Shown here: positions 1 to 64,000 of the stretch, piece by piece
Layout of the letters: every line of letters begins with the position of its first letter
Position numbering within the stretch: position 1 is the stretch's first letter
NCBI RefSeq assembly: GCF_902832885.1
Contig: NZ_CADFDK010000002.1
Coordinates: 434,001 to 498,000 of the forward strand
Length of the DNA stretch: 64,000 bases
Source of the DNA: Burkholderia seminalis DSM 23518
Lineage (GTDB): Bacteria > Pseudomonadota > Gammaproteobacteria > Burkholderiales > Burkholderiaceae
Reading direction: 5' to 3'
Notes under the pieces: model-generated
Seen by the model: the letters and a program-made list of their open reading frames with translations, nothing else
What the model was told of the DNA's origin: nothing
Databases searched by the model: none
Position numbers and translations under genes: made by a program

Positions 1-564
1 CAGCAGCACGTCGCGCAGTAGCGCGAAGCGGCCGAGCCCGTAGTGGCGCGCCATTTCGACGAGATCGCGCGGCGCATCGTGCACACCCGTGTACGCGGCC
101 AGCGCAACCGGGAAGAACACGGCCTTGCCGACGACGACGAGCTTCAACGGCTCGTCGACGCCGATCAGCAGGATCAGCAGCGGAATCAGCGTGAGCGTCG
201 GCACTTGCCGCAGCAGGTCGAAGGTCGGCCGCAGGTAGTCGGCGAACAGCCGGCTGCGTGCGAGCAGGATGCCGAACGCGGCGCCGCCGGTTGCGCCGAG
301 CGCGAAGCCGAGCGCGAGGCGATGCAGCGTGATCAGCAGGTTGTCGCGCAGTTCGCCGGTGTCGAGCAGCGTGCGCAGCGTCGCGGCGAGGCGTTCGGGC
401 GGCACGACGAGCTGCGGCGGAAACCAGCGCTGCGCGCTCGCGAGCCACCACAGCGCGGCGAACGTAAAGGGCGTGATCCACCACAGCGCATGTTCGCCGA
501 GCCGCGCGAGGCCGGGCAGGCGGATCGCGCGCCAGCCGTTCGGCGCGAGGGCGCGCATCGCCAT
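1..564 (-). CDS. ABC transporter permease, SsuC-like (3' end outside window)
   Basis: Inner-membrane permease of a sulfonate/nitrate/taurine-type ABC importer; only the first 188 codons lie in the window. The translation begins MAMRALAPNGWRAIRLPG and runs through hydrophobic segments, including a stretch ending LIPLLILLIGVDEPLK, the conserved cytoplasmic-loop region of SsuC-type permeases. The ATG at 564 overlaps the TGA of the upstream binding-protein gene (ATGA), so the two are translationally coupled. The transporter is the left arm of an organosulfur island. Substrate class is inferred from the SsuA-like partner and neighbours. The ATPase gene presumably lies beyond the left edge. Confidence 0.85.
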   Translation of the reverse strand, partial: MAMRALAPNGWRAIRLPGLARLGEHALWWITPFTFAALWWLASAQRWFPPQLVVPPERLAATLRTLLDTGELRDNLLITLHRLALGFALGATGGAAFGILLARSRLFADYLRPTFDLLRQVPTLTLIPLLILLIGVDEPLKLVVVGKAVFFPVALAAYTGVHDAPRDLVEMARHYGLGRFALLRDVLL

Positions 565-1670
565 CAGCGGCTCGCGACGCGCGCGGCATCGGCGCGCCAG
601 TAGCCGTCGAGACCAAGCTGCTTGAGCGCGGTCGCCACGAAGGTCGGCGCGAGCAGCGCGTTCACGTCGACCGGCACCGACGTCAGGCCGGCCTGGCGGC
701 TGTACGCGACGACATCGCGGTAGTGGCCGGTCAGCGCCGGCGTGAAGAGCGGCGTCCATTGCTCTTTCCACGGCGTCGATTCGTCCGCGTATTCGCGGCG
801 CACGACGCTTTCGGGCTGGCCCGACGCGCTCAGGATCTTCACGTACGCATCGCGGTTCTGCGGCTGCGAGATCCAGTGCGCGGCCCGCACGTAGGCCGTC
901 GCGACGAGCTGCGTGACGTCGGGGTAGCGCCGCACGAAATCGTCGGATGCCCACAGTTCGGCGCGCATCTTCCAGTCGTCGGGCGCGGTCTTGGTCGACC
1001 AGATGATCTTGCCGACGTTCTTGTCGACCAGCGAATACGCGTCGGATAGCGTAAAGAAGCCGTCGACGCGGCCGGCCGCGACGGCTGCCGCGCCGGCCTG
1101 CGGATCGAGGTTGTAGATCTTGAAGTCGGACAGCTTCAGCCCGTTTTCGGCGAGCAGCTTGCCGAACGTGACTTCCCACGGCCGGCCGCGATTGAGCGCG
1201 ATGCGCTTGCCTTTCAGATCGACGATCGACTTCGCGGTCGAGCCGGCCGGCACGACCAGATACGTGTTGCTGCCGGCGCCGCCCGGCACGATCAGGCGCG
1301 TGTGCGTGCCCGACGCGTTGACGACGACCGACGGCAGGTCGCCGTAGCCCGCGAAATCGATGCTGCCGTTCGTGAACGCCTCGTTGACGAGCGTGCCGAC
1401 CGCCGCGGTCGACACCGGCACCCATTGCAGCTTCACGTGCCGGGCGGCCAGCGCCTTCTCGAGCGACTTGTCGGCGTCGATCAGCGCGGATGCGCCGGCA
1501 TATTGCGTCTTGCCGCCGCTCGAGTACGCGACGACGGCAATGCGCACGACCTTGGGCGCGTCTTGCGCATGCGCGGCCGGTGCCGCGAGCGACGCGGCCG
1601 CCAGCGGTAGCACGGCGAGCAGCGCGCGCAGCAGGCGGCGCAGTGACGCGAGGGAGAGGGAGTATTTCAT
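564..1670 (-). CDS. Aliphatic sulfonate-type ABC substrate-binding protein (SsuA-like)
   Basis: Periplasmic binding protein of 368 residues. A clear Sec signal peptide ends near AAPAAHAQ (about residue 36). The mature part has the NMT1/SsuA layout, with a beginning like VVRIAVVAYSSGG and the segment DLKGKRIALNRG typical of lobe 1. It should deliver an alkanesulfonate or related anion to the coupled permease. It starts 31 bases after the stop of the DszB-like gene and probably shares its promoter. The sulfonate assignment is by family; the precise ligand cannot be read from sequence. A taurine or nitrate ligand remains possible. Confidence 0.85.
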   Translation of the reverse strand: MKYSLSLASLRRLLRALLAVLPLAAASLAAPAAHAQDAPKVVRIAVVAYSSGGKTQYAGASALIDADKSLEKALAARHVKLQWVPVSTAAVGTLVNEAFTNGSIDFAGYGDLPSVVVNASGTHTRLIVPGGAGSNTYLVVPAGSTAKSIVDLKGKRIALNRGRPWEVTFGKLLAENGLKLSDFKIYNLDPQAGAAAVAAGRVDGFFTLSDAYSLVDKNVGKIIWSTKTAPDDWKMRAELWASDDFVRRYPDVTQLVATAYVRAAHWISQPQNRDAYVKILSASGQPESVVRREYADESTPWKEQWTPLFTPALTGHYRDVVAYSRQAGLTSVPVDVNALLAPTFVATALKQLGLDGYWRADAARVASR

Positions 1671-1701
1671 GATGGTCCCGAACAGTGAACGAAAAAGGGG
1701 C

Positions 1702-2778
1702 TCACGCGCGTTTCTGCCACGACGGCCGCAGCACGTCGGCGAGCGGGCGCGGGTCGATCCAGTCGGCGACGTCGAAGTCGGTTTCCAGAAAGCCGTGCTC
1801 GCGCAGGAACGTCTTGAACTCGTCGAGCGCGGCGACCGATTCGTCGTCGAGATTGACGCCGAGATGGCGGTGCAGCTGGTTGCCGTACGCGGCTCGCACC
1901 CAGTCGATCGACGATGCGGTTTCGCCCGCCACGTAGTGAGCGGTTTCGTCGGGATGCGTGCTCGCCCATTCGCCGGCGGCGACCACGAGCTTCAGGAAGC
2001 CGGCGACGATGTCCGGATGGTTCGCGAGCACGTCCGCGTTGACGGTCAGCGGGCGCGGCGTGCCGTTGTTGTTGCGGATCGAGCGCTCCGGATGAAAGCC
2101 GATGTCGATCACGACGTGTGCGCCGATCAGTTGCGCGATCTCGAGACCCGTCGAGCCTTTCACGTAGATCGCGTCGACTTCGCCGCGCAGCAGCGCGCCG
2201 GCTTCGGCCGCATACAGCGCGCGGCTCGAAAAGCCGTGCGGCGACGCGAACAGGTTCGCCGCACGCGCGGGCCCGACGGCCTGCAGCGTGCGTGCGCGCA
2301 CGTCGACGAGCTCGACGTCGCGCGTGGTCAGTCCGTCGAGGCTCAGTGCATTGACGAAGCCGCGCAGCGCGGACGCGCGAAAGATGTCGATGCGGTCGTC
2401 GGGGCGGCTCGGAATCGCGATCCGGCGGCCGCGCAACGCCTTCACCGAGCGGATGCCCGACTCGGGCCGCGCGAGGATCAGTTGCGATTCGTCGACCCAC
2501 GACAGCCCGATCACGCGCGTGTTGGCGTCGTTCGAGCGCGCCCACATCGCGGGGATGCTGCCGCCCTGGCGGAACGACTGCGCGAGCGTGTGATCGCTGA
2601 TCGATGACACGTCGTGCCGCGTGGCGCCGCGCGGCGAGCGGATCGCGACGCCGTCGGCCGACGTCTCGCCGTTGAGCCAGCCGAGATGCACGGCGATGCC
2701 GAGCGGCGTCGGCACGGGCGATCGGGCGTACCAGAACGTCTGCTGCTTGTCCGATGACGAATCGGGCCTGTCTGTCAT
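1702..2778 (-). CDS. DszB-like protein 1, catalytic Cys and His replaced
   Basis: 358-residue member of the DszB/NMT1-type fold and paralog of the products at 4441-5487 and 7524-8588. The shared N-terminal block is WYARSPVPTPLGIA here. The position matching DszB Cys27 is Ser20. The position of DszB His60 is Ile60, while the Arg70 equivalent in SFRQGG is kept. No signal peptide is visible, so it is neither an ordinary periplasmic binding protein nor, by residues, an active desulfinase. The start at 2778 is chosen because the following residues align with the paralogs' N-termini. First gene of the leftward arm. A sensing, scaffolding or alternative-substrate role is speculation. Confidence 0.8.
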   Translation of the reverse strand: MTDRPDSSSDKQQTFWYARSPVPTPLGIAVHLGWLNGETSADGVAIRSPRGATRHDVSSISDHTLAQSFRQGGSIPAMWARSNDANTRVIGLSWVDESQLILARPESGIRSVKALRGRRIAIPSRPDDRIDIFRASALRGFVNALSLDGLTTRDVELVDVRARTLQAVGPARAANLFASPHGFSSRALYAAEAGALLRGEVDAIYVKGSTGLEIAQLIGAHVVIDIGFHPERSIRNNNGTPRPLTVNADVLANHPDIVAGFLKLVVAAGEWASTHPDETAHYVAGETASSIDWVRAAYGNQLHRHLGVNLDDESVAALDEFKTFLREHGFLETDFDVADWIDPRPLADVLRPSWQKRA

Positions 2779-2845
2779 GTGTGAGATTCCCCTGTCTGGG
2801 TAAGCGTGGTCGATGCGCGGTGTCGCACGCGCGGCCGTTCCACGT

Positions 2846-2861
2846 TGCAAGTTCCGGGCCA
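2846..2861 (-). promoter_or_regulatory. Sigma-54-type promoter for the leftward arm
   Basis: On the minus strand the sequence reads TGGCCCGGAACTTGCA. This matches the -24/-12 consensus TGGCACGRNNNTTGCW with exact GG-to-GC spacing. The predicted transcription start near 2835 gives a leader of roughly 57 bases before the ATG at 2778. It faces away from the promoter at 3132-3147, with the activator-type sites between them. Seen by eye only, not by a matrix scan. Confidence 0.7.
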
Positions 2862-2935
2862 ATGAGCGGAAACGGCCGGGCGGCACGCGGCGCGGGCATC
2901 CCGGGCGCTGCGCGGCGCGACGGCCGGCGCAACGC

Positions 2936-3006
2936 CTGTTGCGTGAGCAACAGTCGCGTCGAGTGCTGTTGCGCGTGCAGCACCGGTGTGTCGTGCGCAA
3001 CAGCAC
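2936..3006. promoter_or_regulatory. Cluster of TGT-N10-ACA enhancer-type sites
   Basis: Four copies of the heptamer CTGTTGC or its complement lie within 68 bases. They form a perfect dyad at 2936-2953 (CTGTTGC-GTGA-GCAACAG) and a 12-bp perfect inverted repeat, 2963-2974 with 2995-3006. Read as 16-mers they give TGT-N10-ACA sites at 2937-2952 and 2987-3002 and a near site at 2967-2982, with centres 30 and 20 bp apart. TGT-N10-ACA is the classic site type of sigma-54 enhancer-binding proteins such as NifA. The cluster sits 70-150 bp upstream of both divergent sigma-54-type promoters. Confidence 0.65.
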
Positions 3007-3131
3007 GGCACGGATTCGCTTTCGGGATGCCGGCACCGCGCGGCGCGTGTTCGTCGATGGCCGTCGACGCCCGGCCGGCAAGGCATCGCGCGTGCTCGGC
3101 GGCCGCGCCGCACGTCAGCAGGCGTGCGCGT

Positions 3132-3147
3132 TGGCACACCGCGTGCT
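3132..3147 (+). promoter_or_regulatory. Sigma-54-type promoter for the monooxygenase operon
   Basis: TGGCACACCGCGTGCT has the GG (3133-3134) and GC (3145-3146) elements at the correct spacing for a -24/-12 promoter. The -24 half is perfect (TGGCAC) and the -12 half is TGCT rather than TTGC. The predicted start near 3157 leaves about 60 bases of leader before the ATG at 3218. Confidence 0.6.
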
Positions 3148-3217
3148 TTACAGCGCTGCATACGCGCGGCACGCCGGTGCCGCACGCAATCCGAACGGGC
3201 CGACAAGGAGAATCCCG

Positions 3218-4390
3218 ATGGCTGTTGAATTTCTGTGGCGCCTGCCGATGCACGGCGATGGCCGGCGCGCACACGACCTGCATACGCGCGGCGAATGGAA
3301 TCGCCAGCGCGCGTCGCGCGTCGCGCCGAAAGTCGACGACGACGATTTCGGCTACATCGACTATCTGTCGCAGGTGGCGCGCGCGGCCGACATCGCCGGT
3401 TTTCACGGCGCGCTGATTCCGATCTTCCGCTTCACCGAGGAACCGTGGGTCGTCGCGGCGGCGCTGGCGCGCGAGACGCGCCGGCTGCGGCTGCTGATCG
3501 CGCTGCAGCCGCATTTCGTGCATCCGGTTTATGCGGCCCAAATGGCCGCGAGCCTGCAGCGGATCAGCCGCGGCCGCGTCGAGTGGAACGTCGTCACGGG
3601 CGGCGGCGGTCCCGACCAGCGCGCGTACGGTGACTTCATCGATCACGACAGCCGCTATGCGCGCACCGACGAATTCCTCGACGTCGTGAAGGGCGTCGCG
3701 GCCGGCGCGCCATTCTCGTTCGACGGCCGCTTCTACCGCGTCGAAGCCGGCGGGCTGCTGCCGCCGCTGAGCGGCCAGAAGCCGCCGCGGATTTATCTGG
3801 CCGGCGCGAGCGACGCTGCGCTCGCGGTCGCGGCGAAACACGGCGACGTGCACCTGAGCTGGGGCGAGCCGCTCGCGAAGCAGAAGGAAGTGATCGACGC
3901 GGCGCGCCGCGCGCTCGACCGGCAGAACGCCGAGCGCGACCTGCGCTTCGGCATGCGCATCGACATCCTCGCGCGCGAAACCGAGGAACAGGCGTGGGCC
4001 GAGCTGCGGCAGATGTTCGCCACGGTGGGCGACGCGACGCGTGCCGGTTTCGGCGGGCGCGGCGAATCGTCGGAATCGGTCGGCGCGAAGCGCCAGTTCG
4101 CATTGCACCAGGGCAACACGCAGCACTTTGACGACCTGATCGTCGGCCCGAACCTGTGGGCAGGAATGTCGCAGATCCGCGGCGGCCCCGGCTGCGTGAT
4201 CGTCGGCAGCCACGAGCAGGTGGCCGAGCGGCTCGCGGAATACGTCGACATCGGCGTATCGACGTTCATCCTCGCGAGCAACCCGCATCTCGAAGAGGCG
4301 TACCGCGTGGGCGAGGAAGTGCTGCCGCTCGTCGACGGCGCGCTGAACGCGCGCGGCACGCAGGCAGCGCTGCGCGTGGCCGGCGCCTGA
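3218..4390 (+). CDS. LLM-class flavin-dependent monooxygenase (SsuD-like)
   Basis: 390-residue FMNH2-dependent monooxygenase of the luciferase-like family, close to alkanesulfonate monooxygenases. Visible family blocks are GRVEWNVVTGGGGPDQRAYGD (about residue 125), YARTDEFLDVVKG, and the C-terminal GSHEQVAERLAEYVDIGVSTF. It would insert oxygen beside a C-S bond so that sulfite or a sulfinate is released. The ATG follows AAGGAG at 3205-3210 with ideal spacing. First gene of a seven-gene rightward operon. Two DszB-like proteins in the same operon suggest that it feeds a sulfinate intermediate to them. Dimethyl sulfone- or dibenzothiophene-type substrates cannot be told apart from sequence. Confidence 0.88.
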   Translation: MAVEFLWRLPMHGDGRRAHDLHTRGEWNRQRASRVAPKVDDDDFGYIDYLSQVARAADIAGFHGALIPIFRFTEEPWVVAAALARETRRLRLLIALQPHFVHPVYAAQMAASLQRISRGRVEWNVVTGGGGPDQRAYGDFIDHDSRYARTDEFLDVVKGVAAGAPFSFDGRFYRVEAGGLLPPLSGQKPPRIYLAGASDAALAVAAKHGDVHLSWGEPLAKQKEVIDAARRALDRQNAERDLRFGMRIDILARETEEQAWAELRQMFATVGDATRAGFGGRGESSESVGAKRQFALHQGNTQHFDDLIVGPNLWAGMSQIRGGPGCVIVGSHEQVAERLAEYVDIGVSTFILASNPHLEEAYRVGEEVLPLVDGALNARGTQAALRVAGA

Positions 4391-4412
4391 GCGCGGCGGC
4401 GTGCCGCCGCGC
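4391..4412 (+). other. Intercistronic GC-rich hairpin
   Basis: GCGCGGCGGC and GCCGCCGCGC form a perfect inverted repeat directly after the monooxygenase stop codon and 28 bases before the next ATG, with no T tract. It may protect the monooxygenase message or tune readthrough inside the operon. Function is inferred only from position. Confidence 0.4.
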
Positions 4413-4440
4413 ATCAACGACAACGACAAGGATACTCACC

Positions 4441-5487
4441 ATGACGACACTCGCTGCGCAGGCCACGGCCTGCGACGCACTCTGGTACACGCGCTGCCCG
4501 GTGCCGACCGCGCTCGGCATCGCCGTGCATCGCGGCTGGTTCGACGAAGAGTTCGGGCCGGACGGCATCGTGCTGAATTCGCTGCAGGAGACGGCCGATG
4601 CCGACAAGCGCGAATCGCACTTCGATCACAGCCTGCCGCACTCGTTCCGGCAGGGCGGCAACATTCCCGCGCTGTGGGCGCGGGCACGCGGCGCCGATAC
4701 GCGCGTGATCGGCCTGTCGTGGACCAACGAATTCCAGGCGATCGTCACGCTGCCCGAGCGCGGCATTCGCACGACGCGCGATCTGCGCGGCCGGCGGCTC
4801 GGATTGCCGCGCCATCCGATCAGCATCGACTTCTGGCGTGCGGCCGCCCTGAAGGGCTTCCTGAGCGCGCTCGAACTGGAAGGGCTCGGCCACGGCGACG
4901 CCGAATGGATCGACCTGCCCGACACGCGCGAGCGCCGCACCGGGCCAGCCTCGTTCACGCGCGGCCCGCACGAGTACGGACTCGAGATCGCGGCGCTCGT
5001 GCGCGGCGACGTCGACGCGGTGTTCGTGAAGGGCGTCGCCGGGCTGGAGACCGTGCACCTGATCGACGCGCAGGTCGTCATCGATCTCGGCGCGCATCCC
5101 GATCCGCTGGTGCGGATCGGCAACGGCACGCCGCGCACGCTGACCGTCGATCGCGCGCTGATCGATACGCGCCCCGATCTCGTGAGCCGGTTCCTGTCGG
5201 TCGTGGTCGGCGCGGGCGACTGGGCCGCGCGCCATCCGGCCGAGACGGTCGCCTATATCGGCCGCGAAACGCATGCCTCCGACGAGTGGGTGCGCTATGC
5301 ATACGGCGGGGACGTGCACCGCCATCTGGAGACCGGGCTCGCGCCGACGTCGATCGACGGTCTGGTCGCGTTCAAGGATTTTCTCGTCGAATGGGGCTTT
5401 CTCGAACGCGATTTCGACGCGCGCGCGTGGATCGACCCGGCGCCGTTCACGCAGATCGACCGGCATCGCCATGCGTGGGTCGCGTAG
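4441..5487 (+). CDS. DszB-like desulfinase-family protein 2
   Basis: 348 residues, annotated generically in this family as an ABC binding protein, but it lacks a signal peptide. It carries the DszB active-site pattern: Cys19 in WYTRCPVPTALG, then His60 and Arg70 in HFDHSLPHSFRQGG. The His-to-Arg spacing of ten residues equals that of DszB (His60, Arg70), whose Cys27 is the nucleophile that releases sulfite from an aromatic sulfinate. I infer a cytosolic sulfinate C-S hydrolase acting after the upstream monooxygenase. The ATG at 4441 is preceded by AAGGA. Substrate is unknown. Confidence 0.78.
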   Translation: MTTLAAQATACDALWYTRCPVPTALGIAVHRGWFDEEFGPDGIVLNSLQETADADKRESHFDHSLPHSFRQGGNIPALWARARGADTRVIGLSWTNEFQAIVTLPERGIRTTRDLRGRRLGLPRHPISIDFWRAAALKGFLSALELEGLGHGDAEWIDLPDTRERRTGPASFTRGPHEYGLEIAALVRGDVDAVFVKGVAGLETVHLIDAQVVIDLGAHPDPLVRIGNGTPRTLTVDRALIDTRPDLVSRFLSVVVGAGDWAARHPAETVAYIGRETHASDEWVRYAYGGDVHRHLETGLAPTSIDGLVAFKDFLVEWGFLERDFDARAWIDPAPFTQIDRHRHAWVA

Positions 5488-5520
5488 CGCGCCGCGGCGC
5501 GTCATTGCAAGGAGTCGAAC

Positions 5521-6321
5521 ATGACAGGGCTGACGATCGAATACGGCGTGCCGCCGGCGCGCCGGCACGTGGCGCGCGCCGCGCCGCGCGCGGCGGTAGT
5601 CGCGCGACCTTCGCCGGTGGCGCCGTCCGCGCATGCGGACAAGCGGCCGGCGCCGGCGAGCGGTTGGCGCGGCGCGGGCGCGATTGCACTGGCCGTCGCG
5701 GCGCTGCATGCGGGCGTCGTGCTGCTGGCCGCGCGTCCGGCGGCCGCACCGCCGGTGCAACCGCCGCGGCCGCTGCCGATGACGGTGGAACTGACGCGGC
5801 CGCCCGAACCGCTGCCGCAGGCCGCGCATCCGCCGCCGATCGTGCCGCCGAAACCGCTGAAGCAGGCGCCGACGCCGCCGAAGCCGCAGATACCCCGCGC
5901 GGCCGTTCCGCATCCGGCAGCGGCACCGGCACCGTCCGCCGTGCCGCAGGTGGCGCGCGAGGCTGCCCCTGCGCCCGCGCCAGCGGCACTGGCCGTCGCA
6001 ACCCCGGCGCCGGCACCCGCACCCGCCGCACCCGTGCGTGAAACCGCGCCGATCGGCGACGCGGCGTACCTGCGCAACCCGGCGCCCGACTATCCGGCGT
6101 TCGCGCAGGACCAGGGCTGGGAAGGGCGCGTCGTGCTGCGCGTGCACGTGCTCGCGAGCGGCACGCCCGATTCCGTCGAGGTCCGCACGAGCAGCGGCCG
6201 CCGCGTGCTCGACAACGCGGCGGTGGCCGCCGTGAAGCGCTGGACGTTCGTGCCCGCGAAGCGCGGCGACGAAGCGGTCGACGGCTGGGTCAACGTGCCG
6301 ATCGATTTCAAGCTGGGCTGA
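5521..6321 (+). CDS. tonB: TonB energy-transduction protein
   Basis: 266 residues. An N-terminal cytoplasmic extension of about 50 residues precedes a single membrane anchor (AIALAVAALHAGVVLLAA, about residues 55-73). A long proline/alanine-rich periplasmic spacer follows (about 80-170), then the TonB C-terminal domain (YPAFAQDQGWEGRVVLRVHV, then AVAAVKRWTFVPAKRG). It couples proton-motive force to an outer-membrane receptor. AAGGAG lies 5' of the ATG. It is placed between two DszB-like genes and next to exbB and exbD, so this is a dedicated system, most likely for the receptor at 9995-12302. Confidence 0.92.
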   Translation: MTGLTIEYGVPPARRHVARAAPRAAVVARPSPVAPSAHADKRPAPASGWRGAGAIALAVAALHAGVVLLAARPAAAPPVQPPRPLPMTVELTRPPEPLPQAAHPPPIVPPKPLKQAPTPPKPQIPRAAVPHPAAAPAPSAVPQVAREAAPAPAPAALAVATPAPAPAPAAPVRETAPIGDAAYLRNPAPDYPAFAQDQGWEGRVVLRVHVLASGTPDSVEVRTSSGRRVLDNAAVAAVKRWTFVPAKRGDEAVDGWVNVPIDFKLG

Positions 6322-6362
6322 CCCGACGGGCGGCTCGCCATATTTTTCAAGGAACTCACATC

Positions 6363-7079
6363 ATGAACGGTATCCCGACCACCTTCATCGTCCAGGGCGC
6401 GCTCTGGCTGCTCGTCGTCTTCTCCGTCGTCACGTGGACGTTGATCGTCGTGAAGGCGATCCAGAGCCTGCGGTCGAGCGCGCGCAACCGGCGTTACGTC
6501 AGCGCGTTCTGGGCCGCGAACAGCTTTCACGACGCGGCCGCGCTCGACAGCGCGAACAGCCCGGTCGGCGAACTCGCCGCGACGGGCTTCGACGCGCTGC
6601 GGCGTGCCGACGAGAGCAGCGCACACGATCTGGAACACAGCTGGAGCCGCCACGACCTGCTCGAACGCCATCTGCGGCAGCAGATCCACAATGCGCGCCG
6701 GCGCGAGGAAGCGGGGCTCGCGGTACTCGCGTCGATCGGCAGCACCGCGCCGTTCGTCGGCCTGTTCGGCACCGTGTTCGGCATCATCCACGCGCTGACC
6801 GCGATCACGCACAGCGCATCGGCGAGCATCGACGTGGTCGCCGGGCCGATCGGCGAGGCGCTCGTCGCGACCGGGATCGGCATCGCGGTCGCGGTGCCTG
6901 CCGTGCTCGCCTACAACTTCTTCGTGCGCCGCGTGAAGGCCGCATCGGCCGACCTCGATGCGTTCGCAACCGACTTCGTGACGCTCGCGCAGAAGGCCGG
7001 CTTCCGCGTGCCGGTGACGGTACCCGCGGCCGCGCCGGCGCGCCGTGCCGGCGATACCCGTCAGGAGGCGTTCGCATAA
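6363..7079 (+). CDS. exbB: ExbB, MotA/TolQ/ExbB-family proton channel
   Basis: 238-residue inner-membrane protein. TM1 is near the N-terminus (FIVQGALWLLVVFSVVTWTLIV), followed by a large cytoplasmic loop and two TM segments in the MotA/ExbB domain (STAPFVGLFGTVFGIIHAL and ATGIGIAVAVPAVLAYNFF). It forms the proton channel that energises TonB. Its TAA stop overlaps the exbD ATG (TAATG), giving tight coupling. Confidence 0.93.
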   Translation: MNGIPTTFIVQGALWLLVVFSVVTWTLIVVKAIQSLRSSARNRRYVSAFWAANSFHDAAALDSANSPVGELAATGFDALRRADESSAHDLEHSWSRHDLLERHLRQQIHNARRREEAGLAVLASIGSTAPFVGLFGTVFGIIHALTAITHSASASIDVVAGPIGEALVATGIGIAVAVPAVLAYNFFVRRVKAASADLDAFATDFVTLAQKAGFRVPVTVPAAAPARRAGDTRQEAFA

Positions 7080-7489
7080 TGGCCTTCTCGTCCTCCTCCG
7101 ACAACGACGACGTGCTCAGCGAAATCAACATCACGCCGCTCGTCGACGTGATGCTCGTGCTGCTCGTCGCCTTCATCGTCACCGCGCCGCTGCTCAACAA
7201 CGCGGTGCACGTGACTCTCCCGAACACAGTCGCGACCGCGCCGGCCGACCGCAAGCCGAACGTCACCGTGAGCGTCGACGCCAAGGGCGTCGTGTATCTC
7301 GACAAGCGTGCGGTCGCGCTCGCCGCGGTACCGGCCGAGCTGGCCGCGCTGAAGGCGGGCCGGCCCGACGTCGCGCTCGACCTGCAGGCGGACGAGCACG
7401 TGCCGTACGGCACCGTCGCGAAGCTGATGGCCGCGATCGAGCACGCGGGCATCACGCGGCTGTCGGTGCTGACCGCGCCGCGCGGCTGA
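7079..7489 (+). CDS. exbD: ExbD, TonB-system proton channel subunit
   Basis: 136 residues with the ExbD signature EINITPLVDVMLVLLVAFIV. The Asp in the single TM segment (LVDVM) is the proton-carrying residue of the family. A periplasmic domain ends in HAGITRLSVLT. It works with ExbB and TonB encoded just upstream. The start at 7079 overlaps the exbB stop. Confidence 0.93.
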   Translation: MAFSSSSDNDDVLSEINITPLVDVMLVLLVAFIVTAPLLNNAVHVTLPNTVATAPADRKPNVTVSVDAKGVVYLDKRAVALAAVPAELAALKAGRPDVALDLQADEHVPYGTVAKLMAAIEHAGITRLSVLTAPRG

Positions 7490-7523
7490 CGCGCTCTTCA
7501 CGACTTCCTTTGCGAATGCATCC

Positions 7524-8588
7524 ATGAGCACCACGGCTTCACACAACGTTCAATCGATCTGGTACACGCGCTGTCCGGTGCCGACGCCGCTCGGCATCGC
7601 CGCGCATCTCGGCTGGCTCGACAGCGAATTCGCCGGCGACGGCATCACCGTGCGCGCGCTGCAGGAAAGCCAGCACGCGGCGCTGCATCACGCGCACGTC
7701 GATCATTCGCTCGACAACGCGTTCCGGCAGGGCGGCAGCATTCCCGCGCTGTGGGCACGCGCGGCCGGCGCCGATACGCGCGTGGTCGCGCTGACCTGGG
7801 TCGACGAGGCGCAGGCGATCGTCGCGTTGCCGGAAGCCGGCCTCACGCGACCGAAGGACCTGCGCGGGCGCCGCATCGGCTTGCCGCGTCGCGACGGCGA
7901 GCGCATCGACATCTTTCGCGCGGCGGCGCTGCGCGGCTTCGTCAGCGCGCTGTCGCTCGACGGGCTCGGCCCCGGCGACGTCGAATGGGTCGACGTGCCG
8001 GCGTCGAACCTGCGCGCGCCCGTGTCGACGCCCGCGACCCGCGACGCGGCATTCAGCCACCCCGCGAGCCTGTCGAGCCGGCGGCTCTATGCGGCCGAAG
8101 CGGCCGCGCTCGTGCGCGGCGATGTCGATGCGATCTACGTGAAGGGCTCGCTCGGGCTGGAGACCGCGCACCTGATCGGCGCGCGGACGGTCGTCGACAT
8201 CGGCTTTCATCCCGATCCGCAGATCCGCATCAACAACGGCTCGCCGCGTCCGCTGACCGTCAATGCGGCGACGCTCGAGCGCCATCCCGGCATCGTCAGC
8301 CGCTTCCTCGCGCGCGTGACCGATGTCGAAGGCTGGGCGCGCGAGCACGAACACGAAGTGCTCGGCTATCTCGGCCGTGAGACGGGCTCGGGCCATGACT
8401 GGCTGCGGCTGGCGTACGGCGCCGACGTGCACCGGCGGTTGCGCACCGATCTCGACGAAGCGTCGATCGCCGCGCTGGACGATTTCAAGCGCTTCCTGGT
8501 GGCGTGGCGGTTCCTGCCCGCCGACTTCGACGTGCGCGCGTGGATCGACCGGCGTGCGCTCGACGGCATCGCGACTTTGTCGCGGTGA
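7524..8588 (+). CDS. DszB-like desulfinase-family protein 3
   Basis: 354 residues, paralogous to the products at 4441 and 1702. It keeps the catalytic pattern, with Cys17 in WYTRCPVPTPLG and His58 plus Arg68 in HVDHSLDNAFRQGG. No signal peptide, so a cytosolic enzyme is more likely than a binding protein. Compared with copy 2 it has extra residues before the conserved LSSRRLYAAEAAALVRGDVDAIYVKG block, a block shared with copy 1. Copy 3 is therefore closer to the catalytically altered copy than copy 2 is. It may act on a second sulfinate. Its TGA overlaps the GTG of the following MFS gene. Confidence 0.78.
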   Translation: MSTTASHNVQSIWYTRCPVPTPLGIAAHLGWLDSEFAGDGITVRALQESQHAALHHAHVDHSLDNAFRQGGSIPALWARAAGADTRVVALTWVDEAQAIVALPEAGLTRPKDLRGRRIGLPRRDGERIDIFRAAALRGFVSALSLDGLGPGDVEWVDVPASNLRAPVSTPATRDAAFSHPASLSSRRLYAAEAAALVRGDVDAIYVKGSLGLETAHLIGARTVVDIGFHPDPQIRINNGSPRPLTVNAATLERHPGIVSRFLARVTDVEGWAREHEHEVLGYLGRETGSGHDWLRLAYGADVHRRLRTDLDEASIAALDDFKRFLVAWRFLPADFDVRAWIDRRALDGIATLSR

Positions 8589-9802
8589 GCGCGACGGCAC
8601 GCGTCGCCGACGCATGGCGGCGCGAGCGCTTCACCGGCGGCTTCATGCTGCTGGCGCTCGCGAGCGGCACGACGATCAGCATGGCGCAGCTCGCGACGAC
8701 GCTGTATGCGCTCGCGCTCGGCGTCGACAGCGCGCGGCTCGGCATCATCGCCGCGATGGAACCGCTCGGCATCGCGCTGATGACGCTGCCGGCCGGGCTG
8801 CTGGTCGCGCGCTACGGCGCGCGGCGCGTGTACTTCGCCGCGAGCATGGGGCCGATGCTGCTCAATCTCGTCGTGCCGTTTACCGGCGCGTGGCCGCTGA
8901 TCGCGCTCACGCAGGCGCTGATCGGACTGTGCATCCCGTTCCGGATCGTGTCGATCAACGGCGTATTCCTCGCGCGTCTCGCGCGGATCGGCCTCGCCCG
9001 CGCGGGCTGGTATCGCGCGGCCATGACGGTCGGAACGGGCATGGCGGGGCCCTGGCTCGCCAGCTGGCTGATCGAGGCGCATGGCGCGGTCGCGACCTTC
9101 TGCGCGGCGTCGGCGAGCTTCGCGGGCATGGCCTGGTTCAGCCGCCTGCTGCTCGGCGACGCGGAGCCGCCGCCGCGCGGTGCGCAACCCGACGCCGGTG
9201 GCCTGCGTGCGTTGCTCGCGCTTGCGTGGAGCCGCGACGTGCGCGAGCAACTTGCGCTGGAAGCGGTGAACAGCGCGACGCGCTCGCTCGTCGGCACCTA
9301 TACGGTCGTGCTCGCCATCCAGTATCTGAAGTTGCCGCAGTCGGGCGCCGTCGCGCTGCTGACCCTGCAGGGCGTCGTCGCGGTGATCGCGCTGTTCGGG
9401 CTGGGGCATGTCGCGCAGCGGATGACGGAGCGCCGCTGCCATGCCCTTGGCCTCGCAGGCGGCGTGGCCGGGCTGCTCGCGTTCGGCCTCGCGCACGACG
9501 CGTGGATCGTCGGCGCGGGGCTCGCCGCGTTGTGCGCCGGGTCGTCGCTGGTGCATCTCGTCAACATGCAGCATCTCGGCCGCCACCCGGCCGACAAGAG
9601 CCGGGTGTCGAGCCTCTACAACCTCGCGTCGATGACGGGGGCGTTCTGCGGCCCGTTGGCCTGCAGTGCGCTCGTGCCGGTCGTCGGGTTGCGGGCCGTG
9701 TTTCTGTGCTGGCTGCCCGTCGTCGTGCTGGTTGCGTTCGCGTTGCGCTTCGCCGATGGGCGGCGCGACGCGATGCGGCCGCTGCCTGAAAAGTTGTCCT
9801 GA
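8585..9802 (+). CDS. MFS transporter
   Basis: 405 residues from a GTG start at 8585 that overlaps the stop of the DszB-like gene (GTGA). About 12 hydrophobic segments are visible, with the MFS loop motif in ARYGARRVYF between TM2 and TM3. Last gene of the sigma-54-type operon. A likely job is export of the desulfurised carbon skeleton or of a toxic sulfite-related product, or uptake of substrate. The direction of transport is not readable from sequence. Confidence 0.8.
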   Translation: MSATARVADAWRRERFTGGFMLLALASGTTISMAQLATTLYALALGVDSARLGIIAAMEPLGIALMTLPAGLLVARYGARRVYFAASMGPMLLNLVVPFTGAWPLIALTQALIGLCIPFRIVSINGVFLARLARIGLARAGWYRAAMTVGTGMAGPWLASWLIEAHGAVATFCAASASFAGMAWFSRLLLGDAEPPPRGAQPDAGGLRALLALAWSRDVREQLALEAVNSATRSLVGTYTVVLAIQYLKLPQSGAVALLTLQGVVAVIALFGLGHVAQRMTERRCHALGLAGGVAGLLAFGLAHDAWIVGAGLAALCAGSSLVHLVNMQHLGRHPADKSRVSSLYNLASMTGAFCGPLACSALVPVVGLRAVFLCWLPVVVLVAFALRFADGRRDAMRPLPEKLS

Positions 9803-9813
9803 AGATCGTCGTC

Positions 9814-9874
9814 GCCGGTGTTGCGTGACAAGCAGTTTGCTTCCCTCCACAGATGCGCATGCAGCAACACCGGC
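9814..9874. promoter_or_regulatory. Inverted repeat with enhancer-type half-sites upstream of the TonB receptor
   Basis: GCCGGTGTTGC at 9814-9824 and its exact complement GCAACACCGGC at 9864-9874 are 39 bases apart. Both contain the TGTTGC/GCAACA half-site found at 2936-3006, and the left copy shares the ten-base string TGTTGCGTGA with the site at 2937. The sites lie about 75-130 bp upstream of the predicted start of the sigma-54-type promoter at 9919. Confidence 0.6.
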
Positions 9875-9918
9875 ACCATGCGCGCGCCGGAAGCCCCGTG
9901 CGACGGGCCTGTCGATGC

Positions 9919-9934
9919 TGGCATCCGAATTGCA
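9919..9934 (+). promoter_or_regulatory. Sigma-54-type promoter of the TonB receptor
   Basis: TGGCATCCGAATTGCA matches TGGCACGRNNNTTGCW with the correct GG/GC spacing and a perfect TTGCA -12 half. Predicted start near 9945, about 50 bases before the ATG at 9995. It is separate from the upstream operon but appears to answer to the same activator type. Confidence 0.7.
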
Positions 9935-9994
9935 TTAGAGAACCCGTGCGTAGCGCGCACATGCGTTCAACCGATCAAACAGGATGACTCATCG

Positions 9995-12302
9995 ATGTTC
10001 AGGAAAAAACTAATCGTCACCGCGCTGGGGGGGACTGCTGACGGGCGGCGCCGTATCGTTGCCGGCGTGGGCAGAAGATGGCGCGGCGGCGGGGACGCCG
10101 GACGCGCAGCCGGCGCAACAGGCACCGGACGATGCGACCGCGCCGAAGCCGGCGCGTGCGAGCCGCGGCACGGCCGCACGAGAAACGAACCTCGGCACGG
10201 TGACCGTGACGGCGCGCCGGCGCAAGGAAAGCATCCAGGACGTGCCGGTCGCGGTGAGTGCGCTGAGCGGCGATGCGATCAAGAACAACGAACTGCGCGT
10301 GATCAACGACGTGACGAAGTACGTGCCGAACTTCACCGGGCAATCGACCGAGGGCCGCGAGCGGCCGCGCTGGTTCCTGCGCGGGGTCGGCAGCAACGAT
10401 CCGTCGGACCTGTCGTTGAGCCCGATCGGCGTGTACTTCGACGACGTGTACATCAACAGCGTGTTCGGGCAGGGTTTTCCGCTGTTCGACCTCGATCGCA
10501 TCGAGGTGCTGCGCGGGCCGCAGGGCACGCTGTGGGGCAAGAACACCGTGGGCGGTGCGCTCAGCATCACGTCGCAGAAGCCGACCTTCGATGTGAGCGG
10601 CTATGGCAAGCTCGGGATCGGCCAGTACAACAGCCGGCTCGCGGAGGCCGCGATCGGCGGGCCGATCGGCAAGAACGACGTGCTGGCCGCGCGCGTGTCG
10701 GTGTATCACGAGAATGCCGACAGCTTCTACACGAACACCGTTCAGCAGGGGCGCTTCGGCGGCTTCCACGACAATGCGGTGCGCTTCCAGGTGCTGGCCG
10801 TGCCGACGTCGGACACCGACTTCCTGTTCAACATCCACGGCCGAAACTATACGGGCGGGGGCAATGCGTGGCACGCGGAAGGCGCGGGGCCGCGCGGCAC
10901 GAACCAGTTCGGGTTCGTCGGCTCCACCGATCCGTACACGGTGTCGCTCAATGCGCCGTCGAGCGATCACATCTCGACCTGGGGCACGTCGCTCACCGCG
11001 CACTGGCGCATCAACCCGGCCGTGACGCTGACGTCGATCACCGCGTTCGAGGGGCTGCACCGCTGGTACCAGGACGACGAGGATTATTCGGCATTCGACG
11101 CGGCGCGCTCGCACGACCGCCTGTCGAGCCGCCAGTTCTCGCAGGAATTCCGGCTCGAATCGCCGCAGGGCGACCGGCTGAGCTGGCTGGTCGGCACGCA
11201 CCTGTTCACCGAGCAGCTCGCCGAGCAAGGCGCGGGCGGCAGCCCGAGCAGTTCGCCGTCGCCGGCGTACTACCACCTGACCGATCTCTCGCAGCACACG
11301 CAGAGCGCGGCGATCTTCGGCAGCATCAAGTACCGCTTCACCGACCGCTTCAACGTGACGGGCGGGCTGCGCTACACGGTCGAGCGCAAGACCATCAACC
11401 TGACGGGGCTGCAGGGTACCGGTAACGTGACGTTCAGCGATCCGAACAGCTGGTGGTCGCCTTCGTCGGTGTCGTCGCCGCTCGCGGTCAGCGCGCAGCA
11501 GAACCAGACCAACACGTGGCGCGCACCGACCTGGGACCTGACGCCCGAATATGCGCTCAGCAACAACGTGCGCGCGTATTTCCGCTACGCACGCGGCTTC
11601 CGTTCGGGCGGCTACAACGGCAACGCCTATACGCAGAGCACCGTGTCGACCGTATCGCCCGAGTACCTGACCGATTACGAGGTCGGCATCAAGAGCGAGT
11701 GGTTCGACAAGCGGCTGATCGTCAACGCGAGCGTGTTTCATTACGACTATCGCGACATCCAGGTATTCGCGCTCGCACCGAACCCGTTCGGCGGGCCGCC
11801 GGTGTCGACGCTGTCGAACGCGGGGCAGGGACGCGCGGACGGCTTCGAGCTGGAGCTGAAGGCGCAGCCGGTCAACAGCCTGTACCTGTTCGCGAACCTC
11901 GGGATGCTGAACACGCGCTACACGGAATTCCGCTACGTGCCGACGGCCGTCGGCAATTCGTTCGCGCGTTCACCGCATACGACGCTGAACGCGGGCTTCG
12001 ACTATCGCGTGCCGGTGCCGTTCGGCACGCTGACGGCGGGCGGCGACGTGAACTACCGCAGCCGCGAGTATTTCAGCGCGACGCGGCAGACGATGCCGCA
12101 ACTGTGGCAGGGCGGTTACACGGTGCTGAACGCGCACGTGTCGTACACGACGCCGAACCAGAAGTACATCGTGACGGGCTACGTGACGAACCTGACGAAC
12201 AAGGTCTACAAGAAGCTCGAGCTGTTGCCGTCATATGGTGCCTATCCGGTGCTGTACGGCGATCCGCGCACGGTCGGAATCACGCTGACCGCGAAGATCT
12301 GA
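9995..12302 (+). CDS. TonB-dependent outer-membrane receptor, frameshifted in the signal-peptide region
   Basis: The main frame (from about 10034 to 12302) encodes a full receptor. It has a plug domain with TVTVTARRRKESIQDVPVAVSAL and IEVLRGPQGTLWGKNTVGGAL, a long beta-barrel, and a C-terminal strand ending VGITLTAKI. The natural start is ATG 9995 (MFRKKLIVTALGG). A run of seven G at 10027-10033 shifts that frame relative to the rest; six G would give a smooth signal peptide continuing LLTGGAVSLPAWAED. Without slippage, translation from 9995 fails; only a weak TTG at 10059 is in frame, and it would lack a signal. This could be phase variation, a recent mutation or a base error. It probably imports the organosulfur substrate across the outer membrane. 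Confidence 0.85.
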
Positions 12303-12352
12303 CGGGTGGCGCATGCCGCGGTGCTGGCGCGTGGCGCGCCGGGCCGCGGCAG

Positions 12353-12372
12353 GTCGCGGGGTCTGCCGCGAC
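12353..12372. terminator. Possible terminator between convergent genes
   Basis: GTCGCGG and CCGCGAC form a perfect 7-bp stem around a six-base loop, between the receptor gene and the convergent LysR gene. There is no T tract, so it is a weak call. Confidence 0.3.
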
Positions 12373-12383
12373 GGCGCACGCCG

Positions 12384-13343
12384 TCAGATCAGCAGCGATA
12401 CCGTCCTGAACAGCGCGAGATCCTCCTTGCGCGCCGAGCGCGCGTGCCGGCGGATCACGTACAGCAGGCATTCGATGAAGCAGCGTGCGGCATCGCTCAG
12501 CGTGCTGCTGCGGCGCGTGACGATCCCGAGGTCGCGCGGCTCGAACGTTTCCGTCAGCGTCAACGGCCGCATCCGTCCGCCGAACGGCGGTACCGCCGCG
12601 AGGATCGTCGGGCACCACGTGCACATGTCGGCCTGTTCGAGCATCGTCTGCAGCATCGCGACCGACTGCGCGCGCACGATGCGCCGCTCGTCGATCCGCG
12701 CGCCGTGGCGCGTGAACAGGTAGTCGACGAGCGCGGCCTGCCCGTCGGCCGCGAAATTCAGCACCCAGTCGTGGTCGAGCAGATCGTGGATCGACCGTGC
12801 GCGTTCGCGCGGATGGCCGGCGCGCACCATGACCGCCGTGTCGTAGCGCAACATTGGCTCGAACGCGAATTCCTGCGTGCCGCCCGGCTGCACGTGTCCG
12901 AGCGCGAAGTCCATGCTGCCGTCGCGCAACAGCGGCTGCGCAACGGCCATCAGCGCTTCGTAGAGTTCGAGTCGCACGTCGGGCATCCGCTCGCGAAAAC
13001 GCAGTACCGTTTCCGCGAGGAACGTCACCGTGAGCCACGGTGTGACGCCGACGCTCAGCCGGCCCTCGACGCGGCCGCGCATGCGCTCGAGATCGCTCCG
13101 CGCATGCTCGAGCTGCTTCAGCACGAGCTTCGCATGCGTGAGCAGCGTTTTCCCGTAGTCGGTGAAGCCGATGCCTTCCGGCGCACGCACGAGCAGCGGC
13201 AGGCGCTCGCTCGCTTCCAGCTCGCGCAGCGCACGCGTGACGGCCGCTTGCGACAGCCCGAGCGCGCGTGCCGCACCACGGATGCTGCCGGCCTCCGCGC
13301 TCGCGACGAGTGCCTGCAACTGATGCAGCTTGATGGTGCTCAT
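12384..13343 (-). CDS. LysR-family transcriptional regulator
   Basis: 319 residues. The N-terminal winged helix-turn-helix (LHQLQALVASAEAGSIRGAARALGLSQAAVTRALRELE, residues 6-43) is followed by the effector domain from about residue 90 (GRLSVGVTPWLTVTFLAETVLRFRERMPDV). It is divergent from the M20 amidohydrolase-binding protein-porin unit and so is its likely regulator, with an inverted repeat at 13356-13372 between them. An effect on the adjacent TonB receptor, with which it is convergent, is less likely. Confidence 0.9.
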   Translation of the reverse strand: MSTIKLHQLQALVASAEAGSIRGAARALGLSQAAVTRALRELEASERLPLLVRAPEGIGFTDYGKTLLTHAKLVLKQLEHARSDLERMRGRVEGRLSVGVTPWLTVTFLAETVLRFRERMPDVRLELYEALMAVAQPLLRDGSMDFALGHVQPGGTQEFAFEPMLRYDTAVMVRAGHPRERARSIHDLLDHDWVLNFAADGQAALVDYLFTRHGARIDERRIVRAQSVAMLQTMLEQADMCTWCPTILAAVPPFGGRMRPLTLTETFEPRDLGIVTRRSSTLSDAARCFIECLLYVIRRHARSARKEDLALFRTVSLLI

Positions 13344-13355
13344 GACGCGATACCC

Positions 13356-13372
13356 GACAACGAAAGGTTGTC
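13356..13372. promoter_or_regulatory. Putative LysR operator
   Basis: GACAAC-GAAAG-GTTGTC is a perfect 6-bp dyad in the intergenic region between the divergent LysR gene and the amidohydrolase gene. This is the expected place for an autoregulatory LysR site. Confidence 0.5.
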
Positions 13373-13479
13373 ATCATAACGAAACCGCGGCTGTTCGCCT
13401 GGATTTTCGCTGCATACGATCCGGTCACGATCGATCATTCGGGCGATCGGCAACCGGAACGTGTCAGGGGGAATCAGGG

Positions 13480-14649
13480 TTGGAACGGAACCATATCCAT
13501 CCGGAAATATCGGCGATCGAGGCGGAGATGATCGCGCTGCGGCGCAGGCTGCATGCGCATCCGGAGCTCGGCTTCGACGAGCATGCGACGAGCGCCATCG
13601 TCGCCGATTGCCTGACAACATGGGGTTATCAGGTCACGCGCGGGCTCGGCGGCACCGGCGTGGTCGGCACGCTGACGCGCGGCCCCGGGAAACGGCTCGG
13701 GTTGCGCGCGGACATGGATGCGCTGCCGATCCGCGAAACGACCGGGCTGCCGCATGCGAGCCGGCATGACGGCGTGATGCACGCGTGCGGCCACGACGGC
13801 CATACGGCGATGCTGCTCGCGGCGGCCCGCTGTCTTGCCGGGCGGGCGCGCTTCGCCGGCACGCTGAACCTGATTTTCCAGCCGGCCGAGGAAGGGCTCG
13901 GCGGCGCGAAGCGGATGATCGACGACGGACTGTTCGTACGATTTCCGTGCGACGCCGTGTTCGCGATGCACAACGTGCCAGGCTTGCCGGTCGGTGTGCT
14001 CGGTTTCTGCGACGGCCCGGCGATGGCGTCGGCCGACGAGGTGCGCGTGCGCGTGATCGGGCGCGGCGGGCACGGCGCCGCGCCGCATACGACGATCGAC
14101 CCGGTGGTCGTGTGCGCGTCGATCGTGATGGCGTTGCAGACGGTCGTGTCGCGCAACGTGAATCCGCAGGAGCTGGCGATCGTTTCGGCCGGCTCGATCC
14201 ACGCGGGAACCGCATCGAACGTGATTCCGTCCCACGCGGACCTGACGCTCAGCGTGCGTGCGTTGTCGCCGGACGTACGTGCGCTGCTGGAGCGGCGCAT
14301 CCGCGAGATCGTGCTCGGACAGGCCGCGAGCTATGGCGCGACGGCCGAGATCGACTACCGGCACGACTATCCGGTGCTCGTCAATCACGCGGTGCAGACG
14401 GCCTTCGCGCGCGAGGTGGCGCGCGAATGGGGCGGCGATGCGGCGCTGATTCCGCATCTGCGGCCGATCGCGGCGAGCGAGGATTTCGCATTCATGCTGG
14501 AGGAATGCGCCGGCAGCTACCTGTCGATCGGCAATGGCGACGGGGCGTCCGGATGCGGGCTGCATCACCCGGGCTACGACTTCAACGATGCCTGCCTCGC
14601 GACGGGCGCGAGCTACTGGATCGCACTCGCCGAGCGATATCTCGGATGA
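13480..14649 (+). CDS. M20-family amidohydrolase / N-acyl amino acid hydrolase
   Basis: 389 residues from a TTG at 13480 preceded by an AGGGGGA purine run. If TTG is wrong, the first in-frame ATG is at about 13528. Binuclear-metal motifs are in order: LRADMDALPI, VMHACGHDGHTAML, FQPAEEGLGGAKRMI and SEDFAFM. The dimerisation domain contains GHGAAPHTTIDPVV. It hydrolyses an N-acyl amino acid such as hippurate- or aminoacylase-type substrates. It heads a unit with an amino acid-type binding protein and a porin, which suggests import and deacylation of an acylated amino acid. The exact substrate is unknown. Confidence 0.87.
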   Translation: MERNHIHPEISAIEAEMIALRRRLHAHPELGFDEHATSAIVADCLTTWGYQVTRGLGGTGVVGTLTRGPGKRLGLRADMDALPIRETTGLPHASRHDGVMHACGHDGHTAMLLAAARCLAGRARFAGTLNLIFQPAEEGLGGAKRMIDDGLFVRFPCDAVFAMHNVPGLPVGVLGFCDGPAMASADEVRVRVIGRGGHGAAPHTTIDPVVVCASIVMALQTVVSRNVNPQELAIVSAGSIHAGTASNVIPSHADLTLSVRALSPDVRALLERRIREIVLGQAASYGATAEIDYRHDYPVLVNHAVQTAFAREVAREWGGDAALIPHLRPIAASEDFAFMLEECAGSYLSIGNGDGASGCGLHHPGYDFNDACLATGASYWIALAERYLG

Positions 14650-14695
14650 CGCGGCCGCACGATTTCGATTCACGATTCACACAAGGAGACAGGCA

Positions 14696-15478
14696 ATGAA
14701 ACAGTGGATGGCGGTACTCACGGTCGCGCTGGCGGCAGGCGCGGCGCATGCCGGCGACTGGACGGGCAGGGAGATTCGGCTCGCGGTCGATCCGACCTAC
14801 CCGCCGCTCGAATACAAGCTGCCGGACGGCACGCTGACCGGCTTCGGGATCGACATCACGAACGCGTTGTGCGCGGAACTGCATGCGCGCTGCGTGTGGG
14901 TCGAGTCGAGCTTCGACGGGATGATTCCGGGGCTGCTCGCGCGCAAGTTCGACGTGATCGCGTCGTCGATGACGATCACGCCGAAGCGGATGCAGCAGAT
15001 CGCGTTCACGAACCGCATCTCGAACGCGCCGGCGCGGCTGATCGCGCGCAAGGGCTCGCCGCTGCTGCCGACGGCCGAATCGCTGAAGGGCAAGCGCGTC
15101 GGCGTCGAGCAGGGTTCCGCGCAGGCCGACTATGCGGCCGCGAACTGGCAGCCCGCGGGCGTGCAGATCGTGTCGTACCCGAACCAGGACCAGGTGTATG
15201 CCGATCTGGTAACCGGGCGGCTTGACGCGGCGTTCCAGGCGTCGATCGCGGCCAGCGACGGGTTTCTGAAAAAGCCGCAGGGCAAGGATTTCATGTTCGC
15301 CGGCGCGCCGATCGACGACGTGAAGTACTTCGGGCAGGGCGACGGCCTCGGATTGCGCAAGCAGGACAACGACCTGCGCGACGCGTTCAATCGCGCACTC
15401 GCGACGATTCTCGCGAATGGCACGTACGGGAAGATCAACCGGAAGTATTTCGACTTCGACATCCACGGCGCGAAGTAA
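14696..15478 (+). CDS. Polar amino acid-type ABC substrate-binding protein
   Basis: 260 residues with a signal peptide ending AAGAAHAGD (about residue 19). The SBP family 3 signatures are IRLAVDPTYPPLEYKLPDGTL at the N-terminus and FDVIASSMTITPKRMQQIAFT. It resembles lysine/arginine/ornithine binders. AAGGAGA precedes the ATG. No permease or ATPase is adjacent, so it must use another transporter or act as an orphan binder. It lies between the M20 hydrolase and the porin, so all three probably serve the same nutrient. Confidence 0.87.
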   Translation: MKQWMAVLTVALAAGAAHAGDWTGREIRLAVDPTYPPLEYKLPDGTLTGFGIDITNALCAELHARCVWVESSFDGMIPGLLARKFDVIASSMTITPKRMQQIAFTNRISNAPARLIARKGSPLLPTAESLKGKRVGVEQGSAQADYAAANWQPAGVQIVSYPNQDQVYADLVTGRLDAAFQASIAASDGFLKKPQGKDFMFAGAPIDDVKYFGQGDGLGLRKQDNDLRDAFNRALATILANGTYGKINRKYFDFDIHGAK

Positions 15479-15529
15479 GCAGCGGCGTACCGAAAGGACG
15501 CATTCTAAAAATATCAATAAGGATGGCGA

Positions 15530-16714
15530 ATGAACTGGAGATCGATTGTTGTCGCGCTGCCGGCGCTGTGCGCGGCGCCCGCATTTGCGCAAGGCAGCGT
15601 GACGCTGTATGGCCTCGTCGATGCAGGCATCGACTATACGAACAACGTCGGCGGCCATGGCGCGTGGCAGATGGCGAGCGGCTTCGCGCAGGGCAGCCGC
15701 TGGGGGATGAAGGGGACGGAGGATCTGGGCGGCGGCTACAGCGCGCTGTTCCAGATCGAGAACGGCTTCAACGTGAACAGCGGCACGCTGGCGCAGGGCG
15801 GCCGCCTGTTCGGGCGCCAGGCCTACGTCGGGCTCGGCAGCACGCGTTTCGGCACGCTGACGCTCGGCCGGCAGTACGACTCGGTCGTCGACTATCTCGC
15901 GCCGACGACCGCGAACGGCAGTTGGGGCGTTTATCCGTTCTCGCATCCGCTCGACAACGACAACACCGGCAACACGTTCCGCACGAACAACACCGTGAAG
16001 TATGCGAGCCCGGACTTCTCCGGCTTCTCGTTCGGCGGCACGTACAGCTTCAGCAACGACCCGGGCTTCGCGAACAACAGGCAGTGGAGCGTCGGCGCGC
16101 AGTACGAGCAGGGCGGGTTGCTCGTCGGCGCGGCCTTCCTGAACGCGGACAACCCGGGTGCGACGTCGGGTGGCGCGATCGCGGGCTCCGGGGCGGTCGG
16201 CGCGGATGCGAACTTCGTGTCGGCGCGGCTGCGGATCTTCGGCGCGGGCGTCAACTACACGGCAGGGCCCGCGACGATCGGATTCGCGTACACGAACAGC
16301 AACGTCACTCGACCGACCGCGAACGTCGGCTACCTGTTCGGCGACGAGACGATCGAGCCGTCGACCGGGCCGCTCGCGGGCGGCACGGTGACGTCGATCA
16401 AGTATCAGAACTTCGAGATCAACGGCAAGTACCAGTTCACGCCGGCGTTGTTCGTCGGCGCGCAATACGTGTACACGACGGTCCGCTACGACGCGACCAC
16501 CGGCACCGCGAAACCGAAAATCCATTCGTTCGGGCTGATGGCCGACTACAGCCTGTCGAAACGCACGGACGTGTACCTGACGGGCGCGTACCAGCGGGTT
16601 GCCGGCGATGCGACCGGTTCGTCGCTGGATCATGCGTATATCCCCGGCGCGGCCGATCTGTCGTCGAACGGAAAACAGTTGATGGTGCATGCGGGGATCC
16701 GTCACAAGTTCTGA
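15530..16714 (+). CDS. Gram-negative general porin (OpcP/OmpC-type)
   Basis: 394-residue trimeric porin of the beta-proteobacterial type. The signal peptide ends AAPAFAQG, followed by SVTLYGLVDAGIDYTNN, the standard first strand. GRQAYVGLGSTRFGTLTLGRQYD marks the region before the constriction loop. The C-terminus ends GIRHKF with the terminal Phe needed for BAM insertion. Third gene of the amidohydrolase unit, 51 bases after the binding-protein gene. Confidence 0.93.
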   Translation: MNWRSIVVALPALCAAPAFAQGSVTLYGLVDAGIDYTNNVGGHGAWQMASGFAQGSRWGMKGTEDLGGGYSALFQIENGFNVNSGTLAQGGRLFGRQAYVGLGSTRFGTLTLGRQYDSVVDYLAPTTANGSWGVYPFSHPLDNDNTGNTFRTNNTVKYASPDFSGFSFGGTYSFSNDPGFANNRQWSVGAQYEQGGLLVGAAFLNADNPGATSGGAIAGSGAVGADANFVSARLRIFGAGVNYTAGPATIGFAYTNSNVTRPTANVGYLFGDETIEPSTGPLAGGTVTSIKYQNFEINGKYQFTPALFVGAQYVYTTVRYDATTGTAKPKIHSFGLMADYSLSKRTDVYLTGAYQRVAGDATGSSLDHAYIPGAADLSSNGKQLMVHAGIRHKF

Positions 16715-16727
16715 CGGAACCGGCGGG

Positions 16728-16756
16728 AACGCAGGCGGCCGCCCGCCGCCTGCGTT
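16728..16756. terminator. Bidirectional terminator hairpin
   Basis: AACGCAGGCGG and CCGCCTGCGTT form a perfect 11-bp stem with a seven-base loop, lying between the convergent porin and reductase genes. TTGCTT follows on the plus strand. Confidence 0.75.
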
Positions 16757-16758
16757 GC

Positions 16759-17778
16759 TTACGACGCGACGCGGATCACGACTTTCCCGAAATGCTGCCC
16801 CGACTGCAGGTACGCATACGCCTGCGGCGCTTCGTCGAAGCCGAACACGCGATCGACCACCGGCTTGATGCGCTTCGCATCGACGAGCCGCACGACGTCG
16901 TCGAGCATCGCGCGGCTGCCGACCATGAACCCGTGCAGTCGCCGGACGCCGCCGATCAGCGACAGCAGCCCGAGTTCGGGCCCGCCGAAGCTGCTGAGGC
17001 CGCCGATCACCGACACGATGCCGCCCATCTTCGCCGCCGCCACCGAGCGCGGCAGCGTATCGCGGCCGCCGACTTCGACGACCAGATCCGCGCCCGCGCC
17101 GTCGGTGAGCCGCAGCACCTCGTGTTGCCACTCGGGCGTGGCGCGATAGTTGATCGTTGCGTCCGCACCGAGTGCGCGGGCGCGTTCGAGTTTCGCGTCG
17201 CTCGACGAGGTCACGATCGTGCGCAGCCCGGCCGCATGCGCGAGCTGCAGCGCGATGATCGACACGCCGCCCGTGCCGAGCAGCGCGACGGTCGCGCCCG
17301 GCGCCAGTCCGCCGTCGACGAACAAGGCGTTCCACGCGGTGATGCCCGCGCACGACAGCGTCGCGGCTTCGTCGTAGTCGAGATGAGGCGGGATGGCGAC
17401 CAGCGCGGCTTCGTCGGACACGAAACGTTCGGCGAGCACGCCGTCGAAATGGGAACCGGCCGATCCGGAGACTTTCTGCGGCGTGACCGGCCCGTCGATC
17501 CAGCGCGGGAAATACGTGTTGATCACGCGATCGCCCGGCTTGAACCGCGTGACGTCGCGGCCGATTTCGACGACTTCGCCGGCGCCGTCCGCGACCGGGA
17601 TCAGTGCTTCCGTGCCGATGCCGAGGTAGTCGCCGCGCGCGAACATCAGGTCGCGATAGTTCAGCGAGGCCGAGTGGATCTTCACGACGACGTCGGTCGG
17701 CCCGACCGGGCGCTGCGTCGCGTCGATGCGCCGGAGCCCGGCAATGCCGTCGCCCGGTTTGATTTGCCATGCATGCAT
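16759..17778 (-). CDS. Medium-chain reductase/alcohol dehydrogenase, zinc-free type
   Basis: 339 residues of the MDR superfamily with the Rossmann motif LLGTGGVSIIALQLAHAAG (about residue 165). The usual catalytic-zinc Cys is replaced: the segment reads SASLNYRDLMFARGDY, the quinone-oxidoreductase-like pattern. The structural-zinc cysteines are absent. It is therefore more likely an NAD(P)H-dependent enone or quinone reductase than a zinc alcohol dehydrogenase. It is divergent from a LysR gene across a perfect 16-bp palindrome. Substrate unknown. Confidence 0.85.
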   Translation of the reverse strand: MHAWQIKPGDGIAGLRRIDATQRPVGPTDVVVKIHSASLNYRDLMFARGDYLGIGTEALIPVADGAGEVVEIGRDVTRFKPGDRVINTYFPRWIDGPVTPQKVSGSAGSHFDGVLAERFVSDEAALVAIPPHLDYDEAATLSCAGITAWNALFVDGGLAPGATVALLGTGGVSIIALQLAHAAGLRTIVTSSSDAKLERARALGADATINYRATPEWQHEVLRLTDGAGADLVVEVGGRDTLPRSVAAAKMGGIVSVIGGLSSFGGPELGLLSLIGGVRRLHGFMVGSRAMLDDVVRLVDAKRIKPVVDRVFGFDEAPQAYAYLQSGQHFGKVVIRVAS

Positions 17779-17795
17779 GTTCGCTCCTGTTCAGA

Positions 17796-17811
17796 GATAG
17801 TCCGGACTATC
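17796..17811. promoter_or_regulatory. Perfect 16-bp palindrome, probable LysR operator
   Basis: GATAGTCCGGACTATC is fully self-complementary and sits 18 bases upstream of the reductase start, between it and the divergent LysR gene. Confidence 0.65.
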
Positions 17812-17905
17812 ATAGTGTTGCGCCGGGGGACGCATTGGCGAGAATTTGGCCAATGATTGTCGCCAGTGCGGACACAAATCAGCCATTCCACCGGAGCGGA
17901 CTTGC

Positions 17906-18859
17906 ATGGATGAGCGGTTGAGGGGCGTTGCCGAATTCGTCGACGTCGTGGAGTCGGGCAGCTTCGCGGCGGCGGCGCTGCGCCTGGGCATGACGCGCTC
18001 GGCCGTGGCGAAGATCGTCGCGCGGCTCGAGCAGCGTCTCGGCGCGCGGCTCCTGCAGCGCACGACCCGCCAGATCGGGTTGACCGACGAAGGGCTCGTC
18101 TATTACGAGCAGTGCCGGCGGCTGCTGGCCGAACTCGGCGAGACGGAAGCCGCGCTCGACGCGGGCCGCCGCGAGCCGGCCGGGCGCGTGCGGATCAGCG
18201 TGCCCGTGCTGTTCGGCCGGCAATGCGTGGCGCCCGTCGTGCGGCGCCTCGTCGAGCGTCATGCGCGGCTCGAAATCGACATGTCGTTCAGCGATCGCGT
18301 GGCCGACCTCGTGAACGACGGTTTCGACATCGCGGTGCGCATCGGCGCGCTGGCCGACACGAGCGCGCTCGTCGGGCGGAAGCTGGGCGTGCAGCGCATG
18401 GGCATTTGCGCATCGCCCGCGTATCTCGGCCGGCACGGGCGGCCGTCGGGGCTCGACGAACTGGCGTCGCACGTCGGCATCGCGTATTCGCGCGGCGGGC
18501 AGCCGACGCCGTGGCGGGTCATCGGCGCGGACGGCGCCGTGCACGATCATCGTCCGGCCGGCCGCCTGAGGTTGGACGACCTGCTGGCGATCGCCGATGC
18601 CGCCGCCGCCGGGGCGGGCCTCGCGTGGTTGCCGTGCTGGCTGATGGCGCCGTATGTCCGTGACGGCCGTCTCGCGCTCGTGATGGACAGCGACAGCGTG
18701 TCGGGTGCCGAGGTGTACGCGGTGCGGCCGGCATCGCGCCACGTGCCGTCGAAGGTGCGGGTGGTCGTCGACGCGCTGATGGACGAGATTCCGGGCATGC
18801 TGGCGTCCGATGACGCCGATGGCGAGCGCGTGCCGCAGCGCGGCGCCCACGCTTCGTAG
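17906..18859 (+). CDS. LysR-family transcriptional regulator
   Basis: 317 residues from ATG 17906, preceded by CGGAGCGGA. The N-terminal HTH (FVDVVESGSFAAAALRLGMTRSAVAKIVARLEQRLG) is followed by the CrgA/DmlR-like effector domain (GRVRISVPVLFGRQCVAPVVRRLV). It most likely controls the divergent reductase through the palindrome at 17796. The stop codon lies immediately before the broken SDR remnant, so the deletion that removed the SDR start ended here; whether the last residues of the regulator are native is unclear. Confidence 0.88.
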   Translation: MDERLRGVAEFVDVVESGSFAAAALRLGMTRSAVAKIVARLEQRLGARLLQRTTRQIGLTDEGLVYYEQCRRLLAELGETEAALDAGRREPAGRVRISVPVLFGRQCVAPVVRRLVERHARLEIDMSFSDRVADLVNDGFDIAVRIGALADTSALVGRKLGVQRMGICASPAYLGRHGRPSGLDELASHVGIAYSRGGQPTPWRVIGADGAVHDHRPAGRLRLDDLLAIADAAAAGAGLAWLPCWLMAPYVRDGRLALVMDSDSVSGAEVYAVRPASRHVPSKVRVVVDALMDEIPGMLASDDADGERVPQRGAHAS

Positions 18860-18870
18860 CGGCCCCGCAC

Positions 18871-19290
18871 GTCCGGGCGGCGATCCAGGTCACGCAGCAC
18901 TTTGCCGACGCGATGAAGGCGCGCGGCTACGGGCGCATCGTCAACATCTGCAGCCGCGCGATTTTCGGCAGCCTCGATCGCACCGCGTATTCCGCTGCGA
19001 AGAATGCGCTGGTCGGCTGCACGCGCACCTGGGCGCTGGAACTGGCCGAGCATGGCGTGACCGTCAACGCCGTGGCGCCGGGCCCGATCGAGACCGAACT
19101 GTTCCGCCAGACGCGGCCGGTCGGCAGCGAAGGCGAGCGCAAGGTGCTCGCGACGATTCCCGCCCGCCGGCTCGGCACGGCCGACGACGTCGCGGCGGCG
19201 GTCGCATTCTTCCTGTCCGACGAAGCCGGCTTCGTCACGGGGCAGGTGCTGTCGGTGGACGGCGGCGGCAGCCTCGGCGGGCGCAGCTGA
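18871..19290 (+). pseudogene. 5'-truncated short-chain dehydrogenase remnant
   Basis: The frame gives VRAAIQVTQHFADAMKARG, then GRIVNICSRAIFG, the catalytic YSAAK of the SDR family, and a normal C-terminus (EAGFVTGQVLSVDGGGSLGG). The whole NAD-binding half (TGxxxGIG) is missing; homology begins abruptly within a dozen bases of the LysR stop. An ATG at 18913 would give 125 residues without a cofactor site, so it is not expected to be a working enzyme. Confidence 0.8.
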
Positions 19291-19426
19291 AGCAGGGCGG
19301 CGCGATACGTGCCGGGCGGCGCGCGTCGCATATTCCTGCATCCCGTTAGCATGTGACGAATCCGACTTTGGCCGCCGCGCGCGCGCGGCTAAGATCGCCG
19401 ATCCCGTAGATCGAGCGTCAACAATA

Positions 19427-21385
19427 ATGAAAAAGTCCGCGTCGCCGTTGCATGCTTTCCGTTTCCGTGTCGTCTGTGCCGCGATTGCCGGCGCGGTGTC
19501 GCTCGCCTCGTGCGGCGGCGTCGACAGCAATTCGCCGCCGCCGCAGGCCAACACGACGCCGCCGCAGGCCGCGAAACGCCCGAACATCCTGTACATCATG
19601 GCCGACGACCTCGGCTATTCCGACATCCATGCATTCGGCGGCGAGATCAACACGCCGAACCTCGACGCGCTCGTCGCATCGGGCCGCATCCTGTCGAATC
19701 ACCACACGGGCACCGTCTGCGCAATCACGCGCGCGATGCTGGTGTCCGGCACCGATCACCATCTCGTCGGCGAAGGCACGATGGGTGTGCCGACCGACGA
19801 GCGGCGCGGCTTGCCCGGCTACGAGGGCTACCTGAACGACCGCGCGCTGTCGTTCGCGCAACTGCTGAAGGACGCCGGCTATCACACGTATATCGCGGGC
19901 AAGTGGCACATCGGCTCGGGGATCGTCGGCAGCGCGACGGGCAGCGGGCAGACGCCCGACCAGTGGGGCTTCGAGCGCAGCTATGTGCTGCTCGGCGGCG
20001 CGGCGACGAACCACTTCGCGCACGAGCCGGCCGGCTCGTCGAACTACACGGAAGACGGCCGCTACGTGCAGCCGGGCCAGCCCGGGCAGCCGGGCGGTAC
20101 GGGCGGCAGCCCGGCCGTGTTCTATTCGACCGACTTCTATACGCAGAAGCTGATCTCGTACATCGATTCGAACCAGCGCGACGGCAAGCCGTTCTTCGCG
20201 TATGCGGCCTACACCTCGCCGCACTGGCCGCTGCAGGTGCCCGAACCCTGGCTGCACAAGTATGCGGGCGTGTACGACGCCGGCTACGACGCGATCCGCA
20301 ACGCGCGGATCGCGCGGCAGAAGGCGCTCGGCCTGATTCCCGCCGACTTCAAGCCGTTCGACGGCCTGCCCGAAACGACGGCCGCGTCGCCCGCGACCGC
20401 GAACAACGGCACCGCGAACGCGAAGTACATCAGTGCCGTGCATTCCGCCGCGGACGGCTACAGCGATTACGGCCCCGGCAAGGTCGACAAGCTGTGGTCG
20501 AGCCTGTCGCCGGCCGAGCGCAAGGCGCAGGCGCGCTACATGGAGATCTACGCGGGGATGGTCGAGAACCTCGACTACAACATCGGGCTGCTGATCCAGC
20601 ACCTGAAGGACATCGGCGAATACGACAACACGTTCATCATGTTCCAGTCGGACAACGGCGCGGAAGGCTGGCCGATCGACAGCGGCGCGGACCCGACGGC
20701 GACCGACACCGCGAACGCGCAGGAACCGGTCTATTCGGCGCTCGGCACCGACAACGGCAAGCAGAACGCGCAGCGCCTGCAGTACGGGCTGCGCTGGGCC
20801 GAAGTGAGCGCGGCGCCGTACCGGCTCACGAAGGGCTATTCGGCCGAAGGCGGCGTGTCGACGCCGACGATCGTGCGCCTGCCGGGCCAGTCGCAGCAAC
20901 TGCCGACGCTGCGCGCGTTCACGCACGTGACCGACAACACGGCGACGTTCCTCGCGATCGCGGGCGTCACGCCGCCGTCGCAGCCGGCGCCGCCGCTCGT
21001 CAACACGCTGACGGGCGTCGACCAGAACAAGGGCAAGGTGATCTACAACAACCGCTACGTGTACCCGGTCACGGGCCAGTCGCTGCTGCCGGTGCTCACG
21101 GGCTCGGCGACGGGCGAGGTGCACACCGCGCCGTTCGGCGACGAAGCATACGGCCGCGCGTACCTGCGCAGCGCCGACGGCCGCTGGAAGGCGCTGTGGA
21201 CCGAGCCGCCGCTCGGGCCGCTCGACGGTCACTGGCAGCTGTACGACCTCGCGTCGGATCGCGGCGAGACGACCGACGTGTCCGCGCAGAACCCGTCGGT
21301 GATCAGCACGCTCGTCGACCAGTGGAAGACCTACATGAGCAACGTCGGCGGCGTCGAGCCGCTGCGTCCGCGCGGCTACTACTGA
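19427..21385 (+). CDS. Type I sulfatase, lipoprotein, with an unusual CAITR active-site motif
   Basis: 652-residue sulfatase of the alkaline-phosphatase superfamily. The N-terminus has a lipobox LASC (Cys29), so the enzyme should be membrane-anchored in the periplasm. Metal-site motifs are MADDLGYSD (about residue 60), IAGKWHIGSG and MFQSDNGAEGW. The Cys that becomes formylglycine is Cys98 in TVCAITRAMLVSGTDHH. Position +2 is Ile, where C-x-(P/A)-x-R enzymes have Pro or Ala; Thr and Arg are kept. It releases sulfate from sulfate esters for sulfur supply. The maturation enzyme is encoded 16 bases downstream. Confidence 0.9.
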   Translation: MKKSASPLHAFRFRVVCAAIAGAVSLASCGGVDSNSPPPQANTTPPQAAKRPNILYIMADDLGYSDIHAFGGEINTPNLDALVASGRILSNHHTGTVCAITRAMLVSGTDHHLVGEGTMGVPTDERRGLPGYEGYLNDRALSFAQLLKDAGYHTYIAGKWHIGSGIVGSATGSGQTPDQWGFERSYVLLGGAATNHFAHEPAGSSNYTEDGRYVQPGQPGQPGGTGGSPAVFYSTDFYTQKLISYIDSNQRDGKPFFAYAAYTSPHWPLQVPEPWLHKYAGVYDAGYDAIRNARIARQKALGLIPADFKPFDGLPETTAASPATANNGTANAKYISAVHSAADGYSDYGPGKVDKLWSSLSPAERKAQARYMEIYAGMVENLDYNIGLLIQHLKDIGEYDNTFIMFQSDNGAEGWPIDSGADPTATDTANAQEPVYSALGTDNGKQNAQRLQYGLRWAEVSAAPYRLTKGYSAEGGVSTPTIVRLPGQSQQLPTLRAFTHVTDNTATFLAIAGVTPPSQPAPPLVNTLTGVDQNKGKVIYNNRYVYPVTGQSLLPVLTGSATGEVHTAPFGDEAYGRAYLRSADGRWKALWTEPPLGPLDGHWQLYDLASDRGETTDVSAQNPSVISTLVDQWKTYMSNVGGVEPLRPRGYY

Positions 21386-21401
21386 TCGCGGGGACGACAC
21401 G

Positions 21402-22451
21402 ATGCGGTTCCGCTTCTGGACGACCGGCGCGGCGCTTGCCGCCACGTTGTTCGCCGCCGCGTTCGCGGTGGGCTATGCGAATTCGGCGGCGCCGGCAGGC
21501 GGCGCGTTCGACGACCTGAATCGCGGCCGCGCGCTTGCGCCGCTCGGTTCGGAACACCAATGCGAACGCTATTCGGGGCTGCCGGCGAAGTGGCGCGACG
21601 ATCCGCAGGCCGGGATGGTGCACCTGCGCGGCGGCGCGTTCGTGTTCGGCAGCACGCGCGGCTATGCGGACGAGCGTCCGGTCGGCGACGGCCGCACGCG
21701 CGTCGGCGGCTTCTGGATCGACCAGACCGACGTGACGATCGCGCAGTTCGCCGCGTTCGTGCAGGCGACCGGTTACGTGACCGAAGCCGAGCAGCAGGGC
21801 GGCGCGGCGGTGTTTCATGTGCCGACGCGCGACGAGATGAATGCGCGCGACCTCGCGTGGTGGTCGTGGGTGAAGGGCGCGTCGTGGCGCCATCCACGCG
21901 GGCCCGGCAGCGACGTGGACGGGCGCGGCAACCTGCCCGTCACGCTCGTCACGCAGCGCGACGCGCTCGCGTATGCGCGCTGGCTCGGCCGCGACCTGCC
22001 GACCGAAGCGGAATGGGAATACGCGGGCAAGGCCGGCCGCGACGACGCATCGCTCGATGCGGCGCCGCGCGACGCGCGGGGCAAGCCGGCCGCGAATTAC
22101 TGGCAGGGCGCGTTTCCGGTGCTCGACACGGCCGAGGACGGGCATGCGGGGCTCGCGCCCGTCGGCTGCTACGCGGCGAACGGGTTCCGGCTCTACGACA
22201 TGATCGGCAACGCATGGGAATGGACGAAGGACGCGTACACGGGCCCGCACCAGTCGCATACGAACGGCGACACGGCGGCCGTCGCCCCGCCGACGCGCCG
22301 GCACGATACGCCGATGGTCATCAAGGGCGGCTCGTTCCTGTGCTCGCGCGATTACTGCGTGCGTTATCGCGCGTCGTCGCGCGAACAGCAGGAAGCCGAT
22401 CTCGGGGCGTCGCATATCGGCTTTCGCACGATCCTGAGGGACGCGTCATGA
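21402..22451 (+). CDS. Formylglycine-generating enzyme (SUMF1 family), exported
   Basis: 349 residues. It converts the sulfatase active-site Cys to formylglycine. The catalytic cysteines are Cys314 and Cys319 in KGGSFLCSRDYCVRYR, the same C-x4-C pattern as human FGE. Other family blocks are LPTEAEWEYAGKAGR and MIGNAWEWTKD. The N-terminus (FWTTGAALAATLFAAAFAVGYA) is a signal peptide or membrane anchor, so modification would take place at or outside the inner membrane, matching the exported sulfatase. It is coupled by ATGA overlap to the next gene. Confidence 0.92.
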   Translation: MRFRFWTTGAALAATLFAAAFAVGYANSAAPAGGAFDDLNRGRALAPLGSEHQCERYSGLPAKWRDDPQAGMVHLRGGAFVFGSTRGYADERPVGDGRTRVGGFWIDQTDVTIAQFAAFVQATGYVTEAEQQGGAAVFHVPTRDEMNARDLAWWSWVKGASWRHPRGPGSDVDGRGNLPVTLVTQRDALAYARWLGRDLPTEAEWEYAGKAGRDDASLDAAPRDARGKPAANYWQGAFPVLDTAEDGHAGLAPVGCYAANGFRLYDMIGNAWEWTKDAYTGPHQSHTNGDTAAVAPPTRRHDTPMVIKGGSFLCSRDYCVRYRASSREQQEADLGASHIGFRTILRDAS

Positions 22452-23260
22452 CGAAGGGTTTCGTGCGCTGCGTGGCCGTATGGCTGCTGGCCGCGTGTGG
22501 CGTCGCGCATCAGGGTTTGGCGGCGGCAGCCGACACCGTTGCGCCGGCGGTGCGCGTCGGCGTCACGCGCGGCGTGCATGCGCAGATCCTGGACGAAGTG
22601 AAGCGGGTTGCCGCCGCGCGCGGGCTGGGTGTCGACGTCGTCGAATTCGACGATGCGTCGCGCATCGACGCGGCGCTTGCCGACGGCCGGATCGATGCGG
22701 CCAGCTTCGAGGATGCGCAGCAGCTCGCGGCGACGCGCGCGCGCAAGCGCTACGCGCTGACCGAAGTCGCGCCGACCGTCACGCTGCCGATGGCGTTCTA
22801 TTCGCGCAAGCTGAAAAGCCTGAACGAACTGCGACCGGGTGCGACGGTCGCGCTGCCCGCCGATCCGCGCGGGATGGCACGCGCGCTCGTGCTGCTGCAG
22901 AACGACACGCTGGTGACGTTGCGCGAACAGGCCGGCCTGCACGCGACGCTGCGCGACGTGACCGGCAACCGGCTCGGGCTGAAACTCGTCGCGCTGCGCC
23001 GCGACCGTCTGTATGCGGCGCTCGATACGGCCGCGTTCGTCGCGATCGACAGCGAGGACGCCGCCCGCGCCGGGCTGCAACCCGCGCGCGACAGCATCAG
23101 CCTCGAGGACGCCCGCTCGCCGTATGCGAACGTGCTGACGGTGCGCGACGCCGATCGCGCGAAACCGTGGGTCGCGCAGCTCGTCGCCGTGTATCACTCG
23201 GACGACGTCGCGCGCTTCATCCTCACGCGCTACCAGGATTCGGTGCGGCGGCCGTGGTAG
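22448..23260 (+). CDS. MetQ/NlpA-type binding lipoprotein
   Basis: 270 residues starting at ATG 22448, overlapping the FGE stop. A lipobox LAAC (Cys17) suggests a lipoprotein. MetQ-family features are PMAFYSRKLKSLNELRPGATVALPADPRGMARAL and SPYANVLTVRD. MetQ proteins bind methionine; here no metN or metI lies nearby. Its place in a sulfatase-FGE operon suggests capture of a sulfur-containing ligand, or sensing. It overlaps the next gene by seven bases. Confidence 0.82.
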   Translation: MTKGFVRCVAVWLLAACGVAHQGLAAAADTVAPAVRVGVTRGVHAQILDEVKRVAAARGLGVDVVEFDDASRIDAALADGRIDAASFEDAQQLAATRARKRYALTEVAPTVTLPMAFYSRKLKSLNELRPGATVALPADPRGMARALVLLQNDTLVTLREQAGLHATLRDVTGNRLGLKLVALRRDRLYAALDTAAFVAIDSEDAARAGLQPARDSISLEDARSPYANVLTVRDADRAKPWVAQLVAVYHSDDVARFILTRYQDSVRRPW

Positions 23261-24240
23261 AGACCTATTCGCTTGCCTGCCACGCATGCGGACGCTGCTG
23301 CAACAGCGCGCCGGCGCTGTCGTTGCGCGAACTGCTCCGGCATCGTCATCGCTTCGTCGGCGCGCTGACGATCCGTCGCGTGCCGAAGCGGCGGATCGGC
23401 GAGCGCTGGCGTGCGGGCGGGCGCGAGCACGTGCTCGATGCGGATGATGTCGCGGCGTCCGATGCGCTGGCCGACCGGCTGTTCCATCGTATCGGCGGCG
23501 TGAACGGCGAATGGATCGCGGTCACGCTGCAGGGCTACGACTATCCGTCGCTCGGCCGTTGCGCGGCGCTGGCCGACGACGGTCGTTGCAGCGTGCAGGC
23601 GAGCAAGCCGTCGATCTGCAGCGCGGTGCCGCTCGATCCGATGCTGCCGGACCGGTTGCAGTCGCGCGTGCTCGCCGCGCGGCGGGACGACGCGGCATGG
23701 CTGGGCGCGAACTGCATCGTCGAGGCGGGCGCCGCGCAGGCATCCGTCGACGCTGCATTCCCGATTCCGCTGGTGATGGCCGGGCAGGTCGCGGATCGCG
23801 CGGCGCTCGACGCACATCGCGATGCGCTCGCGTTCGAGCGCGCGGTATGGCGCGATGCCGTGTTCGCCGCGTTGAGCGATGGCGGGCAGGACGTGCGTCA
23901 TGCGCTGTCGCGGCTCGCGCCGGGCGGCTACCTGACCGTGTCGATCGTGCCCGTGCTGCTGGCCGTCGCAGCGGTTTCCGCGCATTGCCGCGCGCTGTGC
24001 ACCGACTTCATCGACGCGCAGCTTGCATTGATCGGTGCCAACATCGAAGCGGCGCTCGTCCGCCGGCGTGCCGACGACCGGCCCGCGACGCAGGAGTTGC
24101 GCGGTTTCGCGCAGGCGCTTGAACGCGCACGACACGCGCTGGCCGCGATGCCTTCGCCTGCTGTCGGAACGCGTGACGACGCGCCGCGCATCGATGCATG
24201 GCTCGACGACCGGCTCACCGCCGGCCCGCTCGCCGCGTAA
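23254..24240 (+). CDS. YkgJ-family cysteine-cluster protein
   Basis: 328 residues from GTG 23254, overlapping the upstream stop. The N-terminus has CHACGRCC, the CxxCxxCC metal-binding pattern of YkgJ/UPF0153 proteins, and a second cluster GRCSVQASKPSICSAVPLDP at about residue 110. The C-terminal half is helical with no domain I recognise. Function is unknown for the family. FliB-type flagellin methylases share the N-terminal cluster, but no flagellar gene is nearby. It is translationally tied to the sulfatase operon, so a role in sulfatase maturation or metal supply is possible but unproven. Confidence 0.7.
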   Translation: MVETYSLACHACGRCCNSAPALSLRELLRHRHRFVGALTIRRVPKRRIGERWRAGGREHVLDADDVAASDALADRLFHRIGGVNGEWIAVTLQGYDYPSLGRCAALADDGRCSVQASKPSICSAVPLDPMLPDRLQSRVLAARRDDAAWLGANCIVEAGAAQASVDAAFPIPLVMAGQVADRAALDAHRDALAFERAVWRDAVFAALSDGGQDVRHALSRLAPGGYLTVSIVPVLLAVAAVSAHCRALCTDFIDAQLALIGANIEAALVRRRADDRPATQELRGFAQALERARHALAAMPSPAVGTRDDAPRIDAWLDDRLTAGPLAA

Positions 24241-24316
24241 GCGCCGCATGACGATCGCGGCACGCCGTGCGTGCCGTACACTTGGCGCTCTTTCAACCGT
24301 TCTCGATGGAGCGTGC

Positions 24317-24643
24317 ATGTACGCGTCGACCTTCATTTTCCGTGCCGGGCGATACGACGACGAATTCCACCGGCTCGACCGGCAGATCGCCGACATGGCA
24401 CGCGCGACGCCCGGCTATGTCGGCGAGGAAACGTGGGAGAACGCCGAAGCGGGGTTGATCCAGAACGTCTACTACTGGGAATCGGAGGCGGCGCTGCAGC
24501 AGTTGATGCAGCATCCCGCGCACCTCGAAGCCAAAGCGAAGCAGGCTCGCTGGCTCGACGGCTATCGCGTCGTGATTTCGAAGGTGCTCCGCGAGTACGG
24601 TGACGGCAAGCTGACGCAGCCGCACGCGGGGCAACCGGCGTAA
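24317..24643 (+). CDS. Antibiotic biosynthesis monooxygenase (ABM) domain protein
   Basis: 108-residue dimeric alpha-beta barrel protein. It contains ATPGYVGEETWENAEAGLIQNVYYWES and a following AxLQQLMQHPAHLEAK segment, typical of ABM-domain proteins that degrade small aromatics or quinones without cofactor, or act as heme-type oxygenases. Substrate unknown. The preceding 76 bases contain no obvious operon overlap. Confidence 0.8.
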   Translation: MYASTFIFRAGRYDDEFHRLDRQIADMARATPGYVGEETWENAEAGLIQNVYYWESEAALQQLMQHPAHLEAKAKQARWLDGYRVVISKVLREYGDGKLTQPHAGQPA

Positions 24644-24653
24644 GCGTCGCCGC

Positions 24654-25481
24654 TCAGGCGGTCGCTCCGGTTTCACCCGGCGTGGCCGGGTCGCCCGCCG
24701 TGCGTTCCCAGATCGGGAACGTCGCGTTCTGGATCGACGTCTGCGCGTCGACGACCTTGCGGTGATCGATGCCGGGCAGGTCGAGCAGCCGGTCGACCGC
24801 CGCCTTCGCGCCTTCGGCATCCTGCGGAAATCCGCACGCGAACTGCTTGCGCGTATCGAACAGGAGCCACCAGACGTCCGACACGAACGGGCCCTGGTCG
24901 TTGGTTTCGATCACGACCGCACCGAGGTCGGACAGCGCGATCCCGCGCGTTGCACCGGTCTGGTCGGTCGCTTCGATGCGCGTGCCGGCCGCCGTGACGG
25001 TCCAGCCCGTTTTCCGGCCGGGCGGGCGGGCCGGTGACGGCGCGGCGGCGACGGCCGCCACGGCCGCCGCACCGTCCTTCCGCTGGCGCCCGTCGATCCA
25101 CGGCAACGCGGCGCCGCCCGCCATCGCCACGATCCACAGGTAGTATCCGGCGCCGAACGTGGTGATCTTTTCGTAGTTCGCGTCGGTCGGGATCGTGTGC
25201 CACCCGATCGCAAATACCACGACCACGGCGAGCAGCGCGGACACGGTGCGGTTCGGCCTGATCAGCGCGGCGATCAGCAGCGGATTGCCGAGCCACGCGA
25301 ACTGCAGGTCGAGGATCGCGAGCCCGCCGAGCGCGAGCACCGTGTACCCGTGCCACCAGCTCACCGCGCCCGCGGCATTCGGCGGTTCGGCCGCGACGGG
25401 CAGCAGCAGCGACGCGACGTACAGCGCGACGATCACGGCGCGCGCGAGATTCAGGCGGGTGGAGGCGGAGCTGATCGGCAT
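24654..25481 (-). CDS. Integral membrane protein of unknown function
   Basis: 275 residues. Three or four hydrophobic segments lie in the first 125 residues (ARAVIVALYVASLLLPVAA, YTVLALGGLAILDLQFAWLG, TVSALLAVVVVFAIGWHT, GYYLWIVAMAGGAALPWI). An Ala/Pro-rich linker and a soluble C-terminal part containing TDQTGATRGIALSDLGAVVIETNDQGPF follow. The soluble part looks like a DUF-type domain, but I cannot name it. It is convergent with the ABM gene. No motif suggests an enzyme. Confidence 0.7.
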   Translation of the reverse strand: MPISSASTRLNLARAVIVALYVASLLLPVAAEPPNAAGAVSWWHGYTVLALGGLAILDLQFAWLGNPLLIAALIRPNRTVSALLAVVVVFAIGWHTIPTDANYEKITTFGAGYYLWIVAMAGGAALPWIDGRQRKDGAAAVAAVAAAPSPARPPGRKTGWTVTAAGTRIEATDQTGATRGIALSDLGAVVIETNDQGPFVSDVWWLLFDTRKQFACGFPQDAEGAKAAVDRLLDLPGIDHRKVVDAQTSIQNATFPIWERTAGDPATPGETGATA

Positions 25482-25636
25482 GTTGCCCTCTGGTCGTGCA
25501 GGAGCATGCGAAGCGATGAATGCCGGCCGGCCGTGCCGTCATTCTCGATGGAGGGCGCGATGGTGCGGACGCGCCGAAGGCGATTGTGGGCGATTCCCGC
25601 GGCGATGTCGAACGCGCGTCATCGGCCGCTGCAACG

Positions 25637-26569
25637 TCACAGCGCTTCGACCAGCAACCGCTTGCTCTTCTCGCAGTACTCGTGACACGCGGCCCGCGCG
25701 GCGATCGACGCGCCGTGCACGAATCGCGGTGCGTCCGCGCGCCGCGACATCGACACGACGATCGACGGCGGCGACGGCTGCAGCGGCAGCTCGACCACTT
25801 CGCCGCTCTCGATCAGCGCGTCGACGAACAGCACCGGAATCGCGGCAACGCCGAAACCGTCGCGCACCAGCTGCACGATCACCGAGATCGACGGCGAGCC
25901 GGTGATGCGCGTGTCCGACAGCGGCACGCCGTGCGCATGCGCGAGCGTGCGCACGATGTCCTCCAGCGCGCGATGGGGCGCGGTGCCGCGCCCGTACGTG
26001 AGGATCGGCTGGCGCAGCACCTGCCGCGCGAGGCCCGTGCGCGTGTTCGGCAGCAGCCCCGCGCGGGCGATCCAGCGCACCGGGTAGTTCGCGAGCGCGT
26101 CGCACACGACCGACGCCTCGTCGCTGCCCTCCACACGGATGATCAGGTCGAGCTCGCCGGCCATCAGCCGGCGCTGCAGCACGACGCTCACGTCGACGGT
26201 CAGGTCGATCTCCAGCTGCGGGTAGTCGGCCGCGAGCCGCCGCATGTAGTGCGGCAGCCAGCTGTGCACGACGGTCTCGATCACGCCGAGCCGCAGCTTG
26301 CCGCGCAGCGCGCTCTCGCCCGCAGCGGCCGCCTGCAGTTCCTGCGTGGCCTCGACCACGGCCTTCGCATAGCCGAGCAGGTACTCGCCGTTCGGCGTGA
26401 GCCGGAATTCGCGACTGTCGCGATCGACGAGTACCGTCTGCAGTTCGTCCTCGAGCGCCTTCAGGCGCTGCGAGATCGCGGCCGGCGTCGCATGCAGCGC
26501 GGCCGCCGTCGTGCGGAAGTTGCGCAGCTTCGCGAGCGTGACGAAGGTTTCGAGAAAACGCGTGTTCAT
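25637..26569 (-). CDS. LysR-family regulator (likely of the pyroglutamate genes)
   Basis: 310 residues. The N-terminal HTH is FLETFVTLAKLRNFRTTAAALHATPAAISQRLKALE, and the effector domain begins near residue 92 (GKLRLGVIETVVHSWLPHYMRRLAADYPQLEIDL). It is divergent from the hydro-lyase, MFS and 5-oxoprolinase genes, with a T-N11-A box at 26656-26668 in the shared intergenic region, so it is their probable regulator. The short gap 25482-25636 next to it shows nothing recognisable. Confidence 0.9.
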   Translation of the reverse strand: MNTRFLETFVTLAKLRNFRTTAAALHATPAAISQRLKALEDELQTVLVDRDSREFRLTPNGEYLLGYAKAVVEATQELQAAAAGESALRGKLRLGVIETVVHSWLPHYMRRLAADYPQLEIDLTVDVSVVLQRRLMAGELDLIIRVEGSDEASVVCDALANYPVRWIARAGLLPNTRTGLARQVLRQPILTYGRGTAPHRALEDIVRTLAHAHGVPLSDTRITGSPSISVIVQLVRDGFGVAAIPVLFVDALIESGEVVELPLQPSPPSIVVSMSRRADAPRFVHGASIAARAACHEYCEKSKRLLVEAL

Positions 26570-26655
26570 GGCGGATCGGGCGAAGGGGCGATGCGCAGCT
26601 TGCCGCTGAGGAAAAGTGAACGGGACCGGGGGAAACCCGAGGGGGCGTTAAGAAA

Positions 26656-26668
26656 TTCTATACAAGAA
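26656..26668. promoter_or_regulatory. LysR-type T-N11-A box
   Basis: TTCTATACAAGAA has complementary TTCT/AGAA arms and the T-N11-A spacing of LysR sites. It lies in an AT-rich stretch between divergent genes. A possible promoter for the rightward genes follows, with TTGGCG, 17 bases, then CTATTC just before 26720. Confidence 0.5.
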
Positions 26669-26775
26669 GTGCAAAAAAACTCGTTGGCGGTCAATTTTTT
26701 TCCTTTCTATTCTTCGCCGTAACCGATGACACATCACCGTCATCCCGACGACAACCCGATCCGCGACAGAACCTC

Positions 26776-27549
26776 ATGACGCCTTCCGAATTCCGCCAGT
26801 CCGTGCGCAGCGGCGCATTCCGCGGCCCGACCGCCGGCCATTGCGGCCCGTTCGCGCAAGCGAACCTCGCGATCCTGCCCGACGCGTACGCGCACGATTT
26901 CCTGCGCTTTTGTCAGGCGAATCCGAAAGCCTGCCCGCTGCTCGGCGTCGGCGAACCGGGCGCGTTCCGGATCGACGCGCTCGGCGAGGATCTCGACATC
27001 CGCACCGACGTGCCGAGCTACAACGTCTACCGCGACGGCCGCCTGACCGAGCGCGTCGAGTCGCTGGAAGCGCTGTGGCGCGACGATTTCGTCGTGTTCG
27101 CGATCGGCTGCTCGTTCTCGTTCGAGGACATGCTCGCCCGCGAGGGCATCGGCCTGCGCCACGTCGAGGAGGGGCGCAACGTGCCGATGTACCGCACGTC
27201 GATCGCGAACCGCCGCGCGGGCATCTTCGGCGGCCAGCTGGTCGTGTCGATGCGGCCGATGCGCGGCGCCGACGCGATCCGCGCGGTGCAGATCACGAGC
27301 CGGTTCCCGGGCGTGCACGGCGCGCCGATCCATATCGGCCACCCGCGTGCGCTCGGCATCGCCGATCTGGACGCCCCCGAATTCGGCGACGCGGTGACGA
27401 TCCGCGACGACGAACTGCCGGTGTTCTGGGCATGCGGCGTGACGCCGCAAACCGCGCTGATGGACGCGAAGCTGCCGATCGCGATCGCGCATACGCCCGG
27501 CCACATGTTGATGACCGACATCACGAACGCATCGCTGGCCGTTTTCTGA
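26776..27549 (+). CDS. UPF0317 (DUF1445) putative hydro-lyase / D-glutamate cyclase-like
   Basis: 257 residues, the usual length of bacterial UPF0317 proteins. Family blocks are [61 protein letters not shown] and [11 protein letters not shown]. Members are annotated hydro-lyases; the mammalian D-glutamate cyclase contains a related domain and makes 5-oxo-D-proline from D-glutamate. Here the gene sits two genes upstream of a 5-oxoprolinase, which supports a role in the same pathway. The exact reaction is inferred. Confidence 0.85.
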
Positions 27550-27633
27550 ATTCAGGGGCCGATGGACGGCCCAAGCCCGATACCCCGCACGCCCGATCGC
27601 CATTCGAACGCGCATAACGACAGGAGCACCACC

Positions 27634-28932
27634 ATGGAAAGCAAGACCCTCGCGGCACCCGCCGCGGAGCCCGCGAGCCGAGCGCGCAGCGGCCTGTTCT
27701 CGTGGTACGCGGACGCACAGTCGCGCGAGCGCCGCGCATTCTGGAGCTGCAAGGTCGGCTACATGCTCGACGGGATGGATACGCAGATGCTGTCGTTCGT
27801 GATTCCGACGCTCGTCGCGACGTGGGGCATCTCGCTCGCGGACGCCGGCTTCATCGGCACGGTCACGCTGCTCGCGTCGGCGGCGGGCGGCTGGATCGCC
27901 GGCATCCTGTCCGACCGGATCGGACGCGTGCGCACGCTGCAGCTCACGGTGCTGTGGTTCGCGGTGTTCACCGCGCTGTGCGGGCTCGCGCAGAACTACC
28001 ACCAGCTGCTCGCGGCGCGTGCGCTGATGGGCTTCGGCTTCGGCGGTGAATGGACGGCCGGCGCGGTGCTGATCGGCGAAGTGATCCGCGCGCGCGACCG
28101 CGGCAAGGCCGTCGGGCTCGTGCAGTCGGGCTGGGCGATCGGCTGGGGGCTGTGCGCGCTGCTGTATGCGCTGCTGTTCTCGGTGCTGCCGGCCGAGCAG
28201 GCGTGGCGCGCGCTGTTCCTCGTCGGGCTCGCGCCCGCGCTGCTGGTCGTCGCGATCCGCCGCTACGTGAAGGAGCCGGACGTCTACGAGAAGGAGAAGG
28301 CCGCGCAGGCACAGGTGGCCGACGCGCCGCGCCTGACCGAGATCTTCGCGCCGAAGCTGATCACGACGACGCTGCGCGCGGCGCTGCTGACGACCGGCGC
28401 GCAGGGCGGCTACTACGCGATCACGACGTGGCTGCCGACCTTCCTGAAGACCGAGCGTCACCTCACGGTGATGGGCACCGGCGGCTATCTCGCGATGATC
28501 ATCTTCGGTTCGTGGGTCGGCTACCTGACGAGCGCGTACCTGACCGACCGCCTCGGCCGCAAGCCGAACTTCATCCTGTTCGCGGTCGGCTCGATGGTGA
28601 TCGCATTCGCGTACACGTCGCTGAACCTGACCAACGCGTCGATGCTGTGGCTCGGCTTCCCGCTCGGCTTCTTCGCATCGGGCATCTTCTCGGGGATGGG
28701 CGCGTTCCTCACCGAACTGTTCCCGACCCGCGTGCGCGGTTCCGGCCAGGGCTTCTGCTACAACGTGGGCCGCGCGATCGGTGCGCTGTTCCCGTTCCTG
28801 ATCGGTGCGCTGTCGAAGCAGTACGGGCTCGGCACGAGCATCGGCATCTTCGCGGTCGCCGCGTACGGCGTGGTGATCGTCGCCGCGCTGACGCTGCCCG
28901 AGACCCGCGGCCGCGAACTCGACGCCGCGTAA
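27634..28932 (+). CDS. MFS transporter, AAHS/sugar-acid symporter type
   Basis: 432 residues from ATG 27634, preceded by AGGAG. Twelve hydrophobic segments and MFS signatures are visible (GILSDRIGRVRTLQ after TM2, DRLGRKPNFILF in the second half). It carries LDGMDTQMLSFVIPTLVATW, as in aromatic-acid:H+ symporters. Located between the hydro-lyase and the 5-oxoprolinase, it probably imports an organic or amino acid such as pyroglutamate, but specificity cannot be read. Confidence 0.87.
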   Translation: MESKTLAAPAAEPASRARSGLFSWYADAQSRERRAFWSCKVGYMLDGMDTQMLSFVIPTLVATWGISLADAGFIGTVTLLASAAGGWIAGILSDRIGRVRTLQLTVLWFAVFTALCGLAQNYHQLLAARALMGFGFGGEWTAGAVLIGEVIRARDRGKAVGLVQSGWAIGWGLCALLYALLFSVLPAEQAWRALFLVGLAPALLVVAIRRYVKEPDVYEKEKAAQAQVADAPRLTEIFAPKLITTTLRAALLTTGAQGGYYAITTWLPTFLKTERHLTVMGTGGYLAMIIFGSWVGYLTSAYLTDRLGRKPNFILFAVGSMVIAFAYTSLNLTNASMLWLGFPLGFFASGIFSGMGAFLTELFPTRVRGSGQGFCYNVGRAIGALFPFLIGALSKQYGLGTSIGIFAVAAYGVVIVAALTLPETRGRELDAA

Positions 28933-29052
28933 GCGGCCGGGCGGCCCGCCCTTCGTCCTGCTTCCCCTTTCATCGAGACCGTGACACGGCGTGCGACGCG
29001 CGCCGTGCGGCGGCGCTCGTCCCTCGATTCAACGACGCCTCGACCCGACATC

Positions 29053-32697
<3,645 letters not shown>

Positions 32698-32706
32698 TTC
32701 GTGCGA

Positions 32707-32730
32707 CCCGGCGCGGGCGGCCGCGCCGGG
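32707..32730 (+). terminator. Terminator hairpin after the 5-oxoprolinase
   Basis: CCCGGCGCGG and CCGCGCCGGG form a perfect 10-bp stem with a GCGG loop, ten bases after the stop codon. No clear T tract follows. Confidence 0.65.
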
Positions 32731-33257
32731 CTGAAATCATTGCAACGGACTGTGGAATAAAACAACGAATTCACGCACAAACGGAATCAAAAATGGCCGA
32801 AATCCGGTGCGCCGGCATGCGATCCGACCCTGTCTGAGCGGTGCCGCCAGTGCCATGCCGCGATCGCTCCGCGTCGACCGCAAACCCATGACCAGCAAGG
32901 CATTCAGCCGATTCCGCCACGCCGTTTCGCCGTGCCGCACCGGGTCTTTCGCCGGCCGCAAATCATGAAAAATCCGGCTTGCCAATCGAGTCCCGATTCC
33001 TTGACACTCTGCTCTAAATGTGAGTGCCAATCCTCATCGTCATTTGATAAGATGGCTCTCATCATTCGTTTGGCAAAACCTGCGCGCGTCACGCGCGAAC
33101 GCCGGTCGCAGTAGCTGGAAACAAGTACGGGACGAGGCCCGCTGTCACGGCAATCACGGCTGACCTGCCGGAACGCGCTCGGCGCGGCCCGGGCAGGGCG
33201 GTCGGCCCGCTCGCCTCCGTCTACACTGTGCGTTTTTTTCTGGATCGGGGCGTGTCC
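32731..33257. other. Long intergenic region upstream of rpfR
   Basis: About 530 bases without a credible gene; only very short frames occur. Parts are noticeably less GC-rich than the surroundings, for example around 32740-32800 and 33000-33060. A TTGACA element at 33001-33006 has no good -10 at standard spacing. The region presumably carries the rpfR promoter and 5' leader, but I cannot point to a specific site. Confidence 0.5.
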
Positions 33258-35261
33258 ATGGATGACGAAAACGATAGCGCGGTGCTCGAGGCGCATGTCG
33301 GTACGCGCAGCCCCTGCTGGCGTCTCGGCAGCGACAGCAACGCGCTCGAGCTGGCCGCCGTGCGCGGCCTGACCAACGTGGCGGTTGCGCTGACGGTCGA
33401 GCAGGCCGCGCGCGTGCGTGCGCTGACCGGCGTCACGTCGCATCTCGTGCTCGACATCGCGCTGTTCGGCAATCCGGTCAGCCTCCATCTGGTCGGCAGG
33501 AAGGTCAACACGACCGACTGGGCCGGCACGGCGTCCGCCTATTCCGATACCGCATCCGTCGCCGACGATCTGTCGCACGGGCTCGCCTTCGCCGAGCAGG
33601 TCGTGTCCGAAGTCAATTCGCTCGTCGTGATCCTCGATCGCAACGGGATGGTGCAGCGCTTCAACCGGCTGTGCGAGGAAGTGACGGGCAAGCGCGAGGT
33701 CGACGTGATCGGCCGCAGCGCGTTCGAGCTGTTCATGAGCCCCGAGCAGGGCGCGCAGTCGCGCACCAACATCACCGGCTTTTTCGCGAGCAACCAGTCG
33801 TACGCGGTCGAGCGCTACATCAACACGGTCAACGGGCCGCGCCTGTTCCAGTTCCGCAACAAGTTCGTGCAGAGCGGCAGCGGCATCGACGAGCAGTTCC
33901 TGATCTGCTCGGGCATCGACATCACCGAGGAGCGCAACGCGCAGCAGCGGCTCACCGAGCTGGCGAACACCGACGTGCTCACCGGGCTGCCGAACCGCCA
34001 TGCGATCAGCGAGCGGATCCGTGCGGCGATCGACGCGGAGAGCCCCGACACGCGCGGCCAGGTCGGGATCCTGTTCCTTGACCTCGACAACTTCAAGCGC
34101 GTCAACGATCACTACGGTCACATCACCGGCGACCGCCTGCTGCAGGACGTGTCGTCGATCATCAGCGGCTGCCTGCCGTCCGGCGCGACGCTCGCCCGGC
34201 TCGGCGGCGACGAGTTCCTCGTGCTGTTCGAGCACGGCACGCGGCCGCTGCTCGAGGCGACCGCGCAGATCATCCTCGAACGGCTGCGCACGCCGATCCA
34301 CCTCGGGCTGATGGAGGTCTACACGAGCTGCTCGATCGGCATCGCGATGCATCCGCAGCATGGCGATTCGCTCGAGACGCTGATCCGCAGCGCCGACACC
34401 GCGATGTACGTCGCGAAGGAGGAAGGCAAGCACACGTACCGCGTGTTCTCGCTGGAGATGAACCAGAAGGTCGCGAAGTACATGTGGCTCGACACGAACC
34501 TGCGCAAGGCGCTCGAGGAAGAGCAGTTCGTGCTGCATTACCAGCCGGTCGTCGATATCGCGACGGGCGACGTGCACGGCGTCGAGGCGCTGATCCGCTG
34601 GCAGTCGCCCGATCGCGGGCTCGTCGCGCCGATCGAGTTCATTCGTTTCGCGGAGGAGTCGGGGCTGATCGCGCCGCTCGGGCGCTGGGTGATGCGCACC
34701 GCGGCCGCACAGGCCGCCGCATGGAAGGCGAAGGGGCTCGGCATCCGGATCGCGGTGAACGTGTCCGCGCGGCAGTTGCAGGACATGAACATCGTGCACC
34801 AGTTCGCGTCGATTCTTGACGGCGCGGGGCTGAAGCCCGGCCTGCTCGACATCGAGCTGACCGAAAGCTGCTTCATCGAGGACGAGGATTCCGCGATCGG
34901 GCTGATGCGGCAGTTCCGCCAGCTCGGCGCGGAGATCCATCTCGACGATTTCGGCACCGGCTATTCGTCGCTGTCGCAGCTGTCGCGCCTGCCGCTCGAT
35001 GCGATCAAGCTCGACCGCACCTTCATCACGGGCATCGACCGCAACCCGCGCTCGCAGGCACTGGTGCGCTCGGTCGTGTCGCTCGCGAAGGCGCTGAATT
35101 TCGCGGTGATCGCCGAAGGCGTCGAAACGCATGCGGAAGCCGATTTCCTCAAGCAGCTCGACGTCGATCACGCGCAGGGCTACTACTATGCGCGGCCGAT
35201 GCCGGCGCAGGCGTTCGAGGCGTGGCTCGCGGAGACGCGGAAGCTCAGGCTGATCGCCTGA
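33258..35261 (+). CDS. rpfR: RpfR, BDSF receptor with PAS-GGDEF-EAL domains
   Basis: 667 residues. The N-terminal RpfF-interaction-type domain (about 1-95; ALELAAVRGLTNVAVALTVEQAARVR-like block) is followed by PAS (about 118-225; VVILDRNGMVQRFNRLCEE), GGDEF (RLGGDEF, residues 316-320, intact) and EAL (VEALIRW, EAL at 443-445, plus DDFGTGYSSLSQL and IKLDR). It binds the fatty-acid signal BDSF and adjusts cyclic-di-GMP turnover; it is orthologous in layout to enterobacterial PdeR/Gmr. It is convergent with rpfF, as in B. cenocepacia. ATG 33258 is chosen because the ortholog-like sequence begins there; GTG 33228 adds ten residues. Confidence 0.93.
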   Translation: MDDENDSAVLEAHVGTRSPCWRLGSDSNALELAAVRGLTNVAVALTVEQAARVRALTGVTSHLVLDIALFGNPVSLHLVGRKVNTTDWAGTASAYSDTASVADDLSHGLAFAEQVVSEVNSLVVILDRNGMVQRFNRLCEEVTGKREVDVIGRSAFELFMSPEQGAQSRTNITGFFASNQSYAVERYINTVNGPRLFQFRNKFVQSGSGIDEQFLICSGIDITEERNAQQRLTELANTDVLTGLPNRHAISERIRAAIDAESPDTRGQVGILFLDLDNFKRVNDHYGHITGDRLLQDVSSIISGCLPSGATLARLGGDEFLVLFEHGTRPLLEATAQIILERLRTPIHLGLMEVYTSCSIGIAMHPQHGDSLETLIRSADTAMYVAKEEGKHTYRVFSLEMNQKVAKYMWLDTNLRKALEEEQFVLHYQPVVDIATGDVHGVEALIRWQSPDRGLVAPIEFIRFAEESGLIAPLGRWVMRTAAAQAAAWKAKGLGIRIAVNVSARQLQDMNIVHQFASILDGAGLKPGLLDIELTESCFIEDEDSAIGLMRQFRQLGAEIHLDDFGTGYSSLSQLSRLPLDAIKLDRTFITGIDRNPRSQALVRSVVSLAKALNFAVIAEGVETHAEADFLKQLDVDHAQGYYYARPMPAQAFEAWLAETRKLRLIA

Positions 35262-35277
35262 GCCTCGTGCCCGCCCA

Positions 35278-35302
35278 GGCGCCGCCGCGTACCGGCGGCG
35301 CC
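35278..35302. terminator. Bidirectional terminator between rpfR and rpfF
   Basis: GGCGCCGCCG and CGGCGGCGCC form a perfect 10-bp stem with a five-base loop, midway between the convergent stops at 35261 and 35310. Confidence 0.75.
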
Positions 35303-35309
35303 GGTTCCA

Positions 35310-36173
35310 TTACACCGTGCGCAGCTTCGACACGCGGCGGTTCTGCAGCATCACCAGGCGTTCCATGTACGCGAGGTCCTTCGGCTCGATCGTGAACGCC
35401 GCATGCACCCACGCTTCCGTGATGTCCATCAGCTCCGAGCGCGACAGCTGGAACACGCGCTCGCGGGCGCGCAGCATCGCGCGCACGCCGTTCAGCTTCG
35501 GTTTCGTCACGTCGATGAAGGTGCGCGTCGCGAGATACGCGTCGCCGGCGTCGAACGTCTGGTCGATCAGCCCGCGATCCTCGTACCACTCGGCCGCATG
35601 CGCCTCGCCGGTCGCGATCAGCGATTCCGCGAGGCCGCGGTTCGCCTTGCGCGCGACGAGCGAATAGCCGCCCATGCCCGGGAACAGGTTGAACGCGATC
35701 TCGGGAAACCCGAGCTTCACACCCTTCTGCGCGAGCACGTAGTGGTGCGCGAGCGCGGCCTCGAAGCCGCCGCCGAGCGCGCTGCCCTCGACCATCGCGA
35801 TCGAGATCGCGCCGGTGCCGAAGCCCGTGTAGATCTCGTACACGCCGTCGATGCACGAGCGCGCGTAGGCCATCAGCTGGTCACGCCGGCCGCTGCGGAT
35901 CGCGTCGACGAAGAAGCTCAGGTCGCCGCCGACGTTGAACAGCTCGGGGACGAGCGAGCCCGTCACCCAGAAGTCGAACGTGAGGCCCGAGTCGCGTGCG
36001 ACGCGCGCGAGATGGATGATGTCGGTAACGAGTTGTTGGTTGAAGCACGGCCGCGGCTCCGATCGCAGCATCATCCACATGACGTTACGGCCTTCTTCGT
36101 AGAAGGCGGTCAGTTGCGACAGTTCGCCGGCTTCGTAAAACGGGCGGCACGCCGGATGGGATTGGAGTTGCAT
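35310..36173 (-). CDS. rpfF: RpfF, BDSF (cis-2-dodecenoic acid) synthase
   Basis: 287 residues of the crotonase family. It makes the diffusible signal BDSF from acyl-ACP by dehydration and thioester cleavage. The two catalytic glutamates are Glu138 in SALGGGFEAAL and Glu158 in KLGFPEIAFNLFPGMGGY. They are 20 residues apart, as are Glu141 and Glu161 of the Xanthomonas enzyme. The N-terminus MQLQSHPACRPFYEAGELSQL supports ATG 36173. Adjacent rpfR encodes the receptor, completing a signalling pair that controls motility, biofilm and virulence traits in B. cenocepacia. Confidence 0.94.
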   Translation of the reverse strand: MQLQSHPACRPFYEAGELSQLTAFYEEGRNVMWMMLRSEPRPCFNQQLVTDIIHLARVARDSGLTFDFWVTGSLVPELFNVGGDLSFFVDAIRSGRRDQLMAYARSCIDGVYEIYTGFGTGAISIAMVEGSALGGGFEAALAHHYVLAQKGVKLGFPEIAFNLFPGMGGYSLVARKANRGLAESLIATGEAHAAEWYEDRGLIDQTFDAGDAYLATRTFIDVTKPKLNGVRAMLRARERVFQLSRSELMDITEAWVHAAFTIEPKDLAYMERLVMLQNRRVSKLRTV

Positions 36174-36593
36174 GGTATGTCCTCGTGAGATGTGGTTCTT
36201 GAAGACCATCGCGCCCGGCGCCACGCGGGGAATCGGGTTGCCCGCCGGGCGCCGGGCGCGAGGCATCGCCATTGTTGCGCGCGCACAAAAGACGAACTGC
36301 GGGGAACAACGCACGACCGGGACGCGGGCATCGATGGCGTTCGGACGGATAGGGCGGGCGAACGGATCGGGATCGGGAGGCGACGGCCGGCGTGCCGGAC
36401 GGCGCCGATACGCGCGGAAAGTCGGGAGACGGCGATGGGCCGCACGGCTTGACGCTCGCCGGCACGTCACCCACACTGGATCGCACGACGGCCATCGGGC
36501 GGGTGGTCCGTCATGCGCGTGTCATGCGGGTACGACCTGTCGCGTGGGCGCGCAGTCCTGACGCCCGGTAACGAACGCGCGGAGAGTCGCGAC
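36174..36593. other. Intergenic region upstream of rpfF and of the transglutaminase gene
   Basis: About 420 bases between divergent genes (about 340 if the transglutaminase gene starts at ATG 36513). It must contain the rpfF promoter, but no -35/-10 pair, sigma-54-type site or strong dyad stands out by eye. No credible small gene found. Confidence 0.5.
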
Positions 36594-38519
36594 GTGGCAC
36601 GTTTTGCTTCCCGATGGGCCGGCTGTCTGCTCGCCTGCGCCGTTGCGCTCGGCGCGGGAATCGCCGCGGCCGGCACGCACGACTCGCACGACTCGCACGA
36701 CTCGCGCGAGTCGTCCGGCGCGGAAGACGAAGCCCCCGTCACGCTCGTCAGCGACGTCCACGAATTCGTGATCCAGCACGACGGCTCGCTCGACGAGCAC
36801 GACGATTCGATACTGCGCGCGAACAATGCGAACGGCATCGACGCGGTCGCGCAGCGCTACGTGTGGTTCGACAAGCATCTCGAGCAGGTCGATCTGCTCG
36901 CGGCCGAGACGATCGATCGCGACGGCGTCGCGCATCCGGTCGGCGCGGACGGCATCCGCGACGTGCAGGAGCCGCGCTCGGCCGGCGCGCCGACGTTCCA
37001 GGACGGGCTGTTGCGCACCGTCGTGTTCCCCGGCGTCGAAGCCGGATCGAGCACGCGCGTGGCGTTCCGCAAGACGCGCACGAAACCCGTCAATCCCGGC
37101 TACTTCGGCTACTACGTCGAGCCGTCGCGCGAGCCCGTCGACAGCCAGCGGCTGATCTTCGACGTGCCGGCCGACATGCCGCTGCATGCGGACGCGCGCG
37201 GCTACGTCGCGCTGCCGCCGGTCACGGCGAACGGCCGCACGCGTTATGAATTCGATTACCGGCACGGCCCGTACGACCGCATCGAGAGCGGCGCGGTCGG
37301 CTATCCGACCTACGGCGACCGGCTCGTCGTGTCGACGCTGCCCGACTACGCGGCCTTCGCCGCCCGCTACCGCAACGCGGCCGTCGACCCGAGCGCGGGC
37401 GATCCGGCCGTCGTGCAACTGGCGCGCGCGCTCACCGCGGAGGCCGCCGATCCGCGCGACAAGGCGCGCATCCTGTACGACTGGGTGCAGGCGAACGTGC
37501 GCTACGTCGGGCTGTTTCTCGGCGAAACGGCCGCCGCGCCGCATCGCGTGACGGACATCCTGCGCAACCGCTACGGCGACTGCAAGGATCATGTCGCGCT
37601 GTTCGGCGCGCTGCTCGCGGCGGTCGGCATTCGCAGCGAGCCGGTGCTGATCAATCTCGGCGCCGTCTACACGCTGCCGTCGGTACCCGGTTACGGCAGC
37701 GGCGCGATCAATCATGCGATCACGTGGCTGCCCGACTTCGCGCTCTATGCGGACACGACGACGGCCGGCATCGCGTTCGGCTACCTGCCGCCGATCGTGA
37801 TGGATCGTCCCGCGCTGCTCGTCGACACCGGTGGGCTGTCGCGCACGCCGGCCACGCAGCCGCGCGGCCGCATCGCGCGGGTCGGGATCGACGCCGCGCA
37901 ACCGGGCGTCGCGCGTTTCAATGCATACGTCGAGGACAGCGGCTGGACGGCCGAACTCGAGCGGAACCTGTTTCGCCGGGCGCCGCACGATCGCATCGAC
38001 GCGCTGGCGACCGAGCGTCTGAGGCAAAGCGGCCTGCGCGGCCGCGCGCAACTGTCGACCGGCGACCGGCGCGTGACCGAGGGGCCGTTCGACGTGACGG
38101 TCACCGGCACGCTCGATCATTTCGTGTGGCCCGACGGCACGACCGCGTTGCCCGCGCTGTCGAGCCTCACGGGCGGCATCGCGACGCAGGTCGAGAACTG
38201 GCTGGCCGAACCCGTGCGTACGCAGCCGTGGGGCTGCGTCGGCGGCACGTTCGACGAGACCGGGCAGATTGCACTGCCGGCGGATGTCGTCGTCACCGAC
38301 CTGCCGACGGATGCGGACGTGCACGACCGCTTCGTCGCGTTCACGTCGCATTACGTGTTCGATGCGGCCGCGCGCATCGTCCAGGTCACGCGGCGGATGA
38401 AGGCGGATTTCGGTCGTCAGGTGTGCACGCCGGACGAATTCGCGGCGCTGCGTGGGGCGCTCGAACGCATCGAACGCGACACGCAGGCGCAGATCGTCGT
38501 GCGGGCGAAGCCGCGTTGA
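36594..38519 (+). CDS. DUF3857/transglutaminase-like exported protein
   Basis: 641 residues from GTG 36594, which has GGAGAG seven bases upstream and begins directly with a signal peptide (FASRWAGCLLACAVALGAGIAAAG). An ATG at 36513 would add 27 residues before the signal. A DUF3857 region comes first, then a transglutaminase-like domain with a visible Cys-His-Asp triad: RYGDCKDHVALFGALLAAVGI (Cys), GAINHAITWLPDF (His) and ALYADTTTAG (Asp). Members are periplasmic, of unknown substrate. Three tandem HDS repeats follow the signal peptide. Confidence 0.85.
   Translation: MARFASRWAGCLLACAVALGAGIAAAGTHDSHDSHDSRESSGAEDEAPVTLVSDVHEFVIQHDGSLDEHDDSILRANNANGIDAVAQRYVWFDKHLEQVDLLAAETIDRDGVAHPVGADGIRDVQEPRSAGAPTFQDGLLRTVVFPGVEAGSSTRVAFRKTRTKPVNPGYFGYYVEPSREPVDSQRLIFDVPADMPLHADARGYVALPPVTANGRTRYEFDYRHGPYDRIESGAVGYPTYGDRLVVSTLPDYAAFAARYRNAAVDPSAGDPAVVQLARALTAEAADPRDKARILYDWVQANVRYVGLFLGETAAAPHRVTDILRNRYGDCKDHVALFGALLAAVGIRSEPVLINLGAVYTLPSVPGYGSGAINHAITWLPDFALYADTTTAGIAFGYLPPIVMDRPALLVDTGGLSRTPATQPRGRIARVGIDAAQPGVARFNAYVEDSGWTAELERNLFRRAPHDRIDALATERLRQSGLRGRAQLSTGDRRVTEGPFDVTVTGTLDHFVWPDGTTALPALSSLTGGIATQVENWLAEPVRTQPWGCVGGTFDETGQIALPADVVVTDLPTDADVHDRFVAFTSHYVFDAAARIVQVTRRMKADFGRQVCTPDEFAALRGALERIERDTQAQIVVRAKPR
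36678..36704 (+). repeat. Three tandem copies of a 9-bp repeat inside the transglutaminase gene
   Basis: CACGACTCG is repeated three times without change, coding HDS-HDS-HDS just after the signal peptide. The unit length keeps the frame, so copy-number change would alter only the length of a linker. Confidence 0.8.
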
Positions 38520-38588
38520 GCGGCGCGGGCACGACGTTCGCTACGCACGGGCGAATGGCCGCAACCGGCCAGCGTGCGGGAGGACATC

Positions 38589-38759
38589 ATGACGGAACGG
38601 GATCACGAGATCGCCGAGCTCTCGAAGGACTTGCTGGGGCGGATCGTGCAGGGCACGATCGCGACCGGTGCAACGGTGAATGCGCAGCAGTGCGCGGCGC
38701 TTGCCGTGCAATGCGCGACGGCGCTGGTCGACAGGCTCGACGCGCGCAGCGGCGGCTGA
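38589..38759 (+). CDS. Small hypothetical protein (56 aa)
   Basis: ATG 38589 is preceded by a strong GGGAGG at 38578-38583. The product, MTERDHEIAELSKDLLGRI then a mostly helical Ala-rich segment with two Cys (QQCAALAVQCATALVDRL), looks like a compact helical protein. No family recognised. The good ribosome site and coding-like composition support a real gene. Confidence 0.6.
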   Translation: MTERDHEIAELSKDLLGRIVQGTIATGATVNAQQCAALAVQCATALVDRLDARSGG

Positions 38760-38818
38760 ACGCCGACGTGACGCCAACATGACGCCAGGCGACAATGCAT
38801 GGCGCCGCGCGTCAGGCG

Positions 38819-39868
38819 TTACGCTTCGACACCGAGGTCGCCCTCCGCGCGCACCGCGCCCGGCGGCTTGCCCACCACGCGCTTGAACGCGCGGCTGAAC
38901 GCGGCCAGCGAACCGTAGCCGAGCCGGTACGCGACGGCTTCGATCGTCTCGCGGTCGCGCGCGATCCACTGCGCGGCGAGCCGCATCCGCAACTCGGTCA
39001 GGTAGCGCACGGGCGTCATCCCGGTCGCCGCGAGAAACCGCTCGGCGAACACCGAGCGCGACACGCCCGCTTCGGTCGCGAGCTCCGCGACGCTCCAGTT
39101 GCGGCCCGGCTCGCGATGCAGCGCGACGATCGCGCGACCGAGCTTCGGTTCGCGCAGCGCCTGCACCCAGCCCGTTGCGTCGCCGCAGCCGCACTCGACC
39201 CAGCCGCGCACGATGAACGCCGCGACCACATCCGCGAGCCGCGCGAGGATGCCCGCGAAGCCCGCGCGCGCCGTGCATGCTTCGCGCTCCATCGCATCGA
39301 GCATCGGGCGGATTTCCGGGTAGCGCGCGAGCAGCGTGCCGACGTGCATGAACTCGGGCATCGTGCCGACCAGCGGCTGCATGCCGCCGAGATCGAGCTC
39401 CATGCACGCGCTGAAGATCAGCGCATCGCCGGCGCCCGGTTCCGTCGTCGCGCAGGTCGCGGGCGACACGCCGGCCGACGCCACCGACGCCACCGTATCG
39501 CAGAGCGTCGCGACCTCGAAGCCGTTGATCTCGCGGCACGGCACATCGGGATCGGATACCAGCGCGTGCATGCCGCCATGCGGCAGCAGGATCGCGTCGC
39601 CGCCCTCGAGCCGCATCGTGGCGCCCGACGCGTCGCGCAGCAGCACGGGCCCGCGCACGACGAAATGGAACTGCGCGCGGCCCGGCGCATGGCCGAAGTT
39701 CAGCCCGAACGGCCGCGCGACCTGGATGCGGCGGTACTGCACGCCGCTGAGGCGCATCCCCAGCAGCAGCTCGCTGACGAGGTCGTGCGTGTCGGGAATC
39801 GGGGGCAGAAGGGGCTCGGACATAGCGAGATTCGGACGTTCGATCAATAAGCACGGATTGTATGTCAT
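38819..39868 (-). CDS. AraC-family regulator with cupin sensor domain
   Basis: 349 residues from ATG 39868 (AGGA upstream), or 334 from ATG 39823. The N-terminal cupin_6-type domain (HFVVRGPVLLRDASGATMRLEGGDAILLPHGGMHAL) precedes a C-terminal pair of HTHs (SVAELATEAGVSRSVFAERFLAATGMTPVRYLTELRM and IEAVAYRLGYGSLAAFSRAFKRVVGKPPG). It is divergent from an MFS efflux-type transporter and probably controls it. The intergenic gap is only about 70 bases. Confidence 0.9.
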   Translation of the reverse strand: MTYNPCLLIERPNLAMSEPLLPPIPDTHDLVSELLLGMRLSGVQYRRIQVARPFGLNFGHAPGRAQFHFVVRGPVLLRDASGATMRLEGGDAILLPHGGMHALVSDPDVPCREINGFEVATLCDTVASVASAGVSPATCATTEPGAGDALIFSACMELDLGGMQPLVGTMPEFMHVGTLLARYPEIRPMLDAMEREACTARAGFAGILARLADVVAAFIVRGWVECGCGDATGWVQALREPKLGRAIVALHREPGRNWSVAELATEAGVSRSVFAERFLAATGMTPVRYLTELRMRLAAQWIARDRETIEAVAYRLGYGSLAAFSRAFKRVVGKPPGAVRAEGDLGVEA

Positions 39869-39938
39869 AGACCGTCCTGACGTGGTTCCTTACGATACGC
39901 CCTCATCAGTACTTTCCCTAACCGACACGGAACCACGC

Positions 39939-41141
39939 ATGAATCCCGGAATCTCCTCGGCCGCCTCGACGGCGGCCCCCCGCGAACCGGCCTGGGGCGC
40001 GGTATTCGCGATGGCGCTCGGCGTGTTCGGGCTCGTCACGGCCGAATTCCTGCCCGCGAGCCTGCTGACGCCGATGGCCGACAGCCTCGGCGTGACCGAA
40101 GGCGTGGCCGGGCAGGCCGTCACGGCCACCGCGACGGTCGCGCTCGTCACGAGCCTGCTGATCTCGGCACTGACGCGCACGATCGACCGGCGGCGCGTGC
40201 TGCTCGTGTTCTCGGTGCTGCTCGTCGCGTCGAACCTGGCGGTCGCGTTCGCGCCCAACCTGACGATGCTGCTGATCGGCCGCGTCGTGCTCGGCATCGC
40301 GCTCGGCGGTTTCTGGACGATGGCGACGGCCACCGCGATGCGGCTCGTGCCGACGTCGATGGTGCCGCGCGCGCTGTCGATCATCTTCAGCGGCGTGGCG
40401 GTCGCGACGATCGCGTCCGCGCCGATGGGCAGCTACTTCGGTCACCTGATCGGCTGGCGCAACGTGTTCCTGATCGCGGCCGTGCTCGGCGGCGTCGCGT
40501 TCGTGTCGCAGCTCCTCACGCTGCCGTCGATGCCGCCGAGCGGCACGACGCGGCTGCGCACGCTGATCGACGTGCTGCGCCGGCCGACCGTCGGCCTCGG
40601 GATGTTCGCGACGATCCTCGTGTTCACCGGGCATTTCGCGTTCTTCACGTACCTGCGGCCGTTCCTCGAACAGGTGGCCGGTGTCGGCGTGAACGGGCTG
40701 TCGGCGATCCTGCTCGGCTACGGCATCGCGAACTTCGTCGGCACGTCGCTGGCCGGCCGCGTGCTCGAACACCGGCTGCGGCCGATGCTGATCGGCATGC
40801 CCGCGTTGATGGTCGTGCTGGGCATCGCGCTCGTCGTGCTCGGCCGCGCGCCGGTGATCGACGCGGTGCTCGTCGCGTTGTGGGGGATGGCGTTCGGCGG
40901 CGTGCCGGTCGCGTGGTCGACGTGGGTCACGCGCACCGTGCCCGATGAAGCGGAGAGCGCGGGCGGGCTGATCGTCGCGGCGATCCAGCTGGCGATCGCG
41001 ACGGGCGCGGCGGTCGGCGGCGTCGTGTTCGATGCGAACGGCGCGGCCGGCGTGTTCGTCGGCGCGGCCGTCGTGCTGGCGGTCGCGGTCGCGACGATCG
41101 TGACCGGCGTGCCGAAGCGCGTCGGCGTGGTCGCGTCCTGA
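39939..41141 (+). CDS. MFS transporter, DHA1-type (SotB/AraJ-like)
   Basis: 400 residues from ATG 39939. Twelve hydrophobic segments. Family features are WGAVFAMALGVFGLVTAEFLPASLLTPMA in TM1 and RTIDRRRVLLVFSVLLVASN after TM2. This subfamily exports sugars, purines or drugs. The adjacent divergent AraC/cupin regulator suggests substrate-induced expression. Confidence 0.87.
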   Translation: MNPGISSAASTAAPREPAWGAVFAMALGVFGLVTAEFLPASLLTPMADSLGVTEGVAGQAVTATATVALVTSLLISALTRTIDRRRVLLVFSVLLVASNLAVAFAPNLTMLLIGRVVLGIALGGFWTMATATAMRLVPTSMVPRALSIIFSGVAVATIASAPMGSYFGHLIGWRNVFLIAAVLGGVAFVSQLLTLPSMPPSGTTRLRTLIDVLRRPTVGLGMFATILVFTGHFAFFTYLRPFLEQVAGVGVNGLSAILLGYGIANFVGTSLAGRVLEHRLRPMLIGMPALMVVLGIALVVLGRAPVIDAVLVALWGMAFGGVPVAWSTWVTRTVPDEAESAGGLIVAAIQLAIATGAAVGGVVFDANGAAGVFVGAAVVLAVAVATIVTGVPKRVGVVAS

Positions 41142-41144
41142 GCG

Positions 41145-41177
41145 GCCGGGCGGCGCGCGTGGCACGGGCCGCCCGGC
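41145..41177. terminator. Bidirectional terminator hairpin
   Basis: GCCGGGCGGC and GCCGCCCGGC form a perfect 10-bp stem with a 13-base loop, between the convergent MFS and aldo-keto reductase genes. Confidence 0.65.
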
Positions 41178-41190
41178 GATCGTCCGCGCG

Positions 41191-42069
41191 TCAGGCGGCG
41201 CCGGCACCCGCGATGCGGTCGAGCGCCGCGAGCGCGTCCGCCGGCAGATCGAGGTCGGCTGCCGCGAGGTTCTCGCGCAGATGCGCGACCGACGACGTGC
41301 CGGGAATCAGGAGGAGATTCGGCGCGCGGCGCAGCAGCCACGCCAGCGCGACCTGCATCGGCGTCGCGCCGGTACGGGCCGCCACGCCGGACAGCGTCGA
41401 CGACTGCAGCGGCGAGAAGCCGCCGAGCGGAAAGTACGGCACGTACGCGATGCCGTCGCGGGCAAGCGAGTCGATCAGCGCATCGTCGCCGCGATGCGCG
41501 ATGTTGTAGTGGTTCTGCACGCAGACGATGTCGCAGAGGCGCCGGCCCTGTGCGACCTGCGCGGGCGTGACGTTGCTCAGGCCGATGTGCCGCACGAGCC
41601 CGCGCCGCTGCAGTTCGGCGAGCGTGGCGAGCGGCGCTTCGATCGATCCCTCGGCCGGCCCGTGCGGGTCGAACATGATGCGCAGGTTGACGACGTCGAG
41701 CACGTCGAGTCCCAGGTTGCGCAGGTTGTCGTGCACGGCCCGTTCCAGTTTGTCGGGTGCGAACGCGGGCAGCCACGACGCGTCGTCGCCGCGTCGCGCG
41801 CCGATCTTGGTGACGATCACGAGATCGTCGCGATACGGATGCAGTGCTTCGCGGATCAACTGGTTGGTCACGTGCGGGCCGTAGAAATCGCTGGTGTCGA
41901 GATGATCGACGCCGGATTCGACGGCTTCGCGCAAGACCTTCAATGCCGCGTCGCGATCCTTCGGCGGGCCGAATACCCCGGGCCCCGCGAGCTGCATTGC
42001 GCCGTAGCCGATGCGTTTGACGTGGCGATCGCCGAGCCTGAAGGTGGCGGTGGGGTGAATGTCGGGCAT
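41191..42069 (-). CDS. pdxI: Aldo/keto reductase, PdxI (YdbC)-like pyridoxal reductase
   Basis: 292 residues, collinear with E. coli PdxI/YdbC. Shared blocks are IGYGAMQLAGPGVFGPPKDR, HLDTSDFYGPHVTNQLIREAL, VIVTKIGARRGDDASWLPAF and LLLIPGTSSVAHLREN. Catalytic Asp, Tyr and Lys are present in DTSDFYG and VTKIG. PdxI reduces pyridoxal to pyridoxine with NADPH in vitamin B6 salvage. It is divergent from a LysR gene. A broader aldehyde-reductase role cannot be excluded. Confidence 0.87.
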   Translation of the reverse strand: MPDIHPTATFRLGDRHVKRIGYGAMQLAGPGVFGPPKDRDAALKVLREAVESGVDHLDTSDFYGPHVTNQLIREALHPYRDDLVIVTKIGARRGDDASWLPAFAPDKLERAVHDNLRNLGLDVLDVVNLRIMFDPHGPAEGSIEAPLATLAELQRRGLVRHIGLSNVTPAQVAQGRRLCDIVCVQNHYNIAHRGDDALIDSLARDGIAYVPYFPLGGFSPLQSSTLSGVAARTGATPMQVALAWLLRRAPNLLLIPGTSSVAHLRENLAAADLDLPADALAALDRIAGAGAA

Positions 42070-42143
42070 GACCGTACTCCTGTCGATGAGATGAATGCGC
42101 CCAGCATAGGGACGAGCCGTCTGCGCGATAAGCCGTCATAATC

Positions 42144-42158
42144 CGTACGGGCTGTACG
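42144..42158. promoter_or_regulatory. Putative LysR operator
   Basis: CGTAC-GGGCT-GTACG is a perfect 5-bp dyad in the 101-bp region between the divergent pdxI and LysR genes, close to the LysR start. Confidence 0.45.
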
Positions 42159-42170
42159 AAAAGGCGAACA

Positions 42171-43070
42171 ATGCAAACCGATCTGGGCGATCTGAACGCG
42201 TTCATGGCCGTGGCACGCGCCGGCGGATTCCGCGACGCCGCACGCATGACGGGCCTCAGCGCATCGGGGCTGAGCGAGGCCGTGCGCCGGCTGGAAGCGC
42301 GGCTCGGCGTGCGGCTGCTGCATCGCACGACGCGCAGCGTCGTGCCCACCGAAGCCGGCGAGCGCCTGCTCGCGCGCCTCGGGCCCGCGCTGACCGAAGT
42401 GGCGGCGGCGCTGGACGATATCGACGAATTCCGCGACCGACCGGCCGGCACGCTGAAGCTCAACGTGCCGGTCAGCGCATCGCGGCTCGTGTTGCCCGCG
42501 ATCGTGCCGCGCTTTCTCGACGCGTACCCGGATATCCGGCTGGAAGTGATCGCCGACGAGAGTTTCGTCGACGTGCTGGCGGCCGGCTGCGACGCGGGCA
42601 TCCGCTACGACGAACGGCTCGAGCAGGACATGATCGCGGTGCCGATCGGGCCGCGCGTCCAGCGGTTCGCGACCGCGGCGGCGCCCGGTTATCTCGACCG
42701 GCACGGCCGGCCGCGGCATCCGCGCGACCTGCTCGACCACAAGTGCCTGCGCGGGCGCTTCGCGAGCGGCGCGATGCTGCCGTGGGAGTTCGAGCGCGAC
42801 GGCGAAGTCGTGCGGGTCGAGCCGGCCGCCGGGCCGCTGCTGGTCCAGATCGGCGGCGCGTCGGAGCTGCTGGTCGATGCGGCGCTCGCCGGTACGGGCA
42901 TCCTGCATCTGTTCGAAGAGTGGGTGCGCCCGCATTTCGACAGCGGCGCGCTCGAACGGGTGCTCGAACCGTGGTGGCGGCCGTTCCCGGGGCCTTTCCT
43001 GTACTACCCGGGGCGGCGGCTCGTGCCGCCGGCACTGCGAGCGTTCATCGATTTCATCAAGGCGTCCTGA
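42171..43070 (+). CDS. LysR-family transcriptional regulator
   Basis: 299 residues. The HTH is DLNAFMAVARAGGFRDAARMTGLSASGLSEAVRRLEARLG, and the effector domain begins GTLKLNVPVSASRLVLPAIVPRFLDAYPDI. It is divergent from the pdxI-type reductase gene and its likely regulator. Confidence 0.9.
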   Translation: MQTDLGDLNAFMAVARAGGFRDAARMTGLSASGLSEAVRRLEARLGVRLLHRTTRSVVPTEAGERLLARLGPALTEVAAALDDIDEFRDRPAGTLKLNVPVSASRLVLPAIVPRFLDAYPDIRLEVIADESFVDVLAAGCDAGIRYDERLEQDMIAVPIGPRVQRFATAAAPGYLDRHGRPRHPRDLLDHKCLRGRFASGAMLPWEFERDGEVVRVEPAAGPLLVQIGGASELLVDAALAGTGILHLFEEWVRPHFDSGALERVLEPWWRPFPGPFLYYPGRRLVPPALRAFIDFIKAS

Positions 43071-43336
43071 GCATCGCCCGGCGCATCCGCGCGTGCGTCG
43101 AGCAACTGCCTGGCTGCGTCGTCGATCGCGGGGCCGACCGATTCACGATGCACGCGCCGCAGCAGGCTGCGCGACACGACGCCCCGGTCGGCGACGAACG
43201 GCTGCATGCCGAGCCGAGCGAACCTCGGATGCGGCAGGTTGCGTGGCCCTTCGCGCGGAGCCATGTCGATGCCACAGCCGAAACAGCCCGGTGCCGCATC
43301 GTTGGTCATCGGCACGTCCCGGTGGCGGCCCATCAC
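43004..43336 (-). CDS. Possible small protein or gene remnant (weak)
   Basis: A 110-codon minus-strand frame occupies the otherwise empty 340 bases between the LysR gene and the PEP-mutase-like gene. It reads plausibly (GCFGCGIDMAPREG, then PRFARLGMQPFVADRGVVSRSLLRRV), but I recognise no family. Its last 67 bases overlap the end of the LysR gene on the other strand. It may be the tail of a decayed gene. Nothing better is seen in 43071-43410. Confidence 0.25.
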   Translation of the reverse strand: MMGRHRDVPMTNDAAPGCFGCGIDMAPREGPRNLPHPRFARLGMQPFVADRGVVSRSLLRRVHRESVGPAIDDAARQLLDARADAPGDAQDALMKSMNARSAGGTSRRPG

Positions 43337-43410
43337 GATCGCCCGAATGGCTGCGCGGCACCCGAAGCGTAGGCGGTGCGCACGCCGTGCGCGACCGTCC
43401 CGCGCATCCG

Positions 43411-44172
43411 CTAGCGGCTTTCCTTGATCATCGACGCGAGCGTCTTCATGGCCTGCAGGTACGGATACGGCCCGTGGCTGATGCGCGCCACGCCGTAGTC
43501 GGCGAGTTCCGCGAGCGTCGGCGTTTCCGACACGCGCATCACGTTCACGGGCAGCGGCGATGCGGCCGTCAGCGCGCGGATGAGCGCCGGCGAGCGGAGA
43601 CCCGGCACGAACAGGCCGTCGGCACCGGCCGCCGCGTAGGCACGAGCGCGCGCCAGCGTTGCGTCGAGCAGGCGTTCGTCATGCGCCTCGGCCGCGGCCG
43701 TGAAGAACACGTCGGTGCGCGCGTTGATGAAGTAATCCGCGCCCGCGCGATCGGCCGCCTGCCGTGCCGCCGCGAGACGGGCTGCCGCTTCGTCGACGTC
43801 GCGCAGTGCACCCGTCGCGGGAATACTGTCTTCGAGATTGCAGCCGATCGCGCCGGCCTGGATGCTCAGCGTGATCGTGTCGCCGACATCCTCCGGCCGC
43901 TCGCCGTATCCGCTTTCGAGATCGACGGTGACGGGCAGGCTCGTCGCGCGCGTGATCCGTTCGAGCACCTCCATCATCAGCGCGCGCGGCATCTGCTCGC
44001 CGTCGGTGAAGCCGTTCGCCGCCGCGACCGACCAGCTGCCGGTCGCCAGCGCGACGGCGCCCGCGTCGGCCGCCGTGCGCGCGCTGCCGGCATCCCAGAC
44101 GTTGAACAGCGCCAGCGGCTGGCCCGCGCGGTGTAGCGACCGGAACGTCGCGCCTTTCTCATTGCTGCCCAT
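43411..44172 (-). CDS. Isocitrate lyase/PEP mutase family protein
   Basis: 253 residues from ATG 44172. Family features are LFNVWDAGSARTAADAGAVALATGSWS near the N-terminus, the metal-binding VDLESGYGERPEDV, and AIGCNLEDS. Members cleave or mutate C-C or P-C bonds of 2-oxo or 2-hydroxy acids (oxaloacetate hydrolases, carboxyphosphonoenolpyruvate-type enzymes). The reaction here is undetermined. It overlaps the upstream reductase gene by 14 bases, so the two form an operon under the TetR-type operators at 45228-45260. Confidence 0.85.
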   Translation of the reverse strand: MGSNEKGATFRSLHRAGQPLALFNVWDAGSARTAADAGAVALATGSWSVAAANGFTDGEQMPRALMMEVLERITRATSLPVTVDLESGYGERPEDVGDTITLSIQAGAIGCNLEDSIPATGALRDVDEAAARLAAARQAADRAGADYFINARTDVFFTAAAEAHDERLLDATLARARAYAAAGADGLFVPGLRSPALIRALTAASPLPVNVMRVSETPTLAELADYGVARISHGPYPYLQAMKTLASMIKESR

Positions 44173-45214
44173 GCTTGCTCCTCCTGGTGAAAACCGGATC
44201 GGTCGTCGTGCCGAACGATACTGCCACGGTATCGAGCGCCGCGAGGAAATCGCGCGCGTCGAACAGTTCGCCGAGGCTGCGCACGCCGCCTGACACCCGC
44301 GTCTTGCCGGTGACCAGGCGCACGGCCGCCTCGACGATGATCGGCGCGCTGACCGCGTAGATGTCGCGGCCCGACGCGATCGCGCGATGCGTCGTGCCGC
44401 CCTGCGCGACGATCGCGTCCATCGCGAATTGCTGGGCTGAGCGGCCCAGTGCGTCGGCCGGCGCGGGCGGCGGCGTGGCGGCATCGCGCACGTCGCGCAG
44501 CGCGCGCGTCGCGAGCCAGGAATCGATCGTATCGATACGCAGATGACGCGCCAGTGTCATGACTTCCGAAAACGGCAGCAGCGTCACGTCGACAGTACCG
44601 ATCGGCGGCGGAAACGGCCACACGCGCTCGCGTGCGGCCGACGGCACCGGCGTCGGCTTTCCGCCTTGCTGCACGAGCCTCACCGCGCGATTGCGTTCGC
44701 CCGTCACGCGCGTGCCGCGCGTCGGGTGCCAGCGGTCGAGCCCGGTCGCGATGTCGACGCGGTCGATCGGCCGATCGCGGTCGGCGACCGCCGTGACGAG
44801 CAGGTCGGCCAGGCCGCCGTAGAACGCGGCGGCCGGCACGACGGTCAGGTTCGCGGCCCGCGCGCGGGCGTCGACGTGTTCGGTCAGCGCCAGCACCGAC
44901 GGCTGTTCGGCCGTCAGGTCGAGATAGGGAATGCCGGCGCGCAGCGCCGCATCGGCCAGCGGCAGCGCGGTATCGAGGTAGGGGCCCGCGCAGTTGATCA
45001 GGGCATCCGCGCCGCGCAACGCGGCGTCGAGCGCGGCCGCATCGTCGATCGCGGCGACGCGCGCCGGCGCCGCATCGGCGCCGTCTTCGGCAAGCCGCGC
45101 GGCGTCGCGGCCGAGGCGAAGCGCGCGAAGGCCGCGCCGGGCCAGCTCGGCCACCACGAACCGCCCGGTGTGACCGGCGGCGCCATAGACTGCAACCGTC
45201 ATTCGATCGTCCAT
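44159..45214 (-). CDS. Saccharopine dehydrogenase-like NAD(P)-binding protein
   Basis: 351 residues (or 347 from ATG 45202). The N-terminal Rossmann motif VAVYGAAGHTGRFVVAELARRG, then LINCAGPYLDTALPLADAALRAG and GIPYLDLTAEQP, are typical of the saccharopine dehydrogenase / trans-acting enoyl reductase family. It likely reduces an unknown carbonyl or enoyl substrate. First gene of a two-gene leftward operon whose promoter (-35 TTGACG, 17 bp, -10 TATAAA on the minus strand) contains TetR-type palindromes. Confidence 0.85.
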   Translation of the reverse strand: MDDRMTVAVYGAAGHTGRFVVAELARRGLRALRLGRDAARLAEDGADAAPARVAAIDDAAALDAALRGADALINCAGPYLDTALPLADAALRAGIPYLDLTAEQPSVLALTEHVDARARAANLTVVPAAAFYGGLADLLVTAVADRDRPIDRVDIATGLDRWHPTRGTRVTGERNRAVRLVQQGGKPTPVPSAARERVWPFPPPIGTVDVTLLPFSEVMTLARHLRIDTIDSWLATRALRDVRDAATPPPAPADALGRSAQQFAMDAIVAQGGTTHRAIASGRDIYAVSAPIIVEAAVRLVTGKTRVSGGVRSLGELFDARDFLAALDTVAVSFGTTTDPVFTRRSKHGQQ

Positions 45215-45227
45215 GACCCAATCCGAT

Positions 45228-45260
45228 ACAGAACGGTCTGTTTTATAGTACAGATCTGTA
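45228..45260. promoter_or_regulatory. Double TetR-type operator
   Basis: Two palindromes: ACAGA-ACGG-TCTGT at 45228-45241 and the perfect TACAGATCTGTA at 45249-45260. They share the ACAGA/TCTGT half-site and their centres are exactly 20 bp apart, two helical turns, so two dimers would bind one DNA face. Confidence 0.8.
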
Positions 45261-45270
45261 GCGTCGTCAA
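45242..45270 (-). promoter_or_regulatory. Sigma-70-type promoter of the reductase operon
   Basis: On the minus strand TTGACG (45270-45265), a 17-bp spacer and TATAAA (45247-45242). One TetR-type palindrome fills the spacer and the other covers the expected start near 45235. This is a layout for strong repression. Confidence 0.8.
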
Positions 45271-45332
45271 GATCACGGTGCTATGATCGGAGCCCCTGTT
45301 GCGGTAACGGCGGCCAGGACGGCCGGGCTTCG

Positions 45333-45926
45333 ATGAAAAAGGACATGGATGCACACGGGAGCGTGCCCGATACGCGCGAACGCATTCTGCAGACGGCCAG
45401 CGCGCTGTTCTACCGGGAAGGCACGCGCGCGGTCGGCGTGGACCTGATCGTCGCGCAGGCGGGCGTCGCGAAGACGAGCCTGTATCGTCATTTCGCGACG
45501 AAGGACGACCTGATCGAGGCGTTCCTGTTGCGCGAGGACGCCGATTTCTGGGCGCATTGGGATGCGGTGGCGCAGCGCTACAAGCGCACGCCGCGCGAAG
45601 AGCTGGACGCGCAGCTTCAATGGCTGGGCGAGCGCATCGAGCGGCCCGGCTATCGCGGCTGCCCGCAGATCAACATCGCCGCGGAATACGCGGACGACAG
45701 TCATCCGGCCCGCAAGGTCGCGGTCGCGCACAAGCAGGAACTGCGGCGCCGGTTGACGGAGCTGGCGGGCACGCTGCGGGTCGACGACCCGGAAACCTTC
45801 GCGCTGCGGCTCGCGACGGTCATCGACGGCGCGCTGAGCAGCGGTCGGGCGCTGCACGCGTACGGGGCCGCGCGGTTCCTGCAGGAATTCGCGCAACTGC
45901 TGTTGCCGAAGAAGGGCAGGAAGTAA
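45333..45926 (+). CDS. TetR-family repressor
   Basis: 197 residues. The N-terminal TetR HTH is TRERILQTASALFYREGTRAVGVDLIVAQAGVAKTSLYRHFATKDDLIEAFL. The ligand-binding domain contains GYRGCPQINIAAEYAD. It is divergent from the reductase/PEP-mutase-like operon, and the double operator at 45228-45260 lies between them, so it almost certainly represses that operon and perhaps itself. Confidence 0.92.
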   Translation: MKKDMDAHGSVPDTRERILQTASALFYREGTRAVGVDLIVAQAGVAKTSLYRHFATKDDLIEAFLLREDADFWAHWDAVAQRYKRTPREELDAQLQWLGERIERPGYRGCPQINIAAEYADDSHPARKVAVAHKQELRRRLTELAGTLRVDDPETFALRLATVIDGALSSGRALHAYGAARFLQEFAQLLLPKKGRK

Positions 45927-45956
45927 GCGCGCCCGCCACCGGGTTCGCGCGCCGGT

Positions 45957-46424
45957 TCAGCCGGGTGTCGACGGATCGACCGACAGCATGCGCAACTGGC
46001 CGCGCAACCGATCGACGTCGCCCGGCGCGAAAGGCTGCTCGATCTCGGCATGCGTTTGCTGCCACAACGGGAACGCTTCGGCCAGCAGGTCGCGGCCGGC
46101 CGGCGTCAGTTCGAGCAGGCGGCTGCGGCGGTCGTCCGGATCCTGCGCGATCGTGACGAGGCCGCGCCGCTCGAGCGGCTTGAGCGCGGCCGTGAGCGTG
46201 GTGCGGTCCATCGCGAGCAGCGACGCGACCGATTTCATCGGGGCCGGTTGCGGCCGGTTCAGCGACATCAGCAGCGAAAACTGGCCGTTGGTGAGATCGA
46301 GCGGGCGCAGCACATCGTCGAAGATGCGCGCGAGATTGCGCGCCGCGCGCTGCATGTGCAGGCACAGGCAGCAATCGCGCACCATCAGCGTCGTTTCGAA
46401 AGGAAGCGTTTCTTTTCGTGCCAT
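45957..46424 (-). CDS. MarR-family regulator
   Basis: 155 residues. The winged-helix core is LTNGQFSLLMSLNRPQPAPMKSVASLLAMDRTTLTAALKPLERRGLV with the wing QDPDDRRSRLLELTPAG. An N-terminal CCLCLHMQRAARN contains three cysteines that could sense oxidants; this is inference. The predicted transcription start coincides with the ATG, so the mRNA may be leaderless. Alternatively translation starts at the ATG at residue 14. It probably regulates the divergent YciI and GST genes. Confidence 0.9.
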   Translation of the reverse strand: MARKETLPFETTLMVRDCCLCLHMQRAARNLARIFDDVLRPLDLTNGQFSLLMSLNRPQPAPMKSVASLLAMDRTTLTAALKPLERRGLVTIAQDPDDRRSRLLELTPAGRDLLAEAFPLWQQTHAEIEQPFAPGDVDRLRGQLRMLSVDPSTPG

Positions 46425-46430
46425 GTTGCA

Positions 46431-46459
46431 ATTATGTTGATATCAACCTATTGTGTCAA
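46431..46459 (-). promoter_or_regulatory. marR promoter with operator in the spacer
   Basis: On the minus strand TTGACA (46459-46454), a 17-bp spacer and CATAAT (46436-46431). The perfect 12-bp palindrome GTTGATATCAAC at 46436-46447 lies across the spacer and the -10 edge, the classic place for MarR autorepression. It also sits upstream of the divergent YciI gene. Confidence 0.8.
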
Positions 46460-46505
46460 GGTCAAGGGGCGGCAGCCCGCCGCGTCCGTCATCGGAGGAG
46501 CAGGC

Positions 46506-46874
46506 ATGAGTGCGCAACAGCAGTTGTATCTCGCCGTATTTCTCGGAACGAAGGATAGCCCGGCCATGAAGGCGTGGGTGGCGCTGTCGGAGGCGGAGCG
46601 GCGCACGCGCGAGCGGGACGGCATTGCCGCATGGCATGCGTGGGTCGACCGGCATCGCGATGCGATCGTCGAGATGGGCGGGCCGCTCGGCAAGACCAAG
46701 ACCATCGACGCGACCGGCATCAAGGACGCCGCCAACGCGCTGAGCGGGTTTACCGTCGTGCGCGCGGCGTCGCACGACGCGGCGGCCGCGATGTTCGAGG
46801 GCCATCCGCATTTCACGCTGTTCCCGGGCGTGTCGGTCGACGTGATGCCCGTGCTGGCGATTCCCGGTGCGTGA
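46506..46874 (+). CDS. YciI-like protein
   Basis: 122 residues from ATG 46506 (GGAGGAGCAGGC upstream). It resembles YCII-domain proteins (MSAQQQLYLAVFLGTKDSPAMKAW, then WVDRHRDAIVEMGGPLGKTKTIDATGIKDA and HPHFTLFPGVSVDVMPV), a ferredoxin-like fold of mostly unknown function. It is divergent from marR and upstream of a GST gene. Confidence 0.82.
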   Translation: MSAQQQLYLAVFLGTKDSPAMKAWVALSEAERRTRERDGIAAWHAWVDRHRDAIVEMGGPLGKTKTIDATGIKDAANALSGFTVVRAASHDAAAAMFEGHPHFTLFPGVSVDVMPVLAIPGA

Positions 46875-46964
46875 GCGACCCGCCATGCCGGGTGCCGCGC
46901 GTCGCGTCGATGCGCGCTGGGCGCCCTGCGGACTGATTCCCGACATTCTGGATGGAGACTGGCG

Positions 46965-47582
46965 ATGAAGCTTTACGGATTTGCCGGCACGCGCTCGCAG
47001 CGTGCGCTATGGGGGCTGAAGGAACTCGATGCGGATTTCGAATTCGTGTCGGTCAACCTGCTCCAGGGCGAGCACAAGCGGCCCGACTTCCTGCGCCTCA
47101 ACCCGGCCGGCAAGGTGCCCGTGCTGGTGGACGGCGACCTCGTGATTCCCGAGTCGGCCGCGATCGTGCTGTATCTCGCGGACAAGTATCCGGAAAAAGG
47201 GCTGCTGCCGGCGGATCCGGCGCTGCGCGCGGAGGCCTACCGGTGGGTCATGTTCGCGGTGACGGAGCTCGAGCAGCCGCTGTGGCGGATCACGCGGCAT
47301 TCGTTCCTCTATCCGCCGGAGAAGCGCTCGCCGGCCGATATCGCGCTGGCGCGCGAGGATTTCACGACGATGGCCGCGCTCCTCGACAAGCATCTCGAGG
47401 GGCGCGAATTCATCGTCGGCGATGCGCTGACGGTGGCCGATTGCGTGACGGTCTACCTGATCGACTGGGCGAGCGAATGCCGACTGATCGAACCGTTCCC
47501 GCAGTTGCGCGCGTATCTCGACCGGCTGTACGCACGGCCGAAGGCGCCGCAGCGGATCGCGGACGCACGCAAGGCCGCATGA
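46965..47582 (+). CDS. Glutathione S-transferase
   Basis: 205 residues. The thioredoxin-like N-terminal domain has LYGFAGTRSQRALWGLKELD (active-site Ser/Thr region), NPAGKVPVLVDGDLVIPESAAIVLYLADKYP, the cis-Pro VPVL and the GSH-binding ES pair. The all-helical C-terminal domain has FIVGDALTVADCVTVYLIDWA. It conjugates or isomerises electrophiles with glutathione. With the MarR and YciI genes it suggests a response to electrophiles or oxidants. Confidence 0.9.
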   Translation: MKLYGFAGTRSQRALWGLKELDADFEFVSVNLLQGEHKRPDFLRLNPAGKVPVLVDGDLVIPESAAIVLYLADKYPEKGLLPADPALRAEAYRWVMFAVTELEQPLWRITRHSFLYPPEKRSPADIALAREDFTTMAALLDKHLEGREFIVGDALTVADCVTVYLIDWASECRLIEPFPQLRAYLDRLYARPKAPQRIADARKAA

Positions 47583-47618
47583 CGCCGCGAGGCGGGCATG
47601 CGCCGCGCCCGGTGGCGG

Positions 47619-48341
47619 TCACGACCCGTCGTCGGGGCCGCCGAGCGCGCGGCACAGCATCGACAGGTCGCGCAGCGTGAGGTGCGGCGTCGCGGCCTGC
47701 CGCGGCGTGTGGCCTCCTTCCGGACGAGGATCGCGCACGACCCAGGCGGCCTGAAGCCCCGCGTTCAGTGCGCCGACGACGTCGAGATGGAAATCGTCGC
47801 CGACATGCAGCAGTTCGGCCGGACGCACGTCGAGTGCGTCCGCCGCCGCGTGGAAGATCTCGGGTTCCGGCTTCGCGAAGCCGAATGCCCGCGCGCTGAG
47901 CGTCGTGCGGAAGAATTCGCCGCCGCCGGTCAGCCGGAGATCCGCGTTGCCGTTGGTCACGGCAATCAACGGAAAGCGCGCGCTCAGCCACGTCAGCGCG
48001 GGCCACGCGTCGTCGTAGAATTCGACGCGGTTCCGGGCGGCATAGAACACGTCGTACGCGTCGTCGGTCAGCGCGACGTCTTCGTTCGCGCGCGCCAGCG
48101 CCAGCCGGATCGAGCCGATTCGCATCGCGCGAAAGTCGCCGGCGAGGTCCGGGCGCAGCCGTTCGTATTCCTCACGGAGTTCGCTCAATGCCTGTTGCGT
48201 GGGCAGCACGCTCGCCGTATTGGGCGCGTGTTCGATCAGCCACGCGCGCAGCATCGCCTCGGCTCGGACGACCGACGGCCCGAACGGCCACAGGGTGTCG
48301 TCGAGATCGAACGAGAGGGCGGACACTTTGGCGAGACGCAT
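47619..48341 (-). CDS. HAD-superfamily hydrolase
   Basis: 240 residues from ATG 48341, 23 bases after the upstream stop. Motif I is SFDLDDTLWPFGP, motif II LIAVTNGNAD, motif III region FGFAKPEPEIF and motif IV HVGDDFHLDVVGALNAG. A cap domain lies between motifs I and II. A phosphatase or phosphoglycolate phosphatase-like enzyme; substrate unknown. It is in the same direction as the ornithine cyclodeaminase-like gene and probably co-transcribed with it. Confidence 0.87.
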   Translation of the reverse strand: MRLAKVSALSFDLDDTLWPFGPSVVRAEAMLRAWLIEHAPNTASVLPTQQALSELREEYERLRPDLAGDFRAMRIGSIRLALARANEDVALTDDAYDVFYAARNRVEFYDDAWPALTWLSARFPLIAVTNGNADLRLTGGGEFFRTTLSARAFGFAKPEPEIFHAAADALDVRPAELLHVGDDFHLDVVGALNAGLQAAWVVRDPRPEGGHTPRQAATPHLTLRDLSMLCRALGGPDDGS

Positions 48342-48364
48342 GGCGGTCGAGCGATAAGGGTGGC

Positions 48365-49336
48365 TTACCACGGCCACGGAACGGAGGTTCCGGCGCCGTT
48401 GTCGATGGCGTGCCGATACAGGAAGCGCGCGACGGTCAGATCCTGAAGCGCGAGCCCCGTCATGTCGAACACGGTGATGTCGTGCGCGGCACGGTCGACC
48501 GACGCCGCACCGGCGAGGATGTCACCGATTTCGGTGCGCGGCAAATCGGGCGCCCACTGGCACTCGCCGATGCCGCGCGCCTGATCGTGATCGTCGACGA
48601 AAATGCGCGCGCGTTCCAGCACGCCGGCCGGGAGTTCGCGCTTGCCCGCGGTATCGGTGCCCACGCAGGTCAGATGGGTGCCCGGTTGCACCGCATCCGC
48701 GTCGAACAATGCGCCGCCGCCGGGCGTGGCCGTGATCACCACGTCGCTGTCGGCTACCGCGTCGTTCCGCTCGCGCGCGACGCCGATCGTGCAGCGCGTC
48801 AGGAAGGCCGATTCGAACGCCGGGTCCGGCTCGCCGCCGACGTTCACGTACCGCACCGTGCACCGTTGCGGCAGCAGCCTGAGTGCATAGTCGAGCTGCA
48901 CGCGCGCCTGCACGCCCGTGCCGAACACGCAGATCCGCGTGCTGTCGCGGCGGGCCAGCTGTTGCAGCCCGAGGCCGCCGGCGGCGCCGGTTCGCGCGGT
49001 GGTGATCGCGTTGCCGTCCAGGATGCACAGCGGGCGGCCCGTGGCCGGATCGAACAGCGCGACGGTGGCCTGATGCGGCTCGCCGCCGGCGCGCCGGTTG
49101 CCGGGCCAGAACCCGGCCGCCTTGAAACCGAGCAGGTCCTGGCCCGCGACGTCGCCCGACTTGATACCGAACACGCCGCCGGTATGCAGCTTCTCGCGCA
49201 CCACCGGAAACACGCGCCCGGCCCGCTGGCTGTGCAGCACGAAGGCTTCGCGGACCGCCGCCATCACCTGTTCGGCCCGAAGGGCGGGTTCGACGGCGTC
49301 GCGGTCGAGAAGAAGGAGTCGGGCGTCTGTCGGCAT
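48365..49336 (-). CDS. Ornithine cyclodeaminase/mu-crystallin family protein
   Basis: 323 residues. The Rossmann motif ICVFGTGVQARVQLDYAL (about residue 135) is preceded by LCILDGNAITTARTGAAGGLG, and the C-terminal block is DITVFDMTGLALQDLTVARFLY. The family includes ornithine cyclodeaminase, iminosuccinate reductase and ketimine reductases. The neighbouring DSD1-family enzyme favours a ketimine or iminosuccinate-type reductase over true ornithine cyclodeaminase. A second, more typical ornithine cyclodeaminase gene is at 58765. A dyad at 49383-49402 suggests its own control. Confidence 0.85.
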   Translation of the reverse strand: MPTDARLLLLDRDAVEPALRAEQVMAAVREAFVLHSQRAGRVFPVVREKLHTGGVFGIKSGDVAGQDLLGFKAAGFWPGNRRAGGEPHQATVALFDPATGRPLCILDGNAITTARTGAAGGLGLQQLARRDSTRICVFGTGVQARVQLDYALRLLPQRCTVRYVNVGGEPDPAFESAFLTRCTIGVARERNDAVADSDVVITATPGGGALFDADAVQPGTHLTCVGTDTAGKRELPAGVLERARIFVDDHDQARGIGECQWAPDLPRTEIGDILAGAASVDRAAHDITVFDMTGLALQDLTVARFLYRHAIDNGAGTSVPWPW

Positions 49337-49382
49337 GTCGGGTACGCCTTTGCGGCGTAGCGTGAGGCGGAAAGGTTTAAAG

Positions 49383-49402
49383 TTTGTCCAGATTTGGATA
49401 AA
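49383..49402. promoter_or_regulatory. AT-rich dyad upstream of the cyclodeaminase-like gene
   Basis: TTTGTCCA-GATT-TGGATAAA is an imperfect palindrome (seven of eight arm pairs match) in an AT-rich patch 47 bases upstream of the start at 49336. A likely operator, possibly for the LysR product of 50687-51613. Confidence 0.5.
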
Positions 49403-49444
49403 TAGTCAATGCGTGTGCCAAGCGGCGCGGATGACGGGGCTCGC

Positions 49445-50575
49445 CTACCACCCGTAGAAGCGCGGCCAGGTCTGCGCGAGGCCGTCGGCGTCGACGGCCT
49501 GGTATTCCGGGTGTTGCGCGCCGGTGGCGCACGCGTGATTCGGCAGGATGCGCAGGCGCGTGCCGATCGGAAACCGCTGCGCGATGCCCGTGTCCGGCGC
49601 ACCCGTGCACGACACGATCCCGTGCTCCTGGTTGGCCGCGCTCATCACGTAGTCGCCGAGCACGTCGCCGCCTTCGGTGCAGACCAGCCCGTAGCCGAAG
49701 TCGCGCGCCTGGCGCTGCGTGCCGCGGTCGCGGCTCATCGCCATCCAGCCCGCATCGACGATCGCCCAGCCTTTCTCTTCCTGATGGCCGATCACGGTGG
49801 TCAGCACCGACAGCGCGATGTCCGACAGGTCGCACACGCCGATGTTGTGCATCACGAGATCGAACATCGCGTACACGCCCGCGCGCACCTCGGTCACGCC
49901 GTCGAGGCGTTGCGCGGACAGCGCGGTGGGCGTCGAGCCGATGCTCACGACCGGGCAGGGCAGCCCGGCCGCTGTCAGGCGTTCCGCGGCCCGCACGGTG
50001 CGGCTGCGCTCCTGTTCGGCGATCGCGACCAGCGCGTCGTGCGTGTCGCATTCGTAGCTGGAGCCCGCATGGGCCAGCACGCCGCCGAGCAGCATGCCGC
50101 CGTCGACCAGCGCGCGGCCGACGTCGATCAGCAGGTCGGCGTCGGGCAGGATGCCCGAGCGGTGGCCGTCGACGTCGACCTCGATCCATACCTCGAAGCG
50201 CTCGTCGTGTGCGCGCCCGAATTCGGCGATGGCGAGGGCCGCCGGCAGGCTGTCGGCGACGATCTTCAGGTCGCAGCCTTGCCGGCGCAGCGCAAGCGCG
50301 TGGCCGAGCTTGGCGGGCACCATGCCGACCGCGTAGACGATGTCGCGGATGCCGCCCGCGAAGAACTGTTCGGCTTCCTTGAGCGTCGACACCGTGATGC
50401 CCTGCGCGCCGGCCGCGATCTGCGCGTCGACGACGGGCCGGCACTTGGTGGTCTTGACGTGCGGCCGGAACGTGACGCCGAGTGCGTCCAGATGCGCCTG
50501 CATGCGCGCGATGTTGCGATGCATGCGGCCGACATCGATCAATGCGGCCGGGGTGTTGAGGGTGTGAAGGTCCAC
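49445..50575 (-). CDS. DSD1-family PLP enzyme (D-amino acid dehydratase/aldolase)
   Basis: 376-residue fold-type III PLP enzyme. Lys41 in FRPHVKTTKC is the PLP lysine. The C-terminal metal pair is His347 and Cys349 in LPNHACATG. The H-x-C pair is the D-serine dehydratase / D-threo-3-hydroxyaspartate dehydratase pattern, whereas D-threonine aldolases have H-x-D. It therefore probably dehydrates or cleaves a D-beta-hydroxy amino acid. It is followed by an ornithine cyclodeaminase-family gene, a pairing also seen for BhcC and BhcD of the beta-hydroxyaspartate cycle. Confidence 0.87.
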   Translation of the reverse strand: MDLHTLNTPAALIDVGRMHRNIARMQAHLDALGVTFRPHVKTTKCRPVVDAQIAAGAQGITVSTLKEAEQFFAGGIRDIVYAVGMVPAKLGHALALRRQGCDLKIVADSLPAALAIAEFGRAHDERFEVWIEVDVDGHRSGILPDADLLIDVGRALVDGGMLLGGVLAHAGSSYECDTHDALVAIAEQERSRTVRAAERLTAAGLPCPVVSIGSTPTALSAQRLDGVTEVRAGVYAMFDLVMHNIGVCDLSDIALSVLTTVIGHQEEKGWAIVDAGWMAMSRDRGTQRQARDFGYGLVCTEGGDVLGDYVMSAANQEHGIVSCTGAPDTGIAQRFPIGTRLRILPNHACATGAQHPEYQAVDADGLAQTWPRFYGW

Positions 50576-50686
50576 GAGGCGTTCGATGGCGAGGTTGTCG
50601 ACGCGGACACAGTAGGGCAGTTGGCGCGCATCGTGTTTAACGCCGCGCTAATCTGCCATTAAGCGCGATTTAATCTGTCGAATCGC

Positions 50687-51613
50687 TCAGGCCTTGCCAC
50701 GCCACGGCGGCGGATCGAGAAACCGCCGCGCGGCTTCGAGAAAGACCCGTTGTCGCGCGGAGCGGCCGGTACGGGACGGCAGCAGTGCCGTTACCGGCGC
50801 GGGCGGTAGGCGCCAGTCCGGCAACAACCGGACGAGCTTGCCGCTCGCCAGCAACGGCGCGACATCCCACTCGGAGCGTTCGACGATGCCGAGCCCGGCT
50901 AATGCCCATTCGGTGATGACGGTGCCGTCGTTCGACGACAGCGCGCCGGTCACGCGAATGACGACAGACCGCCGCGACTCGCCGTTGACGTCGCCGCCGG
51001 GCGAGAAGCGCCAGCGCGGGATGTCCTCGTCGTTCTCGCGCAGACACAGGCAGTCGTGGCGCGCGAGGTCGGACGGATGATTCAGGTCCTTGATGCGGCG
51101 TGCGTAGCCCGGGCTCGCGCACAGGAAGCGCTCGTTGGGCGCGAGCGGATAACCGACCCACGAAGAAGACTTGAGGCTGCCGACGTGGACGACCACGTCC
51201 GCCCCGGATGCGCTGGTCAACGGGCTGTCCGACAGGTGCAGCGAGATTTCGAGCTTCGGATGCGCACGCTGCACGTCGCGCACGATCCGCGCGACGTACT
51301 TGCGCCCGAAGCCGAGCGGGGCGACGACGCGCAGCGTGCCCTGCACGTCGCCGTGATCGCCCGCGATGCTGGCCGGCAACGCCTCCATGCGTTCGAGTAT
51401 GCCGACGGCTTCCTGATACAGCCGCTGCCCTTCGTCGGTCAGCGCGATCCCTTTCGGCTGCCGCACGGCGAGCCGCGCGTTCAGGCGCGCTTCCATCCGC
51501 TGCAGGCGAATCGTCACGGCGGGCGGCGTGAGATCGAGCAGGCGCGCGGCGGCGGCCAATGAACGCGACGCGCCGATCGCGCGGACGAGTCGCAGGTCGT
51601 CGAGGTCGAGCAT
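50687..51613 (-). CDS. LysR-family transcriptional regulator
   Basis: 308 residues. The HTH is LRLVRAIGASRSLAAAARLLDLTPPAVTIRLQRMEARLN, and the effector domain starts GTLRVVAPLGFGRKYVARIVRDV. It lies upstream of and in the same direction as the DSD1 gene and is its likely regulator. The 110-base gap between them contains an imperfect repeat, GCGCTAAT...ATTAAGCGC, around 50651-50672. Confidence 0.88.
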   Translation of the reverse strand: MLDLDDLRLVRAIGASRSLAAAARLLDLTPPAVTIRLQRMEARLNARLAVRQPKGIALTDEGQRLYQEAVGILERMEALPASIAGDHGDVQGTLRVVAPLGFGRKYVARIVRDVQRAHPKLEISLHLSDSPLTSASGADVVVHVGSLKSSSWVGYPLAPNERFLCASPGYARRIKDLNHPSDLARHDCLCLRENDEDIPRWRFSPGGDVNGESRRSVVIRVTGALSSNDGTVITEWALAGLGIVERSEWDVAPLLASGKLVRLLPDWRLPPAPVTALLPSRTGRSARQRVFLEAARRFLDPPPWRGKA

Positions 51614-51711
51614 TTATTTCATGGCTCTCGATGCGGTAAGTGCCGGACATTAAACCGCACATCGTGCGACGAAGCCATCGGCGGCGATGCGACCTGCCGC
51701 GCGAGGTTCCG

Positions 51712-51990
51712 TCACGCGCCGAGCCCGAAGATCAGCGACCGGTGTACGCCCACGCCGGCCGCCACGCCCGATGCCGATGCGAACGTCGCGTTGGTGATCA
51801 GGCTCGATGCGTCGCCGGCCGCATACACGCCGGCGACGCTCGTCCGCTTCCACGCGTCGACGCGAATCGCGTGGCCCCGCGGCCCTTCGTCGAACGCGCG
51901 GCCGAGCTGCTGCGCAAGGTCGCTCGCCATCCCGGTGCGCGCGCCGGCGAACAGTGCGTCGATCGGCACGACCGTCGCGCGGCCGGCTTG
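51712..51990 (-). pseudogene. C-terminal remnant of a thioredoxin reductase-like flavoprotein
   Basis: The minus frame reads RATVVPIDALFAGARTGMASDL, then RTSVAGVYAAGDASSLITNATFASASGVAAG, the conserved C-terminal FAD-binding block of the pyridine nucleotide-disulfide oxidoreductase family. Everything N-terminal of it (GxGxxG, CxxC or NADPH domain) is absent; upstream codons are only a shadow of the opposite strand. It is a broken gene whose left end is native. Confidence 0.75.
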
Positions 51991-52019
51991 CCGCCGCTGT
52001 TTTCCGACCGGGTACCCGA

Positions 52020-52183
52020 GGACGCGCCCGAATGCCCGGGTCGAGCAGGCCGTCGACGCGCGTCTGGCGGCCGCGCTGAAGGACGCCGAAGCATCGCTGC
52101 CGGCGCGCTTCGGCGAGGTCACGCTCGGCATGCTGTCGCGCGATTTCGATGCGAAGGCGGCCCGGCTGCGCCAGCCGCGCTGA
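52020..52183 (+). pseudogene. C-terminal remnant of an unidentified gene
   Basis: The plus frame reads ARVEQAVDARLAAALKDAEASL, then ARFGEVTLGMLSRDFDAKAARLRQPR and a stop, with normal coding texture. No start or N-terminal part exists upstream, where the opposite-strand flavoprotein remnant begins. I do not recognise the family. The left boundary is approximate. The remaining 52184-52443 shows no gene. Confidence 0.45.
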
Positions 52184-52443
52184 CGCGCCGCAGCATCGCA
52201 ATCGCTCGCGCGTGGCGGGCGATCGAGCGCGATTCCACGCGGCCGAAACCGCCGTGCCGCGATGTTCTGTCCCCCAACTTCTGCCCGGTTCGCCCGCCAC
52301 AGGGCAAAATACGGGTTTTCCGCACCTGCGAGGGCGCGACCGAATCACGCGCCGGGCGGCGGCAGTGCGTCATCCGCACGCCGTCGCCGGGCGCCCAGGC
52401 AAGATCGCTCGCCATGGCGCGAGCCCACAGGAGTCCAGACCCC

Positions 52444-53028
52444 ATGCCCGAATCCAACCTGTCCTTCTTCGGCCGGCTGTCGCTGGCCGTCGGCACGTTC
52501 TTCTCCGTGCTCGGCAACCGCGAGTTCGCGGCCGGCGTGCTGCGCGTGCGCGATGGCGCCCCGGCACCGGTCGCCCCGGCCCCGGCTGCCGCGCCCGTTG
52601 CACCTGCGCCCGCACCCGTGAAGGCGCCGGCGCCCGAGCTGCGCGAAGCGAGCCCGCAGGCCGCGCTGCAACTGCTCGGCCTGCTGCAGCGCGATGCACG
52701 CTTCATCGACTTCGTCGAGGAAGACATCGCCGGCTACGCGGACGCCGACATCGGCGCGGCCGCGCGCCTCGTGCACGACGGCTGCCGCGCCGCGCTGCGC
52801 GAACACTTCACGATCGTGCCGGTGCGCGACGAAGCCGAAGGGAGCCGCGTGACGCTGCCGGCCGGCTTCGACGCGACGGCCGTGCGCGTGACGGGCAACG
52901 TGGTCGGCGCCGCGCCGTTCACGGGCACCGTCAGCCATCGCGGCTGGCGGGTGGCCGACGTGCGCCTGCCGAAGCTGACGGGCAGCCACGACGCCTCGGT
53001 GGTCGCACCGGCGGAGGTGGAACTGTGA
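52444..53028 (+). CDS. DUF2760 protein
   Basis: 194 residues. A short N-terminal segment (SFFGRLSLAVGTFFSVLGNREFAAGVL) is followed by a Pro/Ala linker (about 40-60) and the DUF2760 domain, with ALQLLGLLQRDARFIDFVEEDI, DADIGAAARLVHDGCRAAL and FTGTVSHRGWRVADVRLPKL. Function unknown. Its stop overlaps the GTG of the Hsp70 gene, so it is coupled to the two Hsp70-like proteins and probably their partner. Confidence 0.85.
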   Translation: MPESNLSFFGRLSLAVGTFFSVLGNREFAAGVLRVRDGAPAPVAPAPAAAPVAPAPAPVKAPAPELREASPQAALQLLGLLQRDARFIDFVEEDIAGYADADIGAAARLVHDGCRAALREHFTIVPVRDEAEGSRVTLPAGFDATAVRVTGNVVGAAPFTGTVSHRGWRVADVRLPKLTGSHDASVVAPAEVEL

Positions 53029-54866
53029 GCGATCCGCGCTATTCGATCGGTATCGACCTCGGGACGACCCACTGCGCGCTGTCGTATGTCGACAGCAGCG
53101 CCAGCGACGGCGAAAACATCACGCAGCAGGTGCTGCCGATCGCGCAGCTGACCGCGCCCGGCGCGCTGGAATCGCGCGACCTGCTGCCGTCGTTCCTCTA
53201 CCTGCCGCATGAAAGCGAGCTGACGCAGGGCGACCTGACGCTGCCGTGGACGGCCTCGCGCGGCTTCGCGGTCGGCGAGATGGCGCGCACGCGCGGCGCC
53301 GGCACGCCGATCCGCCTCGTGTCGAGCGCGAAGAGCTGGCTGTGCCATCCGGGCGTCGACCGCCGCGCGGCGATCCTGCCGAGCGATGCGCCGCCGGAAG
53401 TGGCGCGCGTGTCGCCGCTGGAAAGCTCGATCCGCTACCTGACGCACCTGCGCGAGGCGTGGGACCACGCGCATCCCGACGCGCCGTTCGCCGACCAGGA
53501 CGTGACGGTCACGATTCCCGCGTCGTTCGACCCGGCCGCGCGCGAACTGACGGCCGAGGCCGCCCGTGCCGCCGGCTATTCGCGGATGACGCTGCTCGAG
53601 GAGCCGCAGGCCGCGCTGTACAGCTGGATCCAGAAGAGCCAGGGCGGCTGGCGCAAGCAGGTGCAGGTCGGCGACCTGATCCTGTGCGTCGACGTCGGCG
53701 GCGGCACGACCGACCTGTCGCTGATCGCGGTGGTCGAGCGCGACGGCAATCTCGAACTGCACCGCGTGGCGGTCGGCGAGCACATCCTGCTCGGCGGCGA
53801 CAACATGGACCTCGCGCTCGCGCACGTGGTCGCGCGCAAGCTCGCGCAGCAGGGCACGCAGGCCGATCCGTGGCAACTGCGGGCGCTGACGTACGCGTGC
53901 CGTTCGGCGAAGGAAACGCTGCTGTCCGACCCGACGACCGACGCGGTGCCGCTTGTCGTGCTGAGCCGCGGCTCGAAGCTGATCGGCGGCTCGATCCGCA
54001 CCGAGCTCACGCGCGCCGAACTGACGCAGACGATCCTCGACGGTTTCTTCCCGCAGGTCGATGCGGGCGCGCGCCCGGTGAGCCGCGCGCGGGTCGGCCT
54101 GACGCAGCTCGGCCTGCCGTATGCGCAGGACGCGGGCATCACGCGCCATCTCGCGGCGTTCCTCGGCCGCCAGGTCGCGGCGCTCGATTCGCTCGAAGGC
54201 GTGCAGCGCACGCTGCCGCAAGGCGCGACGTTCCTGCATCCGACCGCCGTGCTGTTCAACGGCGGCGTGTTCAAGTCGACGCTGCTCACGCAGCGCGTGC
54301 TCGATACGCTCAATAGCTGGCTCGCGGCCGAAGGCGCGCCGCCCGCCCGCCTGCTCGAAGGCGCGGATCTCGATCTCGCGGTCGCGCGCGGCGCGGCGTA
54401 CTACGGCTACGTGAAGCGCGGCCGCGGCGTGCGCATTCGCGGCGGTACGGCGCGCGCGTACTACGTCGCGATCGAATCGGCGATGCCTGCCGTGCCGGGG
54501 CTCGAACCGCCGGTACAGGCGCTGTGCGTCGCGCCGTTCGGGATGGAAGAGGGCTCGGACGCGGCGCTGCCGCCGCAGGAGTTCGGCCTCGTCGTCGGCG
54601 AACCGGTGCAGTTCCGTTTCTTCGGTTCGTCGGTGCGCCGCCAGGACCAGGTCGGCACGCTGCTCGACTACTGGTCGCCGGAGGAGCTGCAGGAGCTGGA
54701 GGAAATCCAGGCGACGCTGCCCGCCGAAGGCCGCACGGTCGGCGAAGTCGTGCCGGTGAAGCTGCACGCGCGCGTGACCGAGGCCGGCACGCTCGAACTC
54801 GAGGCGATCCCGAGCGGCACGAACGAGCGCTGGAAGGTCGAGTTCGACGTGCGCGGCGCCGCCTGA
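53025..54866 (+). CDS. Hsp70-family protein 1
   Basis: 613 residues from GTG 53025 (GTGA overlap). The actin-like ATPase motifs are YSIGIDLGTTHCALSYVD (phosphate 1), LCVDVGGGTTDLSLIAV (phosphate 2), LLEEPQAALYSW and an adenosine-region VLFNGGVFKS. The C-terminal part lacks a typical DnaK peptide-binding domain and lid. It is thus a divergent Hsp70, not DnaK or HscA. No DnaJ or GrpE gene lies nearby. Clients are unknown. Confidence 0.88.
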   Translation: MSDPRYSIGIDLGTTHCALSYVDSSASDGENITQQVLPIAQLTAPGALESRDLLPSFLYLPHESELTQGDLTLPWTASRGFAVGEMARTRGAGTPIRLVSSAKSWLCHPGVDRRAAILPSDAPPEVARVSPLESSIRYLTHLREAWDHAHPDAPFADQDVTVTIPASFDPAARELTAEAARAAGYSRMTLLEEPQAALYSWIQKSQGGWRKQVQVGDLILCVDVGGGTTDLSLIAVVERDGNLELHRVAVGEHILLGGDNMDLALAHVVARKLAQQGTQADPWQLRALTYACRSAKETLLSDPTTDAVPLVVLSRGSKLIGGSIRTELTRAELTQTILDGFFPQVDAGARPVSRARVGLTQLGLPYAQDAGITRHLAAFLGRQVAALDSLEGVQRTLPQGATFLHPTAVLFNGGVFKSTLLTQRVLDTLNSWLAAEGAPPARLLEGADLDLAVARGAAYYGYVKRGRGVRIRGGTARAYYVAIESAMPAVPGLEPPVQALCVAPFGMEEGSDAALPPQEFGLVVGEPVQFRFFGSSVRRQDQVGTLLDYWSPEELQELEEIQATLPAEGRTVGEVVPVKLHARVTEAGTLELEAIPSGTNERWKVEFDVRGAA

Positions 54867-54871
54867 GCGCG

Positions 54872-57616
54872 ATGAAGCGTTATACGGTCGGCATCGACCT
54901 CGGCACGAGCAATACGGTCGTCGCGTACGTCGAGGCCGGTTCCGACGCGATCCGCGTGTTCGACGTCGAGCAACTGGTCGGCCCCGGCGCGGTGGCCGCG
55001 CAGCCGCTGTTGCCGTCGGTACGTTATCACCCGGCCGCGGGCGAGCTGCCGCCGGATGCGCTGCGGCTGCCGTGGGCGGCCGATGCGCGAGCGAACGCCG
55101 CCGGTGCGCCGCCGGCCGTGATCGGCCGCTACGCGCGCACGCTCGGCGCGCAGGTGCCGGGCCGGCTCGTGTCGAGCGCGAAGAGCTGGCTGTCGCATGC
55201 GGCGGTCGACCGGCTCGCGCCGATCCTGCCGTGGGGCGCGGCCGACGGCGTCGACAAGGTGTCGCCGGTCGACGCGAGCGCGAGCTACCTCGCGCACGTG
55301 CGCGACGCATGGGACACGCGTTTTCCCGATGCGCCGCTCGCTAAGCAGGACGTGATCCTGACGGTGCCCGCGTCGTTCGACGACGGCGCGCGCGCATTGA
55401 CGGTCGAGGCCGCGCGGCGCGCGAAGCTGCCCGCGCTGCGGCTGCTGGAAGAGCCGCAAGCCGCGTTCTACGACTGGCTGTACGGCCAGCGCGACACGCT
55501 GCGCGATACGTTCGCCGCGGCGCGGCGCGTGCTGATCTGCGACGTCGGCGGCGGCACGACCGATCTCACGCTCGTCGATGTCGCGCCGGGCGGCGACGGC
55601 GAGCCGGCCTTCACGCGCGTCGGCGTCGGCAATCACCTGATGCTCGGCGGCGACAACATGGACCTCGCGCTCGCGCGCCTGGTCGAGACGCGGCTGACCG
55701 AGCCCGGCACGCGACTGTCGGCCGCGAGCCTGTCGCAGCTCGTCGAGCGCTGCCGCGCGGCGAAGGAGCGGCTGCTCGGCGACGACGCGCCGGCGTCCGT
55801 CACCGTCACGCTGCTCGGCGCGGGCAGCCGGCTCGTCGGCGGCGCGCGCTCGGCCGAGCTGACGCGCGACGAAGTCGAACGGATCGTCGTCGACGGGTTC
55901 TTTCCGCAGGTCGAAGCGGGCGAGCTGCCCCGCCGGGCACGCGCCGCGATCGTCGAATTCGGCCTGCCCTATGCGAGCGACGCGGCCGTCACGCGCCACG
56001 TCGCGGCGTTCCTGACGCGTCATGCGGAAGGCCCGCTGCCCGACACGCTGCTCCTCAACGGCGGCGTGTTCCGCGCGGGCGCACTCGCCGACCGTCTCGC
56101 GCGGACGCTCGGCGCGTGGCGCGGCGCGCCGCTCGACGTGCTGCACAACGCGCATCCGGACGTGGCCGTCGCCCGCGGCGCGGTCGCGTACGGGCTCGCC
56201 CGCGCCGGACATGCGCCGCGCATCGGCGGCGGGTCCGCGCGCAGCTATTTCCTCGTGCTCGACGACGGCGCGGCCGATGCCGCCGCGCGCGGCGTCTGCC
56301 TGCTGCCGCGCGGCACGGAAGATGGCCGCGAGATCCGGCTCGACGAGCGCACGTTCGCGCTGCAGCTCGGGCAACCGGTGCGTTTCCACCTCGTGTCGAC
56401 GGTGGCCGAAACCCGGTACCGGCCCGGCGATCTCGTCGATCTCGACGGCGGCGATTTCGTGCGGCTGCCGCCGATCGCGACGGTCGTCGATGCGAAGGCG
56501 GGCAGCGACGCCCGCGAAACGCCGGTGAAGCTCACGGCGTCGCTGACCGAGGTCGGCACGCTCGAAATGCATTGCATCGCGACCGACGACGCAACACGCC
56601 GCTGGAAGCTCGAATTCCAGCTGCGCGGCGATGCGCCGGTGCATGGCGACGATGCGGGGCCCGCGCGGCATCCGCGTGCCGACCAGGCGATCGAGCTGAT
56701 CGAGCGCTCGTTCGGCAGCAAGGCCGCCGGCGTTGCGCCGAAGGACACGCGCCGGTTGCGCGCACAACTCGAACAGGTGCTCGGCGCGCGCGAGGCGTGG
56801 GACGTGGCGCTCGCGCGCGAGCTGTTCGACGCGTTGCTCGCGCGCGCCCGCCGCCGCCGCCGCTCGGCCGATCACGAGCGCGCGTGGCTGAACCTGGCCG
56901 GTTACTGCCTGCGCCCGGGCTTCGGGCATCCGCTCGATGCGTGGCGCATCGAGCAGCTGTGGCCGCTGTTCGACGACGGGATTCAGTACGTGACCGACGC
57001 TCAGGTGTGGTCCGAGTGGTGGACGCTGTGGCGGCGCGTGGCCGGCGGCCTCGACGACGATGCGCAGACGCAGGTGCGCGACGCGATCGCGTTCCTCGAA
57101 CCGTCCGACGACAAGCGCCGCAAGCTGCCGTTCGATCCGGCCAAGGTCGGCCCGGCCGACATGACGCGACTGTCCGCCTCGCTCGAACGGCTGCCCGTCG
57201 AGCGCAAGGTCGAGCTGGCCGAACGCCTGATCGCGCAGTTGCAGAAGCCGGCCGAGCGCGCGTTATGCGCGTGGGCGCTCGGGCGTATCGGCGCGCGTCG
57301 GCCGTTCTATGGCAGCGCGCACGGTGTCGTGCCGGCGGAAGTGGCCACGGGCTGGCTCGATGCGCTGTTCGCGCTCGACTGGAAACAGGTCGAACCGGCC
57401 GCGTTCGCGGCGGCGCAGATTGCGCGGATGACGGGCGATCGTTCGCGCGATTTGCCGGACGAGACGCGCGAGGCCGTCATCAAGCGCCTGTCGGCCGCGA
57501 ACGCGTCGGCGGCCTGGATCGACATGGTGCGCGAAGCGATCGCGTTCGACGAAGCCGACACGGTGCGGGTGTTCGGCGAGACGCTGCCGGCCGGGTTGAA
57601 GCTGTTGGCGGGGTGA
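54872..57616 (+). CDS. Hsp70-family protein 2 with long C-terminal extension
   Basis: 914 residues. The ATPase half (about 1-590) parallels the upstream protein: RYTVGIDLGTSNTVVAYVE, LICDVGGGTTDLTLVDV, and LGGDNMDLALARL also found in copy 1. A further 320 residues (from about 595) are mostly helical, with RAWLNLAGYCLRPGFGHPLDAWRIEQLW and AERALCAWALGRIGARRPFYG, a pattern like helical repeats. It starts six bases after the copy 1 stop. The pair arose by duplication, and the extension may hold clients or DUF2760. Confidence 0.88.
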   Translation: MKRYTVGIDLGTSNTVVAYVEAGSDAIRVFDVEQLVGPGAVAAQPLLPSVRYHPAAGELPPDALRLPWAADARANAAGAPPAVIGRYARTLGAQVPGRLVSSAKSWLSHAAVDRLAPILPWGAADGVDKVSPVDASASYLAHVRDAWDTRFPDAPLAKQDVILTVPASFDDGARALTVEAARRAKLPALRLLEEPQAAFYDWLYGQRDTLRDTFAAARRVLICDVGGGTTDLTLVDVAPGGDGEPAFTRVGVGNHLMLGGDNMDLALARLVETRLTEPGTRLSAASLSQLVERCRAAKERLLGDDAPASVTVTLLGAGSRLVGGARSAELTRDEVERIVVDGFFPQVEAGELPRRARAAIVEFGLPYASDAAVTRHVAAFLTRHAEGPLPDTLLLNGGVFRAGALADRLARTLGAWRGAPLDVLHNAHPDVAVARGAVAYGLARAGHAPRIGGGSARSYFLVLDDGAADAAARGVCLLPRGTEDGREIRLDERTFALQLGQPVRFHLVSTVAETRYRPGDLVDLDGGDFVRLPPIATVVDAKAGSDARETPVKLTASLTEVGTLEMHCIATDDATRRWKLEFQLRGDAPVHGDDAGPARHPRADQAIELIERSFGSKAAGVAPKDTRRLRAQLEQVLGAREAWDVALARELFDALLARARRRRRSADHERAWLNLAGYCLRPGFGHPLDAWRIEQLWPLFDDGIQYVTDAQVWSEWWTLWRRVAGGLDDDAQTQVRDAIAFLEPSDDKRRKLPFDPAKVGPADMTRLSASLERLPVERKVELAERLIAQLQKPAERALCAWALGRIGARRPFYGSAHGVVPAEVATGWLDALFALDWKQVEPAAFAAAQIARMTGDRSRDLPDETREAVIKRLSAANASAAWIDMVREAIAFDEADTVRVFGETLPAGLKLLAG

Positions 57617-57625
57617 TCGAAGTCG

Positions 57626-57662
57626 CGGATGCTTCGGCCTCGTTCGCAGACCGAAGCATCCG
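57626..57662. terminator. Bidirectional terminator hairpin
   Basis: CGGATGCTTCGG and CCGAAGCATCCG form a perfect 12-bp stem around a 13-base loop, between the Hsp70 operon and the convergent CtlX gene. Confidence 0.75.
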
Positions 57663-57701
57663 ATGGCGCCAGCTGCGGCGCGACGTCGAAGTCCGTGCCG
57701 T

Positions 57702-58703
57702 TCAGGCGTGCGATACCGCGTCGCGCGGCAGTTGCGCCGCTTCGAATGCCGACGCATCGTATGCCGCCGAACGCCGCGCGAGATGAATCCCCGCGAGCAT
57801 GCAGCGCACCGACCCGCCGGCCAGTTCGATCGTCGGCACGTCGAGCGGCAGCAGCCGCGCGGAGCGTTCGATGACCGTGCGCTGCGCGTGCGTGAGGCAA
57901 TCGAACGCGCGCCGCGACAGCGCGAGCACGCGTCCCGCCTTTCCTGACAACTCCAGCGTATTGCCCGCGAAATTCGCGATCTGCGACGGATCGAGCGCGA
58001 TCACCGCGCGCCCCGTTTCGGTCAGGCGCTGCGCGATTTCGCCGCGGCGCCGGCTGTCGGCGATCAGGTCGAGGCCGACCATCGCGAACTCGGTCGCGAC
58101 GCTCATCATCACGTTCGTGTGATAGATCGGCCGCCCGTCGGCGTCAGCCGTATCGAAGCAGATCGGCTCGAAATTGAAGTGCGTGCAGAAGCGTTCGAGC
58201 GCGACCGGATCGGCGCGGCGCGAGCGCGCGGTGTAGGCGATCCGCGCGACGTGGTCGAGCACCATCGCGCCGGTGCCTTCGAGGAACACGTCGTCGTATT
58301 CGAGGCCCGAGTAGTCGATCACGTCCTGCACGCGATACTCGGCCTTCAGCATCTCGATCACGTCCGCGCGCCGCTCGCGGCGGCGGTTCGCGCTATACAT
58401 CGGATACAGCGCGACATGGCCGCCCGGATGCGTCGAGAACCAGTTGTTCGGGAATACGGAGTCCGGCGTGCCGCGCTCGCCATGGTCGTCGAACACGTGC
58501 ACGCGCACGCCCGCATCGGCGAGCGCCTGCGCGGCGGCCGTGACTTCGTCGCGCGCGGCGGCGGATACCGACGCCGTGTCGCGCGCGCCGGTGCCGGCCG
58601 TGCGCTGGAACGCGTTGTCGGCCGCGGTCTGCGGGTTCGGCAGGAAACGGTGCGGCCGGATCATCACGACGGCGGCCGGCGCCTGGATCGATACAAGATT
58701 CAT
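57702..58703 (-). CDS. ctlX: CtlX-type citrulline-utilisation hydrolase (amidinotransferase fold)
   Basis: 333 residues from ATG 58703. Guanidino-group-modifying fold features are VFPNNWFSTHPGG, the acidic YDDVFLEGTGAMVLD, PIYHTNVMMSV (catalytic His) and the nucleophile Cys in LAGGSVRCMLAGIHL. Related enzymes hydrolyse citrulline or arginine-type guanidines. The adjacent ornithine cyclodeaminase gene, 61 bases upstream in the same direction, fits a citrulline-ornithine-proline route. Symbol by family resemblance only. Confidence 0.85.
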   Translation of the reverse strand: MNLVSIQAPAAVVMIRPHRFLPNPQTAADNAFQRTAGTGARDTASVSAAARDEVTAAAQALADAGVRVHVFDDHGERGTPDSVFPNNWFSTHPGGHVALYPMYSANRRRERRADVIEMLKAEYRVQDVIDYSGLEYDDVFLEGTGAMVLDHVARIAYTARSRRADPVALERFCTHFNFEPICFDTADADGRPIYHTNVMMSVATEFAMVGLDLIADSRRRGEIAQRLTETGRAVIALDPSQIANFAGNTLELSGKAGRVLALSRRAFDCLTHAQRTVIERSARLLPLDVPTIELAGGSVRCMLAGIHLARRSAAYDASAFEAAQLPRDAVSHA

Positions 58704-58764
58704 GGGCGGGGACGGTGCGAAAGGCAGGAGACCGGGCGGCGCACGGGCCGCCCGCAAACGACGG

Positions 58765-59844
58765 TCAGCGCGCGAACGCGGCCACGGCTTCGGTCGCGAA
58801 CGCCGCGTGACCCTGCGCGATCGCGGCCGGATCGTCGATCAGCGCGAACAGGTTCTTCGGGTCGACGGCCGGCGGAATCAGCGCGATCTCGACGCCCGCG
58901 TTGTGCTGCTGTGCGAGTGCGTACAGGTAGCACAGCGCCGAATAATCCTCGAGCGCGAAGCCGACCGAGTCGAACACCGTGATTTCGTCCGCGCGTTCGC
59001 GCCCCGTCGTCTCGCGCTGCAGCACGCGCCACAGCTCGGTGACGGGGAAGTCGGCCGGCATCTGCTGGATCTCGCCCTCGATGCGCGACTGCGGCTCGAA
59101 CTCGACGAATACGCGGCCGGCGTGCAGCACGCCCGCGTCGAGTTCGGTCTTGCCGGGGCAATCGCCGCCCACGGCGTTCAGGTGCATGCCGGGCTCGATC
59201 ATGTCGGCCGTGACGATCGTCGCGTACGCCTTGTCGGCGGTGACGGTCGTCACGATGTCGGCGCCGCGCACGGCGTCGGCGGTCGACGCGGCGCGCACGA
59301 CGCGCAGATCCGGATACGCGGCGAGGTTCCGGACGAGCTTGTCGGTCGCGCGCGGATCGACGTCGAACACGCGGATCTCGTCGATGCCGAGCAGCGTGTG
59401 GAACGCGATTGCCTGGAACTCGCTCTGCGCGCCGTTGCCGATCAGCGCCATCCTGCGCGAGTCGGGCCGCGCGAGCACTTGCGCGGCGAGCACCGACGTG
59501 GCGGCCGTGCGCAGCGCGGTGGTGAGCGTGAGTTCGGCCAGCAGCAGCGGGTAACCGGTATCGACTTCGGCGAGCGCGCCGAACGCCATCACGGTGTGCA
59601 TGCCGCGCGCCGCGTTGACGGGGTGGCCGTTCACGTATTTGAACGCGAACAGCGACGCGTTCGCGACGGGCATCAGCTCGATCACGCCGTCGCGCGAATG
59701 GCAGGCGACACGCGGCGACTTGTCGAAATCGGCCCAGTGCAGGTAGTCGGCGCGCAGCGTGTCGACGAGTTCGCGCAGGAACGTCGTCACGCCGGTCGTG
59801 GCGATCAGGCGGGCAGTGGCGGGAACGTCGAGGAAGCGGGTCAT
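58765..59844 (-). CDS. Ornithine cyclodeaminase
   Basis: 359 residues. It is the typical bacterial ornithine cyclodeaminase length and layout: GVIELMPVANASLFAFKYVNGHP near the N-terminus (substrate and catalytic lysine region), Rossmann MALIGNGAQSEFQAIAFHTLLG, NAVGGDCPGKTELDAGVL with the conserved Asp, and ITVFDSVGFALEDYSALCYLY. It converts L-ornithine to L-proline and ammonia with NAD+. It probably shares a promoter with ctlX, and is divergent from an Lrp/AsnC regulator. Confidence 0.9.
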   Translation of the reverse strand: MTRFLDVPATARLIATTGVTTFLRELVDTLRADYLHWADFDKSPRVACHSRDGVIELMPVANASLFAFKYVNGHPVNAARGMHTVMAFGALAEVDTGYPLLLAELTLTTALRTAATSVLAAQVLARPDSRRMALIGNGAQSEFQAIAFHTLLGIDEIRVFDVDPRATDKLVRNLAAYPDLRVVRAASTADAVRGADIVTTVTADKAYATIVTADMIEPGMHLNAVGGDCPGKTELDAGVLHAGRVFVEFEPQSRIEGEIQQMPADFPVTELWRVLQRETTGRERADEITVFDSVGFALEDYSALCYLYALAQQHNAGVEIALIPPAVDPKNLFALIDDPAAIAQGHAAFATEAVAAFAR

Positions 59845-60140
59845 CGGTCTGTCTCCAAATTCAGTGCCGGTACGGGTGTCCTGGCGTTCTGGTCGACCGG
59901 GCGCGGCTTCGGCGGGCCTCGTGCTGCCTGAAAAGCGGCGGCGCGGCGGGGGCGCGCCGGTCGATGGAGTCATTATTTCCGCGAGTCGAGCCAACAAAAA
60001 GACGGCAAAAGTGGCAGATTTCTCGATAGACTTGGCAAATTGCCAGCCCGTTCCGGCAGTTTGTCCAGTTCGCATGGGCCGGAATGCGCGCCCCCGGCAC
60101 GCTGGCGGCTGTCTCACATGCCCAACAGGAAGCCCCGTTC

Positions 60141-60572
60141 ATGATCACGCTCGACGACGTCGACCGGCAGCTCATCGCATTGCTGCGCGACAACGCGCGA
60201 TTGCCGGTCGTCGCGCTCGCGAGGGCACTGCGCGTCGCGCGCGCGACCGTGCAGAACCGGCTGACGCGGCTGGAGAAAAACGGCGTGATCGTCGGCTATA
60301 CGGTGCGGCTCAAGCCGGCGGCGGAGCGCCACCGGATTCGCGCGCTGATGTCGATCGCGGTGCAGGGCAACCGCGGCGCGGAGGTGGTGAAGGTGCTGCG
60401 CGGGCATCCGAACGTCGCGTCGATCCACAGCACGAACGGGCGCTGGGATCTCGTCGCCGAACTGCATGCCGATTCGCTCGAGCACTTCGATCGCGTGCTC
60501 GGCGCGATCCGGCTGATCGACGGGATCGCGAATACCGAGACGAGCATCCTGCTGTCGACGCACAAGGCGTGA
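60141..60572 (+). CDS. Lrp/AsnC-family regulator
   Basis: 143 residues. The HTH is LDDVDRQLIALLRDNARLPVVALARALRVARATVQNRLTRLEKNGVIVGY, followed by the RAM effector domain (VKVLRGHPNVASIHSTNGRWDLVAELHADS). Being divergent from the ornithine cyclodeaminase-ctlX pair, it probably senses an amino acid and controls it. The 296-base gap 59845-60140 contains an AT-rich patch near 59990-60050 suited to the promoters, but I cannot assign a specific box. Confidence 0.92.
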   Translation: MITLDDVDRQLIALLRDNARLPVVALARALRVARATVQNRLTRLEKNGVIVGYTVRLKPAAERHRIRALMSIAVQGNRGAEVVKVLRGHPNVASIHSTNGRWDLVAELHADSLEHFDRVLGAIRLIDGIANTETSILLSTHKA

Positions 60573-60593
60573 CGCGGGCGGGGCCGCGTCACG
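60568..60593. terminator. Terminator hairpin after the Lrp gene
   Basis: CGTGACGCGG and CCGCGTCACG form a perfect 10-bp stem with a six-base loop at the stop codon of the Lrp gene, facing the convergent CMD-domain gene at 60608. Confidence 0.7.
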
Positions 60594-60607
60594 GTCCTGC
60601 CATGCAG

Positions 60608-61198
60608 TCAGGCGCCGGCCGCCGGTTCCGGAAACACCGGCTCGCCCAGCGTCAGCATCAACCGGTTCGCCCACGCGAAGATCGCGACGGCGTGCGACAG
60701 GTCGAGAATTTCCTCATGCGTCAGCCCTTCGGCTTCGAGCGCGGCGACGGCGCTTTCGTCGATCGCGTCGGGCCGTTCGGTCAACGCGATCGCATAGCGG
60801 ATGATCGCGCGTTCGCGCGCCGTCGTGCCGGCCGTCGCCGGATCGTCGAAGACCTGCTCGATCGCATCGGTGCGTTTCGCGAGCTGCGCGAAGCGCTGCG
60901 CATGCACCGACGCGCAATAGACGCAGCCGTTCACGCGCGACACGGCCGTGCTGGCCAGCTCGCGCTCGGCGCGCGACAGCCCGCCGGGGCCGTACATGAT
61001 CGCGTTGAACACGCCCGAGCGTTGCCGCAGGATCTCGGGCAGATGCACGAGCAGCAGGTAATAGTCGGACGTCTTCGCCTGCGGGTGGCTCGCTTCGAGC
61101 ACCGCAAGCTGATCGGGCGTTGCGGCATCGAGCGATACCGTGTCGAGCCATGCGCGCCAGCCGAGCGTGTCGGAGGTGAAGCCGTGGGGCGTCGTCAT
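60608..61198 (-). CDS. Alkylhydroperoxidase-like CMD-domain protein with CxxC
   Basis: 196 residues of the carboxymuconolactone decarboxylase/AhpD-like family. The redox pair is Cys92 and Cys95 with His99 in VNGCVYCASVHAQRF, the AhpD active-site pattern. It may reduce peroxides or act in a small redox relay. It resembles the Avi_7169-type members that travel with a second CMD protein. It overlaps the upstream partner by four bases (ATGA). Confidence 0.85.
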   Translation of the reverse strand: MTTPHGFTSDTLGWRAWLDTVSLDAATPDQLAVLEASHPQAKTSDYYLLLVHLPEILRQRSGVFNAIMYGPGGLSRAERELASTAVSRVNGCVYCASVHAQRFAQLAKRTDAIEQVFDDPATAGTTARERAIIRYAIALTERPDAIDESAVAALEAEGLTHEEILDLSHAVAIFAWANRLMLTLGEPVFPEPAAGA

Positions 61199-61725
61199 GC
61201 CGCCTCCCTGGTCGTACGTGCCTGAATGGCCTGCGCGGCAACGGCGACGCGCAGCTGATACGCGACGAACGCGACAAGTTGCGACAGCGCGACGATCGCG
61301 GGTGTCGTGAGGCCAGCCGACTTCAGCGCGTCGAGATCGGCGGCGCGTGCGTCGACGGGGGCGAGCGTCACGCGCTTCGCATGCGCGAGGATCGCGCCGA
61401 GGCGTCGGGGCAGCGCGTCGAACGCGTCGGCATCCGCGTGTTCGATCTCTCCGGCCGCGCCGCCTGCGTCGAGCAGCCGGGCGCGATAGGTGTCGGCCAG
61501 CGCGTGTGCGTTCGACTGGCGCGCGACATACCGTGCGGCATGCAGCCGCTCGACCAGCGAGAGATCGGGCAACGCGGGATCGAACAGCGCGGCTTCGCTC
61601 CGCTGCGTGTGCAGCAGCACCTTGTCGCGTGCGCGGCGCAGCGCGGCGACGGCATCGCCGTCGCGCAGGCCGGCCACCGCGTCGATCGTATCCGGCACGG
61701 CGGCCGGCGTGATGGAATCAGTCAT
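61195..61725 (-). CDS. CMD-domain-like partner protein lacking cysteines
   Basis: 176 residues, mostly helical, with SLVERLHAARYVARQSNAHALADTYRARLLDAG and LTTPAIVALSQLVAFVAYQLRVA, matching the CMD fold (Avi_7170-like). It contains no cysteine at all, so it cannot perform the AhpD dithiol chemistry of its partner and is probably a structural or substrate-binding subunit. Translationally coupled to the CxxC-bearing gene. Confidence 0.78.
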   Translation of the reverse strand: MTDSITPAAVPDTIDAVAGLRDGDAVAALRRARDKVLLHTQRSEAALFDPALPDLSLVERLHAARYVARQSNAHALADTYRARLLDAGGAAGEIEHADADAFDALPRRLGAILAHAKRVTLAPVDARAADLDALKSAGLTTPAIVALSQLVAFVAYQLRVAVAAQAIQARTTREAA

Positions 61726-61770
61726 CGTTTCGGTTTTCTCTTGTTCGTGGGTGTGATCGATCGCGCGCGG

Positions 61771-63195
61771 TCACGCATCGGCGTCGCGCCATTCGTCGCC
61801 TAGCAGTTCGGCATTCGCATACGCGACGAGCGCGTCGTAGTGGCGGTCGCGATCGGCGTCGAACAACCGGCTCGCGATCCCGCGCGCCAGCCGCTTCGCG
61901 CCCGCGCTGATGGCCGGAATGTCGCCGGACAGCTTGCCGTGGCTCAGGCTCGCCGCGTGGTTGAAGCAATGAATCCGCGTGATGGCCGGGCACGCCCCGC
62001 GCTCGCGCTCCTGAAACGCGAACGCGGGGCCGAGATCGGGCGACTCGGCAAGCTCGTCGAGCCACAGATCCGGTTCCGGTCGATAACGATCCTTCCAGCG
62101 GCGCACGTGCGCGCCGAACGACGCGAATTCGTCGCGCGTCGTCCAGTCCGAATGAAAGCCCGTCGCGAAGATCAGGAAGTCGACCGGGTAGCGCCCGCGC
62201 GGCGTCGTGACGTCGAGGCCGTCCGGGCGGTCGGCCAGTGTCTCGATCGGGCTGCCCGCATGGAAATGCGCGCGTGCGTGGCGCGAGACGCGCAGCACGC
62301 TGTCGCGCGGCGGCGGCGTCTGCGACGTCAGCGCGTAGTGCATGAAGCGCCACTTCGTCGCGTCGTCGAGATCGGCGTAGCCGTGCACGAGCCCCGGGCT
62401 GCCGATGCCGGTCAGCTTGTTGATGCGCGGGATGTCCGCGCGGCGGAAGAACAGGTCGACGCGTGCGGCGCCGGCTTCGAGCGCGGTGCCCGCGTTGTCG
62501 AACGCGGACGCGCCCGCGCCGACCACGCCGACACGCTTGCCCGCGAGCGCGGCGAAGTCGATCGGTTCGGACGAGTGAGCCCAGCGCGAGCGCGGTGCGC
62601 GTTGCGCGACCGGCGGCACGTACGGACCGCCGAGCCCGTCGCGGCCGGTGGCGAGCACGACGTGCCGTGCGAGCAGCGTCCGCGCTTCGCCGTTGCCGCG
62701 CACGTCGAGCGCGAGCAGTCCGTCTTCGCGCGGGCGCAGCGCGACGAGCGTCGTGTCGTTGCGCACCTGCAGGTCGAGCACGCGCCGGTACCAGCGCAGG
62801 TAGTCCATCCATTGCGTGCGCGGAATCTTGTAGAGCGCGTCCCATGCGTCGCGGCCGTGCTGCGCTTCGAACCAGGCGCGGAACGTCAGCGCGGGCAGGC
62901 CGAGCGCGGGGCCCGCGAGCTGCTTCGGCGAGCGCAGCGTCTCCATCCGCGCGAACGTGATCCACGGCCCTTCGTAGCCGGCTGGCGCGCGGTCGATCAC
63001 GCACTGGTTGTCGATGCCGAGCAGGCGCAGTTCGGCGGATGCCGCGAGCCCCGCCATGCCGCCGCCGACGATCGCGACGTCGAGCACGCGCGCGCCGTCG
63101 GCTTCTTGTGGCGGCACCCACGACGGCGCGGGCAGGTCGAGCCAGCGCAGGTCCTGCGCGAGCCGGGCCTCGAGGGCGTCGAGCGGGGACGTCAT
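61771..63195 (-). CDS. FAD-dependent NAD(P)-binding monooxygenase (FMO-like)
   Basis: 474 residues. The FAD motif VAIVGGGMAGLAASAELRLLG is at about residue 26, the NAD(P) motif VGVVGAGASAFDNAGTALEAG at about 215 and the ATG-loop motif LIFATGFHSDW at about 345. Similar proteins oxygenate S or N atoms or perform Baeyer-Villiger reactions. It is grouped with two CMD-like proteins and a LysR gene, coupled by ATGA to the latter. The same gene types occur in sulfur-scavenging clusters, which would match the left end of this window; the substrate is unknown. Confidence 0.87.
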   Translation of the reverse strand: MTSPLDALEARLAQDLRWLDLPAPSWVPPQEADGARVLDVAIVGGGMAGLAASAELRLLGIDNQCVIDRAPAGYEGPWITFARMETLRSPKQLAGPALGLPALTFRAWFEAQHGRDAWDALYKIPRTQWMDYLRWYRRVLDLQVRNDTTLVALRPREDGLLALDVRGNGEARTLLARHVVLATGRDGLGGPYVPPVAQRAPRSRWAHSSEPIDFAALAGKRVGVVGAGASAFDNAGTALEAGAARVDLFFRRADIPRINKLTGIGSPGLVHGYADLDDATKWRFMHYALTSQTPPPRDSVLRVSRHARAHFHAGSPIETLADRPDGLDVTTPRGRYPVDFLIFATGFHSDWTTRDEFASFGAHVRRWKDRYRPEPDLWLDELAESPDLGPAFAFQERERGACPAITRIHCFNHAASLSHGKLSGDIPAISAGAKRLARGIASRLFDADRDRHYDALVAYANAELLGDEWRDADA

Positions 63196-64000
63196 GCGGC
63201 CTCCGGGCGCGTGCGGCGCGGACGTGCGGTGCGGGGCGCACGCGATGCCCGCTCGCTGCGCAGCCGGTCGCCGCGCAGCAGCGCGTCATGCGCGGTGGCG
63301 TCGTGAAAGATCACGTCGCCGAGCAGCGTGCGCGTCGTGCGGTGCAGCGCGTCGAGCAGTGCATCGACGGCTGCCGTGCGCGGCTTGCCGGCCGGCGTCG
63401 CGACGCCGAAGGCGAACGGAATGTCGACGTCGAGCGGACGCGCGACGACGCCGTCCACCGGCAGCGCGACACCGGTGGCCGGATCGACGATGCCGATTCC
63501 GATGCCCGCGCGCGCGGCCATCACCGCATTCAGCGACGCATTGGTTTCGACGAACACACGCGCGTCGACGCGTGCGGCGGCGAACGCCGCGTCGATTCGC
63601 TGGCGCAGCCGGTGCCGGTTCGCGACCGTCACGATGCGGCGGCGCGCGAGGTCGCGCAGCGCGATGCGTGGCTTCGCCGCGAGCGGATCGCCGGCGGGCA
63701 GCACGGCGACGCAAGGCGTCTGCGCGATCCAGTGCACGTCGAGCCCGGCATGCGCCATCGGCAGCGTGACGACGCCGACGTCGGCCGTGCCGGCCAGCAC
63801 TTCGTGCACGACATGCTCGGCTGACTCGCTGCGCAACTGGTAATGCGGCGCGTGCACGTCGTCGGGCAGCGCGGCCAGCGCGGCCGGCACGAGCGTGGCC
63901 GCGAGCGACGGCGTCGCCGCGATGCGTACCGGTTCGGCCGTTGCGTCGCCGAGCGCGCGAGCACGCGCCTCGATCGCGCGCAGGCCGACCAGCGAGCGCT
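63192..64000 (-). CDS. LysR-family regulator (5' end outside window)
   Basis: The minus frame is open to the right edge. It gives 268 codons of effector domain: ARALGDATAEPVRIAATPSLAAT, VLAGTADVGVVTLPMAHAGLDVHWI and SLNAVMAARAGIGIGIVDP, typical of CysB/NocR-like LysR proteins. The helix-turn-helix lies beyond 64000. Its stop overlaps the ATG of the monooxygenase gene, so here the regulator is the first gene of its own operon rather than divergent. A basic C-terminal tail of about 20 residues (Arg-rich) is unusual. Confidence 0.87.
   Translation of the reverse strand, partial: RSLVGLRAIEARARALGDATAEPVRIAATPSLAATLVPAALAALPDDVHAPHYQLRSESAEHVVHEVLAGTADVGVVTLPMAHAGLDVHWIAQTPCVAVLPAGDPLAAKPRIALRDLARRRIVTVANRHRLRQRIDAAFAAARVDARVFVETNASLNAVMAARAGIGIGIVDPATGVALPVDGVVARPLDVDIPFAFGVATPAGKPRTAAVDALLDALHRTTRTLLGDVIFHDATAHDALLRGDRLRSERASRAPRTARPRRTRPEAA

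Follow-up and report, generated by a model that had tools for sequence, protein, structure and literature searches.

Gene content and extent of the island

The window, a 64,000-nucleotide stretch of Burkholderia seminalis DSM 23518, carries at its left edge an organosulfur block that exceeds the outline in the earlier note, with its left end ~3.2 kb outside the window. The first island genes lie to the left and are given in coordinates of locus L004, where position minus 10000 equals window position. They are a class II aldolase (L004 about 7028-7708, + strand), a sensor-less sigma-54 activator (L004 7829-8947, +) and two SsuC-type permeases, B (reading frame at L004 8941-9822) and A (L004 9749-10564, - strand; window 1..564, start end only). 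Permease A was recognized by its reading frame and conserved order, the others by Pfam and conserved order. The permease A gene crosses the left window edge. Within the window, all of the gene families named in the earlier note were found in place by Pfam, PDB match and DszB cross-identities.

A search for the same gene order elsewhere, as that note suggested, found a single order in all 15 Burkholderia islands read whole, B. arboris among them, and related versions in Paraburkholderia, Massilia, Jeongeupia, Sphingomonas and methylotrophs. Because the order is the same in these 15 islands, the gene families appear to be together by more than chance. Most Burkholderia copies, at 92-99% identity, do not count as independent. 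Of the best 79 named loci, drawn from 506 confirmed stretches, 24 retain five or more of 12 partner parts. Five duplicate records (L107, L108, L110, L112 and L138) were retained in this 24/79 count, the cross-genus island comparison, the 29-sequence dyad count and the 32-row count of the flavin enzyme, and were omitted from the 24-sequence dyad and promoter scan, the DszB tree and the dyad search at paralog loci. An origin on a mobile plasmid was rejected, as the two Burkholderia matches in a plasmid collection have replicon sizes of 3.2 and 3.5 Mb.

The importer is represented by an SsuA-family solute-binding protein (564-1670, -; Pfam), which scores 104 bits against SsuA_fam, under the cut-off of 163.5, and by the two permeases, which lie mostly outside the window. 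At E<=1e-10, neither L004 nor the window nor any of the Burkholderia island pieces gave an SsuB-type ATPase match; the locus holds a binding protein and two permeases rather than the binding protein, permease and ATPase of an SsuABC importer. The SsuA/SsuC-type importer proposed earlier is present in part, with its permeases mostly to the left and no ATPase found beside them. The description of the island as self-contained fails, because the Burkholderia islands yielded no ATPase for the importer; among the identified island genes there is also no flavin reductase and no DszC-type gene.

Energy for outer membrane transport could be supplied by TonB (5521-6321, +; TonB_C, E 1e-22), ExbB (6363-7079, +; MotA_ExbB, E 3.8e-32) and ExbD (7079-7489, +; ExbD, E 9.6e-29), which together form a TonB-ExbB-ExbD energizer. 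All three exceed Pfam gathering scores, but ExbB and ExbD score higher with TolQ and TolR and fall below every NCBIfam equivalog cut-off. Beyond DszB3 lie an MFS carrier (about 8585-9802, +, start codon uncertain; MFS_1, E 2.7e-19) and a TonB-dependent receptor (9995-12302, +, open body 10059-12302; Pfam and reading frames). The receptor start and signal-peptide codons, from 9995, are out of frame with the body in this sequence; relatives have intact copies. TonB-ExbB-ExbD sets often serve iron, and the nearest solved relatives of the receptor are siderophore and pesticin receptors, which would suit an iron or siderophore uptake block merely sited among sulfur genes. We consider this extremely unlikely, as the receptor resembles those proteins only weakly (best score 66 bits), the TonB-ExbB-ExbD genes lie between DszB2 and DszB3 in 15/15 Burkholderia islands, the receptor directly follows DszB2 in the short island form L057, and its promoter is of the same class as the others in the island.

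Sigma-54 promoters and paired dyads

The activator, of 372 amino acids, has a Pfam Sigma54_activat domain near its N-terminus and no sensor domain. Between DszB1 and the flavin monooxygenase gene, a consensus scan and conservation point to sigma-54 promoters toward DszB1 (TGGCCCGGAACTTGCA, 2846-2861, -) and toward the monooxygenase (TGGCACACCGCGTGCT, 3132-3147, +). They flank a perfect TGTTGC-N4-GCAACA dyad (2937-2952; dyad scan, conservation and genome-wide scan), a second dyad with one mismatch 30 bp from the first (2967-2982; dyad scan and conservation) and a weak third with two mismatches, missing in some relatives (2987-3002; dyad scan). The two dyads keep their 30 bp spacing in 29/29 sequences (24 distinct), and the four best-kept 16-mers of this intergenic region in the 24-sequence scan are the two promoters and the two dyads. 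Across the island, conserved dyads and sigma-54 promoters stand ahead of the aldolase-activator genes, the DszB1-binding protein-permease genes, and the series from the monooxygenase through DszB2, TonB-ExbB-ExbD and DszB3 to the MFS carrier. The receptor has the fourth conserved sigma-54 promoter (TGGCATCCGAATTGCA, 9919-9934, +; consensus scan and conservation), and no dyad was found near it.

The draft genome contains only two perfect dyads, both in the island. Genome-wide, dyads with at most one mismatch number 22, versus 15 for a control pattern. In the window, dyads with at most two mismatches number 5 versus 2.2 expected, and the sigma-54 consensus, taken by itself, is no commoner than expected (10 sites versus 10.6). 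Dyad-promoter pairs numbered 5 versus 0 in 60 shuffles, at thresholds chosen after the sites had been seen. A sensor-less sigma-54 activator, dyads and -24/-12 promoters thus occur together as in an SfnR-type regulon. On sequence grounds, the paired dyads, together with the four conserved sigma-54 promoters, single out the island as one regulon, which is likely controlled by sulfur starvation. The dedicated organosulfur block of the earlier note is borne out as a unit that travels together, with its own sigma-54 circuit.

In this genome, the activator's two closest paralogs are each near an SfnG gene, at distances of 1.3 and 3.9 kb, and 0.1 kb separates a third paralog from an SsuD-like gene. 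The dyad was rejected as a general site of SfnR-like activators, as the pieces surrounding these SfnG and SsuD-like genes contain none with at most two mismatches. A LysR gene (12384-13343) was rejected as island regulator; it is present in 12 of the 15 islands, once partially, and faces an M20 gene. Proximity of the nearest paralogs to sulfur-scavenging SfnG genes bears on whether the island might instead be a pathway for using a sulfonated compound as carbon source, with sulfur release incidental and the aldolase and neighboring M20 amidohydrolase central. The aldolase recurs in many islands and M20 genes occur near or within islands, as such a pathway would have it, but a Gly aligns at the third metal-site His of the aldolase, and the examined pieces of Paraburkholderia-like islands gave no M20 match. 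Together with the paralogs, these observations make a carbon-source pathway very unlikely.

The flavin monooxygenase and the DszB-family proteins

Comparison by Pfam, PDB matches and residues places the LLM flavin monooxygenase (3218-4390, +) closest to MsuD (270 bits) and SsuD (249 bits), with SfnG (103) and DszA (49) far lower. It falls short of both NCBIfam equivalog cut-offs, for SsuD (TIGR03565, 315 bits versus 518) and for SfnG (TIGR04021, 154 versus 383). At the SsuD functional positions, which we take to be C54, R226, H228, R297 and Y331, it has T, R, D, R and N, and the T/D/N replacements of C54/H228/Y331 are found in 32/32 rows of at least 73% identity (27 without duplicates). Judged by alignment, the protein is an SsuD/MsuD-class enzyme with three altered active-site positions, and because of these changes the class does not fix the substrate. 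A sulfone substrate is disfavored by the nearness to sulfonate enzymes and distance from SfnG and DszA, and no sulfone-making enzyme was identified among the island genes. The oxidation of a sulfonate to a sulfinate in the earlier scheme runs in the chemically wrong direction: that scheme suits a sulfone, and from a sulfonate the direct product would be sulfite.

Three NMT1-type proteins of the DszB family share 47-57% pairwise identity. DszB3 (7524-8588, +) matches DszB (PDB 2de2) at E 6.6e-18 over residues 11-340, near full length. Aligned to 2de2, catalytic C27/H60/R70 are kept by DszB2 (4441-5487, +; Pfam and residue alignment) in 17/17 copies, and by DszB3 in 16/16 for C27 and R70 and 15/16 for H60; both are presumably active desulfinases. 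DszB1 (1702-2778, -; A25/S27/I60/R70) has C27/H60 in none of 17 Burkholderia copies and S27 and I60 in all 17, and the Ser/Thr25 partner is also absent from all 17. Mutation of Cys27 to Ser inactivates DszB, as stated in PMC6100217. Of the three sulfite-releasing enzymes proposed earlier, two keep the desulfinase residues and DszB1 is rejected as a catalyst.

It is not a decaying pseudogene either: from ungapped matches only, the median dN/dS against the window copy is 0.093 for DszB1 (16/16 relatives usable), close to 0.103 for DszB2 (11/16) and 0.101 for DszB3 (15 relatives usable). In a 159-row tree, from which thirteen near-identical Burkholderia loci and the five duplicates were left out, the 16 DszB1 rows group as a single clade (support 99). 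A single loss of Cys27 was rejected, as at least 6 changes are needed on this tree, by a quick method and with long branches flagged. DszB1 is predicted to be a conserved, inactive pseudo-desulfinase under purifying selection. The DszB enzyme family is related to solute-binding proteins. An idea that we hold to be improbable is that DszB1 is a domesticated dead desulfinase returned to binding, which would hold cytosolic sulfinate or sulfonate and report to the sensor-less activator or guide ligand from the permeases, Cys27-less partners having arisen several times beside active desulfinases.

The monooxygenase might alone free sulfite from a sulfonate, like SsuD and MsuD, with the DszB proteins binding ligands or desulfinating a side product and no sulfone involved. 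Its best matches, its retention of R226 and R297, its standing as the best-conserved island protein (dN/dS 0.040) and the SsuA-like importer all speak for this. Set against them are the invariant T/D/N replacements, the wide miss of the SsuD equivalog cut-off and the catalytic residues retained in DszB2 and DszB3, and we regard a sulfonate route of this kind as rather unlikely.

A model for sulfur scavenging and known systems

That the island is a sulfur-scavenging regulon is highly probable. As a whole, a self-regulated system using a sulfone-sulfinate-sulfite route is the explanation we moderately favor; the reaction order itself is tentative. Upon sulfur limitation the activator, perhaps under CysB control as SfnR is, would fire the island promoters. 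The receptor, powered by its own TonB-ExbB-ExbD, would carry a bulky organosulfur compound across the outer membrane. Import into the cytosol would fall to the SsuA-type protein and the two permeases, working with an ATPase encoded elsewhere in the genome. There the FMNH2-dependent monooxygenase would cut a C-S bond; in the simplest case the substrate would be a sulfone and the product a sulfinate, from which DszB2 and DszB3 would free sulfite. DszB1, lacking the catalytic cysteine and histidine, would bind such a ligand uncleaved, and the aldolase and MFS carrier may handle the carbon remainder. What survives of the earlier interpretation is a dedicated, co-traveling organosulfur block, without self-containment, the sulfonate-to-sulfinate step or three active DszB proteins.

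Several known systems resemble parts of the island. The Pseudomonas atsACBR-sftR-atsK-sftP cluster also combines sulfur-releasing enzymes and an SsuABC-like importer with an adjacent TonB-dependent receptor, but as described in PMC3596284 it has sulfatases and a LysR regulator, with no TonB-ExbB-ExbD of its own, no DszB or LLM enzyme and no mention of a sigma-54 circuit. The Pseudomonas sfn/msu dimethylsulfone system has SfnR-type regulator genes near FMNH2-using, C-S-cleaving LLM enzymes; in the account of PMC8234197, MsuC oxidizes the sulfinate onward without desulfination, and no receptor, TonB set or DszB appears. The Rhodococcus dsz (4S) pathway shares LLM-type C-S cleavage to a sulfinate followed by a DszB desulfinase, while outer membrane uptake and several DszB proteins are features of the island and not of dsz as presented in PMC8557817 and PMC6100217. 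DszA, DszB and DszC were not identified together in the island, whose SsuD-class LLM enzyme matches DszA at only 49 bits and whose identified genes include no DszC. PMC8557817 lists a chromosomal SsuA/SsuB/'SsuA-DszB'/SsuD group in Rhodococcus IGTS8, in which a DszB-like protein, apparently one of the proteins raised on dibenzothiophene, stands beside SsuD and Ssu importer proteins; the group differs in having one DszB-like protein listed and, because Rhodococcus is Gram-positive, no receptor or TonB set. ssuABCDE, as in Xanthomonas citri ssu1/ssu2, likewise pairs an SsuA-type importer with an SsuD monooxygenase, but has its own ATPase, SsuE in ssu2 and, in the text of PMC4501297, no TonB or DszB. 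A literature search, mostly covering papers outside subscription, found among the papers listed no title or abstract opening naming this gene combination or a Cys27-less DszB paralog.

Soil sulfur is mostly organic according to PMC3596284, and TonB-driven organosulfur uptake is little mapped. The recurrent block brings together, as one testable unit, a receptor and its dedicated TonB-ExbB-ExbD set, a putative C-S-cleaving flavin enzyme, the desulfinases and a sigma-54 switch of its own. DszB2 and DszB3, with a conserved inactive DszB1, may offer new starting points for desulfurization enzymes. DszB1 appears to be a natural parallel to the C27S mutation made in the laboratory, kept by selection, and if it does report to the activator, this pseudo-enzyme would be the missing sensor of a sulfur regulon.

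Gene order and completeness of the island

The window covers positions 434001-498000 of contig C2 in a 7.97-Mb draft genome of 55 contigs, and every gene family named in the earlier note is borne out by Pfam and NCBIfam. Leftward out of the window follow genes for two permeases of SsuC type, a sigma-54 activator that lacks a sensor domain, and a class II aldolase. The aldolase keeps two metal-site histidines; in the alignment a Gly takes the place of the third. A check of the gene order in other genomes, which the earlier note had proposed, recovered the same order in all 15 Burkholderia islands read whole, a set that includes B. arboris and excludes islands divided over contigs (five genomes). 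One arm comprises the aldolase, activator, permease B, permease A, SsuA-family binding protein (SBP; 564-1670, minus strand) and DszB1 (1702-2778, minus). The divergent arm comprises the LLM flavin monooxygenase (3218-4390, plus), DszB2 (4441-5487, plus), TonB, ExbB, ExbD, DszB3 (7524-8588, plus), an MFS carrier and the TonB-dependent receptor (9995-12302, plus). A LysR gene is present in 12 of the 15, one of these partial. A natural short form exists in genome G047 (locus L057), where DszB2 is followed directly by the receptor, without TonB, ExbB, ExbD, DszB3 and MFS.

For ExbB and ExbD (6363-7489), TolQ/TolR models outscore ExbB/ExbD models, although the genes lie beside TonB, and in two relatives the TonB alignment is split into two pieces in different frames (L047, 9056-9795; L062, 9005-9795). 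At 12384-15478 the LysR gene faces an M20 amidohydrolase and an amino-acid-type binding protein; the amidohydrolase adjoins the island in many Burkholderia. Another M20 gene, with 36-38% identity, lies between receptor and LLM in Massilia, Duganella and Jeongeupia.

The earlier description of the island as self-contained does not hold. An ABC ATPase from another transporter locus of the host genome (C13), used as query at E<=1e-10, had no match in the window, its leftward extension (L004) or the Burkholderia island pieces, and no flavin reductase was noticed among the island genes identified. At the same threshold there was likewise no ATPase match in Jeongeupia or in the same-layout Paraburkholderia-like islands L094, L111, L112, L114 and L115. 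Loci of Massilia, Duganella, Sphingomonas, Asticcacaulis and Methylovorus do contain a match, at 53-62% identity. So do L095, which shares its genus code with P. fungorum, and L097, both of them rearranged islands, at 52-54%. Some of the pieces searched are short.

The receptor start and signal-peptide codons (9995-10070) are out of frame with the receptor body, the break lying near a G run. Of 16 Burkholderia relatives, 15 have an unbroken frame from the corresponding start. In the remaining one, L056, the alignment starts later and the upstream frame is likewise open. The break may reflect an assembly error, phase variation or genuine loss.

Proposed desulfurization chemistry and the DszB proteins

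The best matches of the LLM enzyme are MsuD and SsuD. Among C54, R226, H228, R297 and Y331, which we take to be functional residues of SsuD, R226 and R297 are kept, while T, D and N replace C54, H228 and Y331. The earlier note had the LLM enzyme oxidize its substrate to a sulfinate from which DszB-like enzymes release sulfite. For a sulfonate this order fails, as a sulfonate is already more oxidized than a sulfinate, but a sulfone route stays workable, in which, as with DszA and DszB, cleavage of the substrate would yield a sulfinate for subsequent desulfination. Alternatively, the LLM enzyme could itself free sulfite from a sulfonate, with the DszBs acting elsewhere, a reading favored by its kinship with sulfonate enzymes but countered by the catalytic residues that two DszBs keep under selection. 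Because of these residues, the sulfone-sulfinate route appears narrowly preferable.

In the portion of the DszB study consulted, whose residue numbering and roles we follow, C27 is the proton donor, H60 with S25 stabilizes the transition state, the C27S mutant has no activity, H60Q works about 17-fold more slowly, and the RXGG motif is conserved (PMC6100217). C27, H60 and R70 are present in 17/17 DszB2 sequences; in DszB3, C27 and R70 are present in 16/16 and H60 in 15/16. DszB1 carries A25, S27, I60 and R70 in all 17 Burkholderia copies; in relatives, S27 is combined with different residues at position 60 and, in two loci, with F70. DszB1 forms one clade, grouped in the tree with the DszB3 set, and purifying selection acts on it as it does on its sister DszBs.

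Cys27 is absent from 21 of 134 DszB-family members of named loci (the best 79 of 506). Once duplicates are removed, 107 pieces are left. A Cys27-less member is present in 34 of the 60 that carry more than one DszB, a figure inflated by near-identical Burkholderia, and in 1 of the 47 that carry a single one. Two of these 35 pieces, L095 and L097, have their Cys27 partner in the adjoining piece, and none was seen for the Cys27-less member of L161. A Cys27-less member thus accompanies an active-type desulfinase, L161 being the exception. The DszB-type proteins of L095 (18501-19532) and L097 (18677-19696) have proline at position 27, a second Cys27-less kind.

Distribution and known counterparts

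Records of Burkholderia arboris and B. cenocepacia in a plasmid collection match DszB3 at 97% identity, which makes the host a Burkholderia, probably one of the cepacia complex. A DszB3-like gene (E<=1e-30) occurs in 23 of 65 genomes of the genus, 20 of them with three matches, and a DszB1 relative (E<=1e-60) in 48 of 398 genomes of the family. Among named genomes, scanned as the best 79 loci of 506 confirmed stretches, 24 loci carry five or more of the 12 partner parts; they include loci of Paraburkholderia, Massilia, Duganella, Jeongeupia and methylotrophs, and one of Sphingomonas. In the same 79, further Sphingomonas and Asticcacaulis loci combine receptor, SBP, permeases, MFS and DszB, and many rhizobial and Comamonas loci have DszB-type genes without other island parts. 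Between genera the LLM enzyme is the best-kept protein in this set (73-80% in Massilia, Duganella and Jeongeupia, versus 60-65% for the DszBs).

Two tandem DszB-type genes with Cys27 lie on the symbiotic plasmid pSymA of Sinorhizobium meliloti (L061, 6706-9999) and also in Ensifer (L063), with no other island part matched near them. In several islands, pairs of fused membrane-ATPase ABC exporters are found close to DszB genes (L095, 14110-18381; L126, 6070-9772; L132, 6018-9726).

Parts of the plan are already known. As far as the portions consulted go, the ats-sft cluster shares the receptor and Ssu-type importer (PMC3596284), SfnR and LLM enzymes are described (PMC8234197), and a Rhodococcus DszB-like protein is listed beside SsuD (PMC8557817). 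A literature search of incomplete coverage found no published report of the whole gene combination, of the island's own sigma-54 circuit or of a conserved Cys27-less DszB partner.

A probable sigma-54 circuit

Regulation of the island is an addition to the earlier note, which had no account of it. The DszB1-LLM gap contains two TGTTGC-N4-GCAACA dyads, spaced exactly 30 bp in 29/29 sequences and flanked on each side by a sigma-54-like promoter with 1-3 mismatches; L116, L117 and L120, which have both genes in another arrangement, lie outside this set. A motif-blind 16-bp scan over 24 distinct sequences, 19 from Burkholderia and 5 Paraburkholderia-like, fills its first four ranks with these dyads and promoters, two of each, at identities of 0.92-0.95 against a mean of 0.62. 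In Massilia and Duganella the LLM promoter is preceded by dyads of related sequence with the same 30-bp spacing; the Methylovorus locus has perfect dyads.

Across the whole draft genome just two dyads are perfect, one in the DszB1-LLM gap and one before the aldolase. Single one-mismatch dyads mean little, since 22 sites occur genome-wide versus 15 for a control pattern. The aldolase dyad has at most one mismatch in 19/19 Burkholderia and two in 4/4 Paraburkholderia-like loci; none was found in the 3 others. Sigma-54 sites (<=2 mismatches) precede the aldolase in 23 of 26 loci and the receptor in 23 of 24, missing only from the short form; no dyad was found with the receptor promoter. In the window, the sigma-54 consensus alone is not in excess (10 found, 10.6 expected), nor clearly are dyads with up to two mismatches (5 versus 2.2; 6 of 100 shuffles reach 5). 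Dyad-promoter pairs number five in 74 kb, all inside the island, and zero in 60 shuffles, with thresholds set post hoc. It is the pairing, rather than single sites, that stands out.

The two closest paralogs of the activator in the host genome (59% and 56%) lie 1.3 and 3.9 kb from SfnG genes, called as those passing the SfnG cut-off. The third (50%) has an SsuD-like gene 0.1 kb away. Given these neighbors, the activator likely has an SfnR-like role in sulfur starvation.
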